Shown in pieces: positions 1 to 64,000 of a DNA stretch of 64,000 bases. The DNA lies in contig NZ_KE386496.1 in NCBI RefSeq assembly GCF_000427445.1, forward strand, positions 2,805,504 through 2,869,503, written 5' to 3'. The notes under the pieces are model-generated. The model worked only from the letters and a program-made list of their open reading frames with translations, ran no database searches and was not told the origin of the DNA. Made by a program: the position numbers and the translations under genes. Each line of letters starts with the position of its first letter. Positions within the stretch are counted from its first letter, which is position 1. The DNA comes from Methylocapsa acidiphila B2. GTDB taxonomy: Bacteria; Pseudomonadota; Alphaproteobacteria; Rhizobiales; Beijerinckiaceae.

Positions 1-447
1 ATCCGATCGAAAAGACGCGAGGCGCGATGGCCTACGCATCCTTGAAGCCACAACACATATTTCTTGTCGCAGACCCTGACGTTCAACGCCTTAGAAAGCT
101 GACGACATTCGTTAAATGTTATATGCCTGCGGCGCGCCTTAGGCTCTAGATAATGAATTTTTCAAAGATACCGCAAACTTGGCTCGGGCGCAAATTTCCA
201 ACCTGTGTCGCAACCAAGGCGAAGGAGCGATCTTTCTGCCGAATTCAGATCATCTCAAGTCAAATTGATGCAAAATCCAACAGAGATCGTATCCTCTCGG
301 CTCCAACCCCTATATTCCCTTCAATTCGCCCGCCATAGGCGACATGGGGGATCGGCTCGCTGTCCGCGAGCAGCTATGATTTGCGCGCGGAAGCGCCGAA
401 AGGCGAGGCGCCTTATCAAGCGATTTGATTGTCGACGCAAATAAGCG
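1..447. other. Gene-poor region downstream of xerD
   Basis: No convincing gene is visible. The first dozen bases resemble the end of the dispersed repeat seen at 1569-1687, so a copy may be cut by the window edge. A 40-codon ATG frame at 27-149 has no recognisable product. A short inverted repeat (GCTCGC, then TGTCC, then GCGAGC) lies near 353-370 and could contribute to termination, but no T tract follows it. Confidence 0.4.
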
Positions 448-1392
448 TCAATCATCGCTCAAGGGATGGAGGTCGCGCACCATCGCTTTCACCCGTTCAT
501 CAAGCACATGCGTGTAGATCTGCGTCGTCGAAATATCGGCATGGCCGAGCAATTCCTGCACGACGCGAAGATCGGCGCCATTCTGCAACAAATGGCTCGC
601 GAAGGCGTGGCGCAATACGTGCGGGCTCACCCGAGCCGCCCCAATTCCCGCCGCGCTCGCGCAGAGCTTGAGGTCGCGCGCGAACGCCTGCCGCGCGACA
701 TGGCCGCTCGCGCTGTCGGCCGGAAATAGCCAAGGTCCCGCGGCGGCGCCGGGAAGCGTTTCTTCGAGGAGGGCGCGATAGGCGCGAACCGCGCGACGGG
801 CCGGCGCCGAGACCGGGGCCAGGCGTTCGCGCCCGCCCTTGCCACGAATATTGAGAAAAGGCTGCTCGCCCCGCGCCGCGCTTTTGGGCAATGCGACGAG
901 TTCCGACACGCGCAGCCCCGTCGCATAAAGAAGCTCGAGGAGAGCCGCGACCCGAAGCGTCCGCAAACGCTCAGCCGGCGGGCGGGCGCCATCATCGAGG
1001 CCTTCTTTCGAGACGTCGAGCAGCCGGTCAACCTCGGCGATGGACAGGACTTTCGGCAGACTGCGGCCACGACGGGGCCCTTCGAGGATGGCGGCCGGAT
1101 CGTCGGCGCGGCGGCCCTCGGCGAGGAGAAAACGGTGAAACTGGCGCAGCGACGATAATTTCCGGGCGCTCGACGTGGGCTTCAATCCACGCGCCTCGAG
1201 CGTCGAAAGATAGGCGCGAATATCCTCGGCCCGCGCCTGAAGGGGCGTCTTGCCGGCGCCGGCGAGCGCCGCGACATAATCGACGAGGTCGCGCGCATAG
1301 GCGTCAAGCGTATTTTTGGACGCACCCCGCTCGGCGGCGATCATCTCGAGAAAAGCGTCGATCAGATCCGAGCGCCTGCCGGCCGTGGCCAT
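448..1392 (-). CDS. xerD: Site-specific tyrosine recombinase XerD
   Basis: Tyrosine recombinase of 314 residues, the usual length for XerC/XerD, which resolves chromosome dimers at dif with its partner and FtsK. The N-terminal SAM-like core-binding domain (about residues 8-95) precedes the catalytic domain. The catalytic set is visible: Arg in ATGLRVSEL, the HVLRHAFASHLL box carrying His and Arg, the LGHADISTTQIY box with His, and the nucleophile Tyr followed by THV. It is called XerD rather than XerC from the overall motif pattern and because many Rhizobiales keep xerD beside a short one-helix membrane protein, as here. No integron or phage genes are nearby, so a housekeeping role is most likely. 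Confidence 0.88.
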   Translation of the reverse strand: MATAGRRSDLIDAFLEMIAAERGASKNTLDAYARDLVDYVAALAGAGKTPLQARAEDIRAYLSTLEARGLKPTSSARKLSSLRQFHRFLLAEGRRADDPAAILEGPRRGRSLPKVLSIAEVDRLLDVSKEGLDDGARPPAERLRTLRVAALLELLYATGLRVSELVALPKSAARGEQPFLNIRGKGGRERLAPVSAPARRAVRAYRALLEETLPGAAAGPWLFPADSASGHVARQAFARDLKLCASAAGIGAARVSPHVLRHAFASHLLQNGADLRVVQELLGHADISTTQIYTHVLDERVKAMVRDLHPLSDD

Positions 1393-1401
1393 CGCCCGAG
1401 C

Positions 1402-1545
1402 CTATTTGTTCAGCCGCGCGGCCGGAATCGCCTGGCTCATCTCGCGCGGGTGCGGGTCGACGAAAGCGACGAGCGCGAGCATGCCGGCATAGCCCAGTCC
1501 TGCCAGGATCGCGAGCGTGATGAGGAAGCGAATAAGCGTCGGCAA
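1402..1545 (-). CDS. Small single-pass membrane protein upstream of xerD
   Basis: A 47-residue ORF that starts at TTG. A GGAG Shine-Dalgarno motif lies about six bases before the TTG, and no ATG or GTG is available in this frame. It has a short cytoplasmic start, one hydrophobic helix of about 22 residues (ITLAILAGLGYAGMLALVAF) and a conserved-looking tail with HPREMSQAIPAARLNK. From memory, similar proteins of about 50 residues accompany xerD in other Rhizobiales. Function is unknown. The 9-nt gap to xerD suggests co-transcription. Confidence 0.65.
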   Translation of the reverse strand: MPTLIRFLITLAILAGLGYAGMLALVAFVDPHPREMSQAIPAARLNK

Positions 1546-1568
1546 GTCGTTCTCCGCGAGTGGCGCGC

Positions 1569-1687
1569 CTAGCGCATATCCCGATTCGATGGAATCGATC
1601 CAATCGACAGAACATGCTCCAACTTATTGATCTCGAGCGAGTCCTTGTCGACTGGACGAGTCCATCCGATCGAAACGCGCTCTAGAG
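1569..1687. repeat. Dispersed palindromic repeat, copy 1 (about 119 bp)
   Basis: This stretch aligns end to end by eye with 19661-19780 (120 bp). Both begin with an AGAGCATATTCCGAT-like end and finish with a CGGAACGCGCTCTAGAG-like end. The two ends are imperfect inverted repeats of each other, and each end contains its own smaller palindrome (for example ATCCAATCG against CGATTGGAT). The organisation resembles a MITE or an intergenic palindromic unit. It lies between the small xerD-linked gene and mtaB, outside coding sequence. Confidence 0.7.
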
Positions 1688-1809
1688 TTCGTTTTGGGGC
1701 GCAATCGCCGCCGCTTCGCGCTCAGAAAACGCAGCCGAATAGAAGTTTGAGCGGCGTTCGGAGTCCAGCGAATTCTAGAGGGTCCATCGCAAGACATATC
1801 CGCAAGCCG

Positions 1810-3135
1810 TTAACAATTGACGACGCTTCGGCGCTCGGACTGCGCGGCGGACGGACGGCGGGCGCCATTCAGCGCCTCTCCGTCGGCGCCGCCTATCTCG
1901 ACGTCGAGTATTTGGGACGGCGCCTCGCCTGGAAGCCTGACGCGCGAAAAATCCTCCGCGCGGCCTATGCCGCCCCGCTCGGTCAGGACCCGCAAGACCT
2001 TGCCGATCTGCGCCTCGTGATGCGCGCGCAACGCCGCGGCGCCTGCGTCGCGCAGCCTCTGCGCTCGTTCCTTGACCTCTCGAGCGGCGACGGGCGGCAT
2101 TTTCGCGGCGGGGGTTCCGGGGCGCGCTGAAAATGGAAAGACATGCAGATGGGTGAGGCCGCAATCGCCGATCAGCGCGAGGCTGTTGCGAAACTGGGCT
2201 TCCGTCTCGGTGGGGAAACCGGCGATGAGATCGGCGCCAAAGACGAGATCCGGCCGCCGTCGGCGCAGTTCGGCGCAAAAGCGAAGGGCGTCGGCGCGGC
2301 TGTGGCGGCGCTTCATCCGCTTCAGGATCAGATCGTCGCCCGCCTGCAAGGAAAGATGGAGATGCGGCATGAGCCGCGCTTCATTGGCGAAAGCGTCGAT
2401 CAGATCGGCGTCGGCCTCGACGCAATCGATCGAGGATAGTCTCAGCCGCGCAAGCTCGGGCGCGGCGCGAAGAATCGCCCGGACGAGGCCGCCGAGGCGT
2501 GGCGCGTCCGACTGGTCCTCGCCATAGGAGGTCAAATCGACGCCCGTCAGCACGATTTCTCGAAAGCCTTTGTCCACCAGACGGCGGACCGCGGCGAGGA
2601 TCTCTCCGGGCGGCGTCGAGCGCGAGCGGCCGCGCCCAAAAGGAATGACGCAAAAGCTGCAGCGGTGGTCGCAACCGGTCTGGACGGCGAGAAACGCGCG
2701 GGTATGGTCTTCAACGCCTTCGCTCAGCGCCTGAGGGCCGGCGCGCGAGGCCATGATGTCCGCGACCTCGACCTTCGCAGAAACCCCGGCGCGCTGAGCC
2801 CAAATATTCGGATCGGTTTTCTCAACATTGCCAATCACCTGGGCCACTTCAGCCATCTCGGCGAAGCGGGCGGGATCGATCTGGGCGGCGCAGCCGGTCA
2901 CGACGATCTCCGCGTCCGGGCGCTCGCGCTTGATCCGGCGAATGGCTTGGCGAGCCTGACGGGTCGCCTCCGCCGTCACCGCGCAGGTGTTGACGATGAC
3001 GAGGTCCTCGCGGCCATGCGCCGAGGCGGCGCGCCGCATGGCCTCGGATTCGACCAGGTTCAGCCTGCAGCCGAAGCTCACGACCTCGACGGACGCCGGG
3101 CCGTCGCCGGCGCTCGCCTCGGGGGCCGTGATCAT
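1810..3135 (-). CDS. mtaB: tRNA t6A37 methylthiotransferase MtaB
   Basis: Radical-SAM methylthiotransferase that converts t6A37 to ms2t6A37 in ANN-decoding tRNAs. The N-terminal UPF0004 domain carries three cluster cysteines in [18 protein letters not shown] and VTGCAAQ. The radical-SAM CxxxCxxC motif appears as CDHRCSFC, preceded by QTG. The GCRLN signature fits MtaB better than MiaB or RimO. The start MITAPEAS is chosen because its ATG overlaps the dapF stop (ATGA); the longer upstream frame is low-complexity Arg-rich sequence inside dapF. That gives 441 residues. Translational coupling to dapF is likely. Confidence 0.9.
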
Positions 3136-4010
3136 GCCGCGAGATCCGCGAAAAGGGCCGGGTCGAGCCTGGTCTCGAACTCGAATTCGACCGGTCCGGT
3201 CATCACTACAATGTCGTCGCTCTCCCGCCAGGCGATCTCGAGATCGCCGCCGGGAAGGCTTACGACCGCCTCTCGCCGGGTCAGGCCCTTCCGCGCGCCG
3301 GCGACGAGAGCGGCGCAAGCAGCCGAGCCACAGGCCTTGGTCAGGCCGGCGCCGCGCTCCCAGACGCGCAGGGCGATATGGGCCGGGGAGAGCGCCTGCG
3401 CCAGAGAGACATTGACCCGATCCGGGAACATTGGATCATGCTCGACCAACGGCCCGATCGCCGCGAGATCATAGACGTCAAGAGCGGCGACCCAGAAGAT
3501 CGCATGGGGATTGCCCATATTGACGACGGAGGGGCCAGACAGAACCGGCGCCGACTCGGGACCAATGCGCAGCCCAATCGCGCGCGTGTCCTCAGCCGGA
3601 TCGCGCAAGGGAATTTCATTCCACGCAAGACGGGGCCGGCCCATCTCCACGGAAAAACGCAGCTCGCCGAGCCGCCGGCACTCGAGCCGGCCGGCGGCGG
3701 TCTCGACCGCGAGAACGTCGCGCGCGCCATCGCGCATCAGGAACCAAGCGACGCAACGCGCGCCATTGCCGCAAGCGCCGGCCTGCGAGCCGTCATTGTT
3801 GAAAATCGTCACAAAGGCCTCGGTTCCGGCCGAAACCGGGTCCTGCAGCGCCATCAACTGATCGAAGCCGAGACCTCGAGCGATCGCGCGCGCCTCGGCG
3901 CCGCGGACCGCCACCCCGCCGCCGCGCACGTCGAGCACCAGGATCTCATTGCCGAGGCCGTTCATCTTGGTTACTAGCCTGTTGGCGAGAGGGCTCATGG
4001 CGGATTTCAT
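3132..4010 (-). CDS. dapF: Diaminopimelate epimerase
   Basis: Interconverts LL- and meso-diaminopimelate for lysine and peptidoglycan synthesis. At 292 residues it has the normal two-lobed length. Both catalytic cysteines are visible, in GACGNGARC and in KACGSAAC. The substrate-binding FNNDGSQAG and NMGNPHAIF segments are intact. An AGGG motif sits about six bases before the chosen ATG; a second ATG four codons later is an alternative. The gene ends in a 4-nt overlap with mtaB, so the two form a coupled pair. Confidence 0.95.
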
Positions 4011-4178
4011 TCATCCCTGGTTTAGCTTCCATATAGGAAAAACATGCGGGAACGGCCATCGTTTTGTCGAAGCTTTGGCGTTCTCATGGAATGAAGCGGC
4101 CAAGCCGGCCGGTTCGATTCGTTTCGACGATCAAAGCCGGAGCCGGGAAGGGCGCGCGCGGCGCATCAGGAGCTGCAC

Positions 4179-4838
4179 ATGAGGTTCGGCGAATTCAACG
4201 GATTTGCGAGCGCCGTCTTGGCTCTCGTCGCGCTTTTGGCCTTGGCGGCGAGCCCGCCAGCGGCCGCCGAGACGCGTTTCGCAGCGGCGGACAAAGTCGC
4301 GCCCGAGGAGGCTCCCCCGACGGCGGCGCAGGAGACCGAGACGCCCAACACGGCGCCCGGCGTCCCGAGCGATGCGACGACAGTTACGCTCGAGGTTGCC
4401 GCCCGGCCTGTGGCCTTCGTCGCAGGCGACTCGGACTGGGCCAATGGGTTCAAGGCGATCGGCGACGCGATCGCCAAGGTCGAGACGGCGGTCAAGACCG
4501 CCAATTTGACGCCGGCGGGGCGGCCTTTCGCGGTCTTCCTGTCGACCGACGACAATAATTTTCACTTCGAGGCCATGGTGCCCATTCCGGTCAAGCCGGA
4601 GGACAAAACCGAACTCTCGGACGGGGTGAAGCTCGGGGACTCGCCATCCGGGAAGGCGATCAAATTTCTTCACCGCGGCGCTTATGACGACATCGATTCG
4701 ACCTATGATCTCATCACGGCCTATCTCGATGAAAAAGGCCTGGAGGCGCGCAATCTCTTCGTCGAGGAATATCTGACCGACACGAAAGAATCGAATGACG
4801 CCACGCTCGAGGCCGATATTTACGTGTTCTTGAAGTAA
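4179..4838 (+). CDS. Secreted GyrI-like (AraC effector-binding fold) protein
   Basis: The 219-residue product has a cleavable signal peptide (hydrophobic VLALVALLALAA, cleavage probably after AAA near residue 30). A Pro/Glu/Thr-rich linker leads to a GyrI-like domain at about residues 70-219. The latter is suggested by GRPFAVFLSTDDNNFHFEAMVPI, the KAIKFLHRGAYDDI segment and the terminal ADIYVFLK strand. Such domains bind small ligands, and a periplasmic version suggests ligand sensing or sequestration. It stands alone, divergent from dapF. The substrate cannot be predicted. Confidence 0.72.
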   Translation: MRFGEFNGFASAVLALVALLALAASPPAAAETRFAAADKVAPEEAPPTAAQETETPNTAPGVPSDATTVTLEVAARPVAFVAGDSDWANGFKAIGDAIAKVETAVKTANLTPAGRPFAVFLSTDDNNFHFEAMVPIPVKPEDKTELSDGVKLGDSPSGKAIKFLHRGAYDDIDSTYDLITAYLDEKGLEARNLFVEEYLTDTKESNDATLEADIYVFLK

Positions 4839-4854
4839 GCGGCTCGCCAGCGCG

Positions 4855-5598
4855 TCAAGCGTCCGCGACTTCGACGGCCTCTTTGGCCTCGCGCTGCGGC
4901 GCGAGGCCAAAATAGCTCTGCATGATCCGGTCGCGATAGGCGACGAGATTGGCGCGCCCCTCCGCCGCGGTCCGGATCGGCGTGTCGAAGGCCGGCGCCA
5001 GCATATGCGCGACAAAGGCGAACACAGTCGCGTCGGCCGCGCAGGGCTTCGCCCCCATCAGGAATGTCTTGTCGCCGAGGAGGACGGCGAGCGCATCGAT
5101 GTCGCGAGTCGCGAGGATCGCGATTTCCTCCTGCGAATGGCGGCCGAAGCCCTGTGCGATCAGATTTCGCGCGACCTTGCGGCGGACATAGCTTCGCACG
5201 AGCGGCCGGACGAAGGCCGGGGCGGAGTCGAAAAACCGCGCCGGGCCTTTTGTGAAATTGGCCAAGTCGAGCCAGCGCACCGCGAGCAAGGCCAGATAGA
5301 GATGGTCCTCGCACATTTTCTCGATCGCCCAGGCCGCGGCCCTTTGCGCGGGGTCGAGGCCGGCGTCGAAGTCGAAGCCGTATTTCTTCTCGATATGAAA
5401 CCGGATGAAGGTCGAATCGGCGACGATCTCGCCGTCATCCTCAATGTAAGGCAGCTTGCATTTTGGGGCGCGGCCATAGCCGCCTCGATCTTCCGCATAG
5501 GGCAGGCCGGCGAGCTTCAGAAGCATCATGGCCTTGGTGACGAAGGGACTTCCGTCCGGCAGGCCGAAATAGGGGCCGAACGTATAGAGCGTGATCAT
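4855..5598 (-). CDS. Glutathione S-transferase family protein
   Basis: The 247-residue protein has an N-terminal thioredoxin-like lobe (MITLYTFGPYFGLPDGSPF, then KLPYIEDDGEIVADSTFI), in which KLPYIEDDG holds the expected cis-proline. An all-helical C-terminal lobe includes the segment GAKPCAADATVFAFVAHML. The pattern is closer to the metaxin/FAXC-like GST branch than to classical detoxifying GSTs. It is cytoplasmic, with no signal peptide. It lies upstream of a DUF3108 gene on the same strand, read in the same direction. The substrate is unknown. Confidence 0.78.
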   Translation of the reverse strand: MITLYTFGPYFGLPDGSPFVTKAMMLLKLAGLPYAEDRGGYGRAPKCKLPYIEDDGEIVADSTFIRFHIEKKYGFDFDAGLDPAQRAAAWAIEKMCEDHLYLALLAVRWLDLANFTKGPARFFDSAPAFVRPLVRSYVRRKVARNLIAQGFGRHSQEEIAILATRDIDALAVLLGDKTFLMGAKPCAADATVFAFVAHMLAPAFDTPIRTAAEGRANLVAYRDRIMQSYFGLAPQREAKEAVEVADA

Positions 5599-5646
5599 GC
5601 GGCGGGCCTTATCTGAGCGGAAGACTCGAGGAGGAGCGAGCGAGGA

Positions 5647-6579
5647 TCAATGCGTGCTCGTCGCCGTCACGTCGCTCGGCTCGACGGAAAATTCGATCGC
5701 GTCGATCTCGGCCCGACCGACGAGCGTCGCCAAGGCGACATGGAATGGCACGACCACGTGAGCATGCGGCACGGGCGCGAGCCAGGCCTCGATGTCGCGG
5801 TTCTGCGCCATGAAGCGCGCCGAACGCGAATCCCATTTATGGCCGGACACCGGCGCGTAGCGCGCCGCACAGACGGAGACCGGACCGGAATAGCCTTTGA
5901 CCGCCACATCCTTGGTCCCGACATAGGAAAGCGTGACGTCGAACCGGATGTAACCATCATAAATCGGGATCGTGCGATTGCAGGCGGCCGGCCCCACGAG
6001 GGGCTGATCTTCCGGCACCGCCATGATGAAGGCGCTGGTCGGATCGAGAATATTGCGCTTATGCGCGTCGGTGACCGGAACCCGGCCTTCGCGATCTTCC
6101 CAAGGCGGGACGATTTCCACCGATTTGACGGTCCCGGCGTTGAGCGCCATCCGCACGGTCCGAGTCTCGTGCGAGCTCGAGGAGGTCGTGGCGAAAGTGG
6201 CCGGCAGAGCGACTCCCTTGCGAAGCGCGCCAGTCGACGCCAAAGCCATTTTTACGTTGGCCAGCATCGCGGCGATCCCGGTCAACCGCGCGTTGAGATC
6301 GACGCGATAATTCGCCGCTCCGAGCGAGCCGGCCGCCGCCACCTCGCCGATATGGAGCCCAACGAGGCTCACGGAATAGCGCGCACGCACGACATCGGCC
6401 GAGGCGGCGCCCACGCCGAGGCAGCATAGGGCGACGCCTATGCGTAACGTGCAAGGCTTGGCGAAAGCGCCGATTCGCGATGCGCCATCCGCCAGAGCCT
6501 TGCCGAACCTCGCTGCTTTTGCGAGCCTCGCTGGTTTTGAATGGAAGGCGGTCCGATCGGCTGCCGGCGGCATGCCCAT
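5647..6579 (-). CDS. DUF3108 domain periplasmic protein
   Basis: About 310 residues. The hydrophobic stretch LRIGVALCCLGVGAASA is followed by a beta-rich domain beginning ARYSVSLVGLHIGEVAAAG, typical of DUF3108 proteins exported to the periplasm. An upstream TTG at 6663 opens the same frame. The ATG at 6579 is preferred because an AAGG motif precedes it, but the signal peptide then still lies some 45 residues in, so the start is uncertain. The role is unknown; DUF3108 proteins are inferred to be envelope proteins. Confidence 0.7.
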   Translation of the reverse strand: MGMPPAADRTAFHSKPARLAKAARFGKALADGASRIGAFAKPCTLRIGVALCCLGVGAASADVVRARYSVSLVGLHIGEVAAAGSLGAANYRVDLNARLTGIAAMLANVKMALASTGALRKGVALPATFATTSSSSHETRTVRMALNAGTVKSVEIVPPWEDREGRVPVTDAHKRNILDPTSAFIMAVPEDQPLVGPAACNRTIPIYDGYIRFDVTLSYVGTKDVAVKGYSGPVSVCAARYAPVSGHKWDSRSARFMAQNRDIEAWLAPVPHAHVVVPFHVALATLVGRAEIDAIEFSVEPSDVTATSTH

Positions 6580-6884
6580 TGCCTTGCGGCCGTCTCGATC
6601 GCCCCTGGCTGCTGAGCCGCTGTGCAAGACTGAAAAAACCTCTCCGGAAACAGACCCGTACAAAGCCTATCCGGCCGCGACGGTCCTGTCACGAGAACGG
6701 ATAGCGCATTTTGGCCCGAGCGACAAATCGCGCGGCGGATCGCTGCTCTCTTGGAAATCTCCTGGATTTGGCGCGAGGCTCCTACGGCGGGAATAGGGTT
6801 GGCCTAAAGCGCGGATTTTCGCTACCTGTTGAAAATGCGCCGGCTCCGGCGAGGCGCGCAAGCGGCTTGGAGATATTCGCGAAC

Positions 6885-7379
6885 ATGAAAAAAGCGAGCG
6901 GGATGCGGAAATGGGCGAAAAGCGCCTCGGCATGGCGGGGACTGGCGCTGGCCGCGAGCGTTTTTGTTTGCGCCGAGGCGCAGGCGGCCGGTCCCGGCGA
7001 CGCCGCGCCCGATTCCGCCGAAAGCGCGCCGACGCCGGCGAAGCCTGTCAAGCACGCCGCCAAGACCGCGCCGCGCGCGAGCGGCGCCTCCAGCGAAATG
7101 GCCGGCCGCTATTCGGTGCTGCGGGAGGCCGGCAAGGACACGGGCTGCATGCTGACGCTCGACGCCAAGCCCGGCGCGCATGGCAATAAAGCGTCGCTCG
7201 CTCCCGGCTGCCGCGATCAAGGCATTGTGATCTTCGATCCGGTCGGCTGGCAGATCGGCGGCGGGCGCCTCACGCTCACCGCGCGCAAGGGCCACAGCAC
7301 GCATCTCGATCAGCAACCGGACGGAACCTGGCTGAAGGACCCGAAGGAGGGGAAGGGCCTGAGCTTGAAAAAGATGTGA
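6885..7379 (+). CDS. AprI/Inh-like protease inhibitor domain protein
   Basis: This 164-residue secreted protein has a signal peptide ending near CAEAQAA. An Ala/Pro-rich linker then leads to a C-terminal domain at about residues 75-164. That domain has the AprI/Inh (alkaline metalloprotease inhibitor) layout: GRYSVLREAGKDTGCMLTLD, a second Cys in LAPGCRDQGIVIFDPVGW, and a closing LTARKGHSTHLDQQPDGTW. The two Cys probably form the family disulfide. An in-frame upstream extension to 6711 has no signal-like start, so the ATG at 6885 is chosen. No protease gene is adjacent, so its target is unknown. Confidence 0.72.
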   Translation: MKKASGMRKWAKSASAWRGLALAASVFVCAEAQAAGPGDAAPDSAESAPTPAKPVKHAAKTAPRASGASSEMAGRYSVLREAGKDTGCMLTLDAKPGAHGNKASLAPGCRDQGIVIFDPVGWQIGGGRLTLTARKGHSTHLDQQPDGTWLKDPKEGKGLSLKKM

Positions 7380-7409
7380 GGCGCGCTCGGCGTTCACGCG
7401 CGGCAACTT

Positions 7410-7673
7410 CTAAATCGTTCGCGCATGCCTGTCTTTGAAGGCTCCACTAGCCGCAATGGCTTGCGGCGTGGCCCGCGTGAGTTGATGCTCCATTACCATG
7501 CGTTCGCAAAGCTCGCCAGCGCCCTTGATCCGATACTGGACTTCGCCGCCCGACTCCGGCAATTGCGCAACGACCGTGAAGGCCAGGTCCGATCTCAAGA
7601 AATTTCCAGCGCGCCCGTCGAGAGAAACCCGGTCTCCGACTTGATAAAGATGGCCGGCGATAGCTGTTCTCAT
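7410..7673 (-). CDS. Conserved small hypothetical protein (SH3-like)
   Basis: An 87-residue protein with a beta-rich barrel-like pattern: YQVGDRVSLDGRAGNF, LAFTVVAQLP, GEVQYRIKG and ERMVMEHQLT. Short proteins of this form are common in Rhizobiales, by memory rather than by search, and have no assigned function. Its ATG overlaps the stop of the 7670-7858 ORF in an ATGA arrangement. That coupling supports both being translated. Confidence 0.6.
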   Translation of the reverse strand: MRTAIAGHLYQVGDRVSLDGRAGNFLRSDLAFTVVAQLPESGGEVQYRIKGAGELCERMVMEHQLTRATPQAIAASGAFKDRHARTI

Positions 7674-7858
7674 GCGGGTGCACTTTCAGCTTCCGGATAA
7701 TCGTTCACTCGCACGTGGCATGGGACGTCCTCCAATTTGTTCTCGACGGCGGCGCGCTGTTTAGCGTCCTCTTGCGCCGAAATGACAAGAAGCTCATGCA
7801 AGATCTGAACGGTTGAGGGAAGCGGGAGTCGTCTCCCGAAACGATGCGTTTGGGCCAT
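7670..7858 (-). CDS. Small hypothetical protein coupled to downstream gene
   Basis: A 62-residue ORF that starts at ATG 7858 and is predicted soluble. It has a helical centre (STVQILHELLVISAQEDAKQRAAVENKL) and a polar C-terminus. No family is recognised. The 4-nt overlap with the next gene is the main support that it is real. It could regulate or partner the SH3-like protein, but nothing in the sequence tests this. Confidence 0.45.
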   Translation of the reverse strand: MAQTHRFGRRLPLPSTVQILHELLVISAQEDAKQRAAVENKLEDVPCHVRVNDYPEAESAPA

Positions 7859-7954
7859 AATAAAAGCTCCGATACGCCTTTGATGTGCAGGTCATTAAGT
7901 CGCTTAGAAATAAGACGACGGCAAGCATCGCCGCCGCCAGACTATTCCGCTGCC

Positions 7955-8019
7955 TAGAGCATGCTTAGAAAAGTCCGATCGACTTTTTTCGATGCTCTAA
8001 CTTATTGGATTGGAGCGCT
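7955..8019. repeat. Hairpin repeat related to the dispersed family
   Basis: A nested inverted repeat: AGAGCAT (7956-7962) pairs with ATGCTCT (7992-7998), and inside it AAAAGTC (7969-7975) pairs with GACTTTT (7981-7987). The following AACTTATTGGATTGGAGCG resembles the middle of repeat copy 1 (AACTTATTGATCTCGAGCG). It therefore looks like a shortened or diverged member of the family. The hairpin could also act in termination, since it contains a run of six T. Confidence 0.55.
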
Positions 8020-8030
8020 TACGAGAAGGC

Positions 8031-8279
8031 TTATCTCTTTACTTCAGGCGCCTTAGGAGCCGAGACATCAGCCGGCTTGGCCCGGCGCGGGTTGACCTGG
8101 GACTGAGTCGGCGGCGCGACATCCGCATTGTCCGTTTTGGGAGCGTCAGCAGCGGACTTGATCGCGGGATTATTTCATCGAGATGAATCCTTGAAGTTCA
8201 CTATTCCGAGATGGCGAGCGCCAAGACGGCCTTCACATAAAATCTCCTCGATCGCTCCGAAGAAGGTTTTCATGCTCAT
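8031..8279 (-). pseudogene. Interrupted small ORF with an in-frame TGA
   Basis: An ATG at 8279 opens a frame beginning MSMKTFFGAIEEILCEG. It runs 34 codons to TGA at 8177-8175, and the same frame continues open for another 47 codons to TAA at 8031. The second half is Ala/Pro/Lys-rich (SAADAPKTDNADVAPPTQSQ), like a periplasmic or low-complexity tail. One nonsense substitution in a roughly 82-codon gene would explain it. No family is recognised, and chance continuity is possible. Confidence 0.25.
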
Positions 8280-8681
8280 AATGACTTCTAACAAAGCCAC
8301 CAGAGACAGCTAAATACGATACATGACGACATTTACCTATATCTTGAAAACATATATGGAAATTGCATGTTTAAAATACAAGGTATATGCCGGAATTTAC
8401 TTCTGCAGCTACAACGATGCGACGGCAGATCGGCGGCCCGCACTCTTTCGTCATAATGGACAGCGGGAGTGACTTGTCGTCGTGCGAGACACAAGCGGTT
8501 CATACGCTCGCTCGGCACGAAGCGGCCGCGCGCATGCGTCCGATTGTGGCGTCATTGGCAGGCAAAGCGCCATCGGCGCAATCCGCTCATCCGCTTCTTA
8601 AAGTCTCGCCAAGCGGTATCTCGGGCGGCGGGACGCCAAACGTCAAAACTCATCTGCTGGCGACTCATCCCTAAAACCACT
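8280..8681. other. AT-richer intergenic stretch, no gene seen
   Basis: About 400 bases between the interrupted ORF and the thioesterase stop. Base composition is clearly lower in GC around 8290-8400 than in the neighbouring genes. Frames here give Arg/Ser/Ala-rich products without family features. The drop in GC together with the decayed ORF suggests old accessory DNA, but this is inference. Confidence 0.4.
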
Positions 8682-9071
8682 TCACTCCGGCAGCGGCCGC
8701 GGCTTGCGGTCCTCGCCGATCGCCACGAAAATGAACAGCGCGTCCGTCACCTTCACGCTCTCCTCGCTGTCCCGCGCTCGCTGCCAAGCCTCGACTTCAA
8801 TGCGCATCGAGATGCGGCCGCGCCCGACCAGCCGCGCGAAAAGGCTCACTTCGTCGCCGACAAAAACCGGGCTGTGGAAAACCATGGCCTCGGCGCGCAC
8901 AGTCGCGGCGCGGCCGCGCGAGACCCTGGCGGCGACGCTGCCGGCGGCGAGATCCATCTGCGACATGAGCCAACCGCCGAAAATATCGCCCGCCGGATTA
9001 GTGTCGGCAGGCATGGCGATCGTGCGGATGACCGGCGCCTCATTCGGCAGGGCGGACTCTTTATCGGCCAT
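8682..9071 (-). CDS. Acyl-CoA thioesterase (YciA/BFIT hotdog family)
   Basis: A 129-residue single hotdog domain that hydrolyses acyl-CoA esters. The family signature is clear: MPADTNPAGDIFGGWLMSQMDLAAG, in which Asn-Pro-x-Gly-Asp-Ile-Phe-Gly-Gly-Trp and the catalytic Asp appear, then VFVGDEVSLFARLV and TDALFIFVAI. The start at MADKESALP is preferred because AGGA lies about seven bases upstream; longer in-frame starts at 9098 and 9212 add non-conserved sequence. It lies downstream of the DUF255 gene on the same strand. The substrate chain length cannot be inferred. Confidence 0.88.
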   Translation of the reverse strand: MADKESALPNEAPVIRTIAMPADTNPAGDIFGGWLMSQMDLAAGSVAARVSRGRAATVRAEAMVFHSPVFVGDEVSLFARLVGRGRISMRIEVEAWQRARDSEESVKVTDALFIFVAIGEDRKPRPLPE

Positions 9072-9141
9072 GGCGCGGTCCTGAACCAGAGCAATCATGG
9101 TAAAGCCGGGCCGCTGCCGCTTCTCGCAGCTTGAAGCGGAT

Positions 9142-11199
9142 TTATCGCAAACTGTCGAGCAAAGCCTCATTGTCTCGCACGGGCAGCGAGCAGGCGCCCC
9201 CCGAGCAGACAAAAGCCGCCGCCTCGCCGGCGAGCGCCGCTTGCGCCTTGGCCGGATGCCCCTCGGGAATGTCCTGCGGCCGATCGATGTCCATCACGAT
9301 CCGGTCGATGAAGGGCGCGGCCAGCGCCGTCTCGTAAAGCTCCTGTCGATTGGGGCCTGCGGTCACGATCTCCTTGGCTCGGAGGCGAAGGTCGAGCGCA
9401 TTCAAAATGCCGGCGTGGCCGACGAAACTGGTTCTGACATAGGGCGCGACCGCCTTGAACAAAGCGTCGGCCCGGTCGAGCCAGCGCGCCTCTCCGGTTA
9501 GCCCGGCGAGCCGGACGAGGGCCGAGAGATAGACCGGATGGGCGTTGGGGATGGCGTCGTCCGAGGTCGGCGCGAGATGCAGGATGACGTCGCCGGCGTC
9601 GGCCGCCGCCATGCGGAGAAGCCCGCTCTCCGGATCGACATGACAGGCATCGAGCGCCTCGGCAAAAGCGATGGCCTCGGCGAGATAATCGCGCGGCGGG
9701 AGCGCGGCTACGGCTGGAAGGTTGCGCGCCTCGTGCAAAGCGAGGGCGGCGCGCATCATGGCCGCATAGTCGAGCGCCATGCCGGGCTTGACGAACACGC
9801 CGGCGCGCCAGCTATGGGCGAGCCGCTTCCGCCCCTCGGCGTCCTTATACTGCATGGTCTCGGCGATGAAGCGATAGGCGCGGGCGGCGAGCGCGATCCA
9901 TTCATGCTCGCCGAGAAGCGTCGCGCCGTTGACGAGGGCGGCGATCATCAAGCCGTTCCAATCGGCCATGATCTTGTCGTCGAGGCCCGGGCGGATGCGC
10001 TTCTCGCGGACCTCGAAAAGCCTGCGCCGGATCGGGGCGAGCCGCGCCTCCTCCTCCGCCGTCGGGCGCTTGGATTCGAGGCGGTTCAGGATCGTCACCA
10101 TCTCATTATGTGGGTGCTCGGCCCAATTGCCGATCCGCGAGGCGTTGTAGAATTTGCCGAAGAAGCTCGCATCCTCCTGCCCGAGCCGCGCCACGAGCTC
10201 GTCCCAGGTCCAGACATAATATTTGCCCTCGACGCCCTCGCTGTCAGCGTCGAGGCTCGCGCAAAAACCGCCTTCATAATTGGTCATCTCGCGCTTCAGC
10301 CAGCCGACCGTTTCGCGCGCGCGGGTCAGAAAGAGATCATCGCCGAATTCGTGATGGCAAAGCGCCAGAAGCTCCAAAATCTGGGCGTTGTCATAGAGCA
10401 TTTTCTCGAAGTGCGGCGCGAGCCAGCGCTCGTCGGTGGAATAGCGCGCGTAACCGCCGCCAAGATGGTCATAGATGCCGCCCTCCGACATATGGGTGAA
10501 GGTCAGGCGCACAAGGTCGCGATAGGGGACCTTGCCAAGACGCGCGCCGGCGCGCCACAGAAGCTCGAAGATCGGCGTATTGGGAAATTTTGGCGCGCCG
10601 CGGAGCCCCCCATCCACTTGGTCAATGAAGTTGATGACCTGCGGCGCGAGATTGTCCAATTGCTCCAAGGTCAAGGCGCCGCCTTCGCCGCTCGGCGCGG
10701 CTTTGGTCAGGCCCTGGCGGACGATCTGCGTATTTTTGGCGATCCGCTCCGGCTCCGCGTGAAAGGCCTGGGCGACGGTCTTCAGCACGGTGACGAAGGC
10801 CGGCCTGCCATATTGCTCGACCTTAGGAAAATAGGTCCCGCCCCAAAATGGCTCGGCGGCCGGCGTCAAAAACATGGTTAACGGCCAGCCGCCGCGCTCG
10901 CCGAAAGCCTGAAGCGAGGACATATAAATATGATCTATATCGGGCCTCTCCTCGCGGTCGACCTTGATGTTCACGAAAAGTTCGTTCATCACAGCGGCCG
11001 TCTCGGCGTCCTCAAAGCTTTCATGCGCCATCACATGACACCAATGGCAGGCGGCGTAGCCGACCGAGAGAAGGATCGGCTTGTTGAGGTCCTGCGCCTC
11101 CTGCAGAGCCTCCTTGCTCCAGATCCGCCAATGGACCGGATTTTGCGCATGCTGCAAAAGATAAGGGCTTGCGGCCTTGGCGAGTTCATTGGTTGACAT
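9142..11199 (-). CDS. DUF255 thioredoxin-domain protein (YyaL/SPATA20 family)
   Basis: A 685-residue protein starting MSTNELAKAASPYLLQHAQNPVHW. The N-terminal DUF255 thioredoxin-like domain (about 1-165) includes the redox pair in ACHWCHVM and the EERPDIDHIY segment. An (alpha/alpha)6-barrel region related to N-acylglucosamine epimerases follows (about 200-600). Length and order match bacterial YyaL and eukaryotic SPATA20 homologues, whose biochemical role is unsettled. It is cytoplasmic. It is followed by the acyl-CoA thioesterase and is divergent from mnmE, so the 86-nt gap at 11200-11285 should hold both promoters. Confidence 0.9.
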   Translation of the reverse strand: MSTNELAKAASPYLLQHAQNPVHWRIWSKEALQEAQDLNKPILLSVGYAACHWCHVMAHESFEDAETAAVMNELFVNIKVDREERPDIDHIYMSSLQAFGERGGWPLTMFLTPAAEPFWGGTYFPKVEQYGRPAFVTVLKTVAQAFHAEPERIAKNTQIVRQGLTKAAPSGEGGALTLEQLDNLAPQVINFIDQVDGGLRGAPKFPNTPIFELLWRAGARLGKVPYRDLVRLTFTHMSEGGIYDHLGGGYARYSTDERWLAPHFEKMLYDNAQILELLALCHHEFGDDLFLTRARETVGWLKREMTNYEGGFCASLDADSEGVEGKYYVWTWDELVARLGQEDASFFGKFYNASRIGNWAEHPHNEMVTILNRLESKRPTAEEEARLAPIRRRLFEVREKRIRPGLDDKIMADWNGLMIAALVNGATLLGEHEWIALAARAYRFIAETMQYKDAEGRKRLAHSWRAGVFVKPGMALDYAAMMRAALALHEARNLPAVAALPPRDYLAEAIAFAEALDACHVDPESGLLRMAAADAGDVILHLAPTSDDAIPNAHPVYLSALVRLAGLTGEARWLDRADALFKAVAPYVRTSFVGHAGILNALDLRLRAKEIVTAGPNRQELYETALAAPFIDRIVMDIDRPQDIPEGHPAKAQAALAGEAAAFVCSGGACSLPVRDNEALLDSLR

Positions 11200-11285
11200 G
11201 GCGATCTTCTCTTCGGAGGACGGCGGAGCGCAAAGACGAAACGAAATGATGCGATGATGTTACAGGACGAGCCGGCGACAGGGCG

Positions 11286-12599
11286 ATGAGCAAGGACACG
11301 ATTTTCGCCATCGCCTCTGGCACGAGCCGTGCCGCGATTGCGGTGCTGCGTCTTTCCGGCCCGGCGACGCCGCAGATCGTCGCGCGCATGGCCGGCAAAT
11401 TGCCGCCGCCCCGCGCGGCGACTCTCGCGAAATTTATAGACCCTGCTTCGGACGAAACCATTGATCGCGGCCTTGTGGTCTTTTTTCCGGCGCCGAGGAG
11501 CTTCACCGGGGAGGACTGCGCCGAATTCCATATCCATGGCGGCCGCGCGGTGGCGGCCCGGCTGATCGCAGCGATCGGCGCTTTTCCCGGCGCGCGGCCG
11601 GCTAAGCCCGGCGAGTTCACACGGCGTGCGCTTTTGAACGGGAAGATGGATCTCGCCGAGGTCGAAGGTCTCGCCGATCTGATCCAGGCCGAGACCGAAT
11701 GGCAGCGGCGGCAAGCGCTCCGCCAAATGGAGGGACGACTCAGCCGGCAGGCTGAGGATTGGCGAAGAAGCCTTCTCGAAGCCGCCGCCCTGATCGAGGC
11801 GGAGATCGATTTTTCAGACGAAGCGGCCGTACCGCCCGAGACCAGCCGCAAGATCGGCGAGATCCTGGCGCCGGTGCGCGACGCGCTTCTCGCCGAGCTT
11901 GCTGCGGGAAGGGTCGGAGAGCGCATCCGGGAAGGTCTGGTCATTGTGATCGCCGGCCCCCCAAATGCGGGAAAATCGACGCTTTTAAACGCGCTGGCCC
12001 GCCGCGACATTGCGATCGTCTCGCCCGAGGCTGGCACAACGCGGGACGCGATCGAAGTTCATCTCGACCTTGATGGGTGTCCGGTGATCTTGATCGATAC
12101 CGCCGGCCTGCGCGATAGCGCCGATTCCGTCGAGGCGATCGGCGTCGCTCGCGCGCTCGAAAAAGCCAAAGGTGCAGATCTTGTTCTTTGGCTAAGCGAA
12201 TTGGCGGCGCCGCAAGCCGCGCCAGAGTCTTTCCTTGGGCTTGAGACCTGGCCGATCTTGACAAAAAGCGAGTTCGGCAAACGAGAGACGACGCAGGACG
12301 CGCTTGCGATCAGCGCCGCGACAGGCAATCTCGACCTCCTGATCGCGCGGCTCTCGGATTTCGCGCGCCGCAAGACGGGGGAGGGATTTGCCGGACTCAT
12401 CACGCGCGAGCGGCATCGGTTGGCCTTTCAAGCGTCGGCAGAAGCTTTATCGCGCATTCTCAACGCGCCCGAAGCGCCGGTGGAATTGCTTGCCGAGGAT
12501 TTGCGGGCGGCTGCATTCGCCCTACAAAAGATTACCGGCTTGATCGACGTCGAGGATATATTAGGCGAGATTTTCTCGCGTTTTTGCATCGGCAAATGA
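11286..12599 (+). CDS. mnmE: tRNA modification GTPase MnmE
   Basis: With MnmG it installs the 5-(carboxymethyl)aminomethyl group on U34 of certain tRNAs. The N-terminal folate-binding domain begins KDTIFAIASGTSRAAIAVLRLSGP. The GTPase domain is inserted in a helical domain and shows the P-loop GPPNAGKST, G2 Thr in GTTRD and G3 DTAGLR. The C-terminus ends CIGK, the family CxGK motif needed for activity. The length of 437 residues is typical. It starts the mnmE-mnmG-rsmG-parA-parB series, which is classical for origin regions. Confidence 0.96.
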   Translation: MSKDTIFAIASGTSRAAIAVLRLSGPATPQIVARMAGKLPPPRAATLAKFIDPASDETIDRGLVVFFPAPRSFTGEDCAEFHIHGGRAVAARLIAAIGAFPGARPAKPGEFTRRALLNGKMDLAEVEGLADLIQAETEWQRRQALRQMEGRLSRQAEDWRRSLLEAAALIEAEIDFSDEAAVPPETSRKIGEILAPVRDALLAELAAGRVGERIREGLVIVIAGPPNAGKSTLLNALARRDIAIVSPEAGTTRDAIEVHLDLDGCPVILIDTAGLRDSADSVEAIGVARALEKAKGADLVLWLSELAAPQAAPESFLGLETWPILTKSEFGKRETTQDALAISAATGNLDLLIARLSDFARRKTGEGFAGLITRERHRLAFQASAEALSRILNAPEAPVELLAEDLRAAAFALQKITGLIDVEDILGEIFSRFCIGK

Positions 12600-12651
12600 C
12601 AGGCCGTCTCATAATCATTGCGGGGGACCCCGAGATCTCCGCCCAAATACC

Positions 12652-12667
12652 TGTTTCACGTGAAACA
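12652..12667. promoter_or_regulatory. parS: parS centromere site, perfect 16-bp palindrome
   Basis: The sequence TGTTTCACGTGAAACA matches the conserved chromosomal parS consensus at all 16 positions. ParB binds parS, loads with CTP and spreads to organise the origin region for segregation by ParA. The site is in the 90-nt gap between mnmE and mnmG, 2.7 kb from parA. It probably also overlaps the mnmG leader. Confidence 0.95.
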
Positions 12668-12689
12668 GGGAGGCCATAAGGCGCGCGAA

Positions 12690-14549
12690 ATGGCGGCAAG
12701 TTTTGATGTGATTGTGATCGGCGGCGGCCATGCCGGATGCGAGGCGGCGGCGGCCTCCGCGCGCCGCGGCGCAAGGACCGCTCTGCTCACGCAATCCGTC
12801 GCTCATATCGGAACCATGTCCTGCAATCCAGCTATTGGCGGACTGGGCAAAGGTCATCTCGTGCGAGAAATCGATGCGCTCGACGGACTCATGGGGCGGG
12901 TCGCCGACGCCGCCGGAATCCAGTTCCGCCTCCTCAATCGCGCCAAAGGTCCTGCCGTGCGTGGGCCGCGCGCGCAAGCCGACCGCAAGCTCTATCGCAT
13001 GGCCATGCAAGAGGCGATTGGCGCGGTGGACCAACTCACGGTGCTCGAGGGGGAAGCCGCTGAACTCATCCTCCGTGACGGCGGCATCGCCGGGCTGCGC
13101 ACCCTAGACGGCGAAGACATCGCCTGCGGCGCGCTGGTTATCACGACCGGCACTTTTCTGCGTGGGATGATCCATATCGGCGAAAGGCGAATCCCGGCGG
13201 GACGCATGGGCCAATCGCCTGCCAATCGCCTGGGCGCGACGCTACAGGCGCTCGGTTTTCGGACGGATCGGCTCAAGACCGGCACGCCGCCCCGGCTCGA
13301 CGGGACAACCATCGACTGGGCCGCGCTGGAGCGACAGAAGGGCGACGACGAACCCGAGCCATTTTCCTTTTTGACCGAGCGCATTGAGACGCAGCAAATC
13401 GATTGTTTCATCACAAATACGACCGAAGAGGGCCATAGGCTCATCCTCGATAATCTGAAAAGCTCTCCGGTCTATTCCGGCGCGATTTCGGGCAAAGGGC
13501 CGCGCTATTGTCCCTCGATCGAAGATAAGGTCGTGCGCTTTCGTGAGCGCGAGGCGCATCAGATCTTCCTCGAGCCGGAAGGGCTCGAGGACAAGACCAT
13601 CTATCCGAATGGGATCTCCACCTCGCTTCCTGAAGAGATCCAGGATCGCTTCTTGCGCACCATCCCAGGCCTCGCAGAGGTCGCCGTTCTTCAGCCGGGC
13701 TATGCGATCGAATATGATTTCATCGACCCGCGGGAATTGACGCCCCTCTTGGAGACAAAGCGCGTCAGAGGCCTCTTTTTCGCCGGGCAGATCAATGGCA
13801 CAACCGGCTATGAAGAGGCTGCGGCTCAGGGACTCGTCGCCGGACTGAATGCAGCCGCCTTCGCGGGAGGCGGACCCAGCGCCATTTTCGATCGCTCCGA
13901 AGCCTATCTCGGAGTCATGATCGACGATCTCGTCAGCCGGGGCGTGACCGAGCCCTATCGCATGTTCACCTCACGAGCCGAATATCGTCTCTCTCTGCGC
14001 GCGGATAATGCCGATCAGCGCCTGACCGCCAAGGGTGTCGAATTGGGCTGCGTAGGCCTCGTCCGCCGCGCAGCCTTCGCCAAAAAGGCCGAAGCTCTGG
14101 CCGCAGGGCGGACTCTCTTGGAGGGCCTCAGCCTCAGCCCCAATGCGGCGGCGGCGCAAGGCTTAAAGGTCAATCAGGACGGCGTCCGTCGCAGCGCATT
14201 TGATCTCCTCGCCCTCCCCGAGATCGCCATCGACCGACTTTCCGCGATCTGGCCTGAACTTGGCGCGCTCAGCGAGAAGACCGCTCGGCAGCTCGAGATC
14301 GACGCCAAATATGCCGTTTATCTGGATCGGCAGAACCGCGACATCGAGGCCTTCCGTCGAGACGAGGCGCTGGAAATTCCCGAAGAACTCGATTATGCGC
14401 GTCTTCCTGGGCTTTCCAATGAGATTCGCGCGCGGCTGGAGATGATCCGACCGCGCACCATGGGCCAGGCTGGACGCATCGAAGGCATGACCCCGGCCGC
14501 CTTGACCTTGCTCGCGTCCAAGCTGCGCAGCGCGCGCCGGGAGGTCTAG
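12690..14549 (+). CDS. mnmG: tRNA uridine-5-carboxymethylaminomethyl(34) synthesis enzyme MnmG
   Basis: FAD- and NADH-dependent partner of MnmE in cmnm5U34 formation. The start [22 protein letters not shown] is used because it puts the FAD Rossmann motif [10 protein letters not shown] at the N-terminus as in homologues; the in-frame extension to 12618 would translate the parS site. The conserved [22 protein letters not shown] and [13 protein letters not shown] segments are intact. At 619 residues the length is normal. The gap to rsmG is only two bases, so the pair is probably one transcript. Confidence 0.96.
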
Positions 14550-14551
14550 GC

Positions 14552-15271
14552 TTGGCGAAGCGTGCAAATGACAGACAGGCTTCGACGCCGGTCGGCAAGG
14601 ACGGTCCTCACCACCCTGCTTTCGCGCGCGAATCTCCAGAAACTTTGCAGCGGCTCAGGATCTATGCCGAACTTCTGAAAAAATGGAATCCGACGATTAA
14701 TCTTGTCGGCCCCAAGACGCTGGATCAAATTTGGATCCGGCACTTTGCCGATTCGCTCCAAGTCTCGGACGCTTTGCCTGAGGCGCGCCGCTGGATGGAT
14801 CTTGGCTCGGGAGCCGGATTTCCTGGGCTCGTGACGGCGATCCGCTATGCGGACGATCCACAGGCCCGAGTCCATCTGCTCGAATCGGACCAGCGCAAAT
14901 GCGCTTTTCTCCGCGAAGTTTCACGTGAAACCGGCGCGCCGGCCACCATCTGCTGCGAGAGAATCGAGAAATTCCTGCCAAGCTTCCATGAGCCGATCGA
15001 GGCTGTGAGCGCCCGCGCTCTGGCGCCTTTGCCGATATTGCTGCGCTACGCTGAAAATCTTATCGCAAAAGGTGCGATCGGCGTATTTTCCAAGGGAGAA
15101 CACGCGGAAGCTGAATTGACCGATTCATTTACCGCAAGTAAATATTTGATCACGACGATGGAAAGCAGGACATGCGCCTCGGCTCGCCTTGTCATCGTGC
15201 GCCGGCGCCCCGATCTCAACGAAGATCGAAGCTTAGATCAAGAACCCGACGGTAAATTGCGTACAATCTAA
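14552..15271 (+). CDS. rsmG: 16S rRNA (guanine527-N7)-methyltransferase RsmG
   Basis: SAM-dependent methyltransferase for G527 of 16S rRNA. The core is clear: LKKWNPTINLVGPKT, then the SAM-binding WMDLGSGAGFPGL, then LLESDQRKCAFLREVSRETG, and AVSARALAPL. The start is TTG at 14552, with GGAGG about eight bases upstream; no in-frame ATG precedes the conserved core. Length is 239 residues. The VSRET residues are encoded by a parS-like palindrome, so the coding sequence does double duty. Confidence 0.93.
   Translation: MAKRANDRQASTPVGKDGPHHPAFARESPETLQRLRIYAELLKKWNPTINLVGPKTLDQIWIRHFADSLQVSDALPEARRWMDLGSGAGFPGLVTAIRYADDPQARVHLLESDQRKCAFLREVSRETGAPATICCERIEKFLPSFHEPIEAVSARALAPLPILLRYAENLIAKGAIGVFSKGEHAEAELTDSFTASKYLITTMESRTCASARLVIVRRRPDLNEDRSLDQEPDGKLRTI
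14917..14932. promoter_or_regulatory. parS: Second parS-like site inside rsmG
   Basis: The sequence AGTTTCACGTGAAACC matches the 16-bp parS consensus at 14 positions; only the outermost base on each side differs, and the central TTTCACGTGAAA core is perfect. It lies 420 nt before parA. An intragenic parS in rsmG, encoding VSRET, is a pattern known from other bacteria. Confidence 0.85.
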
Positions 15272-15333
15272 AACAGATTGGCGTCAACTCACTTGCTGCA
15301 AATCTAATTACGTTACAGGATAATAGAGAGCGC

Positions 15334-16260
15334 GTGCATGCGCTCTCGATGGAGCCAGGCTTGTCATCACCCCATTCCCAAATGCGCATCCTCGCGCTCG
15401 CCAATCAAAAAGGCGGGGTGGGCAAAACGACGACAGCCATCAATCTCGGAACCGCCCTCGCGGCGATAGGCGAACGCGTTCTCGTCATCGATCTCGACCC
15501 GCAGGGCAATGCATCAACCGGTCTCGGCGTCGATCGCAGAGACCGCCGCCTTTCGACCTATGACGTGCTGATCGCGGAACGCACTTTGGCCTCGGTCATT
15601 CAAGAGACCGCCGTCCCACGGCTCGCCCTCGCGCCCGCGACCATCGACCTCGCCGGAGTCGAACTGGAGATCGCCGACCATAAGGATCGCGCTCACCGCC
15701 TCCGCGCCGCGCTCGCCGCACTCGCGCAAGAGCAAAGCGCCGACACGAATGAGGCGGCCTTCACCTATGTCCTGATCGACTGCCCCCCCTCACTCAATCT
15801 CATCACCATGAACGCGATGGCGGCGGCGCATGCCGTGCTCGTTCCGTTGCAATGCGAATTCTTCGCTCTCGAGGGCCTGACCCAGCTCTTGAGCACGGTT
15901 GACCATGTCCGGACCAATCTCAATCCAGGGCTCGCCCTCCACGGAATCGTCCTCACCATGTTCGATTCCCGCAACAGTCTCGCGACCCAGGTCGTGGCTG
16001 ACGTGCGCGGTTTCCTGGGGGAAAAGGTCTACGAAACGGTCATTCCGCGCAATGTCCGGATTTCCGAAGCGCCTTCGCATGGCAAGCCCGTCCTGCTTTA
16101 CGATTTGAAATGCGCCGGCAGCCAAGCCTATCTAAAGCTCGCCTCGGAAATGATTCAACGCGAGCGCGCCTATCGCGCGACGGAGTCCGGCGGCGCGCAA
16201 ACCTCGCCAAATCAGCACCCGGAAAAACCCAATGACGAAAGTCTCCAAAATGGCGGATGA
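15334..16260 (+). CDS. parA: Chromosome partitioning ATPase ParA (Soj type)
   Basis: Deviant Walker ATPase that moves ParB-parS complexes. The P-loop is QKGGVGKTTTAINLGTAL with the signature Lys, Walker A' is LVIDLDPQGNAS, and Walker B is YVLIDCPPSLNL. Other hallmarks are PLQCEFFALEGLTQLL and VIPRNVRISEAPSHG. Length is about 308 residues from the first ATG. The ATG before RILALANQKGG (codon 17) is an alternative start giving a more typical N-terminus. parB overlaps the 3' end. Confidence 0.95.
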   Translation: MHALSMEPGLSSPHSQMRILALANQKGGVGKTTTAINLGTALAAIGERVLVIDLDPQGNASTGLGVDRRDRRLSTYDVLIAERTLASVIQETAVPRLALAPATIDLAGVELEIADHKDRAHRLRAALAALAQEQSADTNEAAFTYVLIDCPPSLNLITMNAMAAAHAVLVPLQCEFFALEGLTQLLSTVDHVRTNLNPGLALHGIVLTMFDSRNSLATQVVADVRGFLGEKVYETVIPRNVRISEAPSHGKPVLLYDLKCAGSQAYLKLASEMIQRERAYRATESGGAQTSPNQHPEKPNDESLQNGG

Positions 16261-17140
16261 GCCGAAGCCAAGACTCGGCCGAGGCCTTGCGGCTTTGCTC
16301 GGAGACGCCCGTGAGGCTGCGCCGTCGGGAGACGTCGCGCGCGGGCAAAAAAAGGTCCCGATCGAGTTTCTTCGCCCCAATCCACGCAATCCGCGCAAGA
16401 ATTTCGAAGAGGCGGAGCTCGACGATCTTGCGGCCTCGATCAAGGAAAAGGGCGTTCTCCAGCCTATTCTCGCCCGCCCCGCGCCCGGCCTCGCCGACGC
16501 CTATGAGATCATAGCCGGCGAGCGCCGCTGGCGCGCCGCCCAGCGCGCCGGTTTGCATGAGGTGCCGATCATCAGCGTCGAGGCGGACGACCGCCAGGCG
16601 CTGGAAATCGCCATTATCGAGAATGTCCAACGAAGCGACCTCAACGCCCTTGAGGAAGCCTCCGGCTATGACCGGCTCGGCCTGGAGTTCGGCTATTCGC
16701 AAGGCGATCTCGCCAAAGTCATCGGCAAGAGCCGCAGCCATGTCGCCAATAGTCTCCGCCTCTTGAAGCTGCCGGAACGAACGAAGCAGCATTTGGCCGC
16801 GGGCCGAATTTCCGCCGGCCATGCCCGCGCCCTTCTCGCAATGTCCGACGCAGACCCCCTCGCCGAGCGCATCGTGGCGCAGGGCTTGAGCGTCCGTGAG
16901 GTCGAGCGGATCGTCCAGGAAGAGGCCGAGCGGGGCTTGGCCCAGAAAGGGAAGGGCGGCCCGAAGCGTGCGGCGCCCGAGAAAGACGCCGATACCCGCG
17001 CGCTCGAAAGCGCGTTGATCGCCGCTCTCGGCCTCAAGGTCTCGATCGCCAATAAGGGCGAGAGCGGCGAGTTGCGCATCGCCTATAAAACTCTTGAGCA
17101 ACTCGACGCCATCTGCCGGCTGCTGAAGAGCGACGCGTGA
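16232..17140 (+). CDS. parB: Chromosome partitioning protein ParB
   Basis: CTP-dependent clamp that loads at parS. The N-terminus has the ParA-stimulating RLGRGLAALLGD segment. The ParB/Srx-like CTPase region contains FLRPNPRNPRKNF, the IAGERRWRAAQRAGL motif and AIIENVQRSDLNALEEA. A helix-turn-helix at about residues 150-175 includes QGDLAKVIGKSRSHVANSLRLLKLP. The C-terminal dimerisation domain ends near 302. The start overlaps parA by 29 nt; an ATG six codons later (16250) is an alternative. Confidence 0.95.
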   Translation: MTKVSKMADEPKPRLGRGLAALLGDAREAAPSGDVARGQKKVPIEFLRPNPRNPRKNFEEAELDDLAASIKEKGVLQPILARPAPGLADAYEIIAGERRWRAAQRAGLHEVPIISVEADDRQALEIAIIENVQRSDLNALEEASGYDRLGLEFGYSQGDLAKVIGKSRSHVANSLRLLKLPERTKQHLAAGRISAGHARALLAMSDADPLAERIVAQGLSVREVERIVQEEAERGLAQKGKGGPKRAAPEKDADTRALESALIAALGLKVSIANKGESGELRIAYKTLEQLDAICRLLKSDA

Positions 17141-17575
17141 TCCGCGCACGACCTGATCGCGCAAAGTGGCGTTCTCATATGTATCCTCTACGCGTCACCG
17201 CGCGCAATTCAGCAAATCTGGTTAACCAAGTCTTCCGGTTAACCATACCTCGATCATAAAGCGATTTAAGCCACGAATCGCTAAGGGCCGCCTTCGGTTC
17301 AACTCCCTCTACCCACCGCGCAGTTCTTAACATTCTCATTGCCTGACGTCGTCCGGTTGCATTCCGCGACACAAGGCAAAATCATCCTTTCATCGGAACT
17401 TAACTAAAAATCGCCTCAATCTCGCTTCAACAAGGAAGGGTAGCTCCTTGTGCGGAACGTAGATTGAGCGATCACACAACCACGCATCTCGCGCGGTCGA
17501 TCGAGTCATTGCTCCGCAGAACAACTTGGCGCCCGAAAAGCGCCACGAAATGACAACATTTCGAGAGCGAGACGA
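17141..17575. promoter_or_regulatory. Intergenic region with a GGTTAACC inverted repeat
   Basis: A 435-nt non-coding stretch between parB and the Tlde1-like gene. At 17219-17245 TGGTTAACC and GGTTAACCA form perfect 9-bp arms around a 9-nt spacer. The second arm continues as TTAACCAT, the half-site form recognised by the alphaproteobacterial master regulator CtrA, though the two TTAA cores are 13 bases apart rather than the 7 of a full CtrA site. No gene is supported in this region. Confidence 0.45.
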
Positions 17576-18640
17576 ATGACGCATTGGCTCGAATCGCCGC
17601 AAGACTTGCCTGCCCCCAGGCGCACTTCAGTCGCTCTGACAGTTCTTTCGCGAATCGTCCCAGGCGCGGTGACGCTTGGCCTTACAATGATGTTCGGCGT
17701 CTGGACGCTCTACCTCCGCGACGATGTCCCTCGCGTCTCCGAGGCGCAATCCATCGCAACGCCTCCGACCACCGAGGTCGCGGCGCTCACGTCGACGCCG
17801 ACGGCTGAGACTCCACGCGCCGCGAATCCCTATGGCGCATTATTCGACCCCCGCGGCCTGCCAAACTCCGAGGCCGCCAGCCTGACAAAGAACTTTCCTG
17901 TCGCGGCAAACGACGCGCAACCGGCGACGCCAGCGGCTGCCCAGCCCGTTGTTGAAGCCGAGGCAGCCACGCCTTCCTCGCTTCAGTCCAACGCGAACGT
18001 GCCTATGCCCGTTCCGCGACCCGTCGAACTCGCCGCGCTGGACACGCGCAACCCCATTCCTGCGGCGTCGCGCCGCGTTGCGCAACAAAACAACAAGACA
18101 TCCATCGCCGTTTCGCCGCCCGCCGACAATCGCTCGTTCTTCGAGAAGCTATTCAGCCCGGCGCAACCCTCAGGTCCCGTGCTCGCCTATGCCGCGCCAG
18201 AAACCAACATGGTCCTCGGCGCGGCCAAAGCGAGCACGACCGCAAACGCGCCGCGACTCGGCGGCGGAACAGCGATCTATGACATCTCGGCGCATACGGT
18301 CTACCTTCCCAATGGCGCGCGGTTGGAAGCGCATTCCGGCTTAGGCGACAGGTTGGACAACCCCCACTTCGTCCATGAACGCATGCGCGGCCCGACCCCG
18401 CCGAGCGTCTATGAATTAAAATTGCGGGAGGCGCCTTTCCACGGCGTGCGCGCGCTGCGCCTCACGCCTGTCGGCAATAGCTCGGTCTATGGCCGCACCG
18501 GCCTCCTTGCCCATACCTACATGTTGGGCCCCAACGGCGATTCCAACGGATGCGTGTCTTTCCGAAACTACAACGCCTTCCTGCAAGCTTATGAGAGCGG
18601 CGAGGTCAGACGCCTCGCGGTCGTCACGCATATGAATTAA
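17576..18640 (+). CDS. Membrane-anchored Tlde1 (DUF2778) domain protein
   Basis: 354 residues. There is one N-terminal transmembrane helix (about 22-46, VLSRIVPGAVTLGLTMMFGVW), a long Pro/Ala/Thr-rich linker, and a C-terminal DUF2778/Tlde1-type domain at about 235-354. In that domain LEAHSGLGDRLDNP and HTYMLGPNGDSNGCVSFRNY supply the His and Cys expected of this L,D-transpeptidase-like fold. Tlde1 was named for type VI effectors, but no secretion genes or immunity partner occur here. An envelope-localised cell-wall role is therefore more likely. Confidence 0.78.
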   Translation: MTHWLESPQDLPAPRRTSVALTVLSRIVPGAVTLGLTMMFGVWTLYLRDDVPRVSEAQSIATPPTTEVAALTSTPTAETPRAANPYGALFDPRGLPNSEAASLTKNFPVAANDAQPATPAAAQPVVEAEAATPSSLQSNANVPMPVPRPVELAALDTRNPIPAASRRVAQQNNKTSIAVSPPADNRSFFEKLFSPAQPSGPVLAYAAPETNMVLGAAKASTTANAPRLGGGTAIYDISAHTVYLPNGARLEAHSGLGDRLDNPHFVHERMRGPTPPSVYELKLREAPFHGVRALRLTPVGNSSVYGRTGLLAHTYMLGPNGDSNGCVSFRNYNAFLQAYESGEVRRLAVVTHMN

Positions 18641-18743
18641 CGTGGCGACCGTCCTCTCCCCCTAGCGACAGGTCGGGTTTGCGCGGCGCGCCCGACCACA
18701 TCGCCCCGCCTAACCGAACTTGCGCCGCACGCGCGGCGAAATC

Positions 18744-19847
18744 TCACGGAAGGGGAAAGGACGCTTTCACCAACGGCCGCAAGATAGTGTATGGGATCTC
18801 GCATGAACACATGCACTCGGCATATCCGCCGAAGGCGTCGTCATCATAGCTAACGGTCGCCAATTCGGCGCCGAAGCTCCAGTTATCGATGCGTCCGGTC
18901 TTCTCGACGACTTCGCTCATATTGACCTCGTCTGAGGGTTCTGAAAATCCCTCTGACTTTTGATGCTCGGCCTTTTCATTTTTGAGAAAAGTCTTACAGT
19001 AGCTGAAAATTTTCTCTGCGTTTTCTTTATCTAATAAATCGTCAAAAGACAGGCTGCGGCCGGTTTTCAGATCGACGTTGATATTATTATATTCGCGATA
19101 CGGGTGAGGTTGACCCTCGAAAGACTCGTAATTCAAATGAGCGGAAATCAGCTGCGGCGACGCATAGGCCAAGCTGGCCTTCAGATCGACGAAATACGTG
19201 CTGGACCCATCTAGATCATATTCATCATCCATTCCTCGCAATGCGCGCTGGACGAATTTTTCCATTTCGGCATTGAACTTCTTTTCGCCCGGCCCTCTCG
19301 CGGGATTAAATTTAAACGCCTCGACAGAAGTTTTTATCTTCTTGCCTCCGCCTCTGAAGAAGAAGCGCGGTTCGATCGGCGTCGGCGTCCCGGGCCCCGC
19401 TTGCGGGCGCCCCTCCAGAAATTTCTGGCGCTCAATGCTTTGCTTCGCGAGGCATCCGGCCAAAAGGTCCGTTTCCGCGCCGCAATTTTCGTCACGGTCA
19501 TGAATCCAGGCGATCTGGGAACGTTTCAGATCGCCCTTTTCCTTTTCGGGCAATCGATCGCGCAACAGCGCGAAGGCGCGTCCTAGAGCCCCGTCCGCGG
19601 CGAGCGCCGCGGGGTCGGAACAAATCGCTCTTTCGGTTGAGCTTTTCGCCTTGCCGCAGTCCAGAGCATATTCCGATCGGACTGAACCGATCCGATCGCC
19701 AAGACTATCCTCAACCAATTGAATCTGGGCCGAGTTCTTATCGATTGGATGAGTCCATCCAATCGGAACGCGCTCTAGAGCCTCGGCCCATGTGGCCGGC
19801 GACGCGAGATACACGACGGTGAGGCCTCGAATGACAATCAGCTTCAT
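18744..19847 (-). CDS. Secreted LprI-type / DUF3298 protein carrying an in-frame repeat
   Basis: The true start is MKLIVIRGLTVVYL at 19847, with AGGA upstream; a longer frame to 20174 overlaps the end of priA antisense and is ignored. The 367-residue product has a signal peptide (about 1-23). Then follow some 40 residues encoded by dispersed repeat copy 2. Next is an LprI N-terminal (DUF1311-like) domain with ALDCGKAKSSTERAICSDPAALAADGALGRAF and further Cys in ENCGAETDLLAGC. A C-terminal DUF3298/DUF4163-like domain ends with two Cys in ECMCSCEIPY. LprI relatives inhibit lysozyme; that activity is unproven here. Confidence 0.75.
   Translation of the reverse strand: MKLIVIRGLTVVYLASPATWAEALERVPIGWTHPIDKNSAQIQLVEDSLGDRIGSVRSEYALDCGKAKSSTERAICSDPAALAADGALGRAFALLRDRLPEKEKGDLKRSQIAWIHDRDENCGAETDLLAGCLAKQSIERQKFLEGRPQAGPGTPTPIEPRFFFRGGGKKIKTSVEAFKFNPARGPGEKKFNAEMEKFVQRALRGMDDEYDLDGSSTYFVDLKASLAYASPQLISAHLNYESFEGQPHPYREYNNINVDLKTGRSLSFDDLLDKENAEKIFSYCKTFLKNEKAEHQKSEGFSEPSDEVNMSEVVEKTGRIDNWSFGAELATVSYDDDAFGGYAECMCSCEIPYTILRPLVKASFPLP
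19661..19780. repeat. Dispersed palindromic repeat, copy 2, inside a gene
   Basis: This 120-bp copy (exactly 40 codons) matches 1569-1687 along its whole length by eye. It lies between the signal peptide and the LprI domain of the 18744-19847 gene, leaving the frame open and adding a polar segment starting LERVPIGWTHPIDKNSAQ. Terminal inverted repeats AGAGCATATTCCGATCGG and AGAGCGCGTTCCGATTGG are recognisable. The behaviour resembles the in-frame palindromic elements known from Rickettsia. Confidence 0.75.
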
Positions 19848-19942
19848 TGCGAATTCCTGAAAATAAATTCTTATTTGCCGAAAAAATGTAGACGGCCGGC
19901 AGACGCAAAAATATGGACCGGTGCTACGCGCCGCAATGCTCC

Positions 19943-22216
19943 TCACAAAAAGCTCTGCGGATCGATGTCGACCGCAACCTTTACCCCGCCGCGTTCGGGC
20001 GGGCCGGCCGCGAGCAGCGCGCGCAAGAATCCCTGCAGATCCGCCGCGCGTGGCGCCCGGACGAGCAGACGAAAGCGATGTCGCCCACGGATGACCGCGA
20101 TCGGCGCCTCGGCGGGACCAAGCAATGTGAGGTCGTCCTCGGCCGGCAGACCGCCGGCTGGCGCGAGACGCCAATGATCTGAAGGCGGCAAATCATAAGC
20201 CGCCCGAGCCAGCGCGCGGGCATGGCCCTCCGCCGAGGCCGCATCCTTGCCGGAGACGATCAACGCCGCGAGACGGCCGAAAGGCGGCAGGCCCGCACGG
20301 CGGCGCTGCTCGGTCTCCTCATTGAAGAAGCGCTCGTAATCGCCCGACAGCAACGCCCGCATCACGGGGTGCTCCGGCTGCCAAGTCTGCACCAGCGCGC
20401 GGCCGGACGTGTCGAAACGCCCGGCGCGGCCCGTCACCTGTTGCAGCAATTGGAATGTTCGCTCCGCCGCGCGAGGATCGCCCGAGGTCAACCCAATATC
20501 CGCGTCGATCACGCCGACAAGGGAAAGCATCGGAAAATTGTGCCCCTTGGCGACGAGCTGCGTGCCGATGACGATGTCGCAGGCCCCGCGCGCGATCGCG
20601 TCGAGCTCCGCCCGCAACCTTTCCGCGCCGCCGGGAAAATCAGAAGACAGAACCAGGAGCCGGGTGTCGGGAAACAGCTCCGCGGTTTCCTCGGCGAGCC
20701 GCTCTACGCCCGGGCCGCAAGCAGTCAACGAATCCTTCGCCTCGCATTCCGGGCAAACCTGCGGCCGGCGTTCGATATGGCCGCAGTGATGGCACACGAG
20801 TGCGCGGCGAAACCGATGCTCGACCAGCCAGGCGGTGCAGTTCGGGCATTGGAACCGGTGGCCGCAGCTTCGGCAAAGCGTGAGCGGCGCATAGCCCCGG
20901 CGGTTCAAGAAGAGCAACGCCTGCTCGCCCCGCCCCAGAGTCTCGCCAAGCGCCGCCACGAGTTTCGGCGAGATCCATTTTCCGCGCGGGGCCGCCTCCC
21001 GCCTCAGATCGACCGCGGAAAGTTCAGGCAAAGCGCGGCCCTGGAACCGCGCCGCGAGCCGCACATGGCCATAGCGACCTTGCTCGGCATTGACTCTCGT
21101 CTCGATGGAAGGGGTCGCCGAGGCGAGGATCACGGCCGCCTTTTCGATCCGGCCGCGCACCACGGCCATGTCGCGGGCGTGATAATTAACCCCGTCCTCC
21201 TGCTTATAGGCGGCGTCATGCTCTTCATCGACGATCAAAGCCGCAAGATCCGCGAAGGGAAGAAACAGCGCCGAACGCGCCCCCGCCACGACCTTGGCCT
21301 CTCCCGAGGCGACCGCCTTCCAGATCCGCGCGCGCTTGCGGGCGGAGACTCCCGAATGCCATTCGGCCGGCCGCGCGCCGAACCGAGCCGCGAAACGATC
21401 GAGAAACTGGGTCGTCAGCGCGATCTCCGGCATCAGGATCAAGGCTTGGCGCCCGGCCTTCAGACATGCGGCGACCGCCTCGAAATACACCTCGGTCTTG
21501 CCCGAGCCTGTCACCCCTTCGAGCAAAGTCGCGGAGAAGGCGCGGGCGGCGACGCGGTCCGCGAGAACGCGCGCCGCCGCCGCCTGATCGGCTTCAAGCG
21601 TAGGCGCGGCGAAATCGGGAGCGGAGGGGAGAGCGACCGGCTCGGGCGGAAGCGCGATGGTTTCGAGTGCGCCATCGTCGATGAGCCCATCTATCACCCC
21701 GACCGAACAGGCCGCCGCCTCGGCCAAGGCGGATTTCGCGAAGGCGAGCCCACCTTCCGCCGCGGCGAGAACGCGGGCCCGCGTGGGCGTCAGGCGGGAG
21801 GGCGCAGCGCCCGAAAGGCGAACGCCGACCCGCACTGGCTCGGGGCCGGCGGAGAAAGGCGCCCGCACGCCCATGCGGAGGACCATGCCGCGCGGGGACA
21901 TGGTCCAGCGCGCGGTCCAATCTATGAACTCTCTTAACGCGCGCCCGAGCGGCGGAAGCGCAAGCCGCGTCTCAATGCTTTTGAGATTGGACGCGCCCCC
22001 AGGCGCCGCCCGCAGGCTCCAGACAACGCCGATCGTCGTTCTGGTCCCCAGCGGCGCCTCGACGAAATCGCCCTCGGCGAGATCGAGACCTGCGGGGATT
22101 TTATAGGAATAGGCAGTATCCACAGCCACAGGGACAAGGACGTCGGCGACGCCGGGCGCCGATGCTTTTGGGGCCTCAAAGCCGCTTGCCAAAGAGGGCC
22201 CCCTCTCCTTCGCCAA
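19943..22216 (-). CDS. priA: Primosomal helicase PriA
   Basis: Replication-restart 3'-5' helicase of 757 residues. Order: N-terminal 3'-DNA-binding domain (VLVPVAVDTAYSYKIPAGL), helicase lobe 1 with Walker A GVTGSGKTEVY and DEEH motif II, then zinc-binding pairs CRSCGHRFQCPNC and CHHCGHIERRPQVCPEC, and lobe 2 with GTQLVAKGHNFP and QVTGRAGR. All eight zinc cysteines are present. The C-terminal domain ends VAVDIDPQSFL. It is on the same strand as the upstream terC-uma2 fusion, 198 nt away, consistent with the conserved origin-proximal gene set. Confidence 0.95.
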   Translation of the reverse strand: MAKERGPSLASGFEAPKASAPGVADVLVPVAVDTAYSYKIPAGLDLAEGDFVEAPLGTRTTIGVVWSLRAAPGGASNLKSIETRLALPPLGRALREFIDWTARWTMSPRGMVLRMGVRAPFSAGPEPVRVGVRLSGAAPSRLTPTRARVLAAAEGGLAFAKSALAEAAACSVGVIDGLIDDGALETIALPPEPVALPSAPDFAAPTLEADQAAAARVLADRVAARAFSATLLEGVTGSGKTEVYFEAVAACLKAGRQALILMPEIALTTQFLDRFAARFGARPAEWHSGVSARKRARIWKAVASGEAKVVAGARSALFLPFADLAALIVDEEHDAAYKQEDGVNYHARDMAVVRGRIEKAAVILASATPSIETRVNAEQGRYGHVRLAARFQGRALPELSAVDLRREAAPRGKWISPKLVAALGETLGRGEQALLFLNRRGYAPLTLCRSCGHRFQCPNCTAWLVEHRFRRALVCHHCGHIERRPQVCPECEAKDSLTACGPGVERLAEETAELFPDTRLLVLSSDFPGGAERLRAELDAIARGACDIVIGTQLVAKGHNFPMLSLVGVIDADIGLTSGDPRAAERTFQLLQQVTGRAGRFDTSGRALVQTWQPEHPVMRALLSGDYERFFNEETEQRRRAGLPPFGRLAALIVSGKDAASAEGHARALARAAYDLPPSDHWRLAPAGGLPAEDDLTLLGPAEAPIAVIRGRHRFRLLVRAPRAADLQGFLRALLAAGPPERGGVKVAVDIDPQSFL

Positions 22217-22414
22217 AGACCGGCTCCCGACTTGATTTCAAGCCAGGACTATAGGGCGCTAGGCGAGGAAAGCCCAAGACCAAGGCGAAGAGGCCTGCAA
22301 AACCGTCTCGAAGGGCGAGGCAAGTGAAGATTTCAAAATAGTCTCTAAGCTTCGTGAGCCGGCAGGCGTTGCCACGCGACCGGGCGCAGGGAGGCGTCTA
22401 ATGAGACGCTTTTG

Positions 22415-23815
22415 CTAATTCCTCGCCGCCAAATACGTCGTCCGATAGGCGGCGACGAGCGGAAAGCTGAAGCCGATGCTTTCGAGCGTCACGTCGCCGG
22501 TTTCGATCATCAGCGGCTCGCTAGGCCAGGAGCCGTCTGGGTTGCGGCGCAGCAGTTCAGCGCCGATCGAAGCGGTGCTGAAGACGAGGATCTCCTGAAC
22601 GCTAGGCAAAGTCGCATAGGCCCAGACATTGGCCCAGATTTCAGCCCGATTGTTCGGAGAGTGGATCTCGATCAAAAGGACAGGATCCTCGAGCGCGCTT
22701 TCCTCAAATTCATACGCCGAACAGATGACGGCGAGGTCGGGGATTCGAACATTGGTCTTTGACTGAATGCGCGGAATCACGTTCGGCGTCGTCAGGATCG
22801 TGCAAGGACCGCCCCGCGCCTCAAGATAGCCCGCGATGAGATGCGCGACTTGGCTTTGTATCGCGCCATGCGTGCGGCTTCCGCGAGCCATAGTCTGCGG
22901 TTCGCCATCGATCAACTGCCAGGGCAACGGCGTGGACGGGTTCCATGCGAAAAATTCCGCGACGGTCATTCCAGCTGGGATTTCGGGCAAAGCAATCAAG
23001 GGAGGGCTTCGCATTGGCTCAGCCTTTGGCTCAGACGAAAGCTTCGTCGGTTCCGGCGGCAAGCTGATCGACGCCGGCGCATGGCGGTTGCGCGCAAGGC
23101 TGTTCAACCCCTCGACCACGGCCGAAAATGCCATCGCCGCATAGATATAGCCCTTGGGAAGATGGAAGCCGAAGCCATCCGCGACCAGAGTCGTGCCGAT
23201 CAACAGCAAAAAGCCCAGGGCCAACATCACGATGGTCGGATTTCTACGAATGAAATGGGCAAGCGGATCGGCCGCGAACAACATGGCGAGCACCGCCACC
23301 ACGACGGCGACGACCATGATCGGCACATGCTCGGTCATTCCGACCGCAGTGATGATCGAATCTATCGAGAAGACAATGTCCAACGCCATGATCTGCGCGA
23401 CCACGGCGCCGAAGCGCACGGGCTTACGACCGGGCGAATCCTCATGAGCATCGGCGGCGACGTCGACATTGTGATGGATCTCGGTCGTCGCCTTCCACAC
23501 GAGAAAGGCGCCCCCAGCGATCAGGATCAAGTCGCGCCAGGAAAAATCATGGCCGAAGGCCGCGAACACGGGTTCGACGAGCTTGACGACGAAACCCGCT
23601 GCGCCAACGAGTAAAATTCGGAAGATGAGGGAAAGGCCAATGCCGATCCGACGCGCCCGCCCGCTTTGCGGAGACGGCAGCTTATTGGAGAGGATCGCGA
23701 TGAAGACGAGATTATCGACGCCGAGCACCAGCTCCATCGCGACCAATGCCGCAAGGGCGAGCCAATTCGCGGGCTCGTAGGCGAGGCCGATCAGAGCGGG
23801 AGGCAAGAAGGCCAT
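22415..23815 (-). CDS. Fusion of TerC-family membrane protein and Uma2-family domain
   Basis: A 466-residue single frame. Residues about 10-240 form a TerC/YjbE-type membrane protein with seven or so helices and the family acidic motifs [16 protein letters not shown] and [17 protein letters not shown]. After a Pro-rich linker, residues about 280-466 are a Uma2 (DUF820) PD-(D/E)xK nuclease-like domain: [41 protein letters not shown] and [12 protein letters not shown]. The conserved Lys-rich helix after ExxSP reads [16 protein letters not shown], so nuclease competence is doubtful. Two internal ATGs (before RSPPLIA and TVAEFF) could start a separate Uma2 product. Confidence 0.8.
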
Positions 23816-23844
23816 GGCCCGACCCGCGCGCGACTAGGCCGCGC

Positions 23845-25113
23845 TCAGGTGTTCATCGCCTCGAAGAAGGTGGCGTTTCCTTTCGGCGTCTCGCGCAACT
23901 TGCCGAGGAGGAACTCGATGCCGTCCACCGTGCCCATAGGATTGAGAATGCGCCGCAAAACGTACATTTTCTTGAGAATGTCGGGCGGCACGAGCAATTC
24001 CTCCTTGCGGGTGCCGGAACGGGTGATGTCGATCGCCGGGAAGGTGCGCTTGTCGGCCACCTTGCGGTCGAGAATGATCTCCGAATTGCCGGTGCCCTTG
24101 AACTCTTCGAAAATCACCTCGTCCATGCGCGAGCCGGTGTCGATCAGCGCGGTCGCGATGATCGTGAGCGAGCCGCCCTCCTCGATATTGCGGGCGGCGC
24201 CGAAGAAGCGCTTGGGCCGCTGGAGGGCGTTGGCGTCGACGCCGCCGGTCAGCACCTTGCCGGAAGACGGAACCACAGTGTTATAGGCCCGACCCAATCG
24301 GGTGATCGAATCGAGAAGAATCACCACGTCGCGACCATGCTCGACGAGGCGCTTCGCCTTTTCGATCACCATTTCAGCGACCTGGACATGGCGCACCGCG
24401 GGCTCGTCGAAGGTCGAGGAAACGACCTCGCCCTGGACCGAGCGCTGCATGTCGGTGACTTCCTCCGGCCGCTCGTCGATCAACAAAACGATCAAATAGC
24501 ATTCCGGATGATTGGCTGTGACCGATTGCGCGATATTCTGCAACAAAACCGTTTTGCCGGTGCGCGGCGGCGCGACGATCAAGGCGCGCTGGCCCTTGCC
24601 GATCGGCGCGACGATGTCGATGACCCGGGCGGAGAGGTCCTTCTTGGTCGGATCCTCGACCTCGAGATGCAGACGCTCGTCGGGATAAAGGGGCGTCAGA
24701 TTGTCGAAATGGACCTTATGGCGGATTTTCTCCGGGTCCTCGAAATTGATCGTGTTGACCTTGAGGAGGGCGAAGTAACGCTCGCCATCCTTGGGGCTGC
24801 GGATAAGGCCTTCGACTGTGTCGCCGGTGCGCAAGCCGAACCGCCGAATCTGCGACGGCGAAACGTAAATATCGTCAGGACCCGCGAGATAATTCGCGTC
24901 CGGCGAACGAAGGAAGCCGAAACCATCCTGCAGCACCTCGATGACGCCTTCGCCGACAATCTCGACGTCGCGGCTCGCGAGCTGCTTCAGGATCGCGAAC
25001 ATGAGCTCCTGCTTGCGCATGATCGACGCATTCTCGACTTCGTGCTCTTCGGCGAAGGCGAGCAATTCGGTCGGCGACTTGAGCTTCAAGTCTTGCAGCT
25101 TAATTTCCCGCAT
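23845..25113 (-). CDS. rho: Transcription termination factor Rho
   Basis: Hexameric RNA helicase of 422 residues. The N-terminal domain ([20 protein letters not shown]) and RNA-binding cold-shock-like fold ([35 protein letters not shown]) precede the ATPase. The latter has P-loop [12 protein letters not shown], Walker [17 protein letters not shown] and the Q-loop/R-loop region. No insert domain is present. The start at 25113 matches homologues; the in-frame extension to 25266 is leader sequence. A good sigma-70 promoter lies at 25288-25316, giving a leader of about 170 nt. Confidence 0.97.
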
Positions 25114-25287
25114 GGGGATGGAGTCCTTGGAAGATGGCGCGATCCGCGCGCGCGAATTCGAGACAGAAATGACGCAACCACGTCCGGCGAGGACAGGCGC
25201 GCAAGTCCCGAAAGACAGGTGCAAGGGTTTCGACGCGGCGCTTCGCACGCGCCTGATGAAAGCCAATAACCTTAGGGAGGGACTTTA

Positions 25288-25316
25288 TTTATAGACGGAT
25301 CTCAATGCTTTGACAA
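25288..25316 (-). promoter_or_regulatory. Sigma-70-type promoter of rho
   Basis: On the minus strand, TTGTCA (25316-25311) and TATAAA (25293-25288) are separated by exactly 17 nt, close to the consensus. Transcription should start near 25281, leaving an untranslated leader of roughly 170 nt before the rho ATG. Long rho leaders are known sites of Rho autoregulation in other bacteria. Confidence 0.65.
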
Positions 25317-25350
25317 GCGAAACAGAGCCTACAATGATTCGCCGCCGCGA

Positions 25351-25782
25351 TCAAAATGGCTTGACGACGACCAAAATGATGATGCCGAGCATCAGAATTG
25401 TCGGAATTTCATTGAGAATTCGGAAAAATCTGGGGTCGTGACGGTTTTCTTCGGCGGCGAAATTTTTAGCGCATCGGCTCAAATATCCGTGGAGGCCGGT
25501 CATCAAGACGACCAAAAGAAGTTTGGCCTGCAGCCATCGAGCGTCGAAGAAACCCGCTTGCGACGCCAGGGCGAGGCCGCTGAGCCAGGCGACGATCATG
25601 GCCGGGCGCATGATGATCCGCAGCAGCCGGCCTTCCATCACCGTGAACGTCCGGTCCTGATCGGAGCCTAGGGTTGTTTCGGCGTGATAAACGAACAGGC
25701 GCGGCAGATAGAACATCCCGGCCATCCAGGCGATGACCGCGGCGATATGAAGGACCTTGGTCCAATGATAGGCGTCGTTCAT
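25351..25782 (-). CDS. hemJ: Protoporphyrinogen oxidase HemJ
   Basis: Four-helix membrane protein of 143 residues oxidising protoporphyrinogen IX in heme synthesis. The family His in WTKVLHIAAVIAWMAGMFYLPRLFVYH is present, as is Lys in the QAKLLLVVLMTGLHGYL helix and the RILNEIPTILMLGIIILVVVKPF terminal helix. Its ATG overlaps the hemE stop (4 nt), so the two consecutive heme-pathway genes are coupled. The alternative name YhhN/UPF0093 refers to older annotations. Confidence 0.93.
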   Translation of the reverse strand: MNDAYHWTKVLHIAAVIAWMAGMFYLPRLFVYHAETTLGSDQDRTFTVMEGRLLRIIMRPAMIVAWLSGLALASQAGFFDARWLQAKLLLVVLMTGLHGYLSRCAKNFAAEENRHDPRFFRILNEIPTILMLGIIILVVVKPF

Positions 25783-26834
25783 CCCGGAGCTCCCTCACGC
25801 AGGAGCGCGACGAGCCGCGACACATGATCGAGCGGCGTTTCGGGGACGACGCCATGGCCGAGATTGAAAATATGCGGCCGTCCTCGGAGCGCCGACAGGA
25901 TTCGCCGCGCGGACCGATCCAGCGCCTCTCCGCCGGCGACCAGAGCCAAGGGATCGAGATTGCCTTGCAGGACGAGGTTTTGATCGAATTCCGCGGCGGC
26001 CCAGACCGGATCGATCGAGCTGTCGAGCCCGAGCGCGGAGACCGCCGTATCTTGCGCGAATTGCCGTAAGCGTGGGCCTGCCCCTCTCGGAAAACCAATA
26101 ATGCGAGCAGTTTTATGCTTCTGCTTGAGGCCGGAGACAATCGCCTTGATCGGCGCGACGCACCATTGCTCGAACTCGCCGGCCGGAAGCACGCCGGCCC
26201 AGCTGTCGAAGATCTGCACCGCCTCAACGCCTGCCGATATTTGCGCCGAGAGATAATCGATCGAGGCGGCGGTGAGCCGATCGATGAGCCGTTGAAACAG
26301 ATCGGGATGACGATAGGCAAAAAGCCGCGCGGGCGCTTGGTCTGGCGTCCCCTTTCCTGCGATCATATAGCTCGCGACAGTCCATGGCGCGCCGCAAAAG
26401 CCGATGAACGCGGTCTCGGAGGGAAGGCTCGCGGCGACTCGCTCAATGGTTTCAAAAACCGGCGCGAGACGAGCGAGATTCAGGCTTTCGGCAAGCTTGG
26501 CGAAATCTTCGGCCGAGACAATAGGCTCAAGCCTCGGTCCTTCGCCGGACTCGAAGCTGACTTTTTGGCCAAGTGCGTCTGGGATCACCAAAATGTCGCT
26601 GAAGAGGATCGCTGCGTCGAAGCCAAACCGTCGGATCGGCTGCAAGGTCGCCTCGGCGGCGAGCGTCGGCGCATAGCAAAATTCCAGAAACGAGGGCGCC
26701 TTAGCGCGGATCTCGCGATATTCGGGCAGATAGCGGCCGGCTTGCCGCATCAGCCAAATCGGCGGAGGGACGCCCGCTTCGCCGTCGAGCGTGCGAAGGA
26801 AAGGCTTCGGGTTGGATCTCGTTTGATCGGCCAA
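25779..26834 (-). CDS. hemE: Uroporphyrinogen decarboxylase
   Basis: Decarboxylates uroporphyrinogen III to coproporphyrinogen III. The 351-residue TIM-barrel enzyme carries the N-terminal signature PPIWLMRQAGRYLPEYRE with catalytic Arg residues, the ILFSDILVIPDALG box with catalytic Asp, FCGAPWTVASYMIAG, and FNLGHGVVPETP near the C-terminus. It reads away from the candidate origin, the same placement as hemE next to Cori in Caulobacter. Confidence 0.96.
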   Translation of the reverse strand: MADQTRSNPKPFLRTLDGEAGVPPPIWLMRQAGRYLPEYREIRAKAPSFLEFCYAPTLAAEATLQPIRRFGFDAAILFSDILVIPDALGQKVSFESGEGPRLEPIVSAEDFAKLAESLNLARLAPVFETIERVAASLPSETAFIGFCGAPWTVASYMIAGKGTPDQAPARLFAYRHPDLFQRLIDRLTAASIDYLSAQISAGVEAVQIFDSWAGVLPAGEFEQWCVAPIKAIVSGLKQKHKTARIIGFPRGAGPRLRQFAQDTAVSALGLDSSIDPVWAAAEFDQNLVLQGNLDPLALVAGGEALDRSARRILSALRGRPHIFNLGHGVVPETPLDHVSRLVALLREGAPG

Positions 26835-27264
26835 GCTCGGATGAACCTTTAAGAAATTATGAATCTTTTTAGAAATTCTTCTGTTCTCTAGACCGTGGAT
26901 TCGCGTTGCGCACGGGTTTCCACAACGGACGCAGCCGCTATTCGGTTCTCCCCATAATCCACGCTATGGATCAGGCTCTAGCTGCTCCAACGATATCATT
27001 TTAATATCAAGAGATTAGAGCTTATCTCTCCAAAGCCTGTGGAAACCGTTTCCACAGGATCGACAGAAGTCACAAAAGAGGCGCATCCAGCTTCCCGCGC
27101 TCATGGCTGTTGAAAACTTTGCAGTCAAGTCCGGAGCCGTTCGCGAGATTTCGATTGTCATGGCGCAGGCCAGGGATTTATCCACCTTTATCCCCTGCAA
27201 TGCGGTTTTCCTGTCTCATGAGGCTCTCAAGGGCATTTGGGGAAATCCTCGGGCGAGGCTGTTC
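26835..27264. other. oriC: Probable chromosomal replication origin (oriC)
   Basis: About 430 non-coding bases between hemE and the PPSR gene, the same flanks as Caulobacter Cori. Two AT-rich stretches lie at about 26848-26892 and 26988-27030. DnaA-box-like 9-mers include TTATCCACC (27178-27186, 8/9 to TTATCCACA), TTATCCCCT (27188-27196), GTTTCCACA (26916-26924) and a head-to-head pair of the same 9-mer forming CCTGTGGAAACC-GTTTCCACAGG around 27037-27058. Weaker matches are TAATCCACG (26955-26963) and an inverted TGATCCATA near 26966-26974. Origin function is inferred. Confidence 0.7.
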
Positions 27265-28098
27265 GTGCCGCGTGACGCCTGCCACCTGCATCTTGTCTCC
27301 GACGCGACAGGAGAGACCCTGATCGCGGTGAGCCGCGCTGGGGCGGCGCAATATCAGAATGTAAAATCACAGGAGCATGTCTATCCGCTGGTGCGCACGC
27401 GCGCGCAGCTCGACAAGGCCCTGGCCGAAATTGCCGCGACGCCCGGCATGGTCTTGTTCACCTTGGTCGATCAGAAGCTGGCGCGTCGGCTTGAGGAGGG
27501 ATGTCGCGAGATCGGGGCGCCCTGTCTTTCGGTGCTTCAGCCGGTCCTGACCTTGTTCCAATCCTATCTCGGAGCGCCGGGAAAGCAGCGGCCTGGCGCG
27601 CAGCATATGCTCAACGCTGATTATTTTCGCCGGATCGACGCCTTGAACTTCACCCTATTGCATGACGATGGCCAGATGACCGATGATTACGAGGCGGCCG
27701 ACGTGATCCTGATCGGCGTGAGCCGGACGTCGAAAACGCCGACGAGCATCTATCTCGCCAATCGCGGCGTCAAAACCGCCAATATCCCTCTTGTGCCAAA
27801 TGTGCCTTTGCCCAAATCGGTCGAGACACTGCGGCGTCCTCTCGTCGTCGGCCTTCTGGCCACGCCCGACAGCATTGTGCAAGTCCGCAAGACTAGGCTT
27901 CTGTCCTTGAACGCCGATATCGAATCTCCTTATGTGGATCGGCATCTCGTGGCTGAGGAAGTCGCCAAATCGCGCCAGCTTTTCGAGCGGCGCGGGTGGC
28001 CCACGATCGATGTGACGCGCCGCTCGATCGAGGAGACGGCCGCGGCCATCATCCATCTTTTCAAAATTCATAAGGCGAAGGTGATCGCAGCGTCATGA
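27265..28098 (+). CDS. Pyruvate, phosphate dikinase regulatory protein (DUF299)
   Basis: Bifunctional kinase/pyrophosphorylase family (RP001 in Rickettsia; PPSR or PDRP). Key motifs: [13 protein letters not shown] at the N-terminus, a P-loop-like [18 protein letters not shown] near the middle, and [16 protein letters not shown]. The frame is open from 27103, but that part covers DnaA-box-like sequence and is not conserved. The GTG at 27265 ([11 protein letters not shown], with GAGG upstream) gives the family's usual N-terminus and 277 residues. Its stop overlaps the maf ATG. Confidence 0.85.
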
Positions 28099-28712
28099 GT
28101 GGGCTTTGGCGAAACGAAGCGCCCCTTCTCCTCGCCTCGAAAAGTGCGGCGCGGCGCGCTCTTCTTGTGGCGGCAGGCGTTCCCTGCGAGACGGCGGATG
28201 CCGGGATTGACGAGCGTCTTGTCGAAGCGCCTTTGCGCGCCGTTGGCGCGGCTGGTGGCGAGATCGCGCTTCATCTGGCGCGCGCCAAGGCTCTTGCCGT
28301 CGCGACGTCTCGACCTGAGAGGCTCGTCGTCGGCGCCGATCAGGTCTTGGCCCTCGGCGATCGGATTTTCGCCAAGCCGCCGGATCGAGCGGCTGCGGCC
28401 GCCCAGCTTGCGGCACTGTCCGGCCGCGCCCATGAACTTCACTCGGCTTTTTGTGTCGCGCGTGGAAATACAATCCTGTTTGAAGCCGCGCCGGTGGCGC
28501 GGCTCGTCATGCGGCCCCTATCCGCCGCTTTCATCGAGGCCTATCTCTCTATGGCGGGGGAAGCGGCTCTTTGCAGCGTCGGCGCCTATCAGCTCGAAGG
28601 GCTCGGCGTTCATTTGTTCGAGAAGATCGAGGGCGATCACGCGACGATCCTCGGTCTTCCCTTGCTCCCGCTTTTGGCTTTCTTGCGCGAGGAAGGAAGC
28701 TTGCTCCAATGA
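28095..28712 (+). CDS. maf: Maf-family nucleotide pyrophosphatase
   Basis: A 205-residue Maf/HAM1-superfamily enzyme that hydrolyses non-canonical or nucleoside triphosphates, so housecleaning is its likely role. Signature parts: [20 protein letters not shown], the [12 protein letters not shown] box with the catalytic Asp, and [32 protein letters not shown]. Both ends are coupled by ATGA overlaps, to the PPSR gene upstream and aroE downstream. Confidence 0.92.
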
Positions 28713-29560
28713 CCGATGCGCGCGAGACGCCGCCTAAGGCCTGCATTATCGGTTGGCCGGCAGGCCATTCGCGCTCGCCGATGATTCATGGATTTTGGCT
28801 CGCCGAGCTTCGAATCGCTGGCGCCTATGAACGGGCGCCTGTCCCGCCCGAGGATTTCGCGCGCTTCATTCGTAATCTCGCCGCGAACGGCTTCGTCGGG
28901 GCCAATGTGACCTTGCCGCATAAGGAGGCCGCTTTCGCCCTTTGCGATCGGACGACCGAAACCGCGGCCAAGCTTCGGGCGGCCAATACGCTGTGGATCG
29001 AGGATGGCGAGCTTCACGGCGACAATACGGACGTCGAGGGGTTTCTTGCCGCGCTCGATCAAGACGCTCCGGGCTGGGCCGATCGGTCGGGCAAGGCGGT
29101 CGTGCTCGGGGCGGGCGGCGCTGCGCGGGCGATCGTTCATGCGCTTTTGTCGCGGGGGGTCGAACGCATCGTCCTTGTGAACCGCACCAAGGATCGCGCC
29201 CAGGCGCTCGCCGAGCAGGCGGGCGCAGGCGTCGTGGCGGCTGAGTGGGGGGACGCCTCAGCCCTCGCCGAAGCCGATCTTCTGGTCAACACCACATCGC
29301 TCGGGATGAGCGGCCAACCGCCGCTCGATCTCGATCTCGCGCCCTTGTCGGCGGGAGCCACTGTCTGCGACATCGTCTACGTTCCGCTCGAGACGGAGCT
29401 GCTCCGCCGCGCTCGGACCCGAGGGCTGCGCGGGGTTTCCGGCCTCGGAATGCTGCTGCATCAGGCGGCGCCCGGTTTCGCGCGCTGGTTCGGCGCAAAA
29501 CCTTGCGTCAGCCCCGAGCTGCGCGCGCTTGTCGAGGCCGATATTTTGAAGAGCGCATAA
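28709..29560 (+). CDS. aroE: Shikimate dehydrogenase
   Basis: NADPH-dependent reduction of 3-dehydroshikimate in aromatic amino acid synthesis. The start MTDARETP overlaps the maf stop (ATGA) and gives 283 residues; an open frame to 28571 lies within maf. Shikimate-binding SRSPMIHGFW, catalytic Lys in ANVTLPHKEAAF, catalytic Asp in GDNTDVEGF, the NADP loop GAGGAARAI and the VNRTK phosphate-binding segment are all present. Confidence 0.95.
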   Translation: MTDARETPPKACIIGWPAGHSRSPMIHGFWLAELRIAGAYERAPVPPEDFARFIRNLAANGFVGANVTLPHKEAAFALCDRTTETAAKLRAANTLWIEDGELHGDNTDVEGFLAALDQDAPGWADRSGKAVVLGAGGAARAIVHALLSRGVERIVLVNRTKDRAQALAEQAGAGVVAAEWGDASALAEADLLVNTTSLGMSGQPPLDLDLAPLSAGATVCDIVYVPLETELLRRARTRGLRGVSGLGMLLHQAAPGFARWFGAKPCVSPELRALVEADILKSA

Positions 29561-30175
29561 ATGTTCGTGCTTGGCCTCACCGGCTCGATCGGGATGGGCA
29601 AATCGACGACCGCCGCCATGTTTCGCGCCGAAGGCGTTCCCGTTCACGATTCCGACACCTCGGTGCATCAGCTTTATCGCGGCCCGGCAGCGCCGGTGAT
29701 CGAGGCTGCATTTCCGGGGACGACGCGGGAGGGCGTCGTCGATCGCTCGGCGCTCGCGGCGCGGGTCTTCGAGGATCCGGCGGCGTTGCGTCGGCTCGAA
29801 TCTATCGTTCATCCTTTGGTCACGGCCGCGAGGCAGGCGTTTCTCGTCGAGGCCGCGAAAACGGGCGCGCGCGTGGTCGTTCTCGACGTGCCTTTATTGT
29901 TTGAGACCGGCCTCGAAGGAACGGTCGACGCCGTGATCGTCGTCACCGCGCCGGAAACTGTGCAAAAGGCCCGCGCGGCGACACGTCCGGGCATGACGCC
30001 GGAGCGGCTCGCCGCGATACTAGCGAAGCAAATGCCCGACGCCGAGAAACGGGCGCGGGCGCATTTCATCATCGACACCAGCTCAGGCTTCGCCGCGGCG
30101 GAACGGCAGGTTCGCGGGGTCCTGCGCGCGCTTGCCGGGCCGGCGAATAAAAGCCGAAGCCAGATCGAACATTAA
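29561..30175 (+). CDS. coaE: Dephospho-CoA kinase
   Basis: Last step of coenzyme A synthesis, phosphorylating the 3'-OH of dephospho-CoA. The 204-residue protein starts MFVLGLTGSIGMGKST with the P-loop, followed by DSDTSVHQLY, LVTAARQAF and VLDVPLLFETG, all family motifs. The ATG directly follows the aroE stop. The order PPSR-maf-aroE-coaE-dnaQ is the same as on the right side of the Caulobacter origin. Confidence 0.95.
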   Translation: MFVLGLTGSIGMGKSTTAAMFRAEGVPVHDSDTSVHQLYRGPAAPVIEAAFPGTTREGVVDRSALAARVFEDPAALRRLESIVHPLVTAARQAFLVEAAKTGARVVVLDVPLLFETGLEGTVDAVIVVTAPETVQKARAATRPGMTPERLAAILAKQMPDAEKRARAHFIIDTSSGFAAAERQVRGVLRALAGPANKSRSQIEH

Positions 30176-30183
30176 GGCGGCCC

Positions 30184-30891
30184 ATGCGCGAAATCATTCT
30201 CGATACGGAAACGACTGGATTGGATCCCTCGAAAGGGCACAGGATCATCGAGATCGGCTGCGTCGAGCTTTTGAACGCCATTCCGACCGGCCAGACTTTT
30301 CACGTCTATTTGGATCCGGAGCGCGACATTCCCGAGGAAGCCTTCAAGGTGCATGGGATTTCCGCCGATTTTCTGGCCGGGAAACCGCTGTTCGCGCATA
30401 TCTGCGCCGATTTTCTGGATTTTGTCGGCGACGCTAAGATCGTCGCGCATAATGCCGAATTCGATCTGCGCTTTCTCAATGCCGAGCTTGCCTTTCTGGA
30501 TCTCCCTCCGATCGCGTCGGATCGCGTGATCGACACTTTGACTTTGGCGCGGCGCAAATTTCCTGGAGCGGCCAATAGTCTCGACGCCCTTTGCGTCCGC
30601 TATGGCGTCGACGTCTCGCGTCGGACCAAGCACGGCGCCTTGCTCGACGCCGAAATCCTCGCCGAGGTCTATGCCGAGTTGACCGGCGGCCGTCAGGCGG
30701 CGCTGATCTTTGGCGCAGGCGCCGGGTCATCGTCGGCTGAAGCGAGCGCTCTCCTGAGTCGCCGCCCCGAGCCGCGGCCCTCCGTGCTGACCGAGGAGGA
30801 GCTTGCGGCGCATCGCGCCTTTGTCTCGGGTCTCGGTGACAAAGCGATCTGGAATTTCTATCTCGTCGCGGAGGCGAGCGCCGCCGAGTGA
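30184..30891 (+). CDS. dnaQ: DNA polymerase III epsilon subunit
   Basis: 3'-5' proofreading exonuclease of the replicase. DEDDh motifs are clear: ExoI ILDTETTGLDP, ExoII AHNAEFDLRFLNAEL, and ExoIII with His in KHGALLDAEILAEVY. The region after about residue 185 is the variable tail that binds the polymerase subunit. Length is 235 residues. In Caulobacter secB follows; here the hydrogenase-linked block begins instead. Confidence 0.94.
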   Translation: MREIILDTETTGLDPSKGHRIIEIGCVELLNAIPTGQTFHVYLDPERDIPEEAFKVHGISADFLAGKPLFAHICADFLDFVGDAKIVAHNAEFDLRFLNAELAFLDLPPIASDRVIDTLTLARRKFPGAANSLDALCVRYGVDVSRRTKHGALLDAEILAEVYAELTGGRQAALIFGAGAGSSSAEASALLSRRPEPRPSVLTEEELAAHRAFVSGLGDKAIWNFYLVAEASAAE

Positions 30892-30903
30892 CGGCGGGCC
30901 GCC

Positions 30904-31794
30904 TCAAAAGCGCGCGGAAACGCCTGTGTAGAGATTGAGATTGGGCGAGGCCTTGGTCAGCCCGAAATTGGCTCCGGCGTCGAGCTGCACATTGGGAACG
31001 ACCATATAAGCGAGGCCCAAATCCAGCGTATAGACGGGGGGCGTATAGGCGTCCGTGGCCAGGGCCGAATAGAATTCGATAGAGGCTGTCAGGTCCTTGC
31101 TGATGAACGAGACCGGATGGCTCAAATTGGCGATATTGATCAGGTTGGAATAGCGCCGCGAATCATTCGCGTCTTTCAGGACGTCATATTCGGTTTGCAA
31201 GCCGAGGGCGAAATCCGCTGGAAGGTTGATCTGCATCGGCAGCGCGATCCCGCCTTCGACCACGCCATTGCCGAGGCCCGGCGCGGCCGAGGGGGCCTTG
31301 ACCCATGGAACCAGGGCCATGGCGAAGGTTCCGCCATCATTGCCGACGAGATTGAACTTCGCCTTGAAGAACGCATCGCCGAACCCATGGCCGTTGGCGG
31401 TCAAGGCGCCGGTCTGATCATCATGCGTGGCGCTGTTCTGATAGCCGTTGAGGACGAGCTCGAAATCGATCGAATTCGTCAGGCCGAGCTTGAAGGTTGG
31501 ATCGGCGACCTCGAAAAACTGCGTGCCGGCGCCCGAATAATTCGTGTGAATCGAGTTGTAGAAATCGCTCTCGATCTGAAAATGGCCAGCGTCGACCGTG
31601 AAGGGGTTGAGAATCTTGCTGGGGCGCTCGGGCTCGAAAGCGCGCATGGCGTCGTTGGGCGTCGGATTGAAGAGGCTATACATGCTCTTGTCCGGCGGCG
31701 AGGCGTCATCGGCTCGCACATATTTCGTGGCGCTCGAGGCCATAAGAAGAAGCACGCCGATACGGAGCGGCGAACGACGCATTTTCCAAGCCAT
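30904..31794 (-). CDS. Outer-membrane transporter-like beta-barrel protein
   Basis: About 296 residues from MAWKMRRSPLRIGVLLLMASSATKYVRAD, a signal peptide with cleavage near residue 27. The mature part alternates short amphipathic strands (GHFQIESDFYNS, FELVLNGYQN, FGDAFFKAKFNL) and ends in aromatic-terminated LNLYTGVSARF, typical of a barrel assembled by Bam. It resembles the MetA-pathway phenol/alkane transporter superfamily by pattern only. It is divergent from the NtrC-type regulator at 32021, with tandem palindromes between them. The substrate is unknown. Confidence 0.6.
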   Translation of the reverse strand: MAWKMRRSPLRIGVLLLMASSATKYVRADDASPPDKSMYSLFNPTPNDAMRAFEPERPSKILNPFTVDAGHFQIESDFYNSIHTNYSGAGTQFFEVADPTFKLGLTNSIDFELVLNGYQNSATHDDQTGALTANGHGFGDAFFKAKFNLVGNDGGTFAMALVPWVKAPSAAPGLGNGVVEGGIALPMQINLPADFALGLQTEYDVLKDANDSRRYSNLINIANLSHPVSFISKDLTASIEFYSALATDAYTPPVYTLDLGLAYMVVPNVQLDAGANFGLTKASPNLNLYTGVSARF

Positions 31795-31935
31795 ATTCGC
31801 TCCTTTCGCTCCGCGCTCTGGGACGCTCGCGGCGTTTTCGATGCGTCGAGTCTCCCGGCAAGCTTTCGCCTCGACGGCGGCGATTGAAATCGACGGCCGG
31901 CTTATTGCGCCCAGAGCCCGATACAGGTCAAAATA

Positions 31936-31957
31936 ATCTGAATTCAGATGATCTGAA
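31936..31957. promoter_or_regulatory. Overlapping palindromes, candidate operator
   Basis: ATCTGAATTCAGAT (31936-31949) is a perfect 14-bp palindrome. Its second half begins a further palindrome, TTCAGAT-G-ATCTGAA (31943-31957), so three ATCTGAA/TTCAGAT half-sites overlap. They lie 64-85 nt upstream of the regulator gene and about 140 nt upstream of the divergent barrel gene, a typical place for a shared operator. The binding protein is unknown. Confidence 0.45.
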
Positions 31958-32020
31958 ATAAGCAGTAAGGCCTGACGCGGAGATCGCGATCCGGTCCGGG
32001 AAGGGAGCGGCGCCGAAGCC

Positions 32021-33478
32021 ATGGGCGTTCAATCGACGATTTTGTTCGTTGCCGATCCTTGTCCTCGGGTGCGGGCGGCGGCGGCGAGCCTCGCGCGGGA
32101 GCCGGATTATCGCGTCATCGTGGCGGAGCGGGGCGGCGACGCGGCCGAGGCGATCAATGACGCCCATGTGGATTTGATCCTCGCCGATGTCGACATGGCT
32201 GATTGCGACGTCATCGCTTTTTTGTCCCGCCTGCGCTTCACCCATCCCAATCTGGTGCGGATCCTCCTGGTCGAGGGCGAGTCTTGCGCGGGTTTGAATG
32301 AGGCGCTCACGCGCACCGCCGCCTATCAATATCTGACCAAGCCCCTGCAGGCGGAGCAGGCCTGTCTCGTCGTCAAGCGCGCCTTGGAGACCGGAGAGCT
32401 GGCGCGCCGCCACCGCCGGCTCGTTCGGGAGCTGAAGATTGGCGATGATTCGATTTTCCTCCAAAGCAAGCCGCCGGCAGGCGCAAGAGACGAGGCCTCG
32501 CATTTCGAGCGCTTGGTCTATGCGAGCGAATCCATGGCCGAGCTTTGCAGCCTCGCCCGCGAGGTCGCCCGCACCGATCTGCCGGTGCTGATCGAAGGCG
32601 AGACGGGGACCGGAAAGGAATTGCTCGCGCGGGCGATGCATTTTCATTCGCGTCGGACGTCGAGTCCCTTGATGGCGCAAAATTGCGGCGGCATGCGCGA
32701 CGAACTGTTGCATTCCGAGCTTTTCGGGCACAAGCGCGGCGCGTTCACGGGAGCGATCAGCGATCGCCTCGGCCTGTTTCGGGCGGCGGACGGCGGAACC
32801 GTTTTCCTCGATGAAATCTCCGAAGTGTCGCCCTCGTTTCAGGTGAGCTTGTTGCGCTTTCTTCAGGAAGGCGAGGTCAAGCCGCTCGGCAGCGACAAGA
32901 CGATGAAGGCCGACGTGCGGATCATCGCCGCCTCCAACAAGCCGTTGAAGCAATTGGTCCGCGCCGGGCAATTTCGCGAGGATCTCTATTTCCGCCTGAA
33001 AGGCTTCGACCTCGAGCTGCCGCCCTTGCGGGCGAGGCCTACGGACATTCCCGTTTTGACCGAATATTTCGTGCGCAAGCATGGCGGCCTGCTCAGCAAC
33101 CGGGTGCTCGGCGTGTCGAATGACGTGATCGAGATCTTCAAGTCCTATCGTTTTCCCGGCAATGTGCGCGAGCTCGAGAACGAGGTGCGGCGCATGGTGG
33201 CGCTGGCGAAGGACGGCGAATATTTGACGCGGCGCCATCTTTCCCCCGCGCTCGCCGCCTTGCGGGCCGGCGCGCATGACCGCCTGGTTCTGAAGGCGGA
33301 TGGCAAGACCTTGAAGGAAATGGTCGAATCGCTCGAGGGCCAGCTCGTCCGCCAGGTGCTGGAAAAGTGCCGCTGGAATCAGAGCAAGGCGGCGCGGGAA
33401 TTGGGACTGTCGCGGGTCGGACTCGCCAATAAGATCCGGCGCTACGCCTTGGCCGAAGGCGCCGCGCGGGCCGGTTGA
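32021..33478 (+). CDS. Sigma-54-dependent response regulator (HoxA/HupR-like)
   Basis: A 485-residue NtrC-family activator. The receiver domain (about 5-120) has phosphoacceptor Asp56 in LILADVDM and Lys107 in YLTKPL. The AAA+ domain (about 163-400) has Walker A GETGTGKE (193-200), the sigma-54-contacting GAFTGA loop (240-245) and Walker B VFLDE. The Fis-type HTH (about 445-475) contains NQSKAARELGLSRVGLANKIRRY. Hydrogenase regulators HoxA and HupR have this architecture, and a sigma-54 promoter precedes hhyS 405 nt downstream. No histidine kinase is in the window. Confidence 0.85.
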   Translation: MGVQSTILFVADPCPRVRAAAASLAREPDYRVIVAERGGDAAEAINDAHVDLILADVDMADCDVIAFLSRLRFTHPNLVRILLVEGESCAGLNEALTRTAAYQYLTKPLQAEQACLVVKRALETGELARRHRRLVRELKIGDDSIFLQSKPPAGARDEASHFERLVYASESMAELCSLAREVARTDLPVLIEGETGTGKELLARAMHFHSRRTSSPLMAQNCGGMRDELLHSELFGHKRGAFTGAISDRLGLFRAADGGTVFLDEISEVSPSFQVSLLRFLQEGEVKPLGSDKTMKADVRIIAASNKPLKQLVRAGQFREDLYFRLKGFDLELPPLRARPTDIPVLTEYFVRKHGGLLSNRVLGVSNDVIEIFKSYRFPGNVRELENEVRRMVALAKDGEYLTRRHLSPALAALRAGAHDRLVLKADGKTLKEMVESLEGQLVRQVLEKCRWNQSKAARELGLSRVGLANKIRRYALAEGAARAG

Positions 33479-33514
33479 TTCTCTTCGCTTCGTGTGCGGG
33501 ATAGGGGCGTTTTG

Positions 33515-33750
33515 ATGGCTGAGCAAGACGAAGGCGAAAAATCCGCGGCGATCCTGCGTTTTCCTCTGTCCCGCGCGACGCCGCCCGGCAGCGCCGGCGG
33601 CTTCGTCGATCTCGGCGTCGGCGCGATGGCGCGCCGGTTGGGCATGCGCGAGGGCCAAATGACCGGCCATTGGTGCAGCCGCTGCAAGGAGTCTGGTTCG
33701 GCTATGCGTTCGAGGTCGAATGCCCATGTTGCGGCAATAGGCATGGCTGA
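33515..33750 (+). pseudogene. Frameshifted zinc-ribbon protein gene
   Basis: The ATG at 33515 opens MAEQDEGEKSAAILRFPLS and continues to HWCSRCK at codon 58. As read, the frame then gives ESGSAMRSRSN and non-conserved sequence to about 33775. In the -1 frame from the same point it becomes GVWFGYAFEVECPCCGNRHG and stops at 33750. Joined, the two halves make a 79-residue protein with WCSRC and CPCCGNRHG, a convincing zinc ribbon. A missing G in AAGGA (33686-33690) would account for it. It may be a mutation, a sequencing error or recoding. No family is recognised. Confidence 0.55.
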
Positions 33751-33882
33751 GAACAATGGTTCTCTATACCTGTAAACTTGATTTGCAAATGGAAACAAAG
33801 TTTCTATGCAATTCGGTTTTTTGGAACGGTATTTCTGCAATTAACTAACTGATAAATAGGAATAGTTTTCTCCTTTCCTTGC

Positions 33883-33898
33883 CGGCATGGCATTTGCG
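33883..33898 (+). promoter_or_regulatory. Sigma-54 promoter upstream of hhyS
   Basis: CGGCAT (33883-33888), five bases, then TTGCG (33894-33898) matches the -24/-12 pattern TGGCAC-N5-TTGCA at four of six and four of five positions. The invariant GG and GC dinucleotides have the obligatory spacing. Transcription should start near 33909, some 50 nt before the hhyS ATG. The preceding 100 bases are AT-rich, suiting IHF or activator-loop binding. The upstream NtrC-type regulator is the obvious activator. Confidence 0.65.
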
Positions 33899-33959
33899 CA
33901 TTCATTTCCAACGGCGATCTCCGCGACAATGAATGAAGAGACGCCGCGGGAGGAATTCA

Positions 33960-34922
33960 ATGGCCAATCTTTTATGGCTCCAAGGCGGCGCCTGCTCCGG
34001 CAATACAATGTCCTTTCTCAACGCCGAGGAGCCGAGCGCCTGCGACCTCGTGACCGATTTCGGCATTAACGTCCTTTGGCACCCGTCCCTCGGGCTCGAG
34101 CTTGGCGACAACGTCAAGCAGATCCTCCTGGACTGCATCTCGGGCAAGATCCAGCTCGACATTTTCGTCTTCGAAGGCACTGTCGTGAACGCGCCGAACG
34201 GCACCGGCAATTGGAACCGGTTTTGCGGCCGGCCGATGAAGGATTGGGTCAAGGAACTCTCCGACGCCGCGCAATTCGTGGTCGCGATCGGCGATTGCGC
34301 CACCTGGGGCGGCATTCCCGCCACCGCGCCGAACCCGAGCGAATCGGTTGGGCTCCAGTTCCTGAAGCGCGCGCCCGGCGGTTCGCTCGGAACGTCGTTC
34401 AAGTCTAAGGCCGGCCTCCCGGTCATCAATATTCCGGGCTGCCCCGCCCATCCCGACTGGGTCACCCAGATCCTCGTCGCCGTCGCCTCGGGCCGCGCCG
34501 GCGATCTTACCCTCGATGAATTCCAAAGGCCGAAGACCTTTTTCACGAGCTTCACCCAGACCGGCTGCACCCGCAACATGCACTTCGCTTACAAGGTCTC
34601 GGCGACGGCCTTCGGCCAGCGCAAGGGCTGCCTCTTCTATGATCTCGGCTGCCGCGGTCCGATGACGCATAGCCCCTGCAACCGCATTCTCTGGAACCGG
34701 CAATCCTCCAAGACCCGGGCCGGCATGCCCTGCCTCGGCTGCACCGAGCCCGAATTCCCCTTCTTCGACCTCGCGCCGGGTACGGTGTTCAAGACCCAGA
34801 CCGTCATGGGGGTGCCGAAAGACATGCCGGCGGGCGTCGACAAGACTGGCTATGTCAAGCTGACGGCGGCCGCCAAAGCCGCCGCCCCGGCCTGGGCGGA
34901 AAAGGACATTTTCGTCGTCTGA
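33960..34922 (+). CDS. hhyS: Group 1h [NiFe]-hydrogenase small subunit
   Basis: The 320-residue electron-transfer subunit of the actinobacterial-type high-affinity hydrogenase that oxidises H2 at atmospheric levels. Fe-S ligand regions include GGACSGNTMSFLN, IGDCATWGG, NIPGCPAHPDW, QTGCTRNMHFAYK, KGCLFYDLGCRGP and GMPCLGCTEPEFPF. It lacks the Tat signal peptide seen in other group 1 small subunits, a known trait of group 1h. A strong GGGAGGA ribosome site precedes ATG 33960; an upstream ATG (33933) lies before that site. The close resemblance to actinobacterial sequences (from memory) suggests horizontal origin. Confidence 0.96.
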   Translation: MANLLWLQGGACSGNTMSFLNAEEPSACDLVTDFGINVLWHPSLGLELGDNVKQILLDCISGKIQLDIFVFEGTVVNAPNGTGNWNRFCGRPMKDWVKELSDAAQFVVAIGDCATWGGIPATAPNPSESVGLQFLKRAPGGSLGTSFKSKAGLPVINIPGCPAHPDWVTQILVAVASGRAGDLTLDEFQRPKTFFTSFTQTGCTRNMHFAYKVSATAFGQRKGCLFYDLGCRGPMTHSPCNRILWNRQSSKTRAGMPCLGCTEPEFPFFDLAPGTVFKTQTVMGVPKDMPAGVDKTGYVKLTAAAKAAAPAWAEKDIFVV

Positions 34923-34943
34923 CCAGAGGAATTAAGGCCGCCG

Positions 34944-34963
34944 GCGGGCCATGGGGTCCGCCG
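34944..34963 (+). terminator. Hairpin between hhyS and hhyL
   Basis: GGCGGGCC (34944-34951) pairs with GGTCCGCC (34956-34963) with one G-U pair around a 4-nt loop. No T run follows, so it is more likely a processing or mRNA-stability hairpin that sets the subunit ratio than a full terminator. The unusually long gap of 143 nt between the subunit genes contains it. Confidence 0.35.
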
Positions 34964-35065
34964 CGCAGCAGTTCGAGCCGAATTTTTGCGACGCGGACAG
35001 CCGCTGTCGCCGATCGGGAGGGGCCCAGAGCTCCCCGTCGCGTGTCATTGAGGAGCACCAGCATC

Positions 35066-36667
35066 ATGGCCGAAGCAGCCGTACAGACGCTTGACATATC
35101 ACCGGTGGGGCGCGTCGAGGGCGACCTCGACGTGCGCGTCGACATCGCCGACGGCGTCGTCGTCAACGCCTGGACCCAGGCGGAGCTTTTTCGCGGCTTC
35201 GAGATCATCCTGCGCGACAAGGACCCGCAGGCGGGCCTCGTCGTCACGCCCCGCGCCTGCGGCATTTGCGGCGCCTCGCACCTGACCTGCGCCGCTTGGG
35301 CGCTCGACACCGCCTGGGGGACCACGGTGCCGCGCAACGCGATTCTCGCGCGCAATCTCGGCCAGCTCGCGGAATCGCTGCAGAGCCTGCCGCGTCATCA
35401 CTATGGCCTGTTCATGATCGACTACACGAACAAGGCCTATGCCGGCAGCCCCTATTACGAAGAGGCGGTCAAGCGCTGGTCGCCCTTCACCGGCGCGCAT
35501 TACGAGGCCGGCGTCACGATTTCCGGCCGTCCGGTGGAGATCTATGCGCTGCTCGGCGGGCAATGGCCGCATTCGAGCTATATGGTTCCAGGCGGCGTCA
35601 TGAGCGCGCCGACGCTCACGGACGTGACCCGCGCGTGGTCGATCCTCGAGCATTTCCGCCGCAACTGGATGGAGCCTATGTGGCTCGGCTGCTCGCTCGA
35701 GCGCTACGAGCAGATCCAATCCTATGACGATTTCCTCGCTTGGCTCGATGAGCGGCCGGAGCACGCCAATTCCGACCTCGGCCTGTTTTGGCGCATGAGC
35801 CTCGACATCGGCCTCGACAAATATGGCAAGGGCCTCGGCAAATATGTCACCTGGGGCTATCTGCCTCACGAGGACAAATACAACCATCCGACCATCGAGG
35901 GCCGCAACGCCGCCGTCATCATGAAAAGCGGTGTCTATGACGGCAAGACCGACACTCATAAATTGATGGACCAGTCCTTCACCCGCGAGGACACGCTGCA
36001 CGCCTGGTACGACGAGGCGAGCCCGGTGCATCCGTTCGACCGCACCACCAAGCCGATCTCCAAGAACGATCTCGACCACAACGCCAAATATTCCTGGTCG
36101 ACCGCCGTGGCCCATGTCGACAACGGCCGGCTCGAGGCCGGCCCGCTCGCACGCCAGCTCGTCGCTGGCGGCAAGCATGGCGAGAGTTGGCAGCATTACG
36201 ATCCGCTGCTGCTCGACATGTATAAAAAGCTCGGCGGTGCAAGCGTGGTTTTGCGTCATTTCGCCCGCATGCACGAAGGCGTGAAAATCTATCGCGAGAT
36301 GGAGCGCATCTTGCGCGAGCTGCGCCTCAACGACGAATGGTACATCAAGCCGACCGAGAAAGACGGCCGCGGCTGGGGCGCGACGGAGGCCATTCGTGGC
36401 GCGCTCTGCCATTGGATCGAGGTGCAGAACGGCAAGATCAAGAATTACCAGATGATCGCGCCGACGACCTGGAACGTGGGCCCCCGCGCCGAGACCGGCG
36501 AGCGCGGCCCGATCGAGGAGGCGCTGATCGGCACGCCGATCAAGGACAAGCACGATCCCGTTGAGGTCGGCCATGTCGCGCGCTCCTATGATTCGTGCCT
36601 CGTCTGCACGGTCCATGCACATGACGCCAAGACCGGCGCCGAGCTCGCCCGTTTCCGCACGGCGTGA
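35066..36667 (+). CDS. hhyL: Group 1h [NiFe]-hydrogenase large subunit
   Basis: The 533-residue catalytic subunit. The L1 motif RACGICGASH supplies Cys65 and Cys68. The L2 motif near the C-terminus reads DSCLVCTVH (Cys511, Cys514), with Ser where most uptake enzymes have Pro. A 16-residue tail (AHDAKTGAELARFRTA) follows the final His and is expected to be cleaved by the protease encoded at 37250. The N-terminal SPVGRVEGDLDVRVDI box is standard. The start MAEAAVQT (35066) is chosen over the ATG at 35042. It forms the H2-activating unit with HhyS. Confidence 0.96.
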   Translation: MAEAAVQTLDISPVGRVEGDLDVRVDIADGVVVNAWTQAELFRGFEIILRDKDPQAGLVVTPRACGICGASHLTCAAWALDTAWGTTVPRNAILARNLGQLAESLQSLPRHHYGLFMIDYTNKAYAGSPYYEEAVKRWSPFTGAHYEAGVTISGRPVEIYALLGGQWPHSSYMVPGGVMSAPTLTDVTRAWSILEHFRRNWMEPMWLGCSLERYEQIQSYDDFLAWLDERPEHANSDLGLFWRMSLDIGLDKYGKGLGKYVTWGYLPHEDKYNHPTIEGRNAAVIMKSGVYDGKTDTHKLMDQSFTREDTLHAWYDEASPVHPFDRTTKPISKNDLDHNAKYSWSTAVAHVDNGRLEAGPLARQLVAGGKHGESWQHYDPLLLDMYKKLGGASVVLRHFARMHEGVKIYREMERILRELRLNDEWYIKPTEKDGRGWGATEAIRGALCHWIEVQNGKIKNYQMIAPTTWNVGPRAETGERGPIEEALIGTPIKDKHDPVEVGHVARSYDSCLVCTVHAHDAKTGAELARFRTA

Positions 36668-36687
36668 CGCGGGAGGAACCCCCCGCG
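36668..36687 (+). terminator. Terminator-like hairpin after hhyL
   Basis: CGCGGG (36668-36673) pairs with CCCGCG (36682-36687) immediately after the hhyL stop, followed by CCGTTTC. The stem is strong but the T tract is short. It may reduce read-through into the accessory genes, making more HhySL than accessory proteins. The next gene starts 207 nt later. Confidence 0.4.
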
Positions 36688-36894
36688 CCGTTTCATGGCC
36701 GACGCCATTGCGCTCCGATCAGCAGCAGCCTGATCCTGGGCGCAATGGCTCGCGTCTTGAAACTGATCTAAACTCCGCCGACAGGATGTTGTATGCTTGC
36801 GACTTGCGCGCTGCGAGCGCGCGGTCCGGCTTGTCGGCCCTGCCCCCAATGGCGCGACAATGACAGGCTCGACCTGGTTCTTGAGGCTGGCGCC

Positions 36895-37209
36895 ATGTCT
36901 GCTGCGGATACGAATGAAACCCTCGACAAGATCACCAAGCTTCTGGCGGGTGGATTGAAGACCAGGACCGAGGGCATTCCCGAGACCGAAAAGGAATTTG
37001 GCGAAATCTTGAACGAGTTGCGGGCGCTCGCCCCAGACGATCTGGAAGGCAAGCTCGTGATTGGCGGCTTCATCAACCATCCTTATGGCGAAGAGCAATA
37101 TCGATGCATGGAGTGCATGTATTACCTCGTCCATCGGAAATGGTGCGATCTGCCCGAACTCGCCGTGCCGGTCGAGCCGGATTGGTGGTGCCGCCTTTGG
37201 CGGATTTAA
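36895..37209 (+). CDS. Small four-cysteine (HiPIP-like) protein of the hydrogenase cluster
   Basis: A 104-residue protein starting MSAADTNETLDKI, with GAGG upstream. The first 60 residues are helical and charged. The last 35 contain Cys71, Cys74, Cys84 and Cys99 in CMECMYYLVHRKWC and WWCRLWRI (C-x2-C-x9-C-x14-C, aromatic-rich). The spacing and the terminal WC-x2-W resemble high-potential iron-sulfur proteins, though there is no signal peptide. It sits between hhyL and the maturation protease, so an electron carrier or maturation factor is plausible. A zinc site is an alternative. I recognise no named family. Confidence 0.65.
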   Translation: MSAADTNETLDKITKLLAGGLKTRTEGIPETEKEFGEILNELRALAPDDLEGKLVIGGFINHPYGEEQYRCMECMYYLVHRKWCDLPELAVPVEPDWWCRLWRI

Positions 37210-37249
37210 CGCGCTGGCCGAGGCGGCTGGCGCCTCGCGGAAATGTCCC

Positions 37250-37732
37250 ATGTTGGCGGTGATTGGTTGCGGCAATCTCAATCGCTGCGACGACGGCGTC
37301 GGCGCGATCGTCGCGCAACGCTTGCTGTCGCGCGGCTATGAGTCTTCGGGTCGGCTAAGGATCTTCGACGCCGGGACCAATGGCATGGAAGTCCTGTTTC
37401 AAGCGCGCGGCGCAAAAAAGCTCGTCATTGTCGACGCTTGCGCCAGCGGCGCCGAGCCCGGAGCCGTTTTCGAGGCGCCGGGATCTTTTCTCGAAAACCA
37501 TCCCGAGCCGAGCTTCACCTTGCATGATTTTCGTTGGGACCACGCGCTTTACGCCGGGCGCAGAATTTGGGCCGATGAATTTCCCGACGACGTGACGGTC
37601 TTTCTTGTTGAGGCGCAGACATTGGATTTCGGCCTCGAGCTTTCCGAACCTGTCGCCAAGGCGGCCGAGATCGTCGCCACGCGGGTATCGGCGATGATCG
37701 ACGCCTATCTGGCGACGGAGCCCGCGCCGTGA
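37250..37732 (+). CDS. Hydrogenase maturation endopeptidase (HyaD/HupD family)
   Basis: A 160-residue protease that trims the large-subunit C-terminus after nickel insertion. It begins MLAVIGCGNLNRCDDGVGAIV, the family motif with the nickel-sensing Asp. A second conserved acidic residue is in RIFDAGTNGMEVLF, and His lies in FTLHDFRWDHAL. The start at 37250 gives the normal N-terminus; the open frame to 37061 overlaps the previous gene. Its target should be the 16-residue tail of HhyL. Confidence 0.9.
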   Translation: MLAVIGCGNLNRCDDGVGAIVAQRLLSRGYESSGRLRIFDAGTNGMEVLFQARGAKKLVIVDACASGAEPGAVFEAPGSFLENHPEPSFTLHDFRWDHALYAGRRIWADEFPDDVTVFLVEAQTLDFGLELSEPVAKAAEIVATRVSAMIDAYLATEPAP

Positions 37733-38073
37733 GCGACGCGCAAACGGGGATCGACGTTTGGCGGCTGCGCGTCCACCGCGACCATATTTATATCGATGCG
37801 GCGGATTTCACCGCGCATTTGGCCAATGCCGGCAATGTGATCTTGCTGCGCGAGGGCGGCGATCTCTTGGTCTTGCCTCTGGTCAGCGCCGCAGCCGGCG
37901 GTTTTCTCGTCAAGCAGGTCAATGCGCGCGGCGATCGGGCCATTCATGCGGCGGATTTTTTCCGGTTGAACGGGATCGACGAGCGAGACGATCTCGTTGC
38001 GGAGGCCGTTTGGAGCGAGGCGCGCGCCGGCTATGTCATTGGCGGATTTTTCGCCGAGCGCCCCGAGTCTTGA
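37729..38073 (+). CDS. Conserved small protein of group 1h clusters
   Basis: A 114-residue soluble protein starting at GTG, which overlaps the protease stop (GTGA). It is alpha/beta, with DHIYIDAADFTAHLANAGNVILLREGGDLLVLPLV and a terminal GYVIGGFFAER. There are no Cys and no membrane segment. Position and translational coupling with the endopeptidase suggest an assembly or chaperone role, but the sequence gives no direct evidence. Confidence 0.6.
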   Translation: MSDAQTGIDVWRLRVHRDHIYIDAADFTAHLANAGNVILLREGGDLLVLPLVSAAAGGFLVKQVNARGDRAIHAADFFRLNGIDERDDLVAEAVWSEARAGYVIGGFFAERPES

Positions 38074-38190
38074 TCAGCTAACTAAGTTTGCAGGTCGAAA
38101 GTAAACTAGACTCTATCTACGCAAGCGCCTAATCGTGAACATTGGAGAGCCCGAGTTGAATCGGGTCGAGGTTTGGGAAGGAGCGCCGCC

Positions 38191-39213
38191 ATGTCGACGC
38201 GCGCGGACGCGGATGTCGAAGCCGCCTTGGCGGCCGTGGAGGCCGAGGACGCGACCCTCGCGGAAAAGGTCGAGATGCTCATGGAAATGGCCATGGGCTT
38301 GCAGATCCGGCCGCGCTCTCCCCATGATTTGTTCCAATCCGTCAAGCTTTACGAGACCGCGCTCGGACTCTGCCCGTCCGAGCTAGGTCTTCTGCGCGGC
38401 CGGATCCATGCGCGTCTCGCGACTGCGCTCCAGTCCATTCCTTCCGAGGATCTCGAGCCTCTGCAGAGAGCCAAGGAGAATCTGGAGACCGCGCGGGATC
38501 TGCTTCAGCTCGGCGGCGCGCCCGAGGAGCTGGCGGAAATCGAGATGAATCTTGGCTTGGTTTTCCAAAGCCTCGCCGCGGCCCATGCGGCGCCGATCAC
38601 TATGGCGATCTCCGCCTATCAGAGGGCGTTGCGCATATTCGACGCCCATGCGTTTCCGCGCGAATACGCGATCTTGCAGAACAATCTCGCGACCGCCTTT
38701 CTATCGATCCCTTTCTCGGACGAGCGCGCGAAAATGCGTGAGGCTCTCGCGGTGCAGGCCTTTCAGGATGGGTTGAAAGTGGTCAATATCATCGACCATC
38801 CAACCGAATATGCGATGCTTCAGAACAATCTCGGCAACGCCCTGCAATATGCGTCGTCGAGCCATGCGGTGGAAAATTGCCTGCGCGCGCTCGACGCCTA
38901 TGACGAGGCGCTCAAGGTGCGCACGCGGGCGACGACTCCGGTCGAATTCGCCAACACGATAGCCAATAGAGCCAATTGCCTGCGCAACCTCCCGGACGAC
39001 GTCGCTCGCCCTGAACGCGGCAATGCGGCCAATCTCGATGAGGCTCTGCGTTGGTACCGCGAGGCCGAGGACATATTCGCCCAGTTTGGCGAGCGCCAGA
39101 AGGTCGCAAGCGTCGCGGAAATGATCGCCGAGATCGAGGCTGAGGCGGCGCGGCAAGACCCGTCCGCAGCCGAGCGCGTCATCGACGCCCAACACATCAC
39201 AGGCGTTCAATAG
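38191..39213 (+). CDS. Tetratricopeptide-repeat protein of the hydrogenase cluster
   Basis: A 340-residue helical protein starting MSTRADADVEAAL, with AGGAG eight bases upstream. Repeated TPR-like helices include SVKLYETALGLCPSELGLLRGRIHARLATAL, AISAYQRALRIFDAHAFPREYAILQNNLATAFL and a second NPTEYAMLQNNLGNAL-type unit. The EYAxLQNNLxxA pattern recurs at about residues 154 and 212. It has no signal peptide. TPR proteins scaffold complexes; one is found in other group 1h loci by memory. It may assist assembly or membrane attachment of HhySL. Confidence 0.7.
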   Translation: MSTRADADVEAALAAVEAEDATLAEKVEMLMEMAMGLQIRPRSPHDLFQSVKLYETALGLCPSELGLLRGRIHARLATALQSIPSEDLEPLQRAKENLETARDLLQLGGAPEELAEIEMNLGLVFQSLAAAHAAPITMAISAYQRALRIFDAHAFPREYAILQNNLATAFLSIPFSDERAKMREALAVQAFQDGLKVVNIIDHPTEYAMLQNNLGNALQYASSSHAVENCLRALDAYDEALKVRTRATTPVEFANTIANRANCLRNLPDDVARPERGNAANLDEALRWYREAEDIFAQFGERQKVASVAEMIAEIEAEAARQDPSAAERVIDAQHITGVQ

Positions 39214-39251
39214 ATCATGCGACGCTGGAATTCGATGACGGGGGAACGTTT

Positions 39252-39452
39252 ATGATTTGGTCGTTTTTTCTTGGGCTTGTCGCCATCGTGCTCGGGGCCG
39301 CCTTTTCAGTCGCGGGAGGCGCGGTCGGAGGGATCGCAGTCGGCGGCAAAGCGCTCGGCAATGAACTCGCCGCCTGGCTCGGCGCCTTCTATGGACCGCT
39401 CGCCGGCGCCGTCGGCGTCCTTATCGGCGTCCTCCTCCTCGCCATCCTTTGA
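39252..39452 (+). CDS. Small Gly-rich membrane protein
   Basis: A 66-residue protein with two hydrophobic helices separated by a Gly/Ala turn (SFFLGLVAIVLGAAFSV and GPLAGAVGVLIGVLLLAIL). AGVGG-type packing motifs suggest oligomerisation. It lies between the TPR protein and a second small membrane protein. A plausible role is anchoring the otherwise signal-less hydrogenase at the membrane, which is inference. Confidence 0.6.
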   Translation: MIWSFFLGLVAIVLGAAFSVAGGAVGGIAVGGKALGNELAAWLGAFYGPLAGAVGVLIGVLLLAIL

Positions 39453-39464
39453 GAGGCCGCGTTC

Positions 39465-39686
39465 ATGTTCGAAATGGTGAAATCATCCGCGCTGCTGTTC
39501 TTCCAGGGCAAGCTGTTTCAGGATCAGAACCTGGCCCTGCGCCAGCTCGGGATCGGGATTGGAATCACGGTCGTTGTGTTTCTGATCGTCGCATTGCTCT
39601 TTAACGTCGTGCTCGCCGGCATTGTGGCGGGCTTCGTTGGGGGAGCGGCGCAGCCCTATCTGTTCAAGGATTTGAAATACCGCTGA
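39465..39686 (+). CDS. Small membrane protein of the hydrogenase cluster
   Basis: 73 residues: an amphipathic N-terminus (MFEMVKSSALLFFQGKLFQDQNLALRQ), then one long hydrophobic region (IGIGITVVVFLIVALLFNVVLAGIVAGFVGGA) that can form a helical hairpin, and a charged tail ending DLKYR. It begins 12 nt after the previous gene. It is likely co-translated and co-functional with it. The function is not known. Confidence 0.6.
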   Translation: MFEMVKSSALLFFQGKLFQDQNLALRQLGIGIGITVVVFLIVALLFNVVLAGIVAGFVGGAAQPYLFKDLKYR

Positions 39687-39734
39687 AGCGACTCGCCGTC
39701 CTGACATCGAGGGCGGGCCGCCTGGGAGACGATC

Positions 39735-40607
39735 GTGAATGCGCATGCGCAGCCGTCGGAAGAGGAAGCGCGGGGCGTCGATCAGCTCATCGACGATCTG
39801 GAGCGGCTTGAAGTTCTAATCGCCGGCTGGGACGAGTCCCAGCGCGTCATTGCGCTCGCTTATCGGCGCGCGATCGACGCTTTGCATGAAGGCGCGCTGC
39901 GCAAGCTGATCGCGGAGGTCAAGACGGCGCCCGGAGCGCTCGACGCATTGCGCGCAGCCGCTGCAGATCCGCTTGTTTATGCGGTCCTGAGGCGGCACGG
40001 CCTCGTCAAGCCGAGCCTGCAGGAAAGAGTCGAGCGCGCGCTCGCTTCCATCCGTCCGATGCTTGCCGCGCATGGCGGCGACGTCGAGCTCATCGCCTTT
40101 GATCCGCCTGACGCGGTCGAAGTCCGTTTTCTCGGCAATTGCGATCATTGCCCGTCCTCGACCCTGACCTTCGTCGCCGGGGTCAAGCAGGCAATCGAGG
40201 AGCAATGCCCCGAGATCAAGCATATCCGCCAAGCGAAGAGCGCCGGCGCGGTCGGCGCGAGCCTCGATTTCATTAGTCCCTTCGCCTCGAAGCGCGACGG
40301 CGGTTGGCGCTATGCGTCAGCGCTGGACGAGATCCCGGAGCAGGGCGTCAAATCCTGCGCCGTCAATGGCGTCCCGCTGATCTTGAGCCGCCTTGGCCGC
40401 GTCGTGGCCTGTTTCCGCGACGCATGCGCCCATCTCGGCTCGCCCATCTCCAGCGGCGCGGTCGCCGAAGGCCGGATCGTCTGTCCCCGCCACGGCTTCG
40501 AATATGATCTGATGTCTGGGGAATGTCTGACCGCGCCCCAGGCGCAATTGCAGCCGGTCGCCTGGCGCGTGGTCGGCGAGCGCGTCGAAATCAGGTTCGA
40601 GGATTGA
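39735..40607 (+). CDS. NifU-like / Rieske fusion protein (HhyE-like)
   Basis: 290 residues starting at GTG. Residues about 15-90 are helical. Residues about 95-165 form a NifU C-terminal (Nfu) domain with Cys136 and Cys139 in GNCDHCPSS. Residues about 190-290 form a Rieske [2Fe-2S] domain with Cys231-x-His233 and Cys250-x2-His253 in DACAHLG and CPRHGFEYD. Such fusions are typical partners of group 1h enzymes. The Rieske centre is a good candidate for passing electrons from HhyS to the quinone pool or another carrier. It is predicted cytoplasmic. Confidence 0.88.
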   Translation: MNAHAQPSEEEARGVDQLIDDLERLEVLIAGWDESQRVIALAYRRAIDALHEGALRKLIAEVKTAPGALDALRAAAADPLVYAVLRRHGLVKPSLQERVERALASIRPMLAAHGGDVELIAFDPPDAVEVRFLGNCDHCPSSTLTFVAGVKQAIEEQCPEIKHIRQAKSAGAVGASLDFISPFASKRDGGWRYASALDEIPEQGVKSCAVNGVPLILSRLGRVVACFRDACAHLGSPISSGAVAEGRIVCPRHGFEYDLMSGECLTAPQAQLQPVAWRVVGERVEIRFED

Positions 40608-40611
40608 AGCG

Positions 40612-41799
40612 ATGCGCGTCTCGCTGAAAGCTCTCGCCGATCCGCCGCCTGCCGCTGCGGCTCCTGCGCCGCCGCTCCTCGACCCCGCCGGTCCCGAGAC
40701 CGTCCTCGGCGTAATCTCCAGCGGCTTCGATCTCACCATCCCGGTCGCGCCGTCGGCGGCCTCGATGTTCGGCCCGCGCGGCGCCGCGCTCGCCGCGCCC
40801 GAGGGGCCGCTCTTCGTCGCCGACACTGGCCACCACCGGCTTCTGGCCTGGCGCCGGCGTCCCGCCGCCGATTTCGCGCCGGCCGATTTCCTCATCGGCC
40901 AACCCGATTTCGCGCATGAGGGGCGCAACGCCAAAGGCGAGCCCGGCGCGGCGACGCTGAACGTCCCGACTGGCGTTGCCGCGCGCCCCGACGTTCTGGT
41001 TGTGGCCGACGCCTGGAACCATCGGGTTCTGATTTGGCGCGGGCTGCCGACCGCCGACAACCTGCCGGCCGACATTGTCCTGGGCCAAGCTGATTTCACC
41101 GGAATGCTGGCCAATCGCGGCGGCGAAGTCCGCGCGGACACGCTCAACTGGTGCTATGGCGTGAGCCTGATCGGAGACGGCCTCGTCGTCTGCGATGCAG
41201 GCAACCGCCGTGTGCTGATCTGGCGAGAAATCCCAAGCGAAAACGGGACTCCCGCGGATTTGGTTCTCGGGCAGGCGCGCATGGATTGCCGGGATGAGAA
41301 CGGCGGACGGGGCGTCGATGCGCGCGGCATGCGCTGGCCCCATGCGGCGGCGCTCGCCGGCGAGGCTTTGCTCGTCGCAGATTCCGGCAATAACCGCATC
41401 ATGGTCTGGCGGCGCCTGCCTTGCGAAAATGGCGCGCCGGCTGATTTCGTGATCGGCCAGAACGACGTCTTCGCCTCCGAGCATAATCGGGCCCATTATC
41501 GGCCGGACGCCGCCTGCCTCAACATGCCTTACGGCTGCGCGGTGCTAGGAGAGAGTTTGATCGTCGCCGATACGGCGAACTCGCGCCTGCTCGGCTTTCC
41601 GCTCGACGCGCTCGACATGGGAGCGCCGGCGGAACGCCTCAGCGGCCAGCCCGATTTCACGTCCAAGGGAGACAATCGCTGGAAGGCGCCGGCGCGCGAC
41701 AGCCTGTGCTGGCCTTATGGTGCGACGGCCATGGGAGATACGGCGGTCGTCGCGGATTCCGGCAATAATCGCGTCCTTCTATGGAGGGCTGCCCGATGA
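40612..41799 (+). CDS. NHL-repeat beta-propeller protein of the hydrogenase cluster
   Basis: 395 residues, with about six blades showing variants of LFVADTGHHRLLAWRR, LVVADAWNHRVLIWRG, LVVCDAGNRRVLIWRE, LLVADSGNNRIMVWRR and AVVADSGNNRVLLWR. Each blade is followed by a P/DxVLGQxDF segment. No signal peptide is seen (MRVSLKALADPPPAAAAPA). It is four nt after the Rieske fusion and overlaps hypF by 4 nt. NHL proteins recur in group 1h loci by memory. A docking or scaffolding role is inferred. Confidence 0.85.
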   Translation: MRVSLKALADPPPAAAAPAPPLLDPAGPETVLGVISSGFDLTIPVAPSAASMFGPRGAALAAPEGPLFVADTGHHRLLAWRRRPAADFAPADFLIGQPDFAHEGRNAKGEPGAATLNVPTGVAARPDVLVVADAWNHRVLIWRGLPTADNLPADIVLGQADFTGMLANRGGEVRADTLNWCYGVSLIGDGLVVCDAGNRRVLIWREIPSENGTPADLVLGQARMDCRDENGGRGVDARGMRWPHAAALAGEALLVADSGNNRIMVWRRLPCENGAPADFVIGQNDVFASEHNRAHYRPDAACLNMPYGCAVLGESLIVADTANSRLLGFPLDALDMGAPAERLSGQPDFTSKGDNRWKAPARDSLCWPYGATAMGDTAVVADSGNNRVLLWRAAR

Positions 41800-44180
41800 A
41801 CTCCGCCTTCGGCGAGCCGACGGGCGCCGAGATCCGTGTGCGCGGCCGCGTGCAGGGCGTAGGCTTCCGTCCGACCGTCTGGCGGCTCGCCAATCGCCTG
41901 GGGCTCAGCGGCGAGGTGTTTAACGATGGCGACGGCGTCCTCATTCGCATTGCCGCCGGGCTCAAGATGGCTGAGCGCCTCGTCGCCGCGCTGAAGGACG
42001 AATGCCCTCCGCTCGCGCGGATCGATTCGCTCGATCTACGCCCCGCTCAAGCGCCTTGCGGCCTCGAGGGTTTCCATATTTCCGTGAGCGGCGGCGGCCC
42101 CATGAACACGCAGGTCGCGCCCGACGCGGCGACCTGCCCCGCCTGCCTTGCCGAGATCCGCGATCCCTTCGCAAGGCGCTTTCGCTATCCTTTCACGAAT
42201 TGCACCCATTGCGGTCCGCGCCTCTCGATCGTCGCGCGCGCGCCCTTTGATCGCGCGCGCACGACCATGGCGCCTTTCGCCATGTGCGAGGCCTGCCGCT
42301 CGGAATATGAGAACCCGGAGGATCGCCGCTTCCATGCGCAGCCGATCGCCTGCCATGCCTGTGGGCCGAAAGTCTCCATCGCCAGAATGGGCGGCGGAGC
42401 GGTGGAGTTCTCGGCCTTCAGCATGCTTGACGACGCCGACGCCGTCGCCGGCATGCTGCTCAAGGGCCATATCGTCGCGATCAAGGGCATAGGCGGCTAC
42501 CATCTCGCCTGCGACGCCACGAATGAGGAGGCCGTATCGCGGCTTCGCGCGCGCAAGCGGCGCTATGGCAAGCCCTTCGCCCTCATGGCGCGCGATCTCG
42601 ACATCATCCGCCGCCATGCTGTGATCGGCGCGCGGGAAGAGGCGGCGCTCGGATCGACGGCGGCGCCGATCGTCCTCCTTGCCGCGCGGAGCGAGCCGCG
42701 GCTGCCGGATGCCGTGTCCAATGGTCTTTCGACGCTCGGCTTCATGCTGCCTTACACGCCGCTGCATCATCTGATCTTCCGCCGGCTCGACCGGCCCATG
42801 GTCATGACGAGCGGCAATCTTTCCGACGAGCCGCAAGTGACAGACGATGAAGAGGCGCGGGAAAGACTCGGCGCAATCGCGGATTTCATCCTGAGCCATG
42901 ACCGGGAGATCGCGGTTCGGCTCGATGATTCGGTCGTTCGCGTCGCCAATGGCGAAGAGCGCGTGGTTCGTCGCGCCCGCGGTTTCGCGCCGGCGCCTCT
43001 CCCTCTCCCGGAGGGACTGCGCGCGAGGCCGCCGCTCCTCGCCATGGGCGCCGAGCTCAAGAACACGTTCTGCCTCGCCAAGGACGGCGAAGCCATGCTC
43101 TCGCACCACATGGGCGATCTCGAAGATGCCGCCGCCCTCGCCGATCTGGAGCAGACGCTTGCGCTTTACGAGACGCTCTACGAGCATCGGTCGGAGGCCG
43201 TCGCCGTCGATCTCCACCCCGATTATCTTTCGACCAAATTGGGCCGGCGGATCGCGCGCGACAAAGGCCTGCCGCTGATCGAGGTCCAGCACCACCACGC
43301 CCATATCGCGAGCTGTCTCGCCGAGAATGGCGTCGCCGCCGGGGAAGGCCCCGTGCTCGGCGTCGCGCTTGATGGGCTCGGATTCGGCGATGACGGCGCG
43401 CTTTGGGGCGGTGAGTTCCTGCTCGCGGATTATGCGGGTTACCGCCGCATAGGCACGTTCAAGCCGGTCGCCCTGCCGGGCGGCGCTCAGGCTATGCGGG
43501 AGCCCTGGCGCAACGCGCTCGCCCATATTCTCGCCGCGGTCGGTTGGCCGGCCTTCACCGCGAATTTCGCCGAGATCGAGCTTTACGATTATCTAAAGGC
43601 GAAGCCGGTCGAGACCATGGCGGCCATGATCAAGCAGGAGCTGAACGCGCCGCCGGCGAGCTCTTGCGGGCGCCTGTTCGACGCCGTCGCCGCCGCCATC
43701 GGCCTGTGCCGAGACGTCGCCTTGCATGAGGGCGAGGCGGCGATGCGCCTCGAGGCGCTCGTCGACGCCGACGCCCTGGCCGCCATCGACGAGGATCTCG
43801 CCTATCCTTTCGCTCTTCCTAATCTGAAGGGCTTAGGACTTCCCTATATCGAGCCGGCCGCCATGTGGCAGGCGCTTCTCGGCGATCTTTATGAGAAGGC
43901 GCCGCCTTCGGTCATCGCCGCGCGTTTTCACAAAGGGCTCGCGCGAGCGGTCGCCGCCATGGCTTGCAAAGTCGTGCGCGACGCCGGCGTCACAAGACGC
44001 GTCGCGCTGTCGGGCGGGGTTTTCCAGAATCGTCCTTTCACCGAAGAGATCGTCCGCCGCCTCGAGGCCGAGAATTTCGAGGTTCTCTTGCAGGCCAAGG
44101 CGCCAACCAATGACGGCGGCATCTCGCTCGGCCAGGCGGCCGTGGCGGCGGCGCGGCTCGCCGCAGATCGTGGAGGATAG
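41796..44180 (+). CDS. hypF: Carbamoyltransferase HypF
   Basis: Converts carbamoyl phosphate to carbamoyl-AMP and transfers it to HypE for CN ligand synthesis. Order: acylphosphatase-like domain with VRGRVQGVGFRPTVWRLA, zinc pairs CPACLAEI, CTHCGP, CEACRSEY and CHACGP, a YrdC-like domain (GIGGYHLACDA), then a Kae1-like domain with VQHHHAHIASCLAE and ALSGGVFQN. Length is 794 residues. The start MNSAFGEP overlaps the NHL gene stop (ATGA). It is the first of six hyp genes on the strand. Confidence 0.96.
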   Translation: MNSAFGEPTGAEIRVRGRVQGVGFRPTVWRLANRLGLSGEVFNDGDGVLIRIAAGLKMAERLVAALKDECPPLARIDSLDLRPAQAPCGLEGFHISVSGGGPMNTQVAPDAATCPACLAEIRDPFARRFRYPFTNCTHCGPRLSIVARAPFDRARTTMAPFAMCEACRSEYENPEDRRFHAQPIACHACGPKVSIARMGGGAVEFSAFSMLDDADAVAGMLLKGHIVAIKGIGGYHLACDATNEEAVSRLRARKRRYGKPFALMARDLDIIRRHAVIGAREEAALGSTAAPIVLLAARSEPRLPDAVSNGLSTLGFMLPYTPLHHLIFRRLDRPMVMTSGNLSDEPQVTDDEEARERLGAIADFILSHDREIAVRLDDSVVRVANGEERVVRRARGFAPAPLPLPEGLRARPPLLAMGAELKNTFCLAKDGEAMLSHHMGDLEDAAALADLEQTLALYETLYEHRSEAVAVDLHPDYLSTKLGRRIARDKGLPLIEVQHHHAHIASCLAENGVAAGEGPVLGVALDGLGFGDDGALWGGEFLLADYAGYRRIGTFKPVALPGGAQAMREPWRNALAHILAAVGWPAFTANFAEIELYDYLKAKPVETMAAMIKQELNAPPASSCGRLFDAVAAAIGLCRDVALHEGEAAMRLEALVDADALAAIDEDLAYPFALPNLKGLGLPYIEPAAMWQALLGDLYEKAPPSVIAARFHKGLARAVAAMACKVVRDAGVTRRVALSGGVFQNRPFTEEIVRRLEAENFEVLLQAKAPTNDGGISLGQAAVAAARLAADRGG

Positions 44181-44183
44181 GTC

Positions 44184-44462
44184 ATGTGTCTCGGCATCCC
44201 CGGCCGAATCGTCGCTATAACCGACGCAAGCCGCAAATTGGCGACCGTCGACGTCGCGGGCGTCAAGCGCGAGATCAATGTCGCCTGCATCATCGGCGAT
44301 CGCGCCGTCGAGGATTGCGTTGGCGATTGGGTGCTCGTGCATGTGGGCTTCGCCATGAGTCTGATCAATGAGGAGCAGGCGATCGAAACCCTGCGCATCT
44401 TGACCGAGCTCGGCGAGGCGCAACAGGAAATCGCGGCGATGCGCGCCTCAGGGCGAATGTAG
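44184..44462 (+). CDS. hypC: Hydrogenase assembly chaperone HypC
   Basis: A 92-residue chaperone starting MCLGIPGRI, with the essential N-terminal Cys2 after Met. It carries iron with CN/CO ligands together with HypD and binds immature large subunit. The VDVAGVKREINVACI strand and GDWVLVHVGFAMSLINEEQA follow the family pattern. It begins four bases after the hypF stop. Confidence 0.95.
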   Translation: MCLGIPGRIVAITDASRKLATVDVAGVKREINVACIIGDRAVEDCVGDWVLVHVGFAMSLINEEQAIETLRILTELGEAQQEIAAMRASGRM

Positions 44463-44490
44463 CGCGGTCGGAGCGGCAGGAGGTCGGATC

Positions 44491-45636
44491 ATGAAATATG
44501 TCGACGAGTTCCGCGATCCGGAAAGGGCCGCCGTCCTCATCGCGGCGATCGGCGATCTCGCGCGATCCCTCGACCGCGCCCGCGAGCGCCCACTCCACAT
44601 CATGGAGGTCTGCGGCGGCCATACGCATACAATTTTTCGCTACGGCATCGCCAACATGCTGCCGGCGGAGATCGAGCTGGTGCATGGGCCGGGTTGCCCG
44701 GTCTGCGTGCTCCCGATGGGCCGGGTCGATGATTGCGTCGCCATCGCCGAGGCGCCGGGCGTGATCTTCGCCACTTTCGGCGACGCCATGCGCGTGCCGG
44801 GCTCCAGAAAAAGCCTGTTGCAGGCCAAGGCCGAAGGCGCCGACGTGCGCATGGTCTATTCGCCGCTCGACGCGCTCGCGCTGGCCCACGAAAATCCGCA
44901 GCGCGAAGTGGTCTTCTTCGGTCTCGGCTTCGAGACAACCATGCCCTCAACGGCCTTCACCGTGTTGCAGGCGGAGGCGGAGGGCGTCCGAAATTTTTCG
45001 CTGTTCTGCAACCACATCACCATCGTCCCGACGATGAAGGCGATTCTCGATTCGCCCGATCTTGAGCTCGACGGCTTTCTTGGTCCGGGCCATGTGTCCA
45101 TGGTTACCGGCACGAGGCCTTATGAATTCATCGCGAGAGATTATTATAGGCCGCTCGTCGTCGCGGGCTTCGAGCCGCTCGACATTCTCCATTCCCTCTG
45201 GCTCGTCCTCAAGCAGATCGTTGAGGGTCGTTGCGAGATTGAGAACCAATATGGAAGAGTCGCGCCGCGCGACGGCAACTCGGCGGCGCAGGATGCGATC
45301 GGCAAGGTTTTCGAGCTTCGCGAATTCTTCGAATGGCGCGGCCTCGGCTCAATCGATCATTCGGGCGTGCGCATGCGCGAGGCCTACGCCGCCTATGACG
45401 CGGAGCGCAAATTCGCGATTCCCGCGCTTCATGTCGCCGATCCGAAATCCTGCCAATGCGGCGAGGTTCTGAAAGGCGCGATCAAGCCGTGGCAATGCAA
45501 GCTCTTCGGCGCCGGTTGCGCGCCGGAAACGCCGCTCGGCGCCTTGATGGTGTCGTCGGAAGGGGCTTGCGCCGCCTATTATCAATATGGCGATTTGGAG
45601 GGGTTGCGCGCGAAGCGCGCGGCCAATGCGGCATGA
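44491..45636 (+). CDS. hypD: Hydrogenase Fe(CN)2CO assembly protein HypD
   Basis: A 381-residue [4Fe-4S] scaffold on which the Fe(CN)2CO unit is made. Motifs: MEVCGGHTHTIFRYG, HGPGCPVCVLPMG, GLGFETTMP, CNHITIVPT and GFLGPGHVSMVTG. The cluster cysteines near the C-terminus are in CQCGEVLKG, KPWQCKLFG and GAC-type positions. The stop overlaps the hypE ATG (ATGA). Confidence 0.96.
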   Translation: MKYVDEFRDPERAAVLIAAIGDLARSLDRARERPLHIMEVCGGHTHTIFRYGIANMLPAEIELVHGPGCPVCVLPMGRVDDCVAIAEAPGVIFATFGDAMRVPGSRKSLLQAKAEGADVRMVYSPLDALALAHENPQREVVFFGLGFETTMPSTAFTVLQAEAEGVRNFSLFCNHITIVPTMKAILDSPDLELDGFLGPGHVSMVTGTRPYEFIARDYYRPLVVAGFEPLDILHSLWLVLKQIVEGRCEIENQYGRVAPRDGNSAAQDAIGKVFELREFFEWRGLGSIDHSGVRMREAYAAYDAERKFAIPALHVADPKSCQCGEVLKGAIKPWQCKLFGAGCAPETPLGALMVSSEGACAAYYQYGDLEGLRAKRAANAA

Positions 45637-46715
45637 ACAAGCCAGAACCCGGCAAGCTTCTGCGGCCCCAACGCAAATTGCGCGACGGCGTCCATGTCGC
45701 CAAAGTCACGCTCGCGCATGGCGGCGGCGGCAAGGCGATGCGCGACCTGATCGATGATGTCTTCGTCTCGGCCTTCGACAATCCGGTCCTGGCGCCGCTC
45801 GAAGATCAGGCGCGGATTTCTTTGGCGGATCTCGCGCTCCACGGCGACAGGCTCGCATTCACTTCGGACTCCTTCGTCGTCGATCCGCTCGAATTTCCCG
45901 GCGGAGACATCGGCAAGCTCGCAATTTGCGGCACGGTCAACGATCTCGCGGTCGGCGGCGCCAAGCCGCTCTATCTCTCATGCAGCGCGATCATCGAGGA
46001 AGGCGTCGAGGTCGACCTGTTGCGCAAGCTCGCGCGATCCATGGCCGAGGCTGCTGCTGCGGCGGGCGTCGCGATCGTCACTGGCGACACCAAGGTCGTC
46101 GGTCATGGCTCTTGCGACAAGCTCTTCATCAACACTGCTGGCGTCGGCGTGATCCGCGCCGGAATCGATCTCGGGGCTCATCGGGCCGAGCCCGGCGACG
46201 CGATACTGGTCAACGGCCTTCTCGGCGATCATGGCGCGGCCATTCTCGCCGCGCGGGGCGATCTGCGCCTCGAAACGCGGATCGAGAGCGATTGCGCGCC
46301 GTTGAATGGCCTCATCGACGCGCTGCTCGACGCCTGCCCCGAGGTCAAGTTCATTCGCGACGCCACGCGCGGCGGTTTGGCGACCGTGTTGAACGAGATC
46401 GCGGAGGCCTCAGGCGTCGGCGTGGAGATCGACGAGAACGCGCTGCCGCTGCGCGCGGAAGTCGCGGGCTTTTGCGAGATCCTCGGGCTCGATCCGCTCT
46501 ATCTCGCCAATGAAGGTAAGATCGTCGTTGTCGCGCCGGCTGCCGTCGCCGAGAAGGCGCGAGCCGCGCTCACCGCGCATCCGCTCGGCCGGGAGTCCGC
46601 GATCATCGGGCTTGTTACAGATGGACCCGCAGGCCGCGCCTCGATGCGCACAAAGTTCGGCGGCAAGCGCGTGGTCGATATGCTGGTCGGCGAGCAATTG
46701 CCGAGGATTTGCTGA
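45633..46715 (+). CDS. hypE: Carbamoyl dehydratase HypE
   Basis: 360 residues, member of the PurM/ThiL superfamily. It takes the carbamoyl group from HypF on its C-terminal Cys and dehydrates it to thiocyanate. AHGGGGKAMRDLI, LAFTSDSFVVDPLEFPGGDIG and GTVNDLAVGGAKPLYLS give the ATP-binding frame. The protein ends PRIC, the obligatory terminal cysteine. The start at 45633 overlaps hypD; an earlier open frame to 45456 is inside hypD. Confidence 0.96.
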   Translation: MNKPEPGKLLRPQRKLRDGVHVAKVTLAHGGGGKAMRDLIDDVFVSAFDNPVLAPLEDQARISLADLALHGDRLAFTSDSFVVDPLEFPGGDIGKLAICGTVNDLAVGGAKPLYLSCSAIIEEGVEVDLLRKLARSMAEAAAAAGVAIVTGDTKVVGHGSCDKLFINTAGVGVIRAGIDLGAHRAEPGDAILVNGLLGDHGAAILAARGDLRLETRIESDCAPLNGLIDALLDACPEVKFIRDATRGGLATVLNEIAEASGVGVEIDENALPLRAEVAGFCEILGLDPLYLANEGKIVVVAPAAVAEKARAALTAHPLGRESAIIGLVTDGPAGRASMRTKFGGKRVVDMLVGEQLPRIC

Positions 46716-46739
46716 GTGTTTGACAGACGAGACCGGGCG

Positions 46740-47075
46740 ATGCACGAGATGGGAATCACGCAATCGATCGTCGCCATCGTCACGGAGCAAGCCGCCGGCC
46801 GAAAGGTGACGCGGGTGACGCTCGAGATCGGCAAGCTCGCGGCGATCATGCCCGACGCGATCCGCTTCTGCTTCGATGTTGTCGCGCGGGGCGGTGCGCT
46901 CGACGGCGCGGCGCTCGACATTATCGAAGTGCCGGGTCGCGCGCATTGTCTCGATTGCGGCGGCGAGGTCGCGCTCATGGAAATTTTCGGCCGCTGCGCC
47001 TGCGGCTCTCGCCGACTCGAAAGATTGAGCGGCGAGGAGCTCAATATCAAAAGCATGGAAGTGGAGACGGTCTGA
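46740..47075 (+). CDS. hypA: Hydrogenase nickel insertion protein HypA
   Basis: A 111-residue metallochaperone. It begins [11 protein letters not shown], with the nickel-binding His2 and Glu3. The zinc ribbon is in CLDCGG and CACGS (CxxC and CxC rather than two CxxC pairs). With HypB it delivers nickel to HhyL precursor. The ATG at 46740 is chosen because homologues always begin MHE; the stop shares bases with the hypB start (TGATG). Confidence 0.93.
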
Positions 47076-47980
47076 TGTGCGGCACCTGCGGATGCGGCGA
47101 CGACGCCAAGGTCACGATCACAAATCTCGAGACCGGCAAGGCGGAGCGAGCGGATTCCCTGCGCGCGCCGCATGAGCATGGCCATGACCACGATCATTCA
47201 CATGAGCACGGGCATGGTCATCATCACGATCACGGACATCATCATCATGGCGATCATGCCCATAGCCATGCCGAACCGGCGCCGGTCGCCGCCTTGGCGG
47301 CTATGCACGCGGTCAACATCGACGTCGAGCGCGCTATCCTCGCCAAGAATGACGCGCTCGCCGAGCGCAATCGCGCCTGGTTCGACGGCCGCGAGATTCT
47401 GGCGCTGAACCTCGTGAGCTCGCCCGGCGCCGGCAAGACCTCATTGCTGGAGCGCACGATCCGCGACCTCGGGGCGGAGATGCCGATCTTCGTGATCGAA
47501 GGCGACCAGCAGACGTTGAACGACGCCGAGCGTATCAAGGCGGCCGGCGCGCCGGCCGTGCAGGTCAACACCGGCACGGGATGTCATCTCGAGGCGGATA
47601 TGGTGCGCCGTGGCCTCGACGCTTTGCGGCCGGCCTTCGGCGCGGTTGTGATGATCGAGAATGTCGGCAATCTCGTCTGCCCGGCGCTGTTCGATCTCGG
47701 CGAGCGGGCCAAGGTCGTGGTGTTGTCGGTGACCGAAGGCGAGGACAAGCCGCTCAAATATCCGCATATGTTCAGAGCCGCCGAATTGATGATCCTGAGC
47801 AAGATCGATCTTTGTCCGCATGTCGATTTCGACATCGACCGCTGCGAGGCCTTGGCGCGCGAGGTCAATCCTGGCATTCGCGCGATCAGGCTCTCGACGC
47901 GCTCGGGGGAAGGCCTCAACGAATGGTATGATTGGCTGCGCGCCGCCCGCGCCAGTCGTGGGCAAGAGGCCGCGCAATAG
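47075..47980 (+). CDS. hypB: Hydrogenase nickel GTPase HypB
   Basis: 301 residues. It begins [10 protein letters not shown], the N-terminal CxxCxC high-affinity nickel motif. A His-rich stretch (about residues 33-64) holds nearly 20 histidines for nickel storage. The SIMIBI GTPase domain follows, with P-loop [17 protein letters not shown], the conserved GCHLEADM and [14 protein letters not shown] motifs and SKIDLCPH. It ends the 16-gene hydrogenase run that began at hhyS. Confidence 0.96.
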
Positions 47981-48083
47981 GCCCGCCCGTCGGCCCTTTG
48001 TAGAATGCTGGAGTCGGATTTCTCCATTCAACTCACGGCGAGCCTGATCGACGAGACGGACTCGGCTCCGTCAAGGATGCGGA

Positions 48084-48102
48084 GCGCCGGTTGTGCCGGC
48101 GC
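48084..48102. terminator. Inverted repeat between hypB and fliI
   Basis: GCGCCGG (48084-48090) and CCGGCGC (48096-48102) form a perfect 7-bp stem with a 5-nt loop, in the convergent gap between hypB and fliI. There is no T run on either side, so it is a weak candidate for bidirectional termination. Confidence 0.35.
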
Positions 48103-48170
48103 AAGCAACGTTCGCATTCTAAACATGGTCGATCCGCTCGCCAAATTCTCCACCACCTGTTTAGGTCCGC

Positions 48171-49649
48171 TCATTTCACGACTGAAACTTCCTTCCCCCG
48201 CGGAGATTCCTTGCCCTGCAAGATCTCAGCGAGCTCGCGAAACGCATCCTTGCTCAGGCCTGAGCGCGGCGATTGCTGCAAGGCTTCGTAGATTTTTGGG
48301 ACGAGCGCGACCGCCTGGTCGAGCTCGGGGTCTCCGCCTTCCTTGTAGCCTCCGATGAGCCGCAGATCGCGCGTATCCTCGTAGCGCGCGATGAGGCCGC
48401 GCAGCTGACGGACCAGCTTCTGTTGCTCGCCAGACCAGACCCATTGCGCCAAGCGTGAAATCGACGCCAAAACGTCGATCGCGGGGAAGCGTCCCTGATC
48501 GGAGATCGCGCGATCGAGCACAATATGGCCGTCGAGCGTGCCGCGAATGGCGTCGGCGACGGGTTCATTATGATCGTCGCCATCGACCAGGACAGAAAAG
48601 ACGCCGGTAATGGAGCCCTTGCCTTCCTCGCCCGGCCCGGCCCTTTCGAGAAGTTTCGGCAGATCGCCGAACACGCTCGGCGCATAGCCGCGCGCGACCG
48701 CCGGCTCTCCGGCCGCGAGCGCGATTTCGCGCGCCGCATGCGCGAAACGGGTGATGGAGTCGACTACGAGGAGCACCGATTCGCCGCGGTCACGGAAATA
48801 TTCGGCGATCGTCATCGCCGTCTTAGGCGCCAGACGCCGCATCGTCGGGCTTTCGTCTCCGGTCGCCGCTACGGCGACCGAAAGCGAGCGATTCGCCGCC
48901 AAGGCGTCGTCGAGAAATTCGCGGACCTCGCGGCCGCGCTCCCCGACGAGAGCGATGACGACGGCGTCGAAATCACGCGAAGCGGCCAGCATCGCCAAAA
49001 GGGTCGATTTGCCGACCCCGGATCCGGCGAAGATTCCGATTCTTTGACCGGCGCAAAGCGGCGTAAAGAGGTCGATCGCGCGCACGCCTGTTTTCAATGG
49101 CGCGTTGACGCGCGCGCGCCGCATTGCCGGCGGCGGCGCGGCCTCGATCGGATAGGCATTCTCGCCTTTTCGCAAAGGTCCGGCGGCGTCGATCGGAACG
49201 CCGAGCGCGTTGAGCACGCGGCCCTTCCAGCTCGGATGCGGGGCGAGGCGCAAGGGACCGACCCGATGGACTCGGTCGCCGAGCCGCATCGGAACGCCAG
49301 TCTCGAAGGTCTTGACGGTCACGGCTTCGGCGTCGATCCGCACGACTTCGGCGAGCTGACGTCGCTCGCCCGTCGCGAATTCGACGCACTCGCCGAGCCG
49401 CACGAAGCGAGAAAGGCCCCTCACCCTCGCAAAGGTCGGCGCAACCTCTGCGACGCAACCGGAAATGCGGAGTGGCGCCACCTCTTCCCGCGCCCGCTCG
49501 ACGGCAAGCTCAAGGCGTTCTAAAGCGTTCTTCGAGCGAATGGGTTCGTTCGCTCGACCAGAAATCGCGCCGACCTCGAAGCCTTGGACATCTGGCCGAC
49601 CCGGCTGGTTCGATCCGTTCGAATTATACTCCAGGGCGTCCGGCTTCAT
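48171..49649 (-). CDS. fliI: Flagellum-specific ATPase FliI
   Basis: Type III export ATPase energising flagellar protein export. It is 492 residues, some 40-50 longer at the N-terminus than most. Motifs: Walker A GIFAGSGVGKSTLLAM, ALVGERGREVREFLDD, Walker B VLLVVDSITRFAHAAREIALAAGEPA, and GSITGVFSVLVDGDDHNEPVADAIRGTLDGHIVLDR. Its ATG overlaps the flgF stop (ATGA), so it is translationally coupled. The leading residues (MKPDALEYNSNGSNQ) are not conserved, and an internal start cannot be excluded. Confidence 0.93.
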   Translation of the reverse strand: MKPDALEYNSNGSNQPGRPDVQGFEVGAISGRANEPIRSKNALERLELAVERAREEVAPLRISGCVAEVAPTFARVRGLSRFVRLGECVEFATGERRQLAEVVRIDAEAVTVKTFETGVPMRLGDRVHRVGPLRLAPHPSWKGRVLNALGVPIDAAGPLRKGENAYPIEAAPPPAMRRARVNAPLKTGVRAIDLFTPLCAGQRIGIFAGSGVGKSTLLAMLAASRDFDAVVIALVGERGREVREFLDDALAANRSLSVAVAATGDESPTMRRLAPKTAMTIAEYFRDRGESVLLVVDSITRFAHAAREIALAAGEPAVARGYAPSVFGDLPKLLERAGPGEEGKGSITGVFSVLVDGDDHNEPVADAIRGTLDGHIVLDRAISDQGRFPAIDVLASISRLAQWVWSGEQQKLVRQLRGLIARYEDTRDLRLIGGYKEGGDPELDQAVALVPKIYEALQQSPRSGLSKDAFRELAEILQGKESPRGKEVSVVK

Positions 49650-50371
49650 GACGTCGAGCCGAGAGTCTTGATCGCGTCCTTGAGCGAGGATTCAGATCCC
49701 GTCAGCGCTGTGTTGATATTGTCGAAGGCGCGCGAGATCGTGATCAACTTAGCCATTTCGAGCACCGGATTGACATTCGCGCCTTCGACATAGCCTTGCG
49801 CGACCCCATTGCGGGAAAAGTCGAGAACCGGCGTCCCCGCCTTGTTGGAAATGACCCCGGAATTGGAATAGCGCTTGAGCGTCGCCGACTCGTCGAGGTC
49901 GAACAAGCCGAGGGCCCCGATCTGCCGGCCGCTCTGCGAGATCATCCCGTCTTGCGCGATGGTCGGCGGCCCGCCGTCCGGCTCGAGCAAGATGGGGGCG
50001 TTGCCGACGTCCATGACCGGAAAGCCGTCGATGCTCACGAGGGCGCCGTTTTCCAACATGCGCATGCGTCCGTCGCGCGTGTAGACGGTTCCCGCCGGAG
50101 TCTGAAGAGCGAGCCAGGCGTCGCCTTGGACCGCAACGTCCAAAGGAGCGTCCGTCTTGGTCGGCACGCCGGCCCGACGGGAGAGATAAGTCTCGCCCTG
50201 CGAGGCGAAAGACACCGGGCTGTCGCCCGCGCGCGAGACGAGGGTCTTGAACTGGACCTCCTCGGCCCTGTAGCCCGGCGTGCTCTGGTTGGCCACATTG
50301 GCGGCGATGGTCGACAATCGACGCTCCAGCGAGATCTGAGCCGAAAGGGTGACATAGAGCCCGGATTGCAT
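49646..50371 (-). CDS. flgF: Flagellar basal-body rod protein FlgF
   Basis: 241-residue proximal rod protein. The N-terminal rod motif is YVTLSAQISLERRLSTIAANVANQSTPGYRAEEV. The central FlgE/F/G domain is LDVAVQGDAWLALQTPAGTVYTRDG. The C-terminal coiled-coil is VNPVLEMAKLITISRAFDNIN. The start MQSGLYVTLS at 50371 is preferred; a TTG six codons upstream would overlap the previous gene. It is coupled to fliI. Confidence 0.93.
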   Translation of the reverse strand: MQSGLYVTLSAQISLERRLSTIAANVANQSTPGYRAEEVQFKTLVSRAGDSPVSFASQGETYLSRRAGVPTKTDAPLDVAVQGDAWLALQTPAGTVYTRDGRMRMLENGALVSIDGFPVMDVGNAPILLEPDGGPPTIAQDGMISQSGRQIGALGLFDLDESATLKRYSNSGVISNKAGTPVLDFSRNGVAQGYVEGANVNPVLEMAKLITISRAFDNINTALTGSESSLKDAIKTLGSTS

Positions 50372-50375
50372 GGAT

Positions 50376-51155
50376 TTAAGAGCCCCCAAGCTTCAGGGTT
50401 GCGAGTTGGAGAAGAAGGTCGAAGCTGATGCCCGGCGATGAGACGAGCAGAGCCGAAGTCGCCGACGTCGTCTGCGTATTGGCGTTTTGGGAATCATAGG
50501 TCGCGGTGTAGCGCTCGATGAACTTTTGTAGCTTGGCCGGATTCTGCAAGTCGCTGATCTTTAATGCTTTTGTGATTGCCTTGGCTTGTGTGTCGAGCGG
50601 CTCGGAGGACATGGACGACGAAAGCCCGAGCGCGGTTTGCACGACGTTCAGCAAGGTCTTGTCCGCCAGAATGCTGTAGGCGCTGGTGATGTTCGGCGCC
50701 ATCCGTTGAAAATACAACGCCTTTTGCACCGCCGGGTTTTGCTTGCCGGCGTCAGTCTCGAGCGTTTGCTCGACATATTTTTCAACCGTGCCCTGTTGCG
50801 CCGCCGTCGCCTGCGTGGTCGCCGCGCCATTGGCCGCGAAGTTGAACGCTGTCGCCAGCGCCTTGTAGCGTGGATCGTTCAATGTATTGGCGAGGCTCTT
50901 ATTGCTCGCGACTCCGCCTTCGAGAACCTTGCGGATCAAGCCTTTGGCGTTCATCATGTCGCTGAGGCCAAAGGCCTTCATGACGTAACTATAAAGCTTC
51001 GAATTGTTCAAAAGATCGTTTGCGGACTTCACATTGCTGATATTCGCGAGATAATATTTGGTTTCTCGCGAGACGGTAGGCTCTGCCGCGGTCGAGGCGA
51101 GGGTCTTTGAGTAATTTTTTACAAGTAGATTGTAATTTGTGGTGGCGGTAAGCAT
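50376..51155 (-). CDS. DUF1217 flagellar-associated protein
   Basis: 259 residues from MLTATTNYNLLVKNYSKTLA. DUF1217 features: VSRETKYYLANISNVKSANDLLNNSKLYSYVMKAFGLSDM, a second KVLEGGVASNKSLANTL unit, and a C-terminal helix with LQLATLKLGG. In Rhizobiales this family usually sits beside flgF and fliI, as here, and is thought to act in flagellar assembly. An in-frame TTG at 51239 adds non-conserved residues. The stop is four bases before the flgF ATG. Confidence 0.82.
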   Translation of the reverse strand: MLTATTNYNLLVKNYSKTLASTAAEPTVSRETKYYLANISNVKSANDLLNNSKLYSYVMKAFGLSDMMNAKGLIRKVLEGGVASNKSLANTLNDPRYKALATAFNFAANGAATTQATAAQQGTVEKYVEQTLETDAGKQNPAVQKALYFQRMAPNITSAYSILADKTLLNVVQTALGLSSSMSSEPLDTQAKAITKALKISDLQNPAKLQKFIERYTATYDSQNANTQTTSATSALLVSSPGISFDLLLQLATLKLGGS

Positions 51156-51424
51156 GGCGGCCCGCGTCGAGAGAGACGATGCGAACTCTCCGCCAAAAAG
51201 CTTGCTCGAGCCTTGCTCGAGCCGCCGTGCTTTTAGCAAAAAATTAATTGGTCTCGCGCGTACGACATGCGGCGAATCGCGACTCAGCTTCGCTGATCAC
51301 GACGCGGAGAAGCGCAATCGAGATCAAACAGAGGAGAGCGCGATTTTGCACGGGAAAACCGAGGCGCTTGCCGCCTCAAGCCGCCGATGCAGGCAGCCGA
51401 GCCAAAGGGCAGGCCCCGATTGGC

Positions 51425-52333
51425 TCAGGCGACGAGCTTGTCCGGCATCTCCATCGGCCCGCTATAATAGTTAATGTAGCGCTGTTCGATGTCGGCAAGC
51501 GGCATGATGGTGAAAACGTCGGTCGTTCCGAATTGCGCGTCGATCACCGCGCCATCGCCGAACCGCGCCCCCACGCGCAGATAGCCCTTGAGCAAAGGCG
51601 GCAGGGCGGCGATTCCCTTGCGTGGATCGACGGCGGCCTTGTCTAAGATCGCCATCTCCACCCGGGCGGCGCAAGGGCGCACGCTCCATTCCTCGGAAGC
51701 CGCCGCTTCATAATGGAGGAAGCTCAACGGAAGCGCCAAAGCGAGCGGATTGACTCCGGGCAGGCTCGCGCAGCCGATGAGCACATCAATGCGATGGTGC
51801 TTCGCGTAAATCCACAGGCCGCGCCACAACAGCTCAATGACCCGCTTCGAGCGATATTTCGCGTGAACGCAGGAGCGGCCGAGCTCCAAGAATCGCTTAT
51901 CCGCATGCCGGGCGAGCATCGGCCCGATCTCGAATTCACGTTGGCTGTAGAATCCAGGTCCCTGCGCCGCGACGTCGCCGCGCAGCAGGCGATAGGCTCC
52001 GACCACCTTCGGTTTGATGCGGCCGAAGCGATTGCGCGCCTCTTTGTCTATGACGAGCAGATGGTCGCAAAATGCGTCGAACGGACAGATGTCGCGCCGT
52101 ATCAATGCGGCGCCCTGTTGCGGCGTCGCGCCGCCTTCCTCGTAGAAGACCTGATAGCGCAGGCGCTGGGCCATGCGAATCTCCCGCTTTGTGGCGGCGA
52201 GCCTAACCTCGAAGGATCCGAATTGCCCAAGCACGGCGGGCAGGCCGGCAAGATCTCGAATGACGCGACGGCGCTTGATAAGCCGGACCGGACGATGAAC
52301 GATGCCGCCTAATGGCGCGCCGATGGGCCACAT
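51425..52333 (-). CDS. GNAT-fold N-acyltransferase (OlsB / hemolysin-like family)
   Basis: About 302 residues. The conserved acetyltransferase pattern includes EVRLAATKREIRMAQRLRYQVFYEEGGA, DHLLVIDKEARN, VVGAYRLLRGDVAAQGPGFYSQREFEIGPM and FLELGRSCVHAKYRSKRVIELLWRGLWIYA. These match OlsB-type enzymes that make lyso-ornithine lipid from ornithine and acyl-ACP. The start at 52333 (with GGAGAGA upstream) is chosen over a TTG at 52456. The divergent gene is PlsC-like (OlsA type), so ornithine-lipid synthesis is a reasonable hypothesis. Confidence 0.78.
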   Translation of the reverse strand: MWPIGAPLGGIVHRPVRLIKRRRVIRDLAGLPAVLGQFGSFEVRLAATKREIRMAQRLRYQVFYEEGGATPQQGAALIRRDICPFDAFCDHLLVIDKEARNRFGRIKPKVVGAYRLLRGDVAAQGPGFYSQREFEIGPMLARHADKRFLELGRSCVHAKYRSKRVIELLWRGLWIYAKHHRIDVLIGCASLPGVNPLALALPLSFLHYEAAASEEWSVRPCAARVEMAILDKAAVDPRKGIAALPPLLKGYLRVGARFGDGAVIDAQFGTTDVFTIMPLADIEQRYINYYSGPMEMPDKLVA

Positions 52334-52522
52334 GATGATGTTGATCTCTCCGACAAAGCGTGAAGGATCAACGTAGAATGGCTGCGCGAAGCTTTCATGA
52401 CGAACGCCGCCCGCCAATATGCGTCGAAATGACGTTCTGTTGTCACTAAACTGCAAGCTAATCGTATTATTATTAGCGGCGCATCGGGGCGCGGCCCCTC
52501 AGGATTTTAAGAGCCTCCGCCC

Positions 52523-53335
52523 ATGGCCTATTGGCGCGCGACGATCATTTGTTTGTCTCTCATCGCCAGCTTCGCCGTTGCCGCGCCGCTGCAATGGGCC
52601 GCGAGGCGGCGCGGCTGGACGCTGCGCTTTTGGCTTCCGGTCTTCGTCAGCCGCGCGCTCATGCGCCTGCTGCGGGTCGAGGTTCACGCGCAGGGCGCGG
52701 CGAGCGGCGGCGGCGGTCCGCTTCTTCTCGCCGCCAATCACGTCTCCTGGATCGACATTCTCGCGGTCTCCAGCGTCGCGCCCGTCTGCTTTCTCGCCAA
52801 GAAAGAGGTGCGGGGCTGGCCGGTGATCTCGGCTTTCGCGCGGGTGCAGGAGACGGTCTTTGTCGATCGCACGCAGCGGCGCTCCATTCCAGGCGCCAAC
52901 GCGGCAATCGCGTCGCGGATGCTCGCGGGCCGACCCGCGCTTCTCTTCCCGGAAGGCACGACCGGAGACGGACTCGCGCTGCGCAGATTCCACAGCTCGC
53001 ATTTCGCCGCCGCGCGCGATCTTCTCGCCGAGGCGCAGGAGGTCGAGGCCGTGCGCGTGCAACCTCTCGCGATCCGCTATTCCTCGCCGGCCGCCGCCTG
53101 GTATGGGGACGCAACCCTGCTACCGCATCTGTGGTCGCTCTTGAAGGGCAAGCCCTTGCGCTGCGATCTGGTCTTCGGCGCGCCTTTGGCCTATGGGCGC
53201 GGGACCGACCGCAGGGCCCTGACGCGACAGGTCGAGGCCTCGGTCGCCGCCATGCTCGCTGAGTTAGGTCCGGCGGGAGAGGCGACGCCGCAACCGGCGG
53301 CCGAGGAACTTGAAGCTCTGGCGGCGCGCGCTTAA
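52523..53335 (+). CDS. Lysophospholipid acyltransferase, PlsC/OlsA-like
   Basis: 270 residues with an N-terminal membrane helix (ATIICLSLIASFAVAAPLQWA). The acyltransferase block includes NHVSWIDILAVSS (NHxxxxD), FVDRTQRRSIPGANAA and LLFPEGTTGDGLALRRFHSSHF (FPEGT). It could acylate lysophosphatidic acid or lyso-ornithine lipid. The divergent OlsB-like neighbour favours the latter; motifs alone do not decide. Confidence 0.82.
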   Translation: MAYWRATIICLSLIASFAVAAPLQWAARRRGWTLRFWLPVFVSRALMRLLRVEVHAQGAASGGGGPLLLAANHVSWIDILAVSSVAPVCFLAKKEVRGWPVISAFARVQETVFVDRTQRRSIPGANAAIASRMLAGRPALLFPEGTTGDGLALRRFHSSHFAAARDLLAEAQEVEAVRVQPLAIRYSSPAAAWYGDATLLPHLWSLLKGKPLRCDLVFGAPLAYGRGTDRRALTRQVEASVAAMLAELGPAGEATPQPAAEELEALAARA

Positions 53336-53404
53336 AGCGCCTTCTTAAATCATCTCCCGCTGCGGCCGCGCCTATGGCAAGATGGGGCGGGGAGCGTCCA
53401 CGGC

Positions 53405-55072
53405 ATGTCGAAGCGGCAGCGCGAATTTCGTTTGTCTCGCGCGAGGGCGCGAGCGGAGAAGGCCGCGGCGACACCGGACTCGACAGAAGCGCTCGCCGAA
53501 AAGGCTCACGATCTCGACGCCGCGCGCAAGACCTTGGAGGACGCGGCGACGGTCAGCGGGACGCTCTGGTTCAGCTATCTGTTCACGCTCTTCTATATCG
53601 CCATCGCGGCGGGCGCGGTCACGCAAAAGGACCTGCTGCTTGAAAATCCGGTCAAGCTGCCTTTTCTCAATGTCGAGTTGCCGCTCATCGCCTTTTTTGC
53701 TTTGGCGCCGATCCTGTTTGTAATCGCCCACGCCTATACGCTCATGCATTTCGCGCTGCTTGCCGGAAAGATCGGCGCCTATCACGCGCTTCTCAAGGAA
53801 AAGCTGCCGGACGAGGCTTCGGCGGAGACGCGGGATGGGCTGCGCCGCCAATTGCCGAGCAATATTTTTGTACAGTTCCTGGCGGGACCGCGCGAGATTC
53901 GCGACGGCGGGCTCGGGCGCCTGCTGCAAGCTGTCGCCTGGATTTCGCTCGTCGTCGGGCCGATCCTGCTACTGCTCCTGCTTCAGATTCAGTTCCTGCC
54001 CTATCATCTCGAATGGGCGACCACGGTTCAGCGTCTCGCTCTTCTCGGCGATCTCATGCTGTTGTGGCTTTTGTGGCCGGCGGTGCTTGCCGGCCGAAGC
54101 AAGATTGTTTCTCCGCCCCTCCGGCGGCATTGGGGATGGGCTTCGGGGAGCTTCGCCGCGCTCGCCTTCGCTTTCCTCGTCGCGACCTTTCCGGGCGAAG
54201 GGCTCGATGCTTGGGCGCAGAAGCCAAAATGGATCGCGACCAATTTCTTCGCTGTCGGAAATAAAAAGGAGGGAAAGCGCATTCGCCCCGAATGGGCGTC
54301 TTTGCGCGATGTCGTCTTCAACGGTGCGGTGGACTCGGTCACGCGACGGCGCAGTCTATTATCCAACACGCTGGTCTTGCCGGCCTTTGATTCGCTCGAG
54401 GCCAAGGGCGTCGACGACCAGAAAAAGCTCGATTGGGCGAAACATGTCCTGAGCCTGCGCGGGCGCGATCTTCGCGGCGCGATTTTCGATCACGCGGATT
54501 TGCGCAAGGCGGATTTTGACGGCGCCAAGCTTCAGGGGGCGTCGCTCGAATTCGCGCAGCTTCAGGGCGCGTCGCTCAATGTCGCGTCGATTCAGGGCGC
54601 GTCGCTCGATCTCGCGGAGCTTCAGCCGCTCAGCCAAGAGCATTTCGAGGCGCTGAAGAAAGAGATTACAGGCACGCCCGACGGCGTGTTAAAAGATGCC
54701 GCCCTGAAGCGCTTCGAGAGCGCCGACCCCAAAGTCGCCAACGGAAATGACGGCAAGATTGCGGATTGGTGGCGCGATCAAGCCAAACGTCCACCGTCCC
54801 GCGAAAATTTTGATCAAGTTGCTACCAAAGCCTGGCGCGAAGCTGGATGCAATCCCGACGGCGCGCCCTATGTCATCCGCGCTTTGACTCGACGACTTAC
54901 GCCGTTCCACTTTGCGCAGTTCGCCAAGGCCTTTCTCGACCCGAAAACCTGCCCCGCCGCCGCCAAGCTCAGCGACGAGGACAAAGCCGCGCTGCAACGG
55001 ATCGCAGACGAGTTCGCCCAAGCCGCCCCTTCTCCCGCGCCCGCTCAGCCAGTAGCGAAACCCAAAAAATAA
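53405..55072 (+). CDS. Pentapeptide-repeat membrane protein
   Basis: 555 residues. A charged N-terminus is followed by four or five transmembrane helices (about 50-75, 95-120, 180-200, 210-230 and 255-270). A soluble region then holds a short pentapeptide-repeat array at about 355-410: LRGRDLRGAIFDHADLRKADFDGAKLQGASL, then two LQGASL-type repeats. A helical C-terminal domain ends in a Pro/Ala/Lys tail. The array is far shorter than in the usual quadrilateral beta-helix, and its DNA has three 30-bp direct repeats. The function is unknown. Confidence 0.78.
   Translation: MSKRQREFRLSRARARAEKAAATPDSTEALAEKAHDLDAARKTLEDAATVSGTLWFSYLFTLFYIAIAAGAVTQKDLLLENPVKLPFLNVELPLIAFFALAPILFVIAHAYTLMHFALLAGKIGAYHALLKEKLPDEASAETRDGLRRQLPSNIFVQFLAGPREIRDGGLGRLLQAVAWISLVVGPILLLLLLQIQFLPYHLEWATTVQRLALLGDLMLLWLLWPAVLAGRSKIVSPPLRRHWGWASGSFAALAFAFLVATFPGEGLDAWAQKPKWIATNFFAVGNKKEGKRIRPEWASLRDVVFNGAVDSVTRRRSLLSNTLVLPAFDSLEAKGVDDQKKLDWAKHVLSLRGRDLRGAIFDHADLRKADFDGAKLQGASLEFAQLQGASLNVASIQGASLDLAELQPLSQEHFEALKKEITGTPDGVLKDAALKRFESADPKVANGNDGKIADWWRDQAKRPPSRENFDQVATKAWREAGCNPDGAPYVIRALTRRLTPFHFAQFAKAFLDPKTCPAAAKLSDEDKAALQRIADEFAQAAPSPAPAQPVAKPKK
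54531..54620 (+). repeat. Three tandem 30-bp repeats in the pentapeptide gene
   Basis: The motif TTCAGGGxGCGTCGCTC begins at 54531, 54561 and 54591, each followed by about 13 less conserved bases. One unit encodes ten residues (two pentapeptides, QGASL plus a variable five). Homogeneous DNA copies indicate recent expansion or contraction of the array. Confidence 0.7.
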
Positions 55073-55075
55073 CCC

Positions 55076-55091
55076 TGTTTCACGGGAAACA
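55076..55091. promoter_or_regulatory. Possible third parS-like site
   Basis: TGTTTCACGGGAAACA matches parS at 15 of 16 positions; the central T at position 10 is G, which breaks the CACGTG core symmetry. It is four bases past the pentapeptide-gene stop, some 28 kb from the candidate origin. The core change may greatly weaken ParB binding, so function is uncertain. Confidence 0.45.
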
Positions 55092-55185
55092 TATTGGTCC
55101 GGTCGGCGCGCCAAATCGGACAAGGCTCGCGCCATCGCCCTTGACGCGCAAGCTCGGCGCAGGCTTGCTGCTCCATCCTCGCTTC

Positions 55186-55692
55186 ATGAGATGGCGCTCG
55201 ACTCTTTTGCCTCAACTCGCTTTCCCTCTCCCGCCGCAGGATGGCCGCCAGTCCGAGACGGCGCTTCGTGTCGCGCGGGGAACGCGGCGGCTCTTGCGCC
55301 GGCTCCGATTCTCGACCGTCACCGAACTGCCGTTGCTCTCCGGGCGGCGCGCCGACCTTGTCGCCCTCGCCGAGGATGGCGCGATCCATATTATCGAGAT
55401 CAAATCCTCGATCGCCGATTTCCGCGCCGATCAGAAATGGCCGGCCTATCGGGCCCATTGCGACCGGCTCTTTTTCGCCATCCCTGAATCCGTGCCGGTC
55501 GAGATCATGCCGGAAGACGCCGGCCTCATCCTCGCCGACGGCTATGGCGCGGAAATTCTGCGCGAGGCGCCCGAGCACAAGCTCGCCCCCGCCTCCCGCC
55601 GCGCCATGCTCTTGCGCTTCGCCCATGCCGCCGCACATCGGCTCCACGGCTTGACCGATCCCGAAATCCTGTCGCACGGTCCGCTCGGCTGA
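55186..55692 (+). CDS. MmcB-family DNA repair protein
   Basis: 168 residues from MRWRSTLLPQLAF. The PD-(D/E)xK-like nuclease motifs are GRRADLVALAEDGAIHIIEIKSSIADFRADQKWPAYRAHCDRLFF, that is Asp then Glu-x-Lys. The family LILADGYGAEILREAPEHKLAPASRRAMLLRFAHAAAHR tail follows. MmcB acts with the ImuA-ImuB-DnaE2 mutasome in Caulobacter. The start is uncertain: no clear ribosome site precedes 55186, and the frame is open further upstream. Confidence 0.82.
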   Translation: MRWRSTLLPQLAFPLPPQDGRQSETALRVARGTRRLLRRLRFSTVTELPLLSGRRADLVALAEDGAIHIIEIKSSIADFRADQKWPAYRAHCDRLFFAIPESVPVEIMPEDAGLILADGYGAEILREAPEHKLAPASRRAMLLRFAHAAAHRLHGLTDPEILSHGPLG

Positions 55693-55888
55693 GCTGAAAT
55701 CCGCCATGGCCGGCGCAAAAGCCGGTGGAACATCTGACGCGGAGCCTTGCAAATAGCTTTGGCCTCGGCACAATCATGATTCGTCGTGGAAACCGTCTGC
55801 GACGGCCTCCGGCCGCCACGAAACCCAAAGCCGCGCGCGGCGTTCGAGGCGATCTCACAATCAAGGCTTGACGCCCCGGACGCTCCCC

Positions 55889-56878
55889 ATGGCGAATGAC
55901 GACATCGGCCGGCTCTCTTCGCCCACGCTCTACCTTGCGCGGATGATCGCCTTTTTGATCCTTGTCGGCGTCTCGGCGCTGATCTTCCACAGCCGCATCG
56001 CCCCGGCCTTTTGGGCCAATCCCGCGCTCAATGGCCTGATCATGGTCTTGTTCGGCCTCGGCGCCGTCCTCACGCTGATGCAGGTCGCCGGCCTTTATCG
56101 CGAAACCGCCTTCGCCAATGCGCTGCTGCGCCGCGAGACTAAGCTCGCCAAGCCGCCGGCGCTTCTCGCGCCTCTCGCGCGTTTCTTCGGCGACGATCCT
56201 TTCGCCCGCGGAGTCTCGCCACAGGGCCTGCGCGCGCTTCTCGACTCGATCGCCGCGCGGCTTGACGGCGCGCGCGACGCCGCGCGCTATCTCGCCGGGC
56301 TTTTGATTGTGCTCGGCCTGCTCGGGACCTTTTGGGGCCTCCTCCAGAGCGCGGGCTCTATCGGCGGCGCCCTCAAGTCCTTGCAGGCGGAAGGCGACGC
56401 CGCCGCCATGTTCGAGGATCTCAAGGCTGGCGTCTCGGCGCCGATCGCCGGCATGGCGCTTTCCTTCGCCTCCGCCCTTTTCGGCCTCGCCGGATCTCTG
56501 GCGCTGGGCTTTCTCGATCTGCAGGCTGGCCAGGCGCAAAGCCGCTTTTTCTGCGAATTGGAAGACCGGCTGACAGAGGCCGCGGCGGCCGCGGCGGCGT
56601 CGGATGTGCTCGCAGGGCTCGACGGGCTGCCGGGGGAGCTCCGCGCGGCGCTCGAGAAAATCGCCGCCAGCGCGGACCAGACGCATGTCCGCTCGACGAT
56701 GATCGCGGTCGCCAATCTCGCCGAGGGCGTTCAGGCTTTGGTTCAGCACATGCGCGCGGAACAGCAGATGCTCCGCGACTGGGTCGAGGCGGAAGCTGAG
56801 CAGAAGCGAGAGCTCAAGGCCGTTCTGGAAAGCCTTTCGGCGGAATTGAAGGATCGCGCGGAATGCGCCGCCGAATAA
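55889..56878 (+). CDS. MotA/TolQ/ExbB-like proton channel protein
   Basis: 329 residues with four predicted membrane helices: FLILVGVSALIFH, NGLIMVLFGLGAVLTLM, ARYLAGLLIVLGLLGTFWGLLQS and GMALSFASALFGLAGSLALGFLDL. The LGLLGTFWGLL and GAVSAPIAGMALSFASALFG-like segments are typical of the MotA/TolQ/ExbB core. The cytoplasmic C-terminus is long and coiled-coil-rich. It pairs with the OmpA-domain gene at 56955, a MotB-like partner. The start is ATG 55889 rather than the upstream TTG. The process it energises is unknown. Confidence 0.78.
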   Translation: MANDDIGRLSSPTLYLARMIAFLILVGVSALIFHSRIAPAFWANPALNGLIMVLFGLGAVLTLMQVAGLYRETAFANALLRRETKLAKPPALLAPLARFFGDDPFARGVSPQGLRALLDSIAARLDGARDAARYLAGLLIVLGLLGTFWGLLQSAGSIGGALKSLQAEGDAAAMFEDLKAGVSAPIAGMALSFASALFGLAGSLALGFLDLQAGQAQSRFFCELEDRLTEAAAAAAASDVLAGLDGLPGELRAALEKIAASADQTHVRSTMIAVANLAEGVQALVQHMRAEQQMLRDWVEAEAEQKRELKAVLESLSAELKDRAECAAE

Positions 56879-56954
56879 CTCATTGCTTCGCGCGGGACAT
56901 CGACGGAAAGCCGATTCCCGCTTTTCCTCGTCCCGCTTTGCCGAGGCAAATCTG

Positions 56955-57962
56955 ATGGCGCTCGCCAAAGCCAAGCGGCCGCTCCGCCCGATCGATTATT
57001 GGCCGGGCCTCGTCAATCTCTTGTCGGCCCTGCTTCTCGGCATGATTTTTCTGCTGTCGGTTTTCATGCTGGCGCAGTTCTATGTCTCGCGCGCCGTGAT
57101 CGGCAAGGACGCTGCTGTCTCGGCGCTCAACCGCCAGACCGAGGATCTAGCGGCCGCCCTCGCGCGGGAGCGGTCCGATAAAGCGGAGGCCCTAGCGAGC
57201 TTCGCGGCCGCCGAGCAAGACAGGGCTCGATTGCAAGCCTATGTCGATCGAGGGAAAGAAGACGGGGCGGCGCCGGAATTGCGCATCGCCAGCGCGGAAG
57301 AGAGGCTCGGCGCCGAGAAGCAGATTTCAGCGCGGGCCTCGGCTCAGGCGGAAACTCTAGCGGAGCAGGCCGCCGAGCTTCGCCGTCAGCTTTCAGCCCG
57401 CGAAGAGGCGCTCGCCGCGGCGGCGTCGCAGGATCGGGACCAGCAGGCGAAAATTGCCGAGCTCAATGCGAGGCTCGATGCGGCGCTCGAGCAAAAGGCG
57501 AAAGCGCTCGCCGCCTATCGCACTGATTTCTTCGCCCGCCTGCAGAGCGTGCTCGGGAGCCAGCCAGGACTCAGCATTGTCGGCGACCGTTTCATCCTGC
57601 AATCGGAAATTCTGTTCGGCTCCGGTCAGGCGACTGTCAACCCAGCCGGACGCGGCGAGCTCGACAAGCTCGCGGCCGCCCTGATCGAGCTCGACCATGC
57701 GATTCCGCCGGACATTCCCTGGCTCATGCGCATCGACGGCCATACGGACAAAAAGTCGATCCAATCCAAGCATTTCGCGTCGAATTGGGCGCTTTCTTCC
57801 GCGCGGGCGATCGCGGTCGTTCAATATTTGATCGGCAAAGGGGTCCCGCCGCAGCGCCTCGCCGCAGCGGGCTTCGGCGAATTTCAGCCGCTGGATCCCG
57901 GCGAAGGGGATGAGGCGTTCAAGCGCAACCGGCGGATCGAGCTGAAGATCACCGATAAATGA
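56955..57962 (+). CDS. MotB-like protein with OmpA peptidoglycan-binding domain
   Basis: 335 residues. One N-terminal transmembrane helix (VNLLSALLLGMIFLLSVFMLAQFYV) is followed by a long coiled coil (about 55-190) rich in Ala, Glu and Arg. The C-terminal OmpA/MotB domain (about 205-335) has ILFGSGQATVNPAGRGELDKLA, MRIDGHTDKKSIQSKHFASNWALSSARAIAVVQYL and RNRRIELKI. The usual membrane Asp of MotB is not obvious in the helix (sequence starts DYWPGLVNLL just before it). It likely forms a complex with the 55889 product. Confidence 0.8.
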   Translation: MALAKAKRPLRPIDYWPGLVNLLSALLLGMIFLLSVFMLAQFYVSRAVIGKDAAVSALNRQTEDLAAALARERSDKAEALASFAAAEQDRARLQAYVDRGKEDGAAPELRIASAEERLGAEKQISARASAQAETLAEQAAELRRQLSAREEALAAAASQDRDQQAKIAELNARLDAALEQKAKALAAYRTDFFARLQSVLGSQPGLSIVGDRFILQSEILFGSGQATVNPAGRGELDKLAAALIELDHAIPPDIPWLMRIDGHTDKKSIQSKHFASNWALSSARAIAVVQYLIGKGVPPQRLAAAGFGEFQPLDPGEGDEAFKRNRRIELKITDK

Positions 57963-58016
57963 CGCGCAGTTTCTTCGGCGATCGCCGTGCGCCTCTCCAA
58001 GTCCGGCGGACGAGGA

Positions 58017-58214
58017 TCAGCCGTTTTCGAGAAGCTTAAGGTCGATCTTCTTCAATAGATCATCAAGCGCATCGATCTCTATCGCGCCTTCTATCCTCTG
58101 AACCAGCGTGGCGCTTTGCTTGGCCGCCTCTTCCAAGAGCATTTCGACGCGCTGCTTCAGGCTGCGCAGTTCGTCTAAGCTCATTTTGCCCAGATCCTCA
58201 TCGCCGATGGACAT
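58017..58214 (-). CDS. Small coiled-coil hypothetical protein
   Basis: A 65-residue acidic, helical protein starting MSIGDEDLGKMSLDELRSLK. The GGGGGAG ribosome site just upstream of 58214 fixes the start; frames opening at 58253 or 58295 lack one. Heptad-like Leu spacing (LRSLKQRVEMLLEEAAKQSATLVQRIEGAIEIDALDDLLKKIDLKLLENG) suggests a dimeric coiled coil. It lies downstream of the SufA-type gene. No family is recognised. Confidence 0.55.
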   Translation of the reverse strand: MSIGDEDLGKMSLDELRSLKQRVEMLLEEAAKQSATLVQRIEGAIEIDALDDLLKKIDLKLLENG

Positions 58215-58370
58215 TGGACTCCCCCATTTATCGTCATGCTTTGTGTTTGCCATAGCATGAGCGATTAGCTTGCGGCGAGCCCGGTCAAAAGGCAAAATTT
58301 AAGCTGATGCGCCGTCCGCTCCACGCCCGGACTTGACCCAGAGCGCAGGGTCCTGTCGCGGCGGGAAGCT

Positions 58371-58748
58371 CTAAAGCGCTTGCGCGAGCGGCGGGCTCGC
58401 CGGCGTGATCGCAACCGATTCGCCGCAACCGCAAGAGGAGGTCTGGTTAGGATTTTGGAAGGTGAAGCTCGCCTGAAACTTGTCCGTCTCGAAGTCGATC
58501 TTGGCGCCGAGCAGGAACATCAAATCTTTCGGTGCGACGAGGACTTTCACGCCCTGGTCCTCGACGATTTCATCGGCCGACTCGATCGCGTCGGCGAGCT
58601 CCATCGTATAGGCCATGCCGGCGCAGCCGCCGCTCTTGACCCCGACCCTGATCCCGGCGACGGGCCGGCCCGCGCCCTCGATGAGGCTCCGCGCCCGTGC
58701 GGCGGCGGCCTCGGTCAAGGTCAAGACGGCGAAATTGGACTGTCCCAT
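58371..58748 (-). CDS. A-type Fe-S cluster carrier (SufA/IscA/HesB family)
   Basis: 125 residues. A-type carrier signature with conserved Cys in VKSGGCAGMAYTMEL and the C-terminal pair in SSCGCGES. It begins FAVLTLTEAAAARARSLI. It accepts Fe-S clusters from a scaffold and passes them to client proteins. Here no other suf or isc genes are adjacent. A demand from the Fe-S-rich hydrogenase is possible, but linkage is about 10 kb away. Confidence 0.93.
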   Translation of the reverse strand: MGQSNFAVLTLTEAAAARARSLIEGAGRPVAGIRVGVKSGGCAGMAYTMELADAIESADEIVEDQGVKVLVAPKDLMFLLGAKIDFETDKFQASFTFQNPNQTSSCGCGESVAITPASPPLAQAL

Positions 58749-59075
58749 TGTCTTCCTCCGAGCCGAAAGTTGAGCTTTGGGCCAAGCCCTATATGGCGCC
58801 TCGGCGCGAAATGTTTAGGGGGAGGGTGGGTGGGTCGGTTGGAATTTCCGCTTAACGCCGCAAGCGGGTATTCGGCCTGACGGTGAGCGTGGCGGAAATC
58901 GCCCGATTCCTGTCGGTCCACTTTTGGGAAACAATTTGGCGGCGGACGTTCGAAGTGGGTCGTGCGGACACAAGACAAGTGACCGCCGCATCCCAAAATC
59001 GCTGCGGCTCCGCCGAACGGCCGTGTTTTTGTCTGCGCGCGTCTGCGCGCTCGGACAGGGGACCGACGCCGTCGC
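58749..59075. other. Intergenic region, no gene seen
   Basis: About 327 bases between the divergent SufA-type promoter and the transpeptidase-like gene stop. It contains a small tandem duplication (TCTGCGCGCG repeated near 59034-59055). A G-rich run GGGGGAGGGTGGGTGGGTCGG near 58819-58838 could form a G-quadruplex. No open frame here shows family features. Confidence 0.4.
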
Positions 59076-59747
59076 CTAGGCCGGCAGGAGGATTACCTTG
59101 GTCTTGACCGGCGTGCGCTCATAGAGGTCGATCATGTCTTGTGTCAGGAGGCCGGTGCAGCCGCTGGTGACGCCCCTGCCGATCGACTCGGGATCGCTGG
59201 TGCTGTAGATCGTGCAGACCGTGTACTTGCCGTTCTGATAAAGATAGAGCGTGCGGGCGCCGAGCGGATTGTCGAGGCCTCCCGGCATGCCGCCGGCATA
59301 TTTGCGCGCTTCCGGCTGGCGCTGGATCATCTCCTTGGGCGGGGTCCAGGTCGCCCATTCCGCCTTGCGCCCGACGTAAGCGTCGCCGTTCCACAGGAAG
59401 CCCTTGCGGGGAACGTTGGCGCCGTAGCGGGTGGCGTTTCCCTCGCCTTCGATGCGGTACACATAGTAGTTGGCGGGATCGATGATGATCGTGCCGGTCG
59501 CTTCCTTGCTGTCGTAGCGCACCGTCCGGCGAACATATTTCGGATCGAGCTTGGCGACGTCGACCGCCGGGATCGGGAATTTCTTGTCGGGCACGGGCCC
59601 GTAAAGCTTCGCCGCCGCCATGAGGGCCGCATCGTCGGTCGCGCAACCGGCGAGCCCGAGCGCGCCGAGACTGACGGCGGAGCCGAACAGAAACGACCGG
59701 CGGTTGAGAAATTCCGACCGAAGCGAGGGCGAAGCCGCGTCGCCCAT
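59076..59747 (-). CDS. Divergent L,D-transpeptidase-like Tat lipoprotein
   Basis: 223 residues from MGDAASPSLRSEFLNRRSFLFGSAV, with GGAAGGTGAG directly upstream. NRRSFLFG is a Tat-type twin-arginine motif and LAGC a lipobox, so the protein is probably an exported lipoprotein. The YkuD region (about 75-223) includes GTIIIDPANYYVYRIEGEGNATRYG and GLDNPLGARTLYLYQNGKYT. Usual family members have IHGT and SSGCIRM. Here these read IYST and TSGCTGL: the Cys stays, but the expected His is Tyr and the Arg is Gly. An ATG at 59783 is an alternative start. Confidence 0.78.
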   Translation of the reverse strand: MGDAASPSLRSEFLNRRSFLFGSAVSLGALGLAGCATDDAALMAAAKLYGPVPDKKFPIPAVDVAKLDPKYVRRTVRYDSKEATGTIIIDPANYYVYRIEGEGNATRYGANVPRKGFLWNGDAYVGRKAEWATWTPPKEMIQRQPEARKYAGGMPGGLDNPLGARTLYLYQNGKYTVCTIYSTSDPESIGRGVTSGCTGLLTQDMIDLYERTPVKTKVILLPA

Positions 59748-60108
59748 CTCACCTTCCATCATCATAGTCTTGGTGTTTCTCATATCCTGTCGCCCGACGA
59801 GGGAATGCTCCGGCATATCCCCAACGAAAATCCTTGTTGAGCTGGAAATTGGCGTCAGGTCGCTTGATTGGCAAGCCCAAGCGGCGCTGAGCGGGGCTCG
59901 CCATGTGCGAAAGTCCGTCCATGTGGTCCCGCAGCCACACATCGCGCTGGCTTCGACGAAAACATGCAGACGTCCGCTTCGCGGGAGCGGCTCCCGTCGG
60001 CTCAACGACTGGTTTGGGCGCAGAGCCGCTATAGCCATTCGCCCCCGGAAATGTCGCTTTCTGGGTCAGAAGCCAAAATTCAGCCTAACCCCTCATCGAC
60101 GCTTCTTC
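59748..60108. other. Intergenic region upstream of the LDT-like gene
   Basis: About 360 bases between the LDT-like start and the mfd stop. No conserved protein is encoded on either strand. A long plus-strand open frame running across this gap and all of mfd has no family character and is rejected. It presumably contains the LDT-like promoter and the end of the mfd transcript. Confidence 0.4.
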
Positions 60109-63100
60109 TCACGCCGCCTTCTTCATCGCGATCGCCGCCAGCGTCTGGAGGATCTGGCGCACGCCGTCGAGCCGCTCGGCCGTCTCGGCGAAGTCGCGGA
60201 CGAAGACGATCTTCATGTCCTGGCGCACCTTGGCCTCGGAGCCCTGCTGCGCGACATAGCGCACGAGTCCCGGCGGATTGGCGAAGGAATTGTCGCGGAA
60301 GGCGATGATGACGCCCTTCGGCCCCGCCTCGACCTTCTCGACATGGGCCTGCCGGCACAGAACCTTGATGGCGACGAGCTTCATCAATTGCTCGACCTCG
60401 ACCGGCAAGGGTCCGAACCGGTCGATCAACTCGGCCGCGAAGCTCTCGATCTCGGCGTCGGATTCGAGCGAGGCGAGGCGGCGATACAGGCCGAGGCGCA
60501 AGGGCAGATCGGCGATATAGGTCTCGGGGATGGTCACCGGCGCGCCGAGCGTGATGGTCGGCGACCAGGCCTCCTCGACGATGTCGTCGACGCCCGCCTT
60601 CAGCGCCTCGACCGCCTCTTGAAGCATTTGTTGGTAGAGCTCATAGCCGACCTCCTTGATATGGCCGGACTGCTCGTCGCCGAGCAGATTGCCCGCTCCG
60701 CGAATATCGAGATCATGGCTCGCGAGCTGGAACCCGGCGCCGAGCGAATCAAGCGATTGCAGCACCTTCAGGCGCCGCTCGGCCTGAGCCGTCAGCGTGC
60801 GGTTCGCGGGCACGGTGAAGAGCGCATAGGCGCGCACCTTCGAGCGCCCGACACGGCCGCGCAATTGATAGAGCTGGGCGAGGCCGAACATATCGGCGCG
60901 ATGGACGATGAGCGTGTTGGCCGTCGGAATGTCGAGGCCGGATTCAACGATCGCCGTCGAGAGCAGCACGTCGAACCGGCCGTCATAAAAGGCGGCCATC
61001 TTGTCCTCGAGTTCGGTCGCCGGCATCTGCCCATGGGCGACGACGAATTTCACCTCGGGAACGTTCTGGCGCAGGAAGGCCGCCGCCTCGTCGATCTGCT
61101 CGACGCGCGGACAGACGTAGAAGCTCTGGCCGCCGCGATAGCGCTCGCGCAGGAGCGCCTCGCGCACCAGCAATTCGTCGAAGGGCGCGATGAAGGTGCG
61201 CACGGCGAGGCGGTCGACCGGCGGCGTCGCGATGATCGAAAGCTCGCGCACGCCAGTCAAGGCGAGCTGCAAGGTGCGCGGAATCGGCGTCGCCGAAAGG
61301 GTCAGCACATGGACCTCGGCGCGCAATTCCTTGAGCCGCTCCTTGTGCTTGACGCCGAAATGCTGCTCCTCGTCGATCACGACGAGGCCGAGATCCTTGA
61401 AATTCACCCCTTTGCCGAGCACGGCATGGGTGCCGACGATGATCTCGACGTCGCCGGAAGCCGCCCCCGCCTTGGCCACGCGCAGATCGGCGGCGCTCGC
61501 CATGCGCGACATTTGCGCGACCGACACCGGCAAATGGGCGAAGCGGGCGGAGAAATTCTTGTAATGCTGGCGCGCGAGCAGGGTGGTCGGCGCGATCACC
61601 GCGACCTGCTTGCCGTTGATCGCGGCGGCGAAGGCCGCGCGCAGCGCGACCTCGGTCTTGCCGAAGCCGACGTCGCCGCAGACGAGCCGATCCATAGGGC
61701 GGCCGGAGCCCATATCGTCGAGCACCGCGTCGATCGTGGCCTGCTGATCCTCGGTCTCATCATAGGGAAAGCCGGCGCAGAACTCCGCGTAAAGCCCTTC
61801 CGGCGGAACCAGTTTCGGGGCGGCTTTGGTCTCCCGCGCGGCGGCGATCTTGATGAGGCCCGCGGCCATCTCGAGGATGCGTTTGCGCATCCGCGCCTTG
61901 CGCTTCTGCCAGGCGCCGCCCCCGAGCCTGTCGAGCGCGACGTCGGTGTCCTCCGAGCCATAGCGCGACAAAAGCTCCAGATTCTCGACGGGCAGAAAGA
62001 GCTTCGCGCCCTCGGCGTAATGCAATTCGAGGCAATCATGCGGGCAGCCCGCCGCCTCGATCGCCTGCAACCCGACGAAGCGGCCGATGCCGTGATCGAC
62101 ATGGACCACGAGATCGCCCGCGGTGAGCGCGCCGACCTCGGCCAGAAAGTCCTGCGCCCGGCGCGCCTTCTTCTTGCCTCGCAACAGTCGGTCGCCGAGG
62201 ATGTCCTGCTCGCTGACGACGGCGAGATCGCCGGCCTCGAAGCCCTGCTCGACGCCGATGACCGCGAGCGCGAGCGTCGCTTGCGGCAGCGCCAGCGCCT
62301 GAGCCAGGGAGGCGACAGGCGCGGCTTCGGCAAGGCCGTGATCGGCGAGCACATGGGCGAGGCGCTCGCGCGAGCCGTCCGACCAGCCCGCAACGACGAC
62401 GCGCTTGCCGCCGGCCTGCAGCGCCCGGACATGGGCCACCGCCGCGTTGAACACATTGGCGTTTTCGTCGGCCCGCTCGGGCGCGAAGTTGCGCCCGGGC
62501 TTCGAGCCGCAATCGACGACGAGGCCCTTCGCCTCGCCCGCTTGGCCAAAGGGCGTCGCCCGCACGAGGCAAGCGGCGTCGAGCCGCCGCCGCCATTCCG
62601 CCGCCGAAAGATAAAGCAGATCGGGCGGCAGCGGCTTATAGGTCGAGCGGCCGGGGTCGAGATCATAGGCGCTTTTGCGCGCGTCGTAATAATCCTTGAT
62701 CAGCGCGAGGCGTTCGCCCGCGGCGTCCTCCGCCAGCGAATCGAGAACCAGCGGCGCCGGCCCCGCGTAATCGAACAGAGTGTCGAGCTTGTCGTGGAAC
62801 AGCGGCAGCCAATGCTCGAGACCCGGATGGCGGCGGCCTTCGCTGACCGCTTCATAAAGCCCGTCGCCCCGCGTCTGCGCGCCGAAAAGGCCGACATAGG
62901 CCTGACGAAACCGGCGCATGGTCTCGCTCGTGAGCTGAACCTCGCTCATCGGGACGAGATCGAGGCCGCGCATCTGGCCGATGGTCCGCTGCGTCTCGGG
63001 GTCGAAGGTGCGGATCGATTCCAGCGTGTCGCCGAAGAAATCGAGCCGAAGCGGCTGGGGCATGCCCGGCGGAAAGAGATCGAGAATGCCGCCGCGCACC

Positions 63101-63627
63101 GCATAATCGCCGGCGTCGCGCACGGTCGAGGCCCGGGCGTAGCCATTGGTCTCGAGCCAACGCGCCAGCGCGTCCATGTCTACCGCATTGCCGGGCGCGG
63201 CGGAGAACGTGTCTCCGGCGATCGTCTGCAAGGGCGCCACGCGCTGGACCAGGGCGTTGACCGTGGTCGAAAGAATGCGCGGCCGCTCCAGCGCCGTGCG
63301 CGTGCGGGCGAGACGCGAAAGAACGGTCATCCGCCGCGCGGAAACAGCGGCGTTAGGCGAGGAGCGATCGTAGGGCTGGCAGTCCCAGGAAGGAAAGTCG
63401 AGAATTTCTATATCGGGCGCAGCGAAGCCGAGCGCCTCGCCGAAGGCCCGCGCCCGCTGGCTGTCGCGCGCGACATGGACGAGAACCACGGCGCGGCTTT
63501 CGGCGTCGCGGGCGAGGCCGCGCGTGAGATCGGCGACGCAAAAGGCGTCGAAGCCGTCGGCGAGGTTCGAAAGCGTCAGGGAGCCGCCTTTGGCGAGCTC
63601 GGCAGTTACCCGTTTGAGATCAGTCAC
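60109..63627 (-). CDS. mfd: Transcription-repair coupling factor Mfd
   Basis: 1172 residues, full length. Order: UvrB-homologous N-terminal region (ADLTRGLARDAESRAVVLVHVARD), RNA-polymerase interaction domain (about 485-560, GDLVVHVDHGIGRFVGLQAIEAAG), then the RecG-like translocase with Walker A GDVGFGKTEVALRAA, DEEQHFGVKHKE, SATPIPRTLQLAL, TNTLIVHRADMFGLAQLYQLRGRVGRS, and the C-terminal TRCF domain. It displaces stalled RNA polymerase and recruits UvrA. It lies 213 nt downstream of sdhE, a neighbour also seen in other alphaproteobacteria. Confidence 0.97.
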   Translation of the reverse strand: MTDLKRVTAELAKGGSLTLSNLADGFDAFCVADLTRGLARDAESRAVVLVHVARDSQRARAFGEALGFAAPDIEILDFPSWDCQPYDRSSPNAAVSARRMTVLSRLARTRTALERPRILSTTVNALVQRVAPLQTIAGDTFSAAPGNAVDMDALARWLETNGYARASTVRDAGDYAVRGGILDLFPPGMPQPLRLDFFGDTLESIRTFDPETQRTIGQMRGLDLVPMSEVQLTSETMRRFRQAYVGLFGAQTRGDGLYEAVSEGRRHPGLEHWLPLFHDKLDTLFDYAGPAPLVLDSLAEDAAGERLALIKDYYDARKSAYDLDPGRSTYKPLPPDLLYLSAAEWRRRLDAACLVRATPFGQAGEAKGLVVDCGSKPGRNFAPERADENANVFNAAVAHVRALQAGGKRVVVAGWSDGSRERLAHVLADHGLAEAAPVASLAQALALPQATLALAVIGVEQGFEAGDLAVVSEQDILGDRLLRGKKKARRAQDFLAEVGALTAGDLVVHVDHGIGRFVGLQAIEAAGCPHDCLELHYAEGAKLFLPVENLELLSRYGSEDTDVALDRLGGGAWQKRKARMRKRILEMAAGLIKIAAARETKAAPKLVPPEGLYAEFCAGFPYDETEDQQATIDAVLDDMGSGRPMDRLVCGDVGFGKTEVALRAAFAAAINGKQVAVIAPTTLLARQHYKNFSARFAHLPVSVAQMSRMASAADLRVAKAGAASGDVEIIVGTHAVLGKGVNFKDLGLVVIDEEQHFGVKHKERLKELRAEVHVLTLSATPIPRTLQLALTGVRELSIIATPPVDRLAVRTFIAPFDELLVREALLRERYRGGQSFYVCPRVEQIDEAAAFLRQNVPEVKFVVAHGQMPATELEDKMAAFYDGRFDVLLSTAIVESGLDIPTANTLIVHRADMFGLAQLYQLRGRVGRSKVRAYALFTVPANRTLTAQAERRLKVLQSLDSLGAGFQLASHDLDIRGAGNLLGDEQSGHIKEVGYELYQQMLQEAVEALKAGVDDIVEEAWSPTITLGAPVTIPETYIADLPLRLGLYRRLASLESDAEIESFAAELIDRFGPLPVEVEQLMKLVAIKVLCRQAHVEKVEAGPKGVIIAFRDNSFANPPGLVRYVAQQGSEAKVRQDMKIVFVRDFAETAERLDGVRQILQTLAAIAMKKAA

Positions 63628-63840
63628 GATTGTGAATTTGGTCCAAAGGTTTTCGCCGGAAAGTGCGCGGGTGGATTGCGACAGATGGAAGCGGCCCGTG
63701 GGCGGAAAATCAGTTCCCGCTTTTCCTCATTCCGCGCCAGCCCGGTTCATGCATTTCAGGCGCTGTCGGCGCAGGTTAACTAGCCGCTTCCGCGCGCCGA
63801 TTCAAATGTTCCCGCCATCCCAAAGCATTGCGCCCAAGCG

Positions 63841-64000
63841 TCACTCATGAAGCGGGCGGACATGGGTATGAAAGCGGAGGATCTTCTGGAAGACCGGGGT
63901 GTCATGGCGCGCCGGCGTTTTCTCCTCGCCCGTCACCCAGCTCAGGACGTCGCGATCCGGCTCGTCGAGCAGAACCTCCAGATCGTCGAGTTCGCCATCG
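63841..64000 (-). CDS. sdhE: Succinate dehydrogenase assembly factor SdhE, 3' part
   Basis: The last 52 or so codons of a short gene whose 5' end lies beyond the window edge. The visible part reads DGELDDLEVLLDEPDRDVLSWVTGEEK, then PARHDTPVFQKILRFHTHVRP. This is the conserved second half of the SdhE (DUF339) flavinylation factor, with the DxDVxxWVTG and DTPxFxxI motifs. It would help insert FAD into SdhA. The order sdhE-mfd fits alphaproteobacterial synteny. Confidence 0.85.
   Translation of the reverse strand, partial: DGELDDLEVLLDEPDRDVLSWVTGEEKTPARHDTPVFQKILRFHTHVRPLHE

Follow-up and report, generated by a model that had tools for sequence, protein, structure and literature searches.

Gene content of the locus

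The window, the whole 64-kb stretch of DNA analyzed here, carries sixteen genes between positions 33960 and 47980, all on one strand and confirmed as real by their open reading frames together with Pfam and NCBIfam profile matches (Table 1). They encode, in this order, the small and large subunits of a hydrogenase, a four-Cys protein, a HycI-type protease, a 114-aa protein, a TPR protein, two membrane peptides of 66 and 73 aa, a NifU-Rieske protein, an NHL protein and HypF, C, D, E, A and B. The identical gene order was seen again in relatives and in named plasmids and is therefore not a product of chance. The complete, self-contained sixteen-gene locus described by the first-pass annotation is supported. 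The member of the sixteen that had been left unnamed is the 114-aa gene. Its family has HMM matches in 81 loci, compared to 104 loci with a hucL match, and no family in Pfam or NCBIfam matched the protein. The TPR assignment is weak as well, since TPR_12 was hit below the cut-off (E = 0.0099). Two further genes had been overlooked, an NtrC-family activator and a zinc-ribbon ORF, and both lie upstream of hucS in relatives too. The frame of the zinc-ribbon ORF is broken near its C-terminal end here and intact in relatives. Among the viral contigs searched, no HucL relative was found.

Table 1. Features of the hydrogenase locus and its upstream region (positions within the window).
Feature	Position	Strand	Evidence
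NtrC-family sigma-54-dependent response regulator (HupR/HoxA-like position)	32021..33478	+	Pfam Response_reg, Sigma54_activat, HTH_8
Small zinc-ribbon-like ORF, CxxC motifs	33515..33775	+	Homologues, frames, start codon
Possible sigma-54 promoter element (-24/-12 type), 61 nt before hucS	33883..33898	+	Score 18/21
hucS, small subunit, 320 aa, Tat signal not apparent	33960..34922	+	Pfam Oxidored_q6 and NiFe_hyd_SSU_C
hucL, large subunit, 533 aa	35066..36667	+	Pfam NiFeSe_Hases, tree, start codon
Four-Cys HiPIP-like protein, paralogue A, 104 aa	36895..37209	+	Alignment of 25; HiPIP profile comparison
hycI-type maturation protease, 160 aa from ATG used	37250..37732	+	Pfam HycI; TIGR00072 over cut-off; start codon
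114-aa accessory protein, unnamed family	37729..38073	+	HMM matches across loci
TPR-like protein, 340 aa	38191..39213	+	Weak Pfam TPR_12; conserved in relatives
66-aa Gly-rich membrane peptide (asr0689-like)	39252..39452	+	Two hydrophobic segments; NF052670 below cut-off
73-aa membrane peptide	39465..39686	+	One hydrophobic segment (36-54) at the threshold applied
hucE, NifU-Rieske protein	39735..40607	+	Pfam NifU and Rieske; CDHC and CAH-x16-CPRH motifs
NHL-repeat protein	40612..41799	+	Pfam NHL
hypF	41781..44180	+	TIGR00143 over cut-off
hypC	44184..44462	+	Pfam HupF_HypC; TIGR00074 over cut-off
hypD	44491..45636	+	TIGR00075 over cut-off
hypE	45633..46715	+	TIGR02124 over cut-off; start codon
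hypA	46740..47075	+	TIGR00100 at cut-off; start codon
hypB with His-rich stretch	47075..47980	+	TIGR00073 over cut-off; start codon

Assignment to group 2a

Judged by its sequence, the locus almost certainly encodes a group 2a (Huc-type) [NiFe] uptake hydrogenase, and it belongs to the proteobacterial branch of that group. The first-pass annotation had instead proposed a group 1h (Hhy) high-affinity enzyme. Such a reading is understandable, as both groups comprise Tat-less uptake enzymes, NifU-like and hyp genes occur in both kinds of locus and the same genus does carry true 1h loci (4 of 99 relatives searched). However, the hucL product is 56.2% identical to Mycobacterium smegmatis HucL and only 30.9% to the 1h reference HofG, with 29.7% (G005) and 30.6% (G011) to the 1h enzymes of sibling species. 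The PDB scores agree: 636 bits to 7uus_A (HucL) versus 128 bits to 5aa5_C (HofG) for the large subunit, and 535 bits to 7uur_D (HucS) versus 119 bits to 5aa5_A (HofK) for the small subunit. The phylogeny of the large subunit, which had been proposed as a check, was calculated by a quick search from 54 rows, including 21 of 80 contig-derived loci that were themselves the best 80 of 418. It recovers a 47-row Huc clade (SH-aLRT 95) and, within it, a proteobacterial clade of 20 rows that includes the window (SH-aLRT 99), apart from 1h, 1d, 2b and 3d, while HofG and the two sibling-species 1h enzymes cluster together (SH-aLRT 100). The large subunit thus falls outside group 1h, the very outcome named beforehand as speaking against the 1h claim, which is therefore refuted on its own terms. 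In addition, the window genome contains no HofG relative at E ≤ 1e-60, and none of the sixteen window genes matched DUF5947 or DUF6084 in Pfam, relatives of which (the pHG1 proteins) are present in both genus 1h clusters that were read (n = 2). With bit scores, identities and tree all in favor of Huc, we rejected the 1h assignment and regard its chance of being correct as negligible.

The NifU-Rieske protein points in the same direction. HucE of the window carries CDHC in its NifU domain and the Rieske motif CAH-x16-CPRH, which is also detected by Pfam; the second half of this motif reads CxxH, the usual form in Rieske proteins. Two C-terminal CxxC motifs, as in HhyE, were not found in the window protein, whose sole CxxC sits in the NifU domain. 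According to PMC6883350, group 2a HucE has a Rieske motif, printed there as CxH(x15-18)CxxC, and group 1h HhyE two CxxC motifs. The correction of the group matters: a mistaken 1h label would misguide predictions for the organism, because the expression profiles of 1h and 2a are opposite, going by a section heading of PMC7784904, and because HhyE and HucE are distinct partners.

Cellular location and quinone site of the small subunit

HucS starts with MANLLWLQGG, a Tat signal is not apparent, and over residues 2-320 the protein aligns with positions 1-322 of the 7uur HucS chain. Both observations support the earlier proposal of a Tat-less small subunit, and with it a hydrogenase predicted to face the cytoplasm. 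The residues of the menaquinone site of HucS (PMC10017518), Tyr229, Tyr301 and Lys212, are kept in 22/22 proteobacterial and 2/2 Bacteroidota rows, and in 83, 84 and 84 of the 85 other rows, respectively, while none of the six reference rows (1h, 2b, 1d, L033) has the complete trio. Furthermore, at 9 of the 11 positions where M. smegmatis HucS has a Cys, every one of the 22 proteobacterial rows has one too. The retained quinone-site residues suggest that direct quinone reduction by HucS has been preserved.

Absence of HucM and presence of small membrane peptides

In M. smegmatis the HucM stalk is thought to carry menaquinone to HucS. A profile search found HucM in 63 of 72 other loci and in none of the 22 proteobacterial huc loci; the source protein of the model matches HucM chain 7uus_Q. 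The Pfam domain of HucM, DUF1641, gave no match in the window locus or its genome, nor in any of the 16 proteobacterial huc genomes that made up the scan, which did not extend to a HucM-bearing genome as positive control and in which named controls were matched in 3/14. Other genes show the reverse distribution. The 66-aa, 73-aa and four-Cys genes occur in 17/17 testable proteobacterial loci versus 0/65 others, and the zinc-ribbon gene in 0/72 non-proteobacterial loci. Downstream of hucL, 14/18 proteobacterial loci had a small ORF encoding two hydrophobic segments, versus 0/73 others. This count replaced the gap between the TPR gene and hucE as a model-free test of the peptide pair; the gap was abandoned because its lengths do not separate the groups and an additional gene lies in it at some of the other loci, such as a 126-aa ORF in Thermus. 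The counts for HucM, the peptides, the four-Cys gene and the zinc ribbon omit L033, contigs too short for a given count were left out of that count, and the 22 omit L035, a contig without hucS. The loci are not independent, as L037 is nearly identical to L133 and L038 to L134, and mycobacteria account, by record title, for 26 of the 85 others.

A diverged HucM among the small proteobacterial proteins was considered but is not supported, as profile comparisons of HucM with the four-Cys, 66-aa, 73-aa and zinc-ribbon families reached probabilities of at most 1.1%. For the 66-aa and 73-aa peptides the value was ≤0.4%; neither resembles HucM by profile and any replacement would therefore be non-homologous. 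Among the loci examined, the peptide pair is confined to HucM-less ones, and the two peptides may take the place of HucM. Their co-occurrence with HucM absence may also reflect the common ancestry of one branch. Two Bacteroidota loci have neither HucM nor the pair, and a further seven non-proteobacterial loci gave no HucM match. Thus HucM can be absent, or overlooked by the model, without a replacement of this kind.

The four-Cys protein and the exit of electrons

In an alignment to HiPIPs, the four Cys in the C-terminus of the four-Cys protein all fall into register (hhalign probability 31% for the whole protein, 50% for the C-terminus), with a score reached by none of 80 and none of 40 Cys-preserving shuffles. 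The HiPIP profile comprised 12 fragments after three un-HiPIP-like ones had been dropped. No Pfam family matched the window protein, and Pfam HIPIP (PF01355) was hit by only one of 25 family members (E = 0.89), as the weakest of ten families and behind nine unrelated ones. A PDB profile search with the family gave two matches (E = 0.68 and 4.7), neither over the Cys part, and the single-sequence AlphaFold2 model was unusable (mean pLDDT 44). Taken together, the similarity is no more than suggestive of HiPIP homology.

One might thus speculate that electrons leave through this protein, the Rieske domain of HucE or both to the respiratory chain, instead of through a HucS-bound quinone. For Acidithiobacillus ferrooxidans, such a link has been proposed, formed by the NifU-Rieske protein and a putative HiPIP encoded near hupLS (PMC7735108), and M. 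smegmatis loses Huc activity when hucE is deleted (PMC6883350). However, M. smegmatis without HucE also shows no staining when an artificial acceptor is supplied (PMC6883350), which fits an assembly function better than a relay. Given this result, the suggestive nature of the HiPIP homology and the quinone-site trio retained in every proteobacterial row, we consider this route rather unlikely.

Alternatively, the peptides and the four-Cys, TPR, NHL and 114-aa proteins might serve to assemble HucS and to mature its Fe-S clusters instead of being parts of the working enzyme. An assembly role was proposed for the asr0689-alr0692 genes of Nostoc (PMC2408588), and TPR, NifU and NHL domains suit chaperones. 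Nevertheless, it would be unusual for a cytoplasmic enzyme to be matured by integral membrane peptides, and the restriction of the pair to HucM-less loci among those examined speaks against this role as well. We are therefore doubtful about this explanation and retain direct quinone reduction at HucS as the preferred reading.

Regulation and physiological role

The sigma-54 site upstream of hucS in the window is not significant if taken alone (p = 0.08), while sites at p ≤ 0.03 were found in 18 of 22 loci and none at L038, L131 and L134. Based on this comparison, a sigma-54 site probably precedes hucS. The motif TGT-N10-ACA, which we take to be the NifA-type site, does not occur upstream of hucS; its four occurrences in the 64-kb window are at about chance level.

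The genome also contains nifH, over the curated cut-off, so recycling of H2 from the organism's own nitrogenase has to be weighed as the main task of the enzyme against atmospheric scavenging. Recycling is the reported role of cyanobacterial group 2a enzymes in the abstract of PMC7784904, and a sigma-54-type activator with a probable promoter would be consistent with it. However, the NifA-type motif is missing upstream of hucS, and PMC7784904 also reports that group 2a enzymes oxidize atmospheric H2 in three cultured bacteria. Recycling as the main role is thus a serious possibility, yet on the less probable side, and the two roles are compatible. By analogy to the enzymes in PMC7784904, high-affinity H2 uptake is plausible for the locus. 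The source alphaproteobacterium carries a PmoA/AmoA-family gene and is thus probably a methanotroph.

Comparison with known systems

With M. smegmatis Huc (PDB 7utd, 7uus; PMC10017518) the window shares HucS and HucL at the bit scores given above, 9 of 11 HucS Cys positions and the quinone-site residues, and with a related mycobacterial locus the protease, TPR, HucE, NHL and hyp genes. In contrast, the HucM stalk that joins Huc to the membrane is missing in the window, which adds the four-Cys protein, the two membrane peptides and the zinc ribbon. By its published description, Hup of A. ferrooxidans (PMC7735108) resembles the window as a group 2a system with hupR, NifU-Rieske protein and putative HiPIP near hupLS; the enzyme is reported to be mostly soluble. 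Nostoc PCC 7120 has TPR, NifU-like, NHL and hyp genes near hupSL and in the extended hyp operon (PMC2408588, PMC3126725), and the same neighborhood encodes the two-TM proteins asr0689-asr0690. However, alr0692 combines NifU with thioredoxin-like domains instead of a Rieske domain, and the five ORFs listed there include no four-Cys gene. The 66-aa peptide of the window weakly matches the NCBIfam family of asr0689 (NF052670, asr0689_fam), with 37.3 bits below the cut-off of 95. Thus a link between the window and cyanobacteria perhaps exists, based on these papers and one weak family match.

Among alphaproteobacterial methanotrophs, the Hyd-2a of Methylocapsa aurea KYG (PMC12319191) comprises group 2a HucSL, HucE, HycI and HypF, and low transcription was reported. 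Strain KYG has Hyd-1h too, whereas the window genome has no HofG relative at E ≤ 1e-60. The AH of Cupriavidus necator H16 (HofKG, L046; group 1h) is, like the window enzyme, an uptake hydrogenase accompanied by a hyp set of its own, but the identity is 31%, and its cluster contains DUF5947, DUF6084 and a NifU-family protein.

Proposed mechanism and implications

With somewhat more confidence than doubt, we propose the following complete mechanism. The NtrC-type activator and sigma-54 would switch the operon on, and HypA-F and HycI would build the active site. Cytoplasmic HucSL would then oxidize H2, and would do so at low concentrations provided that it resembles characterized group 2a enzymes in this respect; electrons would run along the Fe-S clusters of HucS to a quinone that binds to HucS itself. 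With the HucM stalk missing, the 66-aa and 73-aa peptides would be the best candidates for a membrane anchor and a portal for the quinone. For the HiPIP-like four-Cys protein, a role as bound redox relay or as structural partner of HucSL is probable.

What is new here is the architecture, as read from sequence: HucM-less proteobacterial huc loci with small membrane peptides and a four-Cys protein. It is conceivable, if short of probable, that at least two membrane-coupling designs exist in group 2a. The M. smegmatis design has the HucM tube, which lifts menaquinone to HucS. The proteobacterial design, seen in the window, would have given up HucM for a pair of tiny Gly-rich membrane proteins and HiPIP-like partners while keeping the quinone site, perhaps because it works with high-potential quinones (ubiquinone, plastoquinone) and not with menaquinone. 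This second design is perhaps common to cyanobacteria. The quinone part draws on general physiology and inference, and the two Bacteroidota loci, which have neither HucM nor the pair, do not fit a simple rule. According to PMC6883350, it has long been enigmatic to which immediate acceptor the cyanobacterial enzymes pass their electrons. If true, the two-design reading would also answer what joins the cyanobacterial uptake hydrogenase to the membrane. If the HucM-less reading holds, it would provide named candidate genes for the access of proteobacterial and perhaps cyanobacterial uptake hydrogenases to the membrane quinone, absent from every HucM-bearing locus examined.

Group assignment of the hydrogenase

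Judged by its sequence, the hydrogenase of the huc locus belongs to group 2a and not to group 1h, the label given to it in the first-pass annotation. Its large subunit scores 636 bits against Huc of M. smegmatis vs 128 bits against the group 1h structure 5aa5, and the small subunit 535 vs 119 bits, while large-subunit identity is 56.2% to HucL, 30.9% to HofG of group 1h and 36.3% to the 2b sensor HoxC. In a phylogeny with group 1h references, the check proposed at first pass, the large subunit lands outside 1h and inside the Huc clade. It pairs with that of sibling genome G005 (95.5% identity) within a 20-row proteobacterial clade (SH-aLRT 99), nested in the Huc clade of 47 rows (95), and a separate group (100) contains HofG together with the 1h enzymes from siblings G005 and G011. 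This 54-row tree comes from a quick search with SH-aLRT as its only support, long branches meet in it, including the 2b side with the proteobacterial side, and its basal branching is unsure. The separation of 1h from the window large subunit holds in identity too, not in the tree alone. The hydrogenase of genome G085 (L033; 38-41% identity to HucL) sits on a long branch next to the 2b reference; a small subunit and a protease lie nearby, and no other huc accessory genes were found there.

A HofG search of the relatives recovered 1h enzymes in 4 of 99, all in the genus of the window genome (G005, G006, G007, G011), and in the 1h clusters L162 and L163 relatives of DUF5947 and DUF6084 proteins adjoin HofKG. 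The window genome (4.10 Mb, two contigs) holds no HofG relative at E<=1e-60. Its PF00374 search returned, besides this large subunit, a single weak and partial match (25.8 bits), thus no second strong hydrogenase match and no group 2b sensor. It also carries a PmoA/AmoA-family gene (PF02461) and nifH; the host is probably a methanotroph of the Beijerinckiaceae, close to Methylocapsa.

Gene content and regulation

The described run of 16 consecutive genes was confirmed with start codons checked. The sixteenth, left unnamed at first pass, encodes a 114-aa protein whose family occurs in 81 loci over several phyla (iterated HMM) and is matched by no Pfam or NCBIfam model. An NtrC-type activator gene and a small zinc-ribbon ORF precede hucS, as in relatives. 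In the window the latter is frameshifted ahead of its C-terminal CxxC, while relatives have intact copies; either an error in sequencing or a genuine loss could account for this.

A scan of the 300 nt ahead of hucS gave sigma-54 -24/-12 sites with p<=0.03, taken against Markov-sampled sequence, in 18 of 22 loci; L038, L131 and L134 have none in that range. Because such promoter sites occur together with the NtrC-type activator, sigma-54 control of the huc operon is suggested.

An unrelated pattern scan found TGTTTCACGTGAAACA and TGTTTCACGGGAAACA, which we take to resemble parS centromere sites; if they are, the window would sit close to the replication origin.

Features of the window and one elsewhere in its genome
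Feature	Position	Strand	Remark
TGTTTCACGTGAAACA and TGTTTCACGGGAAACA	12652-12667 and 55076-55091		pattern scan
NtrC-type activator	32021-33478		upstream of huc locus
Zinc-ribbon ORF	33515-33775		between activator and hucS
Candidate sigma-54 -24/-12 site	33883-33898		score 18/21, p=0.08
huc locus	33960-47980	+	16 genes
Four-Cys protein	36895-37209	+	paralogue A
114-aa protein	37729-38073	+	unnamed family
66-aa membrane peptide	39252-39452	+	two hydrophobic segments
73-aa membrane peptide	39465-39686	+	one hydrophobic segment
Solitary four-Cys gene	G000:C2:82157-82456 (L158:9158-9457)		paralogue A type

HucM, the peptide pair and the quinone site

In M. smegmatis, HucM is a tube proposed to guide menaquinone to HucS, and there Tyr229, Tyr301 and the backbone of Lys212 bind it (PMC10017518, in part). 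We grew a HucM model from the DUF1641 protein encoded upstream of hucS in M. intracellulare, which matches the HucM chain of 7uus (2.9e-34). This model found HucM in 63 of 72 non-proteobacterial loci whose sequence ahead of hucS spans 1.5 kb or more vs none of 22 proteobacterial huc loci. The nine without a match are L040 and L044 (Bacteroidota), L079, L089, L098, L103, L105, L111 and L121 (Frankia). Whole-genome searches for DUF1641 likewise found nothing in 16 proteobacterial huc genomes, of which 13 have a completeness of 90% or more and a contamination of 5% or less; among 14 control genomes, 3 were positive.

Conversely, the 66-aa, 73-aa and four-Cys genes were present in all 17 proteobacterial loci whose downstream sequence reaches 7.5 kb or more vs 0 of 65 others, and no compared locus, these loci stemming partly from the best 80 of 418 matches (21 of them in the tree), combined HucM with any of the three. 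ORFs that are small, carry little charge and have two hydrophobic segments lie at most 4.2 kb downstream of hucL in 14 of 18 proteobacterial loci vs 0 of 73 others; the same scan gave the segment counts in the table. The three quinone-site residues are present in HucS of 22/22 proteobacterial and 2/2 Bacteroidota rows and in 83-84 of 85 others, M. smegmatis included, while no row among the 6 references carries the full set. Proteobacterial HucS thus seems to have kept the quinone site while the known delivery part, HucM, is gone, and we infer the peptide pair as a candidate replacement.

Neither HucM nor the peptide pair nor a recognisable HucE is present in the plasmid-borne loci of Runella (L040) and Hymenobacter (L044), while their HucS retains the quinone-site residues. 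They are a third arrangement of the huc locus.

The four-Cys protein

The last 34 residues of the window four-Cys protein read C-x2-C-x9-C-x14-C-RLWRI. When the 25-member family alignment was compared as a profile with 12 HiPIP fragments, each of the four Cys was in register, as was the closing Trp, with a probability of 31% for the whole family and 50% for the C-terminal part. The score of 23.0 was reached by none of 80 shuffles keeping the Cys columns and none of 40 full shuffles (largest 17.2); the zinc-ribbon family of the huc loci scored 10. A direct Pfam search does not single out HIPIP, because the one match among 25 members (E=0.89) ranks behind nine unrelated families (E 0.015 to 0.14). 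The evidence for a HiPIP-like nature is therefore suggestive but no proof. In Acidithiobacillus ferrooxidans a putative HiPIP close to hupLS has already been named (PMC7735108, in part).

Of the 20 proteobacterial huc loci complete in this region, 15 (L027, L028, L030, L031, L036-L039, L131-L134, L159-L161) carry paralogue A next to paralogue B in tandem; the window, L024, L025, L026 and L035 have A alone. The family occurs in 4 of 385 genomes of the class and adjoins hucL in the three besides the window genome. The latter holds a second, solitary four-Cys gene, flanked by a GYD-domain ORF and phoU; tblastn found no other huc gene in the surrounding 19 kb.

Distribution and relation to known systems

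HucL at 82% identity or more was found in 11 of 99 relatives, window genome counted (the G006 copy is split across two contigs), and in 6 of 15 within the genus; of 398 genomes sampled from the phylum, 4 had it at E<=1e-120, the window genome being one of these. Within the genus it takes two tree positions, with G008 and G010 joining a Bradyrhizobium plasmid (91) apart from the window. Plasmid loci of Mesorhizobium, Bradyrhizobium, Sphingopyxis, Octadecabacter, Roseovarius and Novosphingobium reach 80-85% identity in HucL. The window locus is flanked by dnaQ-like and fliI genes. In 5 of 9 relatives these two share a contig, with 0.4 Mb or more between them; in the other 4 they sit on separate contigs. 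Lateral acquisition is the simplest explanation, though not a proven one.

The huc locus of Mesorhizobium huakuii pMHb (L036) adjoins RuBisCO and further Calvin-cycle genes, and cbbX, phosphoribulokinase and RuBisCO small subunit genes lie near that of an M. intracellulare plasmid (L042). In G823 about 2.4 kb of extra sequence (L161:8357-10821) interrupts the TPR gene of the huc locus.

The window huc locus itself falls within what is already known, because the parts consulted of the cited papers describe 2a enzymes from Alphaproteobacteria and a proteobacterial 2a radiation including At. ferrooxidans (PMC7784904), the 2a cluster of M. aurea (PMC12319191) and, for Nostoc, the genes asr0689-alr0693 that separate hupSL from hyp (PMC2408588, PMC3126725). 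HysM of an archaeal group 2e enzyme is described as a modelled HucM homologue (PMC11018855, in part). We found no paper in the open-access literature contrasting HucM with the peptide pair, and the reading of two designs, one with HucM and one with the peptide pair, may be the novel and testable part.
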